22,140 nucleotides of DNA, from IMG/VR virus record IMGVR_UViG_3300031857_015107, positions 1 through 22,140 of that record; one strand, given 5' to 3'. Positions within the stretch are counted from its first letter, which is position 1, and each line of letters opens with the position of its first letter. Positions 1 through 22,140 of the stretch are shown here, piece by piece. The notes below the pieces were generated by a model. It searched no databases and was not told the DNA's origin. It saw only the letters and a list, made by a program, of their open reading frames with translations. The position numbers and the translations under genes are program-made. This DNA comes from a virus.

Positions 1-614
1 TCCACAGTGCTGTAGAATTTGTCAAGGCCGCGACTGAAGTCAAATATTGTGATGCTGGTGCCACCATCATCAGTGCTGAATCTAAATGTGAACTCACCAG
101 TGACACCAAAGGTAATGGTATTGCTCACGCCTGCTGTGCCAGGTGAAATGCCTTGAATACCAAACAATCCAGTGTCAACACTGGCCGGCAGTGTCAAGGT
201 GTGTGCTGTGTTGGTAATATTAATGGTAAAGTTTAACTCGCCATGGGATCCGCTGACAGGCCAATTTGTAAATCCCAAACTAACAGAACCAGTGGTAGAA
301 ACAAACTGATAGTTACCGGCAGCGTAATCCAGTGTTATGGTACCTGAACTTGCTGTGTTTTGCAAATAGGTATATGAAACATCGTTTAATTTCACAGCAT
401 AGATCAAATTATCCGCCATGTTGTTGTCAAGTGTGGTTCCTGACAAAGCAGATTTTAGCACAGTCTTGCCCTGCAGATCTGTGATTTCAGTTTCTGCATA
501 ACTAAAATTGGTTTTGATGTTGGTAAAATTGTCCCTGAACCCTTGTGTGTTGTTGGGTTGTCCGGCCACTGGATAGGTGCCGTCTACGTTGTTTGGGTTA
601 ATTTGACTTGTCAT
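1..614 (-). CDS. Phage structural (tail/fibre-type) protein, 3' end outside the window
   Basis: The reverse strand is open from an ATG at 614-612 to the window edge, about 204 residues, with no stop. The start is supported by an AGGA ribosome binding site a few bases upstream and a late-type promoter box at 643-635. The protein begins MTSQINPNNVDGTYPVAGQP and continues with an N/T/G/S-rich, beta-strand-rich sequence without charged helices, as in fibrous virion proteins. No catalytic motif is visible. It is the only clear gene on the minus strand and diverges from the virion block to its right. I infer a tail or fibre component from composition and position. The exact role is unknown and the C-terminus is missing. 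Confidence 0.75.
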   Translation of the reverse strand, partial: MTSQINPNNVDGTYPVAGQPNNTQGFRDNFTNIKTNFSYAETEITDLQGKTVLKSALSGTTLDNNMADNLIYAVKLNDVSYTYLQNTASSGTITLDYAAGNYQFVSTTGSVSLGFTNWPVSGSHGELNFTINITNTAHTLTLPASVDTGLFGIQGISPGTAGVSNTITFGVTGEFTFRFSTDDGGTSITIFDFSRGLDKFYSTV

Positions 615-634
615 GGGGATTCCTGTATAATAGA

Positions 635-643
635 TATTTATTA
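635..643 (-). promoter_or_regulatory. T4-late-like promoter box, minus strand
   Basis: Read on the minus strand this is TAATAAATA, close to the T4 late promoter TATAAATA. It ends about 20 bases before the start codon of the minus-strand structural gene. It sits back to back with the plus-strand box at 658-665. Confidence 0.5.
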
Positions 644-657
644 GAATCTAAAAAGCA

Positions 658-665
658 CTAAATAA
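658..665 (+). promoter_or_regulatory. Late-type promoter box CTAAATAA
   Basis: CTAAATAA ends 19 bases before the ATG at 684. The same CTAAATA core precedes three other virion-type genes (3774, 5395, 8559). T4 late promoters consist of a single TATAAATA box at -10, and this is a plausible variant of it. Confidence 0.5.
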
Positions 666-683
666 TCCAAAGGCCCAGATCGA

Positions 684-932
684 ATGCAGAAAAAGACCCG
701 AAGTTTACTAGAAGAACTAGACTCGTTGTATGTAGAGCGTGATCGCCGCCTGATAATCGAAACTCGGGCCGACAGCATTATATCCAGCGCCATACGACTG
801 ATAGAACAGATCGAAGCAGAGTTTGGCGCAGAACAAGCTGACAATCTCACACGTAAATTGCTCAATGCAATACGTACCAAGGATGCTGGCAAGTTCTCGC
901 GATCAGTTAGGAGAACAAATGCAGATTCATGA
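684..932 (+). CDS. Small charged helical phage protein, unknown function
   Basis: 82 residues. The sequence is rich in E, R, K, L and I with heptad-like spacing (residues 5-65), so a coiled coil is likely. No cysteine pair, signal peptide or membrane segment is present. It is the first gene of the plus-strand virion block, 19 bases behind a late-type promoter box, and its last 14 bases overlap the next gene. The ribosome binding site before the ATG is weak. It could be a small head or core component or an assembly factor, judged only from the neighbours. I do not recognise the family. Confidence 0.65.
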   Translation: MQKKTRSLLEELDSLYVERDRRLIIETRADSIISSAIRLIEQIEAEFGAEQADNLTRKLLNAIRTKDAGKFSRSVRRTNADS

Positions 933-1809
933 ATTAACACGACCACGCCGAGTCAACGAAGGCTTCTTGGGCGGTGCGGCCGCAGCATTGGGAGGCATAG
1001 CCAAACAAGTTGGCAAACAAGCAATAAACAAGGCTGTGGGAGGAGATGTAACCTCGCAAGATGGTCCTGCTCAAAGCCGTGAGCAAGGATTTAAGAGCAT
1101 GGTTAACAGTCCTGCGGCCAAAACTCTGGCTACCTCCATGCAGGCCGCTTGGGCAGAAACTGTGCGAAACTTCTTGACCAATGCCAAAGATTCAATGGGC
1201 AATCCTGCTACCAGTGTAAGAGGGGTTAGTACACCCAGCACTGAAGCGTTGAAAACTGAACTACGAACATTGGTCAATAAAATGATTGGTGGTAGCCAAA
1301 GCTCAGCATTTGATTATAGTAATATGGCCAACAACATTGGCGACCCTGTTGCCAAAGCCGGAATTCAAGAAATTATTGCTAGAATTAACGAATATACAGA
1401 GTCTATTTTTAAAGCAACTGTTCTTGGTATCGATCCTAAAAATTTATCCAATGACTGGCTCAAATTAGTAGGCGATGGTATATTGCCGGCGCAGAACGCA
1501 AGAGCCTATGATAGCAAATCTGGTAGTGTAATAACAATGTCTCCAGCAGCCACTAAAATAGCTGATTTGTTAAGATTAGACGACGGGGATATCGTGAAGA
1601 TTAGACAAGCCATTAGCAACCCTGGCGGAGATCGAGTTGCTGCTACAATTCTTAATAAAACAACACCTGCAACAATAGCTTCTCCCTTGATTAAACAATT
1701 TGGACAACAAACAAAATTGACTGATACAGAGCTCACGTCAATGTTAGCTATGGCACGAGACGCTGCAAATGATGCAGCCTTTAAAGAAATATTTGGATTA
1801 CGAGCATGA
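919..1809 (+). CDS. Virion-type protein, Ala/Gly-rich N-terminus with LxE/IxE-type tag
   Basis: 296 residues. The frame is open upstream to 823, but ATG 919 is chosen because a good TAGGAG ribosome binding site lies at 908-913 and because the upstream part overlaps the previous gene. The product begins MQIHELTRPRRVNEGFLGG. Residues 3-5 (I-H-E) match the (L/I)-x-E consensus cut by the T4 prohead protease gp21. A small-residue amphipathic stretch (G/A/K-rich, about residues 18-45) follows, then a mostly helical body with no recognisable enzyme motif. The stop overlaps the next start (ATGA). The tag and location suggest an internal head or scaffold-associated protein. That is inference and the family is not identified. 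Confidence 0.7.
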   Translation: MQIHELTRPRRVNEGFLGGAAAALGGIAKQVGKQAINKAVGGDVTSQDGPAQSREQGFKSMVNSPAAKTLATSMQAAWAETVRNFLTNAKDSMGNPATSVRGVSTPSTEALKTELRTLVNKMIGGSQSSAFDYSNMANNIGDPVAKAGIQEIIARINEYTESIFKATVLGIDPKNLSNDWLKLVGDGILPAQNARAYDSKSGSVITMSPAATKIADLLRLDDGDIVKIRQAISNPGGDRVAATILNKTTPATIASPLIKQFGQQTKLTDTELTSMLAMARDAANDAAFKEIFGLRA

Positions 1810-3710
1810 TGTATCTCAAGGAAGGCGGCAACGTATTTAAAGATGCACAAGGTAAACCCGTAACACAACGCATCAGTCAAGCAGACATACCCAGCACAGT
1901 GGCTTGGTTAGAAGCAGTCACAGGTCTTGATTTGTCACATGATAAAGATGAGAACGGTGTTCCTGTCAAGTGGTTGGGCTCAACAGGCAAGAAACCTGAC
2001 TCAGGTGATCTAGACCTTGCTGTGGATGCCAATGAAATAACCAAGGCCGAACTCAAGGGTCAACTAGACGCCTGGGCTACAAAAAACAAACAAGATCCCA
2101 AGGAATGGTGCAGACTGTCAGGCGAAGCTGTGCATTTTAAAACACCCATACAAGGCGACCCCAAGCGTGGTTATGTGCAAACAGACTTCATGTTCATGCC
2201 CAATTTGGAATGGGGCACATTCTGGCTGGGTGGTGGTGCAGGATCAGCCTACAAAGGTGTATTTCGTAATGTGCTGATGTCTAGCATTGCCAAAGCACTG
2301 GGACTCAAAGCCTCAGCCAAGGGCATCATCAGTCGTCAGACTGAAAAAGTAATCACAATGGATCCAGATCAAGCCGCTGGCATATTGCTAGCGCCACAGT
2401 ACAAACGCAGTCAGCTAATGACCGTGGAAAACATTTACAAAGCCTTGGCCATGGATCCTGATCGTGATGCCAAACTGGCAGACTTCCGTGAATATCTCTC
2501 ACGTGAGGGCGTAAAAGAACCCGAAACGGGCATGGCAGAAAGTGACGTTAACTTCCTGGCACGTCTACGTGATAGAATTGTAAATCGGGGTTATGTTGCT
2601 CTTGTGGAGGCTGAACAGGCCGGGGTGGGTGGTAGAGCCAAGGGTATTGAACACCTGGAAGATCTTGTGTTCCGTCGTGGCACACAAGGCATCCGAGACG
2701 CACTAGAAATTGTCAGTCATGCCACTCAGCAACCCCGAACTGTCACAGCCAAGTGGGACGGCAAACCTGCTGTGATATTTGGGCGCAAGCCTGCCACAGG
2801 CGAGTTTGTGCTTACAGACGGGTCGGGATTTGAAGCCAAAGGCTACGATGGCCTTGCTACCAGTCCCCAAATGATGGCTGACATACAGAGCAAAAGATCC
2901 GGGGACAGAACTGAATTGATTCAACTGTATGCCACATTGTTTCCTGTGCTAGAAGCCGCATTGCCCCCAAACTTTCGTGGCTATGTCAAAGGCGATTTGT
3001 TGTACATGTCAACCCCGCCTGTGGAAGCAGGCAACTATGTGTTCCGTCCCAACACTGTGGAATACCGAATCCCAGTCAAGAGCACTCTAGGACAACGCAT
3101 TGGTGCTAGCAACATTGGCATTGCCGTCCACTCAATGTATGCAGACGCAGGTGATGCACGTCAACCCTTGAGTGGTGTGGCGTTTAATCCAGTTCCTGGA
3201 CTGATGTTGGAAAAGCCAGCAAGCCCTCGTCAACTAGAAACTGAAACCAACGCTGAAAAACAACTCAAACAGTTGATCAAGTCTCAAGGCCAAGCAATTG
3301 ACACCTTGTTCAATCCCACAGAATTGCGAGCACACAAGATCACAGACCTGGCAAAACTGTGCGTGGACTTTATCAACACCAAAGTGGGCGCACCACTCAA
3401 CGGTGCTACACTACTGCCTGAGTTTGGCAAGTGGTTGGAAACAAAGGTTACCCCGCAAAAGTTTCGCAACATTGTGGAATACTTGAACAGCCCTACTTCA
3501 AATACTCCTGCACTGGCAGCTGCATTCAACGCATTTAACTTGTTGCATGACGTCAAAATGCACCTGCTACGCCAAGCAGACACAGAGCACCCAGGGCAAG
3601 AAGGCTGGGTCATGGCCACCCCTGTAGGCTATGCAAAGGCGGTAAATAGATTTGATCCCAATGCATTTGCGGCTCAAAATAGACAGAGAAACAATCCGCA
3701 ACAGGCGTGA
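1806..3710 (+). CDS. Two-domain protein: polymerase-beta-like nucleotidyltransferase plus ligase-like domain
   Basis: 634 residues; the start overlaps the previous stop (ATGA) and a second ATG follows at 1809. Domain 1 (about 40-160) has a nucleotidyltransferase signature: G58-S59, then SGDLDLA with D68 and D70, and a third acidic residue, D127, in VQTDFMF. Domain 2 (about 300-450) has K316-W-D318-G319, the KxDG adenylation motif of covalent nucleotidyltransferases (DNA/RNA ligases, capping enzymes), then KGDLLY near 395-400, resembling ligase motif IV. A convincing motif V (KxK) was not found, so ligase activity is unproven. The N-terminus MMYLKEGG contains L-K-E, a gp21-type cleavage consensus. 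Its place among virion genes suggests packaging in the head (inference). Substrate unknown; nucleic-acid repair or modification on infection is one possibility. Confidence 0.75.
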   Translation: MMYLKEGGNVFKDAQGKPVTQRISQADIPSTVAWLEAVTGLDLSHDKDENGVPVKWLGSTGKKPDSGDLDLAVDANEITKAELKGQLDAWATKNKQDPKEWCRLSGEAVHFKTPIQGDPKRGYVQTDFMFMPNLEWGTFWLGGGAGSAYKGVFRNVLMSSIAKALGLKASAKGIISRQTEKVITMDPDQAAGILLAPQYKRSQLMTVENIYKALAMDPDRDAKLADFREYLSREGVKEPETGMAESDVNFLARLRDRIVNRGYVALVEAEQAGVGGRAKGIEHLEDLVFRRGTQGIRDALEIVSHATQQPRTVTAKWDGKPAVIFGRKPATGEFVLTDGSGFEAKGYDGLATSPQMMADIQSKRSGDRTELIQLYATLFPVLEAALPPNFRGYVKGDLLYMSTPPVEAGNYVFRPNTVEYRIPVKSTLGQRIGASNIGIAVHSMYADAGDARQPLSGVAFNPVPGLMLEKPASPRQLETETNAEKQLKQLIKSQGQAIDTLFNPTELRAHKITDLAKLCVDFINTKVGAPLNGATLLPEFGKWLETKVTPQKFRNIVEYLNSPTSNTPALAAAFNAFNLLHDVKMHLLRQADTEHPGQEGWVMATPVGYAKAVNRFDPNAFAAQNRQRNNPQQA

Positions 3711-3724
3711 TTTTTCCAAACTGG

Positions 3725-3732
3725 CTAAATAA
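3725..3732 (+). promoter_or_regulatory. Late-type promoter box CTAAATAA
   Basis: The octamer is identical to the one at 658-665. It lies 41 bases before the ATG of the small structural gene at 3774, in one of the few real intergenic gaps of this block. Confidence 0.5.
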
Positions 3733-3773
3733 AAGCAGGTCCACCGAGACCACTAACTTAAAGGAAAAATAAA

Positions 3774-4181
3774 ATGGCAACATTTACAAAAGTAAACGGT
3801 ACTACACAACCGTCATTCGCAATTGACGTAGCAAACGGTTCCATCGCAGGAACAGCTAACGTAGCAGCTCAAGGTCCAGTTCAGATCCAAGGTCCAAAAC
3901 TTGACTTCTTCACTTTAACAGCTAACGCCGCGTTGACCAACGCTGGTAACGTTAACGGTTACTTGAACAACGTTTTGACAGCAGTTCAACAACTTGGTAC
4001 AATCGCAATTTACCAAGCTGGTGCTACAGCTGGCACAATTAACTTGGCTATCTATCCAAGTGGTGCTTACACCACAACAACATTGGTTGCAGCCGCGCAA
4101 ACAGCCAACGCAACTGGTGGCTTGAACATTGGTATCCCAACTGCCAACGTTTCTGCATCAGCTACATTCACTAACCTGTAA
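3774..4181 (+). CDS. Small abundant-type structural protein
   Basis: 135 residues. A clear AAAGGAAAA ribosome binding site lies 8-12 bases before the ATG. The product is almost entirely A, T, N, G, V, I and L with alternating beta patterns, few charges and no cysteine, as in small phage decoration, tube or fibre proteins. It forms its own unit, with a late-type box upstream and a strong terminator right behind. It reuses a small set of codons (AAC, GCT, GGT, ACA), which suggests high expression. I infer an abundant virion protein, perhaps a capsid decoration protein. There is no direct sequence proof of which one. Confidence 0.7.
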   Translation: MATFTKVNGTTQPSFAIDVANGSIAGTANVAAQGPVQIQGPKLDFFTLTANAALTNAGNVNGYLNNVLTAVQQLGTIAIYQAGATAGTINLAIYPSGAYTTTTLVAAAQTANATGGLNIGIPTANVSASATFTNL

Positions 4182-4198
4182 TCAGTTAGCGATCGTCA

Positions 4199-4233
4199 AA
4201 ACCCTGGACGTAAAAACTCCAGGGTTTCTTTTT
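4199..4233 (+). terminator. Rho-independent terminator
   Basis: A perfect 8-base stem (ACCCTGGA at 4201-4208, TCCAGGGT at 4218-4225), extendable to 10 by A-T pairs, has a 9-base loop and is followed by a T-rich tail (TTCTTTTT). It closes the transcript of the small structural gene. Confidence 0.85.
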
Positions 4234-4252
4234 GGCATTAAATACTCACAGA

Positions 4253-4693
4253 ATGAAGATCACATGCCGTACCCTTTTTGATTGCAGTCTCACCGGTGTA
4301 ACTGGACACTACAGATCAAGCGAAATTCCATTTGTGGATCGTGCTGGGCAAACCATACGCAATCAACAAGACTGGAATCATTCGCGTAATCAGCAACGCA
4401 ATTGGGAAACCCTGTTGCAGATCATAAGTCTCAGAACCCAGCCCGTTGACCTTACTGTGCCCGAGAAAAAAGACACAGCATGGGAGTTTGAGTTTAGATC
4501 TGAGTCAGAAGGTGTGTTTGAAATGCATGGCAACCCAGACCCATTAGCTGGACTCAAACAAGATTGCGAAGGGGTTCCCATGATGCTGAATCTTACTGAA
4601 CAACCTAGCATGTCCCCCACTATTGCCACATCGGGTGATAATCAAAATATTTGGTTCATTGCGGTAAATAATGCATTGGAGCAATCATGGTAG
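4253..4693 (+). CDS. Conserved-type phage protein, unknown function
   Basis: 146 residues from ATG 4253. An in-frame TTG at 4232 lies inside the terminator tail and is not a credible start. The product is mixed alpha/beta with several tryptophans and a run of polar, acidic segments. It has no signal peptide, membrane segment or metal-binding motif. No Shine-Dalgarno sequence precedes the ATG, but a TTAAATAC box ends 8 bases upstream, so the message may have a very short leader. The gene overlaps the next one by 7 bases. Its position between a structural gene and a holin-like gene suggests a virion or assembly role (inference only). Confidence 0.65.
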   Translation: MKITCRTLFDCSLTGVTGHYRSSEIPFVDRAGQTIRNQQDWNHSRNQQRNWETLLQIISLRTQPVDLTVPEKKDTAWEFEFRSESEGVFEMHGNPDPLAGLKQDCEGVPMMLNLTEQPSMSPTIATSGDNQNIWFIAVNNALEQSW

Positions 4694-4950
4694 ATACAAC
4701 TGACATTGAAAAGAAAAGTTTGGAAGCACATGTTGAACTATGTGCAGAACGTTACCGGGCACTGGAAGTACAATTAGATTCCATGATTGTGTGCATTGAT
4801 GAGATCAAATCAGACGTCAAATTGGTACATAGCATAGTGCATCGAATGGGCGAACAACGCAACAATCAGCTGATCACTTGGGGTATTGGACTCATTGGAT
4901 TTTTAACAGCAACAGTAGGCTGGTTACTTGCTCACTATGTATTTAAATGA
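4687..4950 (+). CDS. Small membrane protein, coiled coil plus C-terminal membrane helix (holin-like)
   Basis: 87 residues. An N-terminal helical, charged region (about 5-58, coiled-coil-like) is followed by one hydrophobic segment near 63-84 that ends in a short polar tail. This layout resembles XhlA-type holin-associated proteins and other small phage membrane proteins. A GGAG ribosome binding site precedes the ATG. Both ends overlap neighbours (7 bases with the previous gene, 4 with the next), so translation is probably coupled. A lysis role is possible, but no endolysin or spanin is recognisable nearby. The call rests on architecture alone. Confidence 0.6.
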   Translation: MVDTTDIEKKSLEAHVELCAERYRALEVQLDSMIVCIDEIKSDVKLVHSIVHRMGEQRNNQLITWGIGLIGFLTATVGWLLAHYVFK

Positions 4951-5432
4951 CTCAAGAACAAAAACTAAATGCCTGGGCTGAACGAGAGCTCAAACGTAAT
5001 ATCGATTCTATTATTATAGATGACGGCACTGGTTCTCTTGTGGTTTTTGGAAAATATTGTATACAGCCAAAGGATGCCAGATTTCAAGTCAGCACCTGGG
5101 ACAAAATAATTCATTCTTTCAGCACAAAGAAAACAGCTATGAGTTGGTGTACAACAGATCATCAACAACACTACAATTTATCTAATCAAATATTGGTACT
5201 AGACCGTAAAAAACAATCATTAGCAGCGGATATATACTGCCGACAACTCACTGGCGAGCGTGGAAAAACAGAATCATTTTATGAAATCATAAACATGAAA
5301 CTGCAACCCAAAATAGACCAATACAACTCAGTTACAGCCGAACTAGAGAAATGTGTAAATCAGGCTAAATATATGCAAATTAAGGGATTCAATAATGAAA
5401 CTGCAAGAACTATCGGCTCCAACGCCAAGTAA
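4947..5432 (+). CDS. Phage protein of unknown function, C-terminal helical region
   Basis: 161 residues, start overlapping the previous stop (ATGA). The N-terminal half is beta-rich with aromatic and cysteine residues and includes an FSTKKTAMSWC segment. The C-terminal half (about 85-150) is strongly helical and likely a coiled coil. No known catalytic motif, signal peptide or membrane segment is visible. The gene overlaps the start of the following gene by 38 bases. It is probably a virion or assembly protein from its location, but I do not recognise the family. Confidence 0.65.
   Translation: MTQEQKLNAWAERELKRNIDSIIIDDGTGSLVVFGKYCIQPKDARFQVSTWDKIIHSFSTKKTAMSWCTTDHQQHYNLSNQILVLDRKKQSLAADIYCRQLTGERGKTESFYEIINMKLQPKIDQYNSVTAELEKCVNQAKYMQIKGFNNETARTIGSNAK
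5365..5372 (+). promoter_or_regulatory. Late-type promoter box CTAAATAT
   Basis: CTAAATAT lies inside the end of the preceding gene and ends 22 bases before the ATG at 5395. Spacing and core match the box upstream of the tail fibre gene (8528-8535). Confidence 0.45.
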
Positions 5433-6357
5433 ACAAATTGCCAAAGTATTCGAAAGTTACTTTGGTAGCCGCATTCGCTTTGACCAATTAACACGTGGGC
5501 AAACTCAAGCAATGTTGGGCAAAGTACGTGGTATCTTGGGCGAGCATCGCAAAACTTCTCAACGTCATAGCAGTGAGCAAGACCCACGTTACCTGCAATT
5601 GGTAATGATGGAACAGGCATTGTCTAGTCGCTTGAAAGAAAATGTCATTCCACCTGCTCCCGGTTCTACTCCTGCTCCTGGCGCTGCTTCTGCAACTCCA
5701 CAGGCCGCTGTTGCTGGTGGTAAACCTGCTGTGGCTGGGGCAGTTGCTAAGGATCCTAAATTGGCTGCCGCACTTAAAAAGAGTTCAGCTGGCCAAACAT
5801 TGAATCCTGAAGAACAAAAACTAGTAGCTGGCGCCGCAATGATGCAGGCTGAAAGTCGTTTCCGCAGAATGGCACGCCGACTGAACGAAAGCGAAATTCA
5901 ACAAGCTCAAGTTGTGTTGGCCGCTCAAGACATGGTTGACAAAATGCAAGCCATGTTGGAAGATGTGAGTGAACTGCAATTCAAAGAGTTGCCAGCCTTG
6001 GTTGACTCAATCAAGAATCAAGTTGGTGTTGACCAAGCCTCTCAATTCAATGCAGACGCCACAGCCGCACTAACAGGCCTGTTGCAAAATATTCAAGGTG
6101 CCAAGCAACAACTTGACGCCGCATTGAATGTGGTAACTGGTGCGGCTCCTGCTGGTGCCGCAGCCGCTGGCGCTATGGGCGCTGACATCGCCGCAGGCGC
6201 AGGTGATATGGCCGCCGCAGGTGCTGACATGGCCGCCGCAGGTGCTATGGGTGCCGAAGCTGGTGCTGACATGGGTGCAGATGCTGCATTGGATGCCGCA
6301 GCCGCTGATGCTGGTGCTGAACCTCCTGCCGCCGCGCTGGGTCGCGCCAAAAGATAA
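5395..6357 (+). CDS. Virion-type protein with LxE tag and Ala/Gly-rich C-terminus
   Basis: 320 residues, begins MKLQELSAPTPSKQ; L3-Q4-E5 matches the T4 gp21 cleavage consensus (L/I)-x-E. Residues 15-85 form a conserved-looking helical region (RFDQLTRGQTQAMLGKVRG; later YLQLVMMEQAL). A proline/alanine linker follows (about 86-125), then a long helical region (140-245), then a very low-complexity A/G/D/M tail (about 247-315) encoded partly by tandem repeats. An AAGGG ribosome binding site and a late-type box precede the start. Composition and tag suggest a prohead core, internal or scaffold-like head protein. No enzymatic motif is visible, so the exact role is inferred from context. Confidence 0.7.
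   Translation: MKLQELSAPTPSKQIAKVFESYFGSRIRFDQLTRGQTQAMLGKVRGILGEHRKTSQRHSSEQDPRYLQLVMMEQALSSRLKENVIPPAPGSTPAPGAASATPQAAVAGGKPAVAGAVAKDPKLAAALKKSSAGQTLNPEEQKLVAGAAMMQAESRFRRMARRLNESEIQQAQVVLAAQDMVDKMQAMLEDVSELQFKELPALVDSIKNQVGVDQASQFNADATAALTGLLQNIQGAKQQLDAALNVVTGAAPAGAAAAGAMGADIAAGAGDMAAAGADMAAAGAMGAEAGADMGADAALDAAAADAGAEPPAAALGRAKR
6208..6246 (+). repeat. 21-base in-frame tandem repeat in the Ala-rich tail
   Basis: ATGGCCGCCGCAGGTGCT occurs at 6208-6225 and again at 6229-6246, separated by GAC. Degenerate copies lie on both sides (about 6160-6300). Each unit encodes M-A-A-A-G-A plus D. The copy number could vary by slippage. Confidence 0.8.
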
Positions 6358-6719
6358 TGAAAATATTTGAAGTTGACAGTAGCATGGGAATGGCGGCTCC
6401 GCCTAACCCAGCGCAACTGTCGGGCTTGGTGCAGTTTCTCGATGGTCGTGCCAAGGACACCAATGCCAAAAAAGAAATCAGCCAGGATGCATTCATCAAA
6501 CTGGCCAATGATTTGGATATCAACATCACCGCCCAAAATCTAGCCGATGTTGTGAGTCAAGAGCCACTCAGTAACCTTTTGGAACCTATGGATCCAAACA
6601 CAGGCGTGTTAGTGTTCAAAGGTGCAGGCGAACCAAATGTTGCTATGCCAGTGAACAAAGCACAGGACATTGTGGCCAGTGCTGCCAAATCGGCAATGAA
6701 CAAAGACCGCGGTGTTTAA
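6357..6719 (+). CDS. Virion-type protein with IxE tag, unknown function
   Basis: 120 residues; the ATG shares one base with the previous stop. It begins MKIFEVDSSMGMAAPP; I3-F4-E5 again matches (L/I)-x-E. The body is a compact alpha-helical region (about 20-75: LVQFLDGRAKDTNAKKEISQ onward) followed by a short beta segment (NTGVLVFKGAG). No membrane segment, cysteine or known catalytic motif is present. It is the last gene of the left virion block and is translationally coupled to the Ala-rich protein before it, so the two probably work together, perhaps in the prohead. The family is not identified. Confidence 0.7.
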   Translation: MKIFEVDSSMGMAAPPNPAQLSGLVQFLDGRAKDTNAKKEISQDAFIKLANDLDINITAQNLADVVSQEPLSNLLEPMDPNTGVLVFKGAGEPNVAMPVNKAQDIVASAAKSAMNKDRGV

Positions 6720-6726
6720 CCAATCC

Positions 6727-6745
6727 TGTCAACCAAAGGTTGACA
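6727..6745. promoter_or_regulatory. Perfect inverted repeat overlapping a -35 box
   Basis: TGTCAACC-AAA-GGTTGACA is a perfect 8-base palindrome with a 3-base spacer whose right arm contains the complete -35 hexamer TTGACA (6740-6745). It could be an operator for a repressor. A terminator is less likely because no T-run follows. Confidence 0.55.
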
Positions 6746-6768
6746 CAAAACGTTAAATATAGTATACT
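6740..6768 (+). promoter_or_regulatory. Sigma-70 promoter (TTGACA-17-TATACT)
   Basis: The -35 TTGACA is at 6740-6745, with a 17-base spacer, and the -10 TATACT is at 6763-6768. The predicted start is near 6775, just before the AGGAGG ribosome binding site at 6776-6781. It would drive the exported protein, iscU and iscA. Confidence 0.85.
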
Positions 6769-6787
6769 CAACTATAGGAGGCGTATT

Positions 6788-7087
6788 ATGAAAAAAGCTG
6801 TAATTTTTGTTTTGATGAGTGCGTTGGCCAGTACCAATGCGTTAGCCTGGGGCGACCGTGAACAAGGCGCACTAGCAGGCATGGCAGCATTGTGGGCTTT
6901 CCAAAGACTCAATCAGGTTGATGCTCCTCCTCGAGTGGTTTACACACAGCCACAAACAGTGTATGTTGAACGTCCTGTGGTTGTACAACCTCAAGTGGTT
7001 GAATATCAACGCCAACAGTGTAGCCCTTGGGTTGAAACACGAAACTGGGACGGCACTGTGACTAGATCTAGAACTTGTAACTACTAA
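6788..7087 (+). CDS. Exported (signal peptide) protein, unknown function
   Basis: 99 residues from ATG 6788, which has an AGGAGG ribosome binding site; an in-frame TTG at 6740 is inside the promoter and is rejected. Residues 1-20 form a classical Sec signal peptide (MKK, hydrophobic core, cleavage predicted after ALA-20). The mature part has a short helix (GDREQGALAGMAALWAFQRL), a V/P/Q/Y-rich extended region (about 43-77) and a C-terminal segment with two cysteines (SPWVETRNWDGTVTRSRTC). It is probably periplasmic or envelope-associated. The gene is first in a sigma-70-driven unit with iscU and iscA. A host-envelope change such as superinfection exclusion is possible but unproven. Confidence 0.75.
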   Translation: MKKAVIFVLMSALASTNALAWGDREQGALAGMAALWAFQRLNQVDAPPRVVYTQPQTVYVERPVVVQPQVVEYQRQQCSPWVETRNWDGTVTRSRTCNY

Positions 7088-7088
7088 T

Positions 7089-7475
7089 ATGGCATACTCA
7101 GATAAAGTAATTGATCACTATGAAAATCCCCGGAATGTCGGATCTTTTGACAAGACTGATACTGATATTGGTACTGGTATGGTTGGCGCACCTGCTTGCG
7201 GCGACGTGATGAAGCTTCAAATCAAAGTAGAAAATGGCATTATTACGGACGCAAAATTCAAGACTTACGGGTGCGGCTCAGCCATTGCTTCAAGCTCGCT
7301 CATCACCGAAATGGTCAAAGGAATGTCGCTCGACGCCGCAGGAGCAATCAAGAATTCAGAGATTGCTGAAGAGCTTGCCCTCCCGCCAGTCAAAATCCAT
7401 TGCTCAATACTTGCTGAAGACGCGATCAAAGCCGCGGTAGAAGACTATCGCAAAAAGCATGATCTCGTTCACTGA
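7089..7475 (+). CDS. iscU: Iron-sulfur cluster assembly scaffold IscU
   Basis: 128 residues, the normal IscU length. IscU assembles [2Fe-2S] clusters with sulfur from IscS and hands them on through HscA/HscB. All key residues are present: C37 and D39 in APACGDVM, C62 in YGCGSA, H104-C105 in KIHCSILAEDA, and the HscA-binding motif LPPVK at 98-102. The N-terminus MAYSDKVIDHYENPRNVGSF closely matches E. coli IscU as I know it, so recent acquisition from a proteobacterium is likely. The gene lies one base after the exported-protein gene and overlaps iscA by 17 bases. No iscS, hscA, hscB or fdx is seen, so host partners would be needed. Confidence 0.95.
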   Translation: MAYSDKVIDHYENPRNVGSFDKTDTDIGTGMVGAPACGDVMKLQIKVENGIITDAKFKTYGCGSAIASSSLITEMVKGMSLDAAGAIKNSEIAEELALPPVKIHCSILAEDAIKAAVEDYRKKHDLVH

Positions 7476-7782
7476 CACAGCACGAAACAAAATACAAAAA
7501 CTAGTCACAGCCAAAGGCTACGCTGGTATTCGGCTTGGAGTTAAAACTACAGGTTGCTCGGGTCTTGCTTATGTGCTGGAATACGTTCGAGAATACACAC
7601 CTGAACAGTATGTTATCAATTATGCACAGTCTGATTTTGTAGTTCTAGTAACTCAAAAAGATGATGTGTATCTACACAACATGACTGTAGATTATGTGCG
7701 CCAAGGCCTCAACGAAGGCTTTGAGTTTCGAAATCCCAACGAACGTGATCGTTGTGGTTGCGGAGAAAGTTTTCGAATATAG
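7459..7782 (+). CDS. iscA: IscA/HesB-family iron-sulfur carrier
   Basis: 107 residues, typical for A-type carriers. The three ligand cysteines are present: C33 in TTGCSGLAY, and C99 and C101 in RCGCGESF near the C-terminus. A-type carriers bind iron or an Fe-S cluster and pass it to apo-proteins. The start lies inside the end of iscU, so the pair is translationally coupled. It is followed by the promoter of the nuclease gene. IscA versus ErpA or SufA cannot be separated with certainty from sequence alone; the adjacency to iscU favours IscA. Confidence 0.93.
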   Translation: MISFTDTARNKIQKLVTAKGYAGIRLGVKTTGCSGLAYVLEYVREYTPEQYVINYAQSDFVVLVTQKDDVYLHNMTVDYVRQGLNEGFEFRNPNERDRCGCGESFRI

Positions 7783-7811
7783 TTGACAGTTGGACTATAA
7801 TAGTCTATAAT
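7783..7811 (+). promoter_or_regulatory. Perfect consensus sigma-70 promoter (TTGACA-17-TATAAT)
   Basis: The -35 TTGACA is at 7783-7788, the spacer is exactly 17 bases, and the -10 TATAAT is at 7806-7811. Transcription should start near 7818, only about 5 bases before the nuclease ATG at 7823. The message would be nearly leaderless. Confidence 0.85.
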
Positions 7812-7831
7812 TGACTATAATTATGTATAAT
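7796..7831 (+). repeat. Four TATAAT hexamers at exact 10-base steps
   Basis: TATAAT starts at 7796, 7806, 7816 and 7826. The second is the -10 box of the consensus promoter, the third lies in the start-site region, and the fourth lies in codons 2-3 of the nuclease gene. All four face the same side of the helix. Confidence 0.9.
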
Positions 7832-8539
7832 CCAAAATTTGACTACCAGCCTATTCCCAGAGTCACAATAGAGGGCAAGCGTTACTACGCTACCCCAGAC
7901 GGACAAAACTTGCCGTCAGTGACCACAATACTTGACAAAACAAAACCCCCAGAAAAAGTTGAAGCATTAAATCAGTGGCGTCGTCGAGTGGGTGCAGAAA
8001 AAGCACAACAAATCACAACTGAAGCGGCCAACCGCGGCACCCGCATGCACACGTACCTAGAACGGTACATTAAAGAAGGTGCTGTTCCGCCGCGTGGATC
8101 TAATCCTTTCTCTTGGCCCAGTCATATCATGGCAGAAACTGTGATCAAGGACGGACTCAAAAACGTCAATGAATTTTGGGGTATTGAAGTTCCGTTGTAT
8201 TTTCCCAGCGTGTACGCAGGCACAACAGACGGTGCGGGCATACACCTAAATGAAGAAGCCATACTGGACTACAAACAAACCAACAAGCCCAAAAAGCGCG
8301 AGTGGATTGACGATTACTTTGTACAACTGTGTGCCTACGCTGAAGCACATAACGAATTGCACGGCACACGCATACGCAAGGGTGTGATTTTGATGTGCGT
8401 CAAACCTGACCTAGATGAGCAACACAATATTGTTGGCAAGCCGCAGTATCAGGAGTTTGTGCTTGAAGGCGCAGAATTTGAAAAATACCGCAACTTGTGG
8501 TGGAAAAAGGTCGAACAGTACTACATGCTAAATATGTGA
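7823..8539 (+). CDS. PD-(D/E)XK nuclease, RecB/Cas4-like exonuclease
   Basis: 238 residues from ATG 7823 (an in-frame TTG at 7811 lies in the promoter). The RecB-type nuclease motifs appear in order: H76 in RGTRMHTYLE, D136 in AGTTDG, D149-x-K151 in ILDYKQTNK, and Q168/Y172 in YFVQLCAYAEA. These residues bind the metal and phosphate in this nuclease fold. Unlike Cas4 or AddB there is no four-cysteine cluster, so it is probably not an Fe-S nuclease even though it follows iscA. It likely processes DNA ends in replication, recombination or host DNA breakdown. No Shine-Dalgarno precedes the start, consistent with leaderless translation from the promoter directly upstream. Confidence 0.85.
   Translation: MYNPKFDYQPIPRVTIEGKRYYATPDGQNLPSVTTILDKTKPPEKVEALNQWRRRVGAEKAQQITTEAANRGTRMHTYLERYIKEGAVPPRGSNPFSWPSHIMAETVIKDGLKNVNEFWGIEVPLYFPSVYAGTTDGAGIHLNEEAILDYKQTNKPKKREWIDDYFVQLCAYAEAHNELHGTRIRKGVILMCVKPDLDEQHNIVGKPQYQEFVLEGAEFEKYRNLWWKKVEQYYMLNM
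8528..8535 (+). promoter_or_regulatory. Late-type promoter box CTAAATAT
   Basis: CTAAATAT ends 23 bases before the GTG start of the tail fibre gene, inside the last codons of the nuclease gene. It has the same octamer and nearly the same spacing as the box at 5365-5372. Confidence 0.5.
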
Positions 8540-8558
8540 TATCCAAAGGACAATCACT

Positions 8559-10325
8559 GTGGCAATTGTACAAATATCACGAATCACACAACGCAAGGGT
8601 CTATTCAACGATCTACCCCAACCATTAGCTGGCGCTGAACTGGGCTGGGCAACTGACACCCGTCAACTTTTTATCGGTAATGGTACCCTAGCAGATGGTG
8701 CTCCTATTATTGGTAACACAGAAGTTCTTACTGAATTTTCTGACATCTTGAACTATGCCACTGAATACACCTATAAAGGTGATGCGGCCGGCTACACTGT
8801 TCAAACTGGCGCCACAGCAGGCACACCAGTCAGTCAAAGTCTACAACGCAGACTGGACAGTTATGCTGTGATTACAGATTTTGGTGCTACTGGTGATGGT
8901 ATCACAGATGTCACAGCCGACATCAATCGTGCATTGGATCAGATTTTTTGTCAAGACATCAATCCCTTGGTCCGCCGAAGCATTTTCTTCCCAGCCGGCA
9001 CATATATTATCACAGACACATTGCTGATTCCGCCTTACTGTAAACTCTACGGCGAAGGATCAGACAGCACAATTATCAGTTTTAATGTTCAACCCTGGAC
9101 CACTACCATTGGCTATGCCTCGGGTGTGTTGGTTGAAGATGGCGGCGTGTACTACAGAAGTATCGCTATAGTGCCAATTGGTATTGCGATTAGTAATCCC
9201 ACTTATTGGGGAGTTGAAACACTGCCCGATTACATGTTTAGAACCACAGACAGTCTTCAACAAACTGGTGCCAATATTGGTACTGGTGGTGCATTGCCAC
9301 CAGGGCATGTGGAAATATCCAGCATCAAGTTTGAAACCAATGTACCTACTAGTGGTGGCTTGGTACAAGGTGCAACAGACTGTGTGTTTGACTGTGTGGC
9401 GTTTGAAGGCAACGGAACCCAAGCCACACTTACCACTGCTACTCTTGCCACGGCTGGTGTGAGTTTTGCCAATCAAGGCAGTTATGTTTGTACCAATATT
9501 ATCTGGAACAATTGTATTTTTACCAAGATGGCCTGGGGAGTGAACACAGACGAAGCAGTGGAAGGAGTCACTGTCAGCAACTGTAGATTTGATACCCTGT
9601 TCCAGGGCGTGTATCTTGGTATCATCTCTCCGCCGGTAAATTATGTTGGTCCTACTGGTGTCCGTATAACACAAAACATGTTTGATAATATCTATGGCGA
9701 AGGCATTGTTATTGTGAATTGCAGTCTCAATGCCACGGCCTACAACACATTCTACGAGGTTGGAAATAGTTTTAATGGTCAGACCAATCCAGTGACACCT
9801 GTGATTGATCTAGATGCAACCAACAATGTCAGCGTTGGGGATATGTTTGAACGCAAAACATCACAATCATCAGACTTGCATCCTCGCATTGCACTGAATA
9901 ACAAAAACAATATTGCCCTTGGCATGAACGTTAACAATATTGAATTATATCAAAGTAATGCAATAGATTTAACCTTGGCCAATCAGTTGAGCGTAGGCAC
10001 ATACAATCGCATCGCCGGCATACAAGATGTTGTGGCCAACAATGCCACAGCCAACTTGGCCTATGTGAATGGCACCTACATCAGTAGTTTGCGAATGGAT
10101 TACACCATAGTCCGTGCAGATCTTCGCCGCACGGGTCAAATGGTAGTGGTCAAGGGGCAGGCCGCCACAGGAACAGGATTTGCCTTTACAGATGACTTTG
10201 TGGAAAATGGTGCTACTGGAGTCACGCTTACCGCAGTAGCAGATGGTGCCAATGTGAGAATATCGTATACTTCGACCAACACAGTACCAGGCACAATCAA
10301 CTACTCTATTACCAATCTCGGTTGA
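8559..10325 (+). CDS. Tail fibre or tailspike with pectate-lyase-like beta-helix
   Basis: 588 residues, GTG start with an AAAGGA ribosome binding site 8 bases upstream. The N-terminus (about 10-45, RKGLFNDLPQPLAGAELGWA and TRQLFIGNG) matches the virion-anchoring domain common in phage tail fibres. A pectate-lyase-3-like beta-helix starts near 103 (VITDFGATGDGITD) with a FFPAGTYIITDTL turn and repeated short N/V/I strands up to about 440. A module near 185-216 (LVEDGGVYYRS ... YW) resembles a carbohydrate-binding element. The C-terminal 100 residues form a beta-rich domain ending in INYSITNLG. It probably binds or cleaves host surface polysaccharide; which catalytic residues act cannot be told from sequence alone. 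Confidence 0.85.
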   Translation: MAIVQISRITQRKGLFNDLPQPLAGAELGWATDTRQLFIGNGTLADGAPIIGNTEVLTEFSDILNYATEYTYKGDAAGYTVQTGATAGTPVSQSLQRRLDSYAVITDFGATGDGITDVTADINRALDQIFCQDINPLVRRSIFFPAGTYIITDTLLIPPYCKLYGEGSDSTIISFNVQPWTTTIGYASGVLVEDGGVYYRSIAIVPIGIAISNPTYWGVETLPDYMFRTTDSLQQTGANIGTGGALPPGHVEISSIKFETNVPTSGGLVQGATDCVFDCVAFEGNGTQATLTTATLATAGVSFANQGSYVCTNIIWNNCIFTKMAWGVNTDEAVEGVTVSNCRFDTLFQGVYLGIISPPVNYVGPTGVRITQNMFDNIYGEGIVIVNCSLNATAYNTFYEVGNSFNGQTNPVTPVIDLDATNNVSVGDMFERKTSQSSDLHPRIALNNKNNIALGMNVNNIELYQSNAIDLTLANQLSVGTYNRIAGIQDVVANNATANLAYVNGTYISSLRMDYTIVRADLRRTGQMVVVKGQAATGTGFAFTDDFVENGATGVTLTAVADGANVRISYTSTNTVPGTINYSITNLG

Positions 10326-10750
10326 TGTGGCCTAAAACTTTTGCCGAAAGGCTTGAGAGTTGGACACAACTCCGTAAAAATACCTCCACCGCTGATGTAG
10401 AAACAGCACTGCATGCCATCAACTCTTGGTGGTTTCAAACTCCTTGGCGAGCATACCATTTGCACTGGGACGATCGAGCTGTTTGGCCTGATCCCTGGCA
10501 ATTATTGAGTGACGATCTCTATTGTCCTCTTGCTCGCGGACTAGGAATCCTGTATACTATAACTATGCTAGATCGACCAGATCTGCAGGGTGCTGTGTTG
10601 ATGGAAGTAGATAGCGACAATTTAGTCCTAGTGAACAAAAAGAAATATATACTGAATTGGGATCCAGAGCAGATGTTAAATATCACTCTAGGACGTTCCA
10701 AACCCCACCATAGCATTACGCAAGAGCAAATAAAACAACAAATCGGATAA
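10325..10750 (+). CDS. Conserved-type phage protein, Trp-rich, unknown function
   Basis: 141 residues. ATG 10325 overlaps the stop of the tail gene by one base; a TTG one codon earlier is less likely. The sequence is unusually rich in tryptophan and has a striking central block: INSWWFQTPW, YHLHWDDRAVWPDPWQLL, then DDLYCPLARGLGILYTI. A single cysteine preceding a helix, with nearby H and D residues, recalls cysteine-hydrolase or transglutaminase-like layouts, but the match is too weak to call. It sits three bases upstream of nrdA in a tight chain. The family is unidentified. Confidence 0.7.
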   Translation: MWPKTFAERLESWTQLRKNTSTADVETALHAINSWWFQTPWRAYHLHWDDRAVWPDPWQLLSDDLYCPLARGLGILYTITMLDRPDLQGAVLMEVDSDNLVLVNKKKYILNWDPEQMLNITLGRSKPHHSITQEQIKQQIG

Positions 10751-10752
10751 CA

Positions 10753-13071
10753 ATGAAGCAAATTACAGTACAAAAACGCAGTGGACGTCGCGAGCCACTG
10801 GCGTTGGAAAAATGGCAAGCACAAATAGCCAAGATTTGTGCAGGCACAGCAGATGTAAGCCAGAGCATGATTGAAATCAAAGCTCAGTTACACTTTTACG
10901 ATGGTATCACAACTCACGAAATTGACGGTATTACACTTAGAGCCATAGTGGATTTGATTGACGTAGAATCAAACCCAGATGTTGGTCATACAAATTACCA
11001 GTACGTAGCGGGAAAACAACGTCTAAGCATGTTGCGTAAAGACGTTTACGGTTCATACGATCCTCCCCACTTGTATGAGATTGTGAAGAAAAACGTAGCC
11101 ACTGGCTTGTATACTCCTGAACTGTTGGAATGGTACTCAGAGGACGACTGGAACCGTATGAATGACATGATCGATCATGCCAAAGACGAGCAGTATTCTT
11201 ATGCGGCAGTTGAGCAACTGATTGAAAAGTATCTTGTTCGTAATCGTTCAACAAAGGAAATTTATGAAACTCCACAGGTTAGATACATGGTGGCAGCGGC
11301 AACTGTGTTTCACAAAGAAGAACCTAATGCAGCTCGTATGCGTTACATCAAAGAGTATTACCAAGCCGCCAGTGATGGTCTTTTTACTCTTGCTACTCCT
11401 GTACTCGCTGGCCTTGGTACTCCTACCAAACAGTTTAGTTCCTGTGTTCTTATTCGTAGCGATGATGATCTCGACTCTATTTTTGCCTCTGGGGAAATGA
11501 TGGCCAAGTATGCCAGCAAGCGAGCTGGCATTGGCCTGGAGATTGGACGCTTACGTCCGTTAGGCTCGCCCATACGTGGCGGCGAAATCATGCACACCGG
11601 CATGATACCATTTTTAAAGAAGTGGTTTGGCGACTTACGCTCGTGCTCACAAGGAGGTATCCGCAATGCAAGTGCTACTGTATTCTATCCTATTTGGCAT
11701 CTTCAGTTTGATGATCTTATTGTACTTAAGAACAACCAAGGAACAGAAGAAACCCGAGTCCGTCATATGGATTATGGGGTTGTGCTTAGTGCTTTCTTCT
11801 GGAGACGATTTAAAAACAAAGAAAACATAACTTTCTTTGATCCCAACGAAGTACCTGAACTGTACGAAGCATTCTATGCCAACACTGAACGCTTTGAGAA
11901 ACTGTATGTGGAATATGAAAAACGCCAGGACCTGCGCACCAAGACAATGAGTGCAGAAGAAGTGTTCAAATCGGGCATTCTTAAAGAGCGAACAGACACA
12001 GGTCGTATCTATCTTGTGTTCATTGACAATGTCATGAACCAAGGTCCGTTTGATACTGAGTATCATACCATTTACCAGAGTAATCTTTGCTGTGAAATTC
12101 TCTTACCTACAAAACCGTTTAAGCGCCTGGATGATGATGCAGGGCGAATCGCCCTCTGTACGCTGGGAAGTATTAACTGGGGTGCATTCCGGAATCCTGA
12201 AGACATGCGGAGAGCTTGTAGAATTCTGCAGAGATCCTTGTGTAATATCCTTGACTACCAAGACTTCCTGTCAATCCAATCGCAGTTATCAAATGACGAA
12301 ATCCAGCCGCTTGGTATCGGTATTACTAACTTGGCTTACTGGCATGCCAAGCGAGGACTCCAATATGGTAACAAGGACTCTTTGGCCGAAGTCAAGAGCT
12401 GGATGGAACATCAGGCTTTCTACCTTACCGAAGCAACAGTTGAACTTGCTAAGGAGCGGGGCCGTTGCAAAGATTCGGACCGCACCTACTACGGTAAAGG
12501 TATATTTCCTTGGGAACGACGTGCCAACGGTGTGAATGAACTTGCTGACTTTACACCTGAACTGAACTGGGAAGGCCTACGTGCTGAGATGCGTAGTTAT
12601 GGTGTGCGTAATGCTACACTAATGGCCATTGCACCTGTGGAGTCAAGCTCAGTGGTGATCAACTCAACCAACGGTATTGAAATGCCCATGAGCCTGATCT
12701 CAGTTAAAGAATCCAAAGCAGGAAGCCTCACACAAGTTGTTCCTGAATATCACAAGTTGAAAAACAAATATCAAATGATGTGGGCGCAAAAGGACTGTGA
12801 TGGTTATTTGAAAACAGCGGCTGTGTTAGCGGCCTATGTTGATCAGTCAATCTCAACCAACACATTCTACAATCCTGCACACTTTGCTGACCGTAAAGTG
12901 CCAACCACCCTGATTGCTCGAAACCTAATGCAAGCACACCACTGGGGATTGAAAACATTCTACTACAGTCTGATCAACAAGGCCGGATCAAAACAAACTG
13001 CCGAAGCGGCACCTCTTGAAGTCATTGACTTTGATCTCGAGGGTGAAGACTGCGAAGCTTGCAAGTTATGA
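10753..13071 (+). CDS. nrdA: Ribonucleotide reductase class Ia, large subunit NrdA
   Basis: 772 residues, close to the usual length. It reduces NDPs to dNDPs together with NrdB. An ATP-cone-like N-terminus (about 3-95) suggests allosteric activity control. Active-site residues are present: C231 (FSSCVLI) and C469 (ALCTLGSINWG) as the redox pair, N444-L-C446-C-E448 as the radical cysteine site, a YY pair near the C-terminus (KTFYYSL), and a C-terminal CEACKL tail with C767/C770 for reduction by glutaredoxin or thioredoxin. The stop overlaps the next start (ATGA). In this operon nrdB follows two genes later and glutaredoxin further on, forming a dNTP-supply set. A short frame is nested inside (11666-11830). 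Confidence 0.97.
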   Translation: MKQITVQKRSGRREPLALEKWQAQIAKICAGTADVSQSMIEIKAQLHFYDGITTHEIDGITLRAIVDLIDVESNPDVGHTNYQYVAGKQRLSMLRKDVYGSYDPPHLYEIVKKNVATGLYTPELLEWYSEDDWNRMNDMIDHAKDEQYSYAAVEQLIEKYLVRNRSTKEIYETPQVRYMVAAATVFHKEEPNAARMRYIKEYYQAASDGLFTLATPVLAGLGTPTKQFSSCVLIRSDDDLDSIFASGEMMAKYASKRAGIGLEIGRLRPLGSPIRGGEIMHTGMIPFLKKWFGDLRSCSQGGIRNASATVFYPIWHLQFDDLIVLKNNQGTEETRVRHMDYGVVLSAFFWRRFKNKENITFFDPNEVPELYEAFYANTERFEKLYVEYEKRQDLRTKTMSAEEVFKSGILKERTDTGRIYLVFIDNVMNQGPFDTEYHTIYQSNLCCEILLPTKPFKRLDDDAGRIALCTLGSINWGAFRNPEDMRRACRILQRSLCNILDYQDFLSIQSQLSNDEIQPLGIGITNLAYWHAKRGLQYGNKDSLAEVKSWMEHQAFYLTEATVELAKERGRCKDSDRTYYGKGIFPWERRANGVNELADFTPELNWEGLRAEMRSYGVRNATLMAIAPVESSSVVINSTNGIEMPMSLISVKESKAGSLTQVVPEYHKLKNKYQMMWAQKDCDGYLKTAAVLAAYVDQSISTNTFYNPAHFADRKVPTTLIARNLMQAHHWGLKTFYYSLINKAGSKQTAEAAPLEVIDFDLEGEDCEACKL
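11666..11830 (+). CDS. Possible nested small membrane protein inside nrdA (speculative)
   Basis: A 54-residue frame, +1 relative to nrdA, starts at ATG 11666 only 7 bases after AAGGAGGT (11651-11658), a full-strength Shine-Dalgarno match. The product starts MQVLLYSILFGIFSLMILLY, a clear membrane helix, then a charged stretch and a second hydrophobic segment (VIWIMGLCLVL). Against it: the AAGGAGGT arises from conserved Q-G-G codons of nrdA, and hydrophobic frame-shadows are common. Listed as a candidate only. Confidence 0.22.
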   Translation: MQVLLYSILFGIFSLMILLYLRTTKEQKKPESVIWIMGLCLVLSSGDDLKTKKT

Positions 13072-13265
13072 ACAGCATAGAAAAAATCTGGGCCCGGGCC
13101 ACCGGGCACTTGATGGGTGAGAGTGATCATGACCGTCCGGATGTGCCTATTCTCACTTTGCGAGAAGCCCGAATAGCCTTGTTTTTCAAAACGTTTTGGG
13201 TTATAATACACGTTGTGACCTGTGGTTTCATCATAGCCAACACAATAAGACACTGGAACAATTAG
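13068..13265 (+). CDS. Small single-pass membrane protein in the nrd operon
   Basis: 65 residues from ATG 13068, which overlaps the nrdA stop by 4 bases. The N-terminal half is polar (MNSIEKIWARATGHLMGESD, then DRPDVPILTLREARIAL), and the C-terminal half holds one hydrophobic membrane segment (about 36-60) ending in IRHWNN. There are no catalytic motifs. Its place between nrdA and the aldolase gene, with overlaps, makes co-translation likely. The function is unknown; a membrane anchor for the dNTP-synthesis complex is conceivable but speculative. Confidence 0.7.
   Translation: MNSIEKIWARATGHLMGESDHDRPDVPILTLREARIALFFKTFWVIIHVVTCGFIIANTIRHWNN
13179..13207 (+). promoter_or_regulatory. Weak possible internal sigma-70 promoter (TTGTTT-17-TATAAT)
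   Basis: A perfect TATAAT at 13202-13207 sits 17 bases after a poor -35 (TTGTTT, 13179-13184), inside the small membrane-protein gene and about 60 bases before the aldolase start. It might give extra transcription of the aldolase and nrdB. Confidence 0.25.
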
Positions 13266-13266
13266 C

Positions 13267-13917
13267 ATGTTAGAAACCTGTTGTGATATATTAGTAGATG
13301 CGTACAAACGCAATTGGATAACCAGTAGAGATGGCAATATCTCTATTCGTCACCACGACCGTGATCACTTTTATATCACACCGTCGGGTGTGCGCAAGCA
13401 GACCATGCAACCTGATCAGTTTAAAAAGATCAAGTTGGTTGACAATATTAATCCTGTGCCTCCGTTTTTGACAAAAGGTTGGCAGGAAGAATATTACACT
13501 GATATCAGTAGTAACCTAAAGCCCAGTGGAGAGATTCCCCTGCACTTTGGACTACAACGAGAAATGGGTCAACACTCAAACGATGTTAGAGTTGTTGTTC
13601 ATGTGCATCCAACCTATTGCATTGCAGCCATGCATGCGGGTATTGATCTAAGTGCCATTAGCGATAGTTTCCCAGAACTCAATCGTTATACACGAGTTGC
13701 ACCCAATGTAGGAGATGTGGCACCTATCAGTCAAGAACTTGCCGATGCCTGTCACAGTAATTTGGGCCTGGACCCGGCGGGCAATATCAAATTTGATATT
13801 GTGGGAATAAAAGGACATGGAGTTGTGGCCATTGATGTCACACCATGGCGTGCCTATGAGCACATAGAAAGATTAGAACATATTTGCAAGATAGTACTTG
13901 CATCAGGAAAATACTAA
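13267..13917 (+). CDS. Class II aldolase/adducin-family enzyme
   Basis: 216 residues, the usual size of this family (fuculose-phosphate aldolase, ribulose-phosphate epimerase AraD, methylthioribulose-phosphate dehydratase MtnB). Motifs are in order: SRDGNISIR (20-28) and ITPSGV (37-42) for phosphate binding, KPSGEIPLH with E89 as the likely catalytic acid, VVVHVHPTY with Zn ligands H112 and H114, and KGHGVV with third Zn ligand H174. All key residues are intact, so the enzyme is probably active. The substrate cannot be named. It lies between nrdA and nrdB, starting one base after the membrane-protein gene and overlapping nrdB by one base, so a link to sugar-phosphate or nucleotide metabolism is plausible. 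Confidence 0.88.
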   Translation: MLETCCDILVDAYKRNWITSRDGNISIRHHDRDHFYITPSGVRKQTMQPDQFKKIKLVDNINPVPPFLTKGWQEEYYTDISSNLKPSGEIPLHFGLQREMGQHSNDVRVVVHVHPTYCIAAMHAGIDLSAISDSFPELNRYTRVAPNVGDVAPISQELADACHSNLGLDPAGNIKFDIVGIKGHGVVAIDVTPWRAYEHIERLEHICKIVLASGKY

Positions 13918-15017
13918 TGTCAAAACAACAATACAATTTAAAAACAAAAACAGACTATCTCAGTAGAAAGATGTTCTTGGACCCAGCAGGCCCAGTAACA
14001 GTTCAGCGATTTGAAGAAGTCAAGTACAACAAACTGGTCAAGTACGAACAAGAAGCACGTGGTTTCTTTTGGGTACCAGAAGAAATCTCCCTGACCAAAG
14101 ACGCACAAGATTTCAAAGATGCCAGTGACACAGTCAAGCATATCTTTACATCAAACTTACTGCGTCAAACAGCCTTGGACAGTTTGCAAGGACGTGGCCC
14201 AAGTCAGATTTTTACACCTGTGTGTAGTATTCCTGAGCTGGAAGCGTTGGTGTACAATTGGACATTCTTTGAAACCAACATTCACTCACGCAGTTACAGT
14301 CACATTATTCGCAACATCTACAACGTGCCCAAGGATGTGTTCAACACAATTCACGACACACAAGAGATTGTGGACATGGCAAGTAGTGTCGGAGATCACT
14401 ATGATCAATTACACATGATCAATTGTCATAAAGAGTTAGGATCGCAGTACAGCGAAGAAGCACATATCCGAGCCATCTGGCTAGCACTCAATGCCAGTTA
14501 CGCATTAGAAGCATTCCGCTTCATGGTTAGCTTTGCCACAAGCCTGGCCATGGTTGAGAACAAGATTTTTATCGGCAATGGCAATATCATTCAATTGATC
14601 CTGCAAGATGAAATGCTACACAAAGAGTGGACTGGATGGTTGATCAATCAAGTGGTCAAAGAAGACCCTCGTTTTGCCGCTGTCAAGGCCGAGTGTGAGG
14701 CAGAAGTATATCAAATGTACCTAGATGTTATCCGTGAAGAAAAAGCCTGGGCGGACTATTTGTTCAACAAAGGACCAGTGATTGGGCTTAACGCAAACAT
14801 TCTCAAAGACTTTGTGGACTTCACTGCATTTAATGCACTCAAAGAGATCGGTATCAAGTACGCAGAAGAACACCCACGCTCTACACCCATACCTTGGTTT
14901 ACCAAACACGTGGACACCAGCAAGAAACAAACTGCACTTCAAGAGAACGAGTCGACTAACTATGTTATTGGCGTCATGAGCGACTCAATTGATTACGAGG
15001 AACTACCAGAACTATGA
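13917..15017 (+). CDS. nrdB: Ribonucleotide reductase class Ia, small subunit NrdB
   Basis: 366 residues from ATG 13917 (an in-frame TTG at 13884 lies inside the aldolase gene). NrdB holds the diiron-tyrosyl radical cofactor for NrdA. Ligands by comparison with E. coli NrdB: D88 (ALDSLQGR), H123 and radical Y127 (IHSRSYSH), E198 (YALEAFRF), E232 and H235 (QDEMLH). The glutamate before the first histidine is E119, four residues away instead of three as in E. coli, because of one extra residue (FFETNIH). The C-terminus ends in acidic DYEELPEL, suiting NrdA binding. Its stop overlaps the next start (ATGA). Confidence 0.96.
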   Translation: MSKQQYNLKTKTDYLSRKMFLDPAGPVTVQRFEEVKYNKLVKYEQEARGFFWVPEEISLTKDAQDFKDASDTVKHIFTSNLLRQTALDSLQGRGPSQIFTPVCSIPELEALVYNWTFFETNIHSRSYSHIIRNIYNVPKDVFNTIHDTQEIVDMASSVGDHYDQLHMINCHKELGSQYSEEAHIRAIWLALNASYALEAFRFMVSFATSLAMVENKIFIGNGNIIQLILQDEMLHKEWTGWLINQVVKEDPRFAAVKAECEAEVYQMYLDVIREEKAWADYLFNKGPVIGLNANILKDFVDFTAFNALKEIGIKYAEEHPRSTPIPWFTKHVDTSKKQTALQENESTNYVIGVMSDSIDYEELPEL

Positions 15018-15478
15018 GAAATTTTATCAACATAATAGAAAATGTACAAGGCATCACTGACACTTGGTTCGCTGATGGGTTTAACACTTTTAAAAATCCG
15101 GATAAAATTGAAAAATATGAAATTGCGCAAAAGCCTGGCGAACTGACTCATCTTGAAAATCCAGACCCTGTACCTTACAAACCTGGTGATTACATCATGA
15201 CCGGTCCCAACAACGAACAGTATGTGTTGAGTCCTGCCAAATTCAAAAGTCTTAAGGACGATTTGGGCGGCGGCCGTTGCCAACCAAAGAAAATTCCAAA
15301 GGTTGCCAAGCTGGCCGATCATGATGGCTTTGTCACTGTGGATTGGGGTAGTGGTCCGCAAAAATTATTTTACACTGCTGGCAATGACTATATTGTCAAG
15401 CACGGCCCTGGCGACTATGGTGTTGTTAAGACAGATATCTTTGCCAAGTCCTACGACAGATCAAATGAAGGAAAATAA
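15014..15478 (+). CDS. Phage protein of unknown function, possible virion tag at N-terminus
   Basis: 154 residues, start overlapping the nrdB stop (ATGA). The N-terminus MRNFINIIENVQGITDTWF contains I-I-E, fitting the (L/I)-x-E consensus seen in four other virion-type products here. The middle holds PGDYIMTGPNNEQYVLSP (about 57-74), and the C-terminal half repeats a similar pattern (ADHDGFVTVDWGSGPQKL; NDYIVKHGPGDYGVV). These small beta-rich units look like two related barrel or sandwich domains. There is no membrane segment or catalytic motif. It may be an internal head protein or an accessory to the nrd genes. Confidence 0.65.
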   Translation: MRNFINIIENVQGITDTWFADGFNTFKNPDKIEKYEIAQKPGELTHLENPDPVPYKPGDYIMTGPNNEQYVLSPAKFKSLKDDLGGGRCQPKKIPKVAKLADHDGFVTVDWGSGPQKLFYTAGNDYIVKHGPGDYGVVKTDIFAKSYDRSNEGK

Positions 15479-15479
15479 A

Positions 15480-15710
15480 ATGAAAGCCATTGTATGGAGC
15501 AAATATCATTGCCCTTACTGCGATCAGGCCAAGGCCTTGCTCAAGCAGAAGGGCATTGAGTTTGAAGAAAAGAAAATTGGTGATGGATACACCAAAGAAG
15601 AACTATTAGAAGCAGTACCTAATGCTCGTACTGTACCACAGATTTTTTTAGACGGTCAGTTGATAGGCGGATTTACAGAACTCAAGACAAAACTTACAGA
15701 AAGCAAATAA
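15480..15710 (+). CDS. grx: Glutaredoxin
   Basis: 76 residues, a compact glutaredoxin like those of T4-type phages. The dithiol active site CPYC is in YHCPYCDQA near residue 10, the cis-proline motif is TVPQIF (around 50), and the GG motif is IGGFTEL. It reduces disulfides with glutathione and probably recharges the C-terminal cysteines of NrdA encoded in the same chain. The ATG is chosen just after the previous stop, with AAGGA upstream; the frame extends further upstream to 15303 but overlaps another gene. The stop shares one base with the next start. Confidence 0.93.
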   Translation: MKAIVWSKYHCPYCDQAKALLKQKGIEFEEKKIGDGYTKEELLEAVPNARTVPQIFLDGQLIGGFTELKTKLTESK

Positions 15711-16006
15711 TGGAATCTAACAAAGTATACACATTCAAACTCAATTCAGGTGAAGAACTCATTGCCAAGGTCGTTGTTGTACATGATGATCACACTGTGA
15801 CAATTGAAAATCCTGTGAGTGTGGCGCCTGGACCACAGGGCATGGGACTAGTACCGTCAATGTTTACCGCAGATCCTGACGCAGAAATCAAGCTAAATAC
15901 CGATAGTGTATCCATCTATGCACTGACAGATGAAAACGTGCGCATGAAATACATTGAGGCCACAACTGGTATCAAAATACCAGATAAAAAACTAATTCTA
16001 GGATAA
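15710..16006 (+). CDS. Small SH3/Sm-like beta-barrel phage protein
   Basis: 98 residues. The N-terminal half, YTFKLNSGEELIAKVV then HTVTIENPVSV, has the strand pattern and SGEELIAKV turn of small Sm-like barrels. The C-terminal half (APGPQGMGLVPSM ... MKYIEATTGIKIPDKK) is well ordered and looks conserved. The fold call is from pattern only; RNA binding is typical of Sm-like proteins but not shown here. The gene sits between glutaredoxin and the PAAR protein, with a one-base overlap on the left and a one-base gap on the right. A CTAAATAC box at 15893-15900 lies inside it. Confidence 0.65.
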   Translation: MESNKVYTFKLNSGEELIAKVVVVHDDHTVTIENPVSVAPGPQGMGLVPSMFTADPDAEIKLNTDSVSIYALTDENVRMKYIEATTGIKIPDKKLILG

Positions 16007-16007
16007 T

Positions 16008-16298
16008 ATGCCAGCAGTACAAAGAGACGGCGATGCAAATGCAGGCGGCGGTGTAGCTTCAGGGGGAGAACCGACGGTGCGTATCAATGGTCGTCCTGTA
16101 ATGACTCCTGGTCAAAGTGTCACGCCCCACCCGCCGTATCCACGTAAAGGTCGTAATGGTCACAACAATGGCAGTCAGGCCACTGCTGGCGGAAGTGCAT
16201 CAGTCAGAGCCGGGGGCAAGCCTGTTATTGTAACCGGTGATGCAGACACTTGCGGACATGCTCGTGCTGGCGGTTCAGACAATGTAAGGGCAGGATAA
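16008..16298 (+). CDS. PAAR-domain tail spike tip protein
   Basis: 96 residues with the glycine-rich, repeat-like pattern of PAAR proteins: RDGDANAGGGVASGG, VRINGRPVMTPGQSVTPHPP, a second half with SVRAGGKPVIVTGD, and a C-terminal CGHARAGGSDNVRAG. The histidines and cysteine near the ends (HPP, NGH, CGH) could be the metal ligands that stiffen the tip. In T4 the equivalent is gp5.4, which caps the gp5 spike and sharpens the membrane-piercing needle. The next gene, overlapping by one base, encodes a large tail or baseplate protein, in line with a tail module. Confidence 0.88.
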   Translation: MPAVQRDGDANAGGGVASGGEPTVRINGRPVMTPGQSVTPHPPYPRKGRNGHNNGSQATAGGSASVRAGGKPVIVTGDADTCGHARAGGSDNVRAG

Positions 16299-18367
16299 TG
16301 CCCAGTGTATTAACACCACTGCAATTGACTGCGGCGGCATCCATGTTGGGTAACACAGGGTTGCGTGGATTTCCAGCGGCACTGCAAACTGCTATTACCA
16401 CATTCAACGCTACCACAGTGATTGCTAATTTTATTGCTGCAGTAAACTTTTACAAGTCGCAGTCGTTTGCAACATCAAGCACGTTGACTAGTTTGTTGAG
16501 TATTGGTAGTACAGTATGTCCAGCTCTGGGAAACAGCATACCGGCCAGCCCAGTAGGCACATACACGTATCTCAATAGCGAATACCTGGTCAACTATCTT
16601 GACCCAGTTGACGGATCAACCATTGACCCTAGTGGGTTTTCTAATCTGATTGAACAAACCTGTGCCGCTTACCTTGGCAACGGAGACTATGGTCGATTCA
16701 GTCAGGGTTTCATAGCTGTGCAAGGTTACATTGCCAGCACCAATCAGTACATCAATTCAGCAGTGAATGCCAATCAATTTCTTGGTCCAACATTTACCAA
16801 CATGGATTCCTTGACCACTGCAGGAATCAGTAGTGTAAACAGCGACCTTGAAACATTTGGTGTGGACTTGGCCAAGCAAGGTAACCTTGTGAATCTTCAA
16901 AACCTTGATCTTTATGGCACCCCTGCAGCACTGGTTCAACAGATATCTCGCCTGGCCGGAGTGAGCAGACAAGCTGTGCCTGCTTTACAATCGGCTCTGG
17001 CTGCGGTGGGACTCACAGACAGTGATATTGAAAATATTGTGACAGACAATCGTGTGGGTCTCAATAGACCCAATGGCCTCAGTCAAAACGACTTTGATCG
17101 CATACAAAAAAATGTCTACCTAGCATTGTCGTTGGTGTCTAGTGATGATCTAGCTCAAATTTTGTCAATCCTGAACGTGACCACTCCTAACATAACCAAC
17201 CTGACACAGTTATTGGATCCGGTCAAGATGTTTCCGTTGAGTTATCCCACCATGCTGACTACCACGCCCACAGGTTCTGTGCCCATATTTGGCGCAGGTG
17301 GCAGTGTAAATTCCAGCATCACACCCATTGTGAATTCATATCTGCCCACAGCGTCAGGCTGTGATGAACTGGGCAAAATTATTCCGCCTGCTGATGCAGT
17401 GGCCAACAAGGCCATTGAAGTGGGTCTGAAACAAATCAACAACATTGCCACAACCACCCTGCCTGAACTGGCCAATGCAATACTGGGCACAGTAGATCGA
17501 GAGTGGGATCCAACGCAAGAATATCTAGCCAATGATGTGGTCAAGGTAGACTCAGGTGCGGCACCCACATTCTACCGAGCCAAATCACCTGGCTGTACAC
17601 CCGGCAATTTTGAAGTGCCAGCCGGGGTTGATATCACAGACACCAACTACTGGGCAGAAACCACACTGGGTGGTCTCAGTACCATGGCCGATTTGCCATT
17701 GATACAAGCACAGACTACACCGGTGCCCGCTAGTGTGACGCAATTTTTTGCAACCGAAGTGGCCACAGGCACAGGACCATGCGGAGTGCTTACCACATAC
17801 GATGTGCTGGGCCTGGCCTTGGACAGCAATGACTTTGCCACAAGACTAAACACAGCCACCACAGCAATTAATACATTGCAAGGTGCAGGTAGTCTTGCTA
17901 CACTAAACACAGCCTACACCAACATCCTGTTGGCCGCTAATGATGCCGCAGTGATAACACAAATTGCCAATGCTAATGCGGCCATTGCCGCACTCAGTGC
18001 CAATCCCAATGTGACTACTCTGAACACAGCATGGACCTACATGGCCAACTTGATGAACATCAGTGCCAAGTACACAAGCCAAGCCGGAGTTGATTATTTC
18101 TTGTTGCAAGCAGGCGATACAAACAGCACCAAAAGTTTTGTACAAAATTTACCGCAATATGGTTTGCTCACAGCCTCGGGTGATGCCGCACAGTTTCTAG
18201 AAAATCTAGCAGACACCGCAACACTGGGTGGCCAGGCAATTGTTGGTACCATGAGAGAAGGTCGCAACCAGGAACGATTAAATGCCGGCGGATTATACAA
18301 CAACACTCAGACGCCCAGCGATGCTGTGGTAGCACCAATTCCAGTAATACTCCCAGTTAACTCATAA
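16298..18367 (+). CDS. Large baseplate/tail structural protein
   Basis: 689 residues from ATG 16298, which shares one base with the PAAR stop and follows a GGATA element; the frame extends upstream to 16250 only inside the PAAR gene. The sequence is rich in A, T, N, L and S without enzyme motifs, mostly helical with beta regions. Around residues 402-450 lies a segment WDPTQEYLANDVVKV ... FYRAKSP ... NYWAETT resembling a type 5/12 carbohydrate-binding module. The C-terminus is low-complexity, P/V-rich. Location right after the spike tip suggests a baseplate or tail-tip protein, possibly contacting surface glycans. The gene ends just before the promoter of the outer-membrane barrel gene. Confidence 0.72.
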   Translation: MPSVLTPLQLTAAASMLGNTGLRGFPAALQTAITTFNATTVIANFIAAVNFYKSQSFATSSTLTSLLSIGSTVCPALGNSIPASPVGTYTYLNSEYLVNYLDPVDGSTIDPSGFSNLIEQTCAAYLGNGDYGRFSQGFIAVQGYIASTNQYINSAVNANQFLGPTFTNMDSLTTAGISSVNSDLETFGVDLAKQGNLVNLQNLDLYGTPAALVQQISRLAGVSRQAVPALQSALAAVGLTDSDIENIVTDNRVGLNRPNGLSQNDFDRIQKNVYLALSLVSSDDLAQILSILNVTTPNITNLTQLLDPVKMFPLSYPTMLTTTPTGSVPIFGAGGSVNSSITPIVNSYLPTASGCDELGKIIPPADAVANKAIEVGLKQINNIATTTLPELANAILGTVDREWDPTQEYLANDVVKVDSGAAPTFYRAKSPGCTPGNFEVPAGVDITDTNYWAETTLGGLSTMADLPLIQAQTTPVPASVTQFFATEVATGTGPCGVLTTYDVLGLALDSNDFATRLNTATTAINTLQGAGSLATLNTAYTNILLAANDAAVITQIANANAAIAALSANPNVTTLNTAWTYMANLMNISAKYTSQAGVDYFLLQAGDTNSTKSFVQNLPQYGLLTASGDAAQFLENLADTATLGGQAIVGTMREGRNQERLNAGGLYNNTQTPSDAVVAPIPVILPVNS

Positions 18368-18394
18368 AACGGCTAGATTGAGGTTGATTTTGTG

Positions 18395-18423
18395 TTGACT
18401 TAGTACAAACACTGCTATATAAT
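18395..18423 (+). promoter_or_regulatory. Sigma-70 promoter (TTGACT-17-TATAAT)
   Basis: The -35 TTGACT is at 18395-18400, the spacer is 17 bases, and the -10 TATAAT is at 18418-18423. Transcription should start near 18430 and cover only the outer-membrane barrel gene, ending at the terminator at 18942-18967. Confidence 0.85.
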
Positions 18424-18426
18424 TGT

Positions 18427-18444
18427 GGATGACGAAAGTCATTC
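18427..18444 (+). promoter_or_regulatory. 5'-end hairpin with GAAA tetraloop
   Basis: GGATGAC-GAAA-GTCATTC folds into a 7-pair stem (one G-U pair) with a GNRA-type loop. It starts at or within a few bases of the predicted 5' end of the barrel mRNA and could protect the message from RNase E, as 5' stem-loops do for ompA mRNA. Confidence 0.6.
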
Positions 18445-18466
18445 TACTTTTAAAAGGAAAAACTAA

Positions 18467-18916
18467 ATGAAAAAATTTGCAATTGCAACCATGATCGCTC
18501 TTGTAGCCTCCGCAGCCTCTGCACTGGAAGTTGGTGTTACCACTGCCCGTGACTATGCTAGTACTGACCGCAACGCCACTGGTGTTACTATTGGTGAAAA
18601 GTTTGGTGCTGTAACATTGACTGCTGGCTTTGATCGCTCTACCCAGGGCGCCAACGATCAAGATCGTTTCAGCCTAGTTGCTGGTTATAATGTTGCCAAA
18701 CTGGGCCCTGTAAGTGTTGCAGTCAAAGGTGGTGCCGCTTATCTTAACAACCAAACTGGTCAAGACGGCTACGCCGCATTGGTTGGCGTTGGTGCCAGCT
18801 TGCCAATCAACAAGAACATGGCATTGACAGTGGACGCTACTCGCCAATATGGTCAAGACCGTGTGAACAGTTTTGACGGCAATCGTGTCACAGCTGGCGT
18901 TAAGTATAGTTTCTAA
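18467..18916 (+). CDS. Outer-membrane beta-barrel protein (OmpX/Lom-like), phage-encoded
   Basis: 149 residues with an AAAAGGAAAA ribosome binding site. Residues 1-19 are a Sec signal peptide (MKKFAIATMIALVASAASA). The mature part can be laid out as eight alternating beta strands with short periplasmic turns and longer outer loops, and it ends in VTAGVKYSF with a C-terminal phenylalanine, the BAM assembly signal. The size and layout match 8-stranded OmpX/Ail-type barrels, including the lambda Lom protein expressed by prophages. It has its own promoter, 5' hairpin and terminator, typical of a moron gene. A role in receptor masking or superinfection exclusion is plausible; host adhesion is another. 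Confidence 0.82.
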   Translation: MKKFAIATMIALVASAASALEVGVTTARDYASTDRNATGVTIGEKFGAVTLTAGFDRSTQGANDQDRFSLVAGYNVAKLGPVSVAVKGGAAYLNNQTGQDGYAALVGVGASLPINKNMALTVDATRQYGQDRVNSFDGNRVTAGVKYSF

Positions 18917-18941
18917 AAAGTAATACTTTAGTACTACAAAA

Positions 18942-18967
18942 GCCCTACTGTTAGTAGGGCTTTTTTT
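18942..18967 (+). terminator. Strong Rho-independent terminator
   Basis: GCCCTACT (18942-18949), a GTT loop and AGTAGGGC (18953-18960) form a perfect 8-base stem followed by seven Ts. A-runs before the stem let it extend on either side. It ends the barrel transcript. Confidence 0.93.
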
Positions 18968-18971
18968 ATGG

Positions 18972-19000
18972 TTGACCAATAATTGCCCTTTTGCTATAAT
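18972..19000 (+). promoter_or_regulatory. Sigma-70 promoter P1 (TTGACC-17-TATAAT)
   Basis: TTGACC is at 18972-18977, with a 17-base spacer, and TATAAT at 18995-19000, preceded by TGC (extended -10). It is closely similar to the promoter at 19129-19157, including the spacer. It drives the 33-residue gene at 19031. Confidence 0.85.
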
Positions 19001-19030
19001 TAGAACATGAAAACAAAAAAGGAAAAGAAA

Positions 19031-19132
19031 ATGACAAAAACCAAAAAGCCAACCCTGGGCGAACTGTTCCGCAAGCGACTGGGGCTCAAACCAACCCTGC
19101 ATCAGTTGCTAATGCGACGTTTGAATGGTTGA
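19031..19132 (+). CDS. Very small basic protein (33 residues)
   Basis: MTKTKKPTLGELFRKRLGLK begins a strongly basic peptide (K and R about a third of residues) ending in LLMRRLNG. AAGGAAAA lies about 8 bases before the ATG, and an upstream ATG at 19007 is in frame but coincides with the expected transcription start. A good sigma-70 promoter precedes it. The last codons overlap the -35 of the next promoter. Early-transcribed small basic proteins often target host RNA polymerase or nucleic acid; here that is only a guess. Confidence 0.55.
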   Translation: MTKTKKPTLGELFRKRLGLKPTLHQLLMRRLNG

Positions 19133-19157
19133 CCAGAAATTCCCAATTTGCTACAAT
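19129..19157 (+). promoter_or_regulatory. Sigma-70 promoter P2 (TTGACC-17-TACAAT)
   Basis: TTGACC is at 19129-19134, with a 17-base spacer, and TACAAT at 19152-19157 with a TTTGC stretch before it. Both boxes and most of the spacer match P1 at 18972-19000, which suggests duplication. It drives the genes from 19190 on. Confidence 0.8.
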
Positions 19158-19189
19158 ATACACATACAGTAACAAAACAGGAGTCCAAG

Positions 19190-19474
19190 ATGGAAAAACT
19201 CAGCACTATTCAGCAAATCAATTCTGCTATTATGTTTGGTAATCTCTCTAACGTGGAACTCAACAGCATTGTTGATGCTGTGAAGTTTGCTCGTACCCAG
19301 TTGACCAAGCAAAACAGACGAGCATTCCAGCCTGGTGACTCTGTTAAGTTCACCAGCAACCGCAACGGCTTGACTTATGTTGGCACCGTGCGTAAAGTCA
19401 AAATTAAATTTGTTCTTGTAAGCACCAATGCTGGTGTGTATAATGTTCCTGCCAACATGTTGGAGGCCGCATGA
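19190..19474 (+). CDS. Small SH3/KOW-like phage protein
   Basis: 94 residues from ATG 19190, which has an AGGAG ribosome binding site; the frame is open upstream only through the promoter. The N-terminal half is helical (IQQINSAIMFGNLSNVELNS, KFARTQLTKQ). The C-terminal half (from about 45, RAFQPGDSVKFTSNRNG ... GTVRKVKIKFVLVS) has the GDxVxF / GxVxxV pattern of KOW/SH3-like small barrels, which often bind nucleic acid or the ribosome. The fold call is by pattern. It is first gene of the P2 transcript, and its stop overlaps the next start (ATGA). Confidence 0.7.
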   Translation: MEKLSTIQQINSAIMFGNLSNVELNSIVDAVKFARTQLTKQNRRAFQPGDSVKFTSNRNGLTYVGTVRKVKIKFVLVSTNAGVYNVPANMLEAA

Positions 19475-19704
19475 TACCACTTTATGAAGTTTGGGTTGCC
19501 ACAGGTGAGCCCACATTGAGCCCAGGGTTCAACGGATACAGTTCTTGGGCTCCTGCTTATTACGGAGATTATGAACGTGTTCGTTTGCCACTGGCCTGGG
19601 CCAAAGGTTATGCAGAGCGTCTCAGCAAAAAAGTTAAACGTCCTGTAGAAGTGCGTAATCGAAATCACAAGGTACGAGCTACCTTTAATGAGGTAGCAGT
19701 ATGA
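19471..19704 (+). CDS. Small phage protein, unknown function
   Basis: 77 residues. The start overlaps the previous stop (ATGA) and has GGAGG upstream. The N-terminal half is aromatic and Gly/Pro-rich (LYEVWVATGEPTLSPGFNGY, then SSWAPAYYGDYERV); the C-terminal half is basic (WAKGYAERLSKKVKRPVEV). No signal or membrane segment. Its stop overlaps the next start. Function not recognised; position suggests an early host-takeover gene. Confidence 0.65.
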   Translation: MIPLYEVWVATGEPTLSPGFNGYSSWAPAYYGDYERVRLPLAWAKGYAERLSKKVKRPVEVRNRNHKVRATFNEVAV

Positions 19705-19856
19705 ACTTCCGTTCTTGGTGCAGAGAAAAGTGGTACGAGCATATTGATGAGTTAATCAGTTATGGACTCGAACCACAATTCACCGCACAAGAATATTTTA
19801 ATCGATATAAATTTTGGCTCAAACGTGAATTTAAACATCATCAAGGAGTGAAGTGA
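19701..19856 (+). CDS. Small phage protein (51 residues), unknown function
   Basis: MNFRSWCREKWYEHIDELIS begins a charged, aromatic-rich helical peptide (W, Y, F, K) ending in EFKHHQGVK. The ATG overlaps the preceding stop (ATGA), and its stop shares a base with the next ATG. The AAGGAG inside its last codons is the ribosome binding site of the next gene. It is too short to classify, but the overlap architecture at both ends makes it a convincing gene. Confidence 0.65.
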   Translation: MNFRSWCREKWYEHIDELISYGLEPQFTAQEYFNRYKFWLKREFKHHQGVK

Positions 19857-20266
19857 TGGGTCTCGATATGTATGCATATACCGCCGCCAAGGCAGGTCAG
19901 CAAAATGAATTTTACGAAGGCGCAGTATGGGACCAAGAATTAAAAGAGTCTGTTAACGCCGCAGTAACCAAGCCACGTGAACTTGCCTACTGGCGTAAAC
20001 ATGCTAACCTGCATGGTTGGATGCATCGCTTGTGGGAATCAAAAGGCAACAAAGGTGATTTTAACGGTGACGAACTAGAACTTACCTGGGAGGATCTAGA
20101 TGAACTGGAACGTGCAATAACGCACAACCAACTGCCTGTCACACGAGGCTTCTTCTTTGGTGATGGTGCAGATGACTACTACAAAGAACAAGATCTTGAA
20201 TTCATCAAGAATGCCCGAGCAGAATTGTTCTTGGGTTTAAAAGTGTTTTATAACTCTTCATGGTAA
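19856..20266 (+). CDS. Conserved-type phage protein (MGLDMY family), unknown function
   Basis: 136 residues. The start is decided by AAGGAG at 19844-19849; a GTG one codon earlier is in frame but less likely. It begins MGLDMYAYTA and has ELAYWRKHANLHGWMHRLW, a LTWEDLDELERAI block, and a C-terminal GFFFGDGADDYYKEQDLEF motif. This pattern recurs in many phage proteins of unknown function, as I recall. No catalytic assignment is possible. It is last gene of the P2-driven small-gene cluster before DNA ligase. Confidence 0.75.
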   Translation: MGLDMYAYTAAKAGQQNEFYEGAVWDQELKESVNAAVTKPRELAYWRKHANLHGWMHRLWESKGNKGDFNGDELELTWEDLDELERAITHNQLPVTRGFFFGDGADDYYKEQDLEFIKNARAELFLGLKVFYNSSW

Positions 20267-20278
20267 CCACTTAAATAT

Positions 20279-21652
20279 ATGAATGAAACCAACTTCTCAA
20301 ACGAAAGGTTTGACAGCATAGTGGCAGCAGGATGGATCCGTGATCTAGAAAGTTCGGACAGTCGCATACACAAAGAAAAAACAATTGAAAAAGCATTGAT
20401 GGCCGCCAAGTTGGGCAGTGCCGATGCACAATGTTTTCTCTTTAACTGCTACCAGGCTTACAATCCTTTCTACACTTTTAACATCCGTCAGGTGCCTGAA
20501 ACTTCAGGCCTGACTGATAGGCCCAACCCTTGGACAAAATTTTGGGCCTTGCTAGAAGCTCTGCGCACACGATACATCACAGGCAATCGTGCTCGTGAAA
20601 GTGTGGAATCAATGAGTCAAGAATTTAATTCAGATGAGTGGAACAACTTGGCCCGACGTGTGTTGATCAAGGACCTGCGTTGTGGCATCAGTGAAAAGAC
20701 CTTGAACAAAGTACTGGGCAAGACAGAGTACAAGATTCCTGTGTTTACTTGTCAACTGGCGCAAGACTCCACTGACCAACCCAAGAAGCTCAAAGGCATC
20801 AAACGCCTGGAAGTCAAATTAGACGGTGTGCGTGTGCTGGCAGTGGTTGACGGCGACAATGTTACCTTGTTCAGTCGCAATGGCAAAGAGTTTGAAAACT
20901 TTCCGCAGATTGCTGACGCCATCGAAGATGCTCGCAAGCACTTTCAATATGGCCGTGGCACAGGTGGGCGTTTTGTACTAGATGGTGAGATTGTGGGTGA
21001 GAGTTTCCAGAAGCTCATGAAGCAAGCACATCGCAAGAGCGATGCCCGAACCGATGGCATGGTGTATCATATTTTTGATATCATTCCTTTGGATGCATTG
21101 CAAGAGGGACATTGCAACATACAACAATACAAACGCATTGAATGGATTGACAGCGCCCGAGATCGTCTGTTAGAAACACCTTGCCTGCGCATCATGAACG
21201 GCTTGGAAGTGGATTTGGACACAGCCGAAGGCCATGACATCATGAACCGTTTTGCTCAAGACGCTGTGGCCGAAGGCTTTGAAGGCATCATGATCAAGAA
21301 CATGGAAGCACCCTATGAGTGCAAACGTTCGGACTCGTGGATGAAATGGAAACCCACTATCAGTGTTGATCTCAATATAGTGGGTTTTGAAGAAGGAACT
21401 GGTCGCAATGCGGGCCGGTTGGGTGCTATAATATGTGAAGGAGAAGACAATGACCGTAGAATTTGCGTTAATGTTGGTACTGGCTTTAGTGATGCTCTTC
21501 GTGATGAGTATTGGACCAGTAGGGATCAGTTACTTGGTCACTTGGTGGAAGTCCAGGCAGACGCAGTCACCCAAAACCAAGACGGAACATACTCCTTGAG
21601 ATTCCCGCGCTTTTTGCGCTTTCGCGATTTCGAAGCAGGAGATAAAGTATGA
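20279..21652 (+). CDS. ATP-dependent DNA ligase (T4 gp30-like)
   Basis: 457 residues, close to T4 gp30. It joins DNA nicks through a lysine-AMP intermediate. Motifs: K180-x-D-G (EVKLDGVR) as motif I with the adenylated lysine, FSRNGKEF (motif III), VLDGEIVG with E237 (IIIa), EGFEGIMIKN (IV), and DSWMKWKP (V). A helical N-terminal domain occupies about residues 1-165, and the C-terminal part (from about 365) is the OB fold. No Shine-Dalgarno is visible; TTAAATAT lies directly before the ATG, so a leaderless or very short leader is possible. The stop overlaps the next start. A small frame is nested near the 3' end (21450-21599). Confidence 0.95.
   Translation: MNETNFSNERFDSIVAAGWIRDLESSDSRIHKEKTIEKALMAAKLGSADAQCFLFNCYQAYNPFYTFNIRQVPETSGLTDRPNPWTKFWALLEALRTRYITGNRARESVESMSQEFNSDEWNNLARRVLIKDLRCGISEKTLNKVLGKTEYKIPVFTCQLAQDSTDQPKKLKGIKRLEVKLDGVRVLAVVDGDNVTLFSRNGKEFENFPQIADAIEDARKHFQYGRGTGGRFVLDGEIVGESFQKLMKQAHRKSDARTDGMVYHIFDIIPLDALQEGHCNIQQYKRIEWIDSARDRLLETPCLRIMNGLEVDLDTAEGHDIMNRFAQDAVAEGFEGIMIKNMEAPYECKRSDSWMKWKPTISVDLNIVGFEEGTGRNAGRLGAIICEGEDNDRRICVNVGTGFSDALRDEYWTSRDQLLGHLVEVQADAVTQNQDGTYSLRFPRFLRFRDFEAGDKV
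21427..21443 (+). promoter_or_regulatory. Extended -10 element and Shine-Dalgarno inside the ligase gene
   Basis: TGCTATAAT (TG at 21424-21425, TATAAT 21427-21432) is an extended -10 box like the one in P1, but no good -35 lies 17 bases upstream. AAGGAG follows at 21438-21443, 6 bases before an ATG in another frame (21450). Both signals may be chance codon effects. Confidence 0.35.
21450..21599 (+). CDS. Possible nested small membrane protein inside the ligase gene
   Basis: 49 residues in the +1 frame relative to the ligase gene, starting 6 bases after AAGGAG and with an extended -10 just upstream. The product MTVEFALMLVLALVMLFVMS continues to a WWKSR stop-transfer-like boundary and a polar, K/T-rich tail (about 34-49): a typical single-pass small membrane protein, as in holin, antiholin or spanin-type genes. 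Against it: the region is the conserved OB fold of ligase, and hydrophobic shadows are common in alternative frames. Confidence 0.38.
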   Translation: MTVEFALMLVLALVMLFVMSIGPVGISYLVTWWKSRQTQSPKTKTEHTP

Positions 21653-22071
21653 AAATTGGATTAAGTTACAGTCGTTGTGTGCGCGACATTGTGGAAGGCA
21701 CAGTTGATATCCGCGATGTCTTGGTCATTGTTGCTCGCACTGACTTTGATCCGCATGATGATAAACAATGGCAGGGAATCTGGCTAGGCTATCATGGCAG
21801 TGGCCTGGGACTGAGCAATCCCGAATGGTCTCGCTATTCTGCCGAGGACGAAGTCAAGTTCCGTGACATTAGTAAAGAACTTTGGGACATGGGCAAACTA
21901 CACCAGCCTCGTAAGTTTGGCGCACACCCTCACCGACTGCCTTACTACTGGCTTGAGACTGTGGTATCAGATGAAGATCTAGAACACTCACCTGTGATCA
22001 AAGATGCCTGGGACAAATTTAAAATGGTTTCTGGCCTCCGAGGCACACCCTTGAAAGCACACAATGAGTAA
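21649..22071 (+). CDS. Conserved-type phage protein, unknown function
   Basis: 140 residues, start overlapping the ligase stop (ATGA) with GGAG upstream. It begins MKIGLSYSRCVRDIVEGTVD and includes VLVIVARTDFDPHDD and a WQGIWLGYHGSGLGL segment. The C-terminal part (FGAHPHRLPYYWLETVVSDED) holds two histidines and aromatic residues. There is no membrane segment or known catalytic motif. Its stop overlaps the next start (ATGAGTAA region). It probably belongs to the replication or metabolism block, judged only from the ligase neighbour. Confidence 0.7.
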   Translation: MKIGLSYSRCVRDIVEGTVDIRDVLVIVARTDFDPHDDKQWQGIWLGYHGSGLGLSNPEWSRYSAEDEVKFRDISKELWDMGKLHQPRKFGAHPHRLPYYWLETVVSDEDLEHSPVIKDAWDKFKMVSGLRGTPLKAHNE

Positions 22072-22140
22072 ACGAGTAGGACCTATTACGCTGGACAGCG
22101 ACGCCGCTGATCGTATCACTGTGCTGAATTTGATGGAGTA
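22064..22140 (+). CDS. Start of a phage protein, 3' end outside the window
   Basis: The frame opens at ATG 22064, inside the end of the preceding gene (8-base overlap), and stays open to the edge. It encodes MSKRVGPITLDSDAADRITV followed by LNLMEY. The overlap and strand match the neighbouring chain, so it is probably real. Too short to identify; no ribosome binding site is obvious apart from the coupling with the upstream gene. Confidence 0.6.
   Translation, partial: MSKRVGPITLDSDAADRITVLNLME

What the first reader, a model, noticed from the sequence alone, without database searches (positions are those of the whole stretch)
1806..3710. Nucleotidyltransferase plus ligase-like fusion with a possible head-packaging tag
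One 634-residue protein joins a polymerase-beta-type nucleotidyltransferase signature (SGDLDLA, D68/D70, D127) and a covalent nucleotidyltransferase motif I (K316-W-D-G) with a motif-IV-like KGDLLY. Its N-terminus (L-K-E at residues 4-6) fits the T4 prohead protease consensus, and it sits among virion genes. If packaged and injected, it could act on host or phage nucleic acid at the first moment of infection, in the same way T4 packages the Alt enzyme. The combination is unusual to me. Motif V was not found, so the second domain may be degenerate or divergent.
Basis: partly seen in the sequence, partly recalled or inferred. Interest (0 to 1): 0.78.

Follow-up and report, generated by a model that had tools for sequence, protein, structure and literature searches.

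The report
Head-tagged phage polymerase–ligase fusion protein
A large freshwater phage family makes one protein that joins a small repair-polymerase-like domain (family X type) to a previously unexplained ligase-like domain, and it begins with a short tag that probably sends it into the virus head, so the phage may inject its own nucleic-acid repair kit with its genome.

Summary
The ORF is real (1806-3710, 634 aa), and both enzyme signatures hold up in a corrected form. The N-terminal ~235 residues fold like family X DNA polymerases: all 50 listed PDB fold hits are Tth PolX, Pol lambda, mu or beta. The three catalytic aspartates are present in 150/150 relatives. The C-terminal domain is Pfam DUF6267 (unknown function). 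The tag is much stronger than first stated. In 151/151 distinct relatives the residue before GGxVF is E, with L/I two residues earlier in 148, although leader length and sequence vary. Three neighbouring genes carry the same M-x-[LI]-x-E start; intervening genes do not. A related genome encodes a T4-type S77 prohead protease. A PA5oct homologue of the polymerase-like domain is annotated as found in virions by mass spectrometry. Precedent: PolX-ligase fusion of Phaeocystis globosa virus. Substrate (DNA or RNA) and actual packaging remain unproven.

The parts
1806..3710 (+). 634-aa fusion protein: leader + PolX-like domain + DUF6267 ligase-like domain
   Evidence: open frame; hundreds of relatives in IMG/VR
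1806..1823 (+). leader MMYLKE, putative prohead-protease (L/I-x-E) cleavage/targeting tag; cut expected between E6 and G7
   Evidence: E before GGxVF in 151/151 distinct relatives, L/I at P3 in 148/151, variable leader length
1824..2525 (+). family-X (Pol beta/lambda-like) nucleotidyltransferase domain, residues 7-240
   Evidence: AF2 model mean pLDDT 82; Foldseek PDB hits listed are all PolX; homologues in Atu_ph07, Phosso, PA5oct
2007..2015 (+). catalytic aspartates D68 and D70 (GDLD)
   Evidence: invariant in alignments A2 and A5
2184..2186 (+). third catalytic aspartate D127 (VQTDFMF)
   Evidence: invariant in A2 and A5
2529..2645 (+). low-confidence linker, residues 242-280
   Evidence: pLDDT < 50; variable length between relatives
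2646..3653 (+). Pfam PF19782 DUF6267 domain, residues 281-616: covalent nucleotidyltransferase/ligase-like
   Evidence: E=2e-28; model pLDDT 89.3, pTM 0.82; top 12 PDB fold hits all ligase/adenylyltransferase
2751..2762 (+). motif I K316-W-D-G (candidate nucleotidylated lysine)
   Evidence: invariant across DUF6267 incl. cyanophages; same K-x-D-G as T4 Rnl1 K99-E-D-G
2988..3005 (+). motif III-like KGDLLY (residues 395-400), cf. IDGELVY of T4 DNA ligase
   Evidence: GDLL invariant in A4
3246..3587 (+). all-helical insertion, residues 481-594, between motifs III/IIIa and IV
   Evidence: secondary structure of models
3600..3611 (+). motif IV E599-G-W-V
   Evidence: conserved with 12-residue spacing to motif V in fusion and cyanophage forms; T4 Rnl1 has EGYV...KIK
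3636..3650 (+). motif V K611-A-V-N-R
   Evidence: K and R invariant in A4; 149/150 fusion relatives
919..1809 (+). upstream gene (start at internal ATG), N-terminus MQIHE|L, stop overlaps the start of the fusion gene (ATGA)
   Evidence: 101 of 110 distinct homologues carry the tag
5395..6357 (+). virion-structural-family gene with tag MKLQE|L
   Evidence: phrog_14154 virion structural protein 2.5e-12; homologue of a PA5oct virion protein noted ESI-MS/MS; tag in 83/83 homologues
6357..6719 (+). small gene with tag MKIFE|V
   Evidence: tag in 69/70 homologues
20279..21652 (+). separate canonical ATP-dependent DNA ligase
   Evidence: PF01068 9e-21; a PF01068 ligase in all 8 fusion-bearing records

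Best explanation
A head-packaged nucleic-acid repair enzyme. The protein is made with a short leader (x-L-x-E) that directs it into the prohead and/or is removed there by a T4 gp21-type protease. The mature enzyme starts at GGNVF, is ejected with the genome, and works at once on strand breaks or short gaps. The minimal PolX-like domain adds the missing nucleotide(s) at a 3'-OH next to a 5'-phosphate. The DUF6267 domain then self-nucleotidylates on K316, activates the 5'-phosphate and seals the nick. My preferred substrate is the phage's own incoming DNA (short gaps and nicks from packaging, UV or host nucleases), as for the PolX-ligase fusion of Phaeocystis globosa virus. Shown here: domain identity by fold (strong for PolX, moderate for ligase), conserved active sites, and the conserved tag. 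Inferred: catalysis, substrate, cleavage, packaging and injection.
For: PolX fold hits only. Ligase motifs I/III/IV/V conserved, and fold hits headed by DNA ligase IV, an archaeal RNA ligase, ASFV ligase, Pfu and T4 DNA ligases and tRNA ligases. Both active sites kept together in 150 distinct fusions. PolX-like gene overlapping an RNA_ligase-like gene in Atu_ph07 and Phosso, so the pairing occurs in unfused form too (UniProt names the Atu_ph07 protein RNA ligase). Tag conserved in 151/151 and shared by three neighbours but not by intervening genes. S77 prohead protease and gp23 capsid in relative G003. PA5oct homologue annotated structural, ESI-MS/MS. Atu_ph07 gp65/gp66 (my numbering from gp70) fall inside a cluster in which 29 proteins were found in virions. 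Functional PolX-ligase precedent (PMC5537341).
Against: No sequence-level match to PolX or ligase families: Pfam, PDB profile search and hhalign to two ligases were all negative. Ligase fold hits have no E below 1e-3. No AP endonuclease families PF03372 or PF01261 above cut-off in the fusion-bearing genomes, so no visible complete BER pathway. A normal DNA ligase is already encoded. The Atu_ph07 partner is of the RNA ligase type, and DUF6267 motifs IV-V look most like T4 Rnl1, which points to RNA. Packaging of this protein itself is not measured, and cyanophage DUF6267 proteins lack the leader.
Confidence: 0.42

Rival explanations
1. Packaged RNA-repair enzyme: the polymerase-like domain restores nucleotides lost from cleaved tRNA or other RNA, and the DUF6267 domain is an Rnl1-like RNA ligase that reseals it, countering anticodon-nuclease defences at the first moment of infection. 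This is the RlaP + RNA ligase idea with a different NTase.
For: Motif IV-V of DUF6267 (EGYV..KDGS..K) closely resembles T4 Rnl1 EGYVAVMKDGSHFKIK. Atu_ph07/Phosso partner gene is RNA_ligase-like. The fusion genomes have no other RNA ligase: only the DNA ligase locus matches PF09414, and PF09511 is absent. RNA ligase plus pol-beta NTase pairing is an established idea in jumbo phages (PMC7824862).
Against: PolX fold, rather than RlaP, CCA or poly(A) type, suggests DNA; no Pfam RlaP match; no tRNA genes in the window; best ligase fold hits mix DNA and RNA enzymes.
Confidence: 0.3
2. The DUF6267 domain is a covalent nucleotidyltransferase but not a ligase: it transfers a nucleotide to a protein, a small molecule or a nucleic-acid end, with the partner NTase (PolX-like here, HIGH-type in cyanophages) supplying or recycling the nucleotide.
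For: In cyanophage-type loci 140 of 147 have a HIGH-motif nucleotidyltransferase just downstream (CTP_transf_like). Long helical insertion and no room for an OB domain after motif V.
Against: The PolX partner favours polymer ends; the leading fold hits are all polynucleotide ligases or tRNA ligases; T4 Rnl1 and Rnl2 also lack the DNA-ligase OB domain (own knowledge).
Confidence: 0.15
3. Not packaged: the L-x-E leader is coincidental or serves expression or degradation, and the enzyme acts late in the cell on replicating DNA.
For: The loose pattern occurs in about 14% of ORFs of a relative (28/201); the gene lies about 80 kb from the capsid genes in G003; DUF6267 without the leader exists in cyanophages.
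Against: Invariant P1 E and P3 L/I with variable leader length in 151 relatives; same tag on three neighbours, one of a virion family; intervening genes 1/106 and 0/108; PA5oct homologue in virions.
Confidence: 0.13

Closest known systems
Phaeocystis globosa virus PolX-ligase fusion (PgVPolX, PMC5537341)
   Same: One viral protein with an N-terminal family-X polymerase and a C-terminal ligase; shown by its authors to fill gaps and seal nicks.
   Different: That ligase is NAD+-dependent LigA-type and the PolX is full-size with the 8-kDa lyase domain; eukaryotic giant virus; the abstract and introduction read here mention no head tag. The phage protein uses DUF6267 and a minimal PolX.
African swine fever virus PolX plus ligase (PMC5330486, PMC6344480)
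   Same: Minimal PolX without the 8-kDa domain, and a dedicated viral ligase; ASFV ligase is among the top fold hits of the DUF6267 domain.
   Different: Two separate proteins; different sequence families; eukaryotic virus.
RlaP-type pol-beta NTase with RNA ligases in jumbo phages (PMC7824862)
   Same: pol-beta NTase working with a ligase in a phage.
   Different: Different NTase family (no RlaP match), fused, with a head tag.
Pfam DUF6267 / T4-GC71 of cyanophages (phrog_455)
   Same: C-terminal domain is a member (E=2e-28).
   Different: Cyanophage forms lack the PolX-like domain and leader and sit next to a HIGH-type nucleotidyltransferase.
T4 Alt and internal proteins (IPI-III)
   Same: Short N-terminal leader ending in an L/I-x-E site used for head targeting or cleavage.
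   Different: Unrelated enzymatic domains; leader here 4-9 residues against 10 for the IPIII capsid-targeting sequence.

Membership tests
Pfam DUF6267 (PF19782) | profile match above curated cut-off | tested here: met
   100 bits against a cut-off of 27, residues 281-616
Covalent nucleotidyltransferase (ligase) superfamily | ordered motifs I (KxDG), III, IV (EGxV), V (K) | tested here: met
   invariants; motif comparison with T4 enzymes; one search counts
Covalent nucleotidyltransferase (ligase) superfamily | adenylyltransferase fold | tested here: inconclusive
   top 12 PDB hits all superfamily members, but best E 9e-3 and low TM
Covalent nucleotidyltransferase (ligase) superfamily | profile-level sequence similarity | tested here: not met
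   hhalign to window DNA ligase and Atu_ph07 RNA ligase not significant; no ligase in the PDB profile search
Covalent nucleotidyltransferase (ligase) superfamily | lysine-nucleotide adduct formation | not testable with these tools
   needs biochemistry
Family X DNA polymerase | pol-beta-type palm with GS...GD.D and third Asp | tested here: met
   D68/D70/D127 invariant; fold hits listed are all PolX
Family X DNA polymerase | 8-kDa and fingers domains | tested here: not met
   only about 55 residues with one long helix precede the palm motif; ASFV PolX also lacks the 8-kDa domain
Family X DNA polymerase | sequence match to Pfam or PDB PolX profiles | tested here: not met
RlaP RNA-ligase-associated NTase | Pfam family match | tested here: not met
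   no Pfam match in 13 N-terminal domains
T4 prohead-protease (gp21) substrate | (L/I)-x-E before the cut | tested here: met
   P1 E 151/151, P3 L/I 148/151
T4 prohead-protease (gp21) substrate | cognate S77 protease encoded | tested here: met
   in relative G003, PF03420 6e-24; not found in the other, incomplete records
T4 prohead-protease (gp21) substrate | cleaved protein present in virions | not testable with these tools
   only a PA5oct homologue is annotated as detected by ESI-MS/MS

The most novel reading that the evidence does not exclude
A bacteriophage packages and injects a one-polypeptide gap-filling and sealing machine (family-X polymerase plus a new ligase family, DUF6267), so that repair of the incoming genome or of host tRNAs starts before any phage gene is expressed; DUF6267 is a new, widespread viral ligase family, with a HIGH-nucleotidyltransferase-associated branch in marine cyanophages.
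Probability: 0.4. Interest if true: 0.85.

Novelty: new variant of a known kind. Interest (0 to 1): 0.68.

Why it matters
It gives a testable function to DUF6267, a domain of unknown function in over 300 sequenced phage records (mostly marine cyanophages) and hundreds of environmental viral contigs. It points to a phage counterpart of the PolX-ligase repair enzymes of giant viruses. It also defines a very short, cluster-wide head-packaging tag (M-x-[L/I]-x-E) that could be used to list the injected proteins of this phage group directly from sequence.

Tried and rejected
Rejected: KGDLLY as motif IV (it is the motif III equivalent; EGWV is IV). Rejected: ligase domain degenerate (all motifs conserved in about 150 relatives). 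Rejected: N-terminal domain as RlaP (no match). Rejected: enzyme as the phage's only DNA ligase (a canonical one is present in all 8 fusion-bearing records). Led nowhere: scan of bacterial and archaeal genomes for relatives (none); Pseudoalteromonas-type DUF6267 scan (none); literature search for DUF6267 (none); profile search of PDB sequences with either domain; hhalign against single ligases; AP-endonuclease families as BER partners. Not resolved: whether Atu_ph07 gp65/gp66 themselves were detected in virions (the table is in a supplement that could not be read).

Full report
OBSERVATION. The window is a 22,140-base IMG/VR viral record.

C-TERMINAL DOMAIN. Residues 281-616 match Pfam DUF6267 (2e-28) and phrog_455 (unknown function). 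tblastn found relatives of the protein in 315 phage records at E<1e-5, mostly Synechococcus and Prochlorococcus phages matched through this domain. Aligning the fusion form with cyanophage forms leaves few invariant positions: EHxED, K-W-D-G-x-P, GDLL, FxPN, H442 and K...R near the C-terminus. The automatic alignment slips at the last motif. By eye, EGWV(8)K.V.R of the fusion form pairs with EGYV(8)K.V.R of the cyanophage form at the same spacing. Reading the real T4 proteins for comparison: T4 Rnl1 has K99-EDG and EGYVAVMKDGSHFKIK; T4 DNA ligase has K159-ADG, a motif III IDGELVY and EGIILK. Hence K316WDG = I, KGDLLY = III, E599GWV = IV, K611 = V. A model of residues 276-634 (pLDDT 89.3, pTM 0.82) has as its twelve best PDB matches only ligases and tRNA-ligase adenylyltransferases: DNA ligase IV, archaeal RNA ligase, ASFV ligase, Pfu ligase, T4 ligase and Trl1-type enzymes. 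E-values run only from 9e-3 to 0.6, and unrelated proteins follow. Sequence-profile comparisons with single ligases were negative. I therefore call the ligase assignment probable, not proven. A helical insertion (about 481-594) separates motif III/IIIa from IV.

N-TERMINAL DOMAIN. Residues 7-240 match no Pfam, PHROG or PDB profile, but tblastn finds stand-alone homologues in jumbo phages Atu_ph07, Phosso and the PA5oct group. Thirteen sequences share GSxGKxxx(S/T)GDxD and Q-x-D-x-M. The model retrieves family X DNA polymerases in all 50 PDB rows listed, and giant-virus PolX proteins in the viral library. Probability is 1.00 but identity is only 13-19%. [quoted passage not shown]

LINK BETWEEN THE DOMAINS. 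Among 150 distinct full-length fusions, the PolX motifs are intact in 150, motif I in at least 148 and motif IV/V in 149. In Atu_ph07 and Phosso the PolX-like gene overlaps an upstream gene with KLDG...EGVV motifs. That gene is weakly Pfam RNA_ligase (0.002 in Atu_ph07, below cut-off) and the Atu_ph07 protein is named RNA ligase in UniProt. DUF6267 itself is absent there. So a PolX-like NTase has been coupled to a ligase-type enzyme at least twice in different ways. In cyanophages DUF6267 instead precedes a HIGH-type nucleotidyltransferase (140/147 loci).

HEAD TAG. In 151 distinct relatives the residue before GGxVF is always E. Two residues earlier it is L (139), I (9) or V (3), while the residue between has 2.3 bits of entropy and leader length runs from 4 to 9 residues. 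Stand-alone homologues of Atu_ph07, Phosso and L314 start at M-GG, so the expected mature end after cleavage coincides with their natural start. The same start M-x-[LI]-x-E occurs in three neighbours, at 919-1809, 5395-6357 and 6357-6719 (101/110, 83/83 and 69/70 homologues). The two genes tested between them have it in 1/106 and 0/108. The loose pattern alone is common (28/201 ORFs), so conservation, not the single match, is the evidence. Relative G003 encodes the T4-type S77 protease and gp23 capsid. In T4, processing of the IPIII leader depends on residues 8 and 10 of a 10-residue sequence (PMC9026906). The PA5oct homologue gp253 and the PA5oct homologue of 5395-6357 are annotated as virion proteins with ESI-MS/MS. 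In Atu_ph07, counting from gp70, the NTase and ligase are gp65 and gp66, inside the virion-rich cluster CDS 31-76; whether these two were detected could not be read.

FUNCTION. All eight fusion-bearing records also carry a canonical ATP DNA ligase, so this enzyme is a specialist. None shows a separate RNA ligase, and none an AP endonuclease of the two families tested above its cut-off. The records are fragments, so absence is weak. Family X architecture and the demonstrated PolX-ligase of Phaeocystis globosa virus (PMC5537341) favour DNA gap repair. The Rnl1-like motif IV/V and the RNA-ligase partner in Atu_ph07 favour RNA repair. I put DNA slightly ahead.

NOVELTY. The idea of a PolX-ligase fusion is known from a giant virus, and ligase-associated pol-beta NTases are known from jumbo phages (PMC7824862). 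No paper in the library mentions DUF6267. New here are the phage fusion, the ligase-type reading of DUF6267, and the conserved tag on a gene cluster.

Noticed in passing
window 7089-7782: Two overlapping genes for Fe-S cluster assembly: NifU/IscU-like scaffold (PF01592, 1.6e-52) and an A-type carrier (PF01521, 2.4e-17).
   Followed up: no
window 10753-15017: Class Ia ribonucleotide reductase large and small subunits with a class II aldolase/adducin-domain gene (PF00596, 6.8e-28) between them.
   Followed up: no
window 18467-18916: Small outer-membrane beta-barrel-like protein (YfaZ family, 2e-8) with an apparent signal peptide.
   Followed up: no
window 8559-10325: Probable tail spike with a pectate-lyase-like domain (PF12708) and a weak Mtd N-terminal domain match.
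   Followed up: no
window 3774-4693: Two small genes of unknown function between the tagged genes, conserved in more than 100 loci but without the L-x-E tag.
   Followed up: partly
L085 5992-7771 (S-PM2): In the S-PM2 record DUF6267 is split over two ORFs; the one annotated cytitidyltransferase begins with the second half of DUF6267 (motifs IV-V), followed by a HIGH-type domain. The viral structure library holds a 591-aa single S-PM2 protein.
   Followed up: partly
L086 5176-5739 and similar cyanophage loci: DUF6267 genes of cyanophages are followed by a HIGH-motif nucleotidyltransferase in 140 of 147 loci, suggesting a functional pair of unknown reaction.
   Followed up: partly
L084 (PA5oct) 5899-11686: Partial synteny with the window: PolX-like protein, virion protein related to window 5395-6357, then an exonuclease, as at window 1806, 5395 and 7811 (relation of the two exonucleases not tested).
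   Followed up: partly
window 16250-18367: 705-aa ORF with no family match in Pfam or PHROGs.
   Followed up: no
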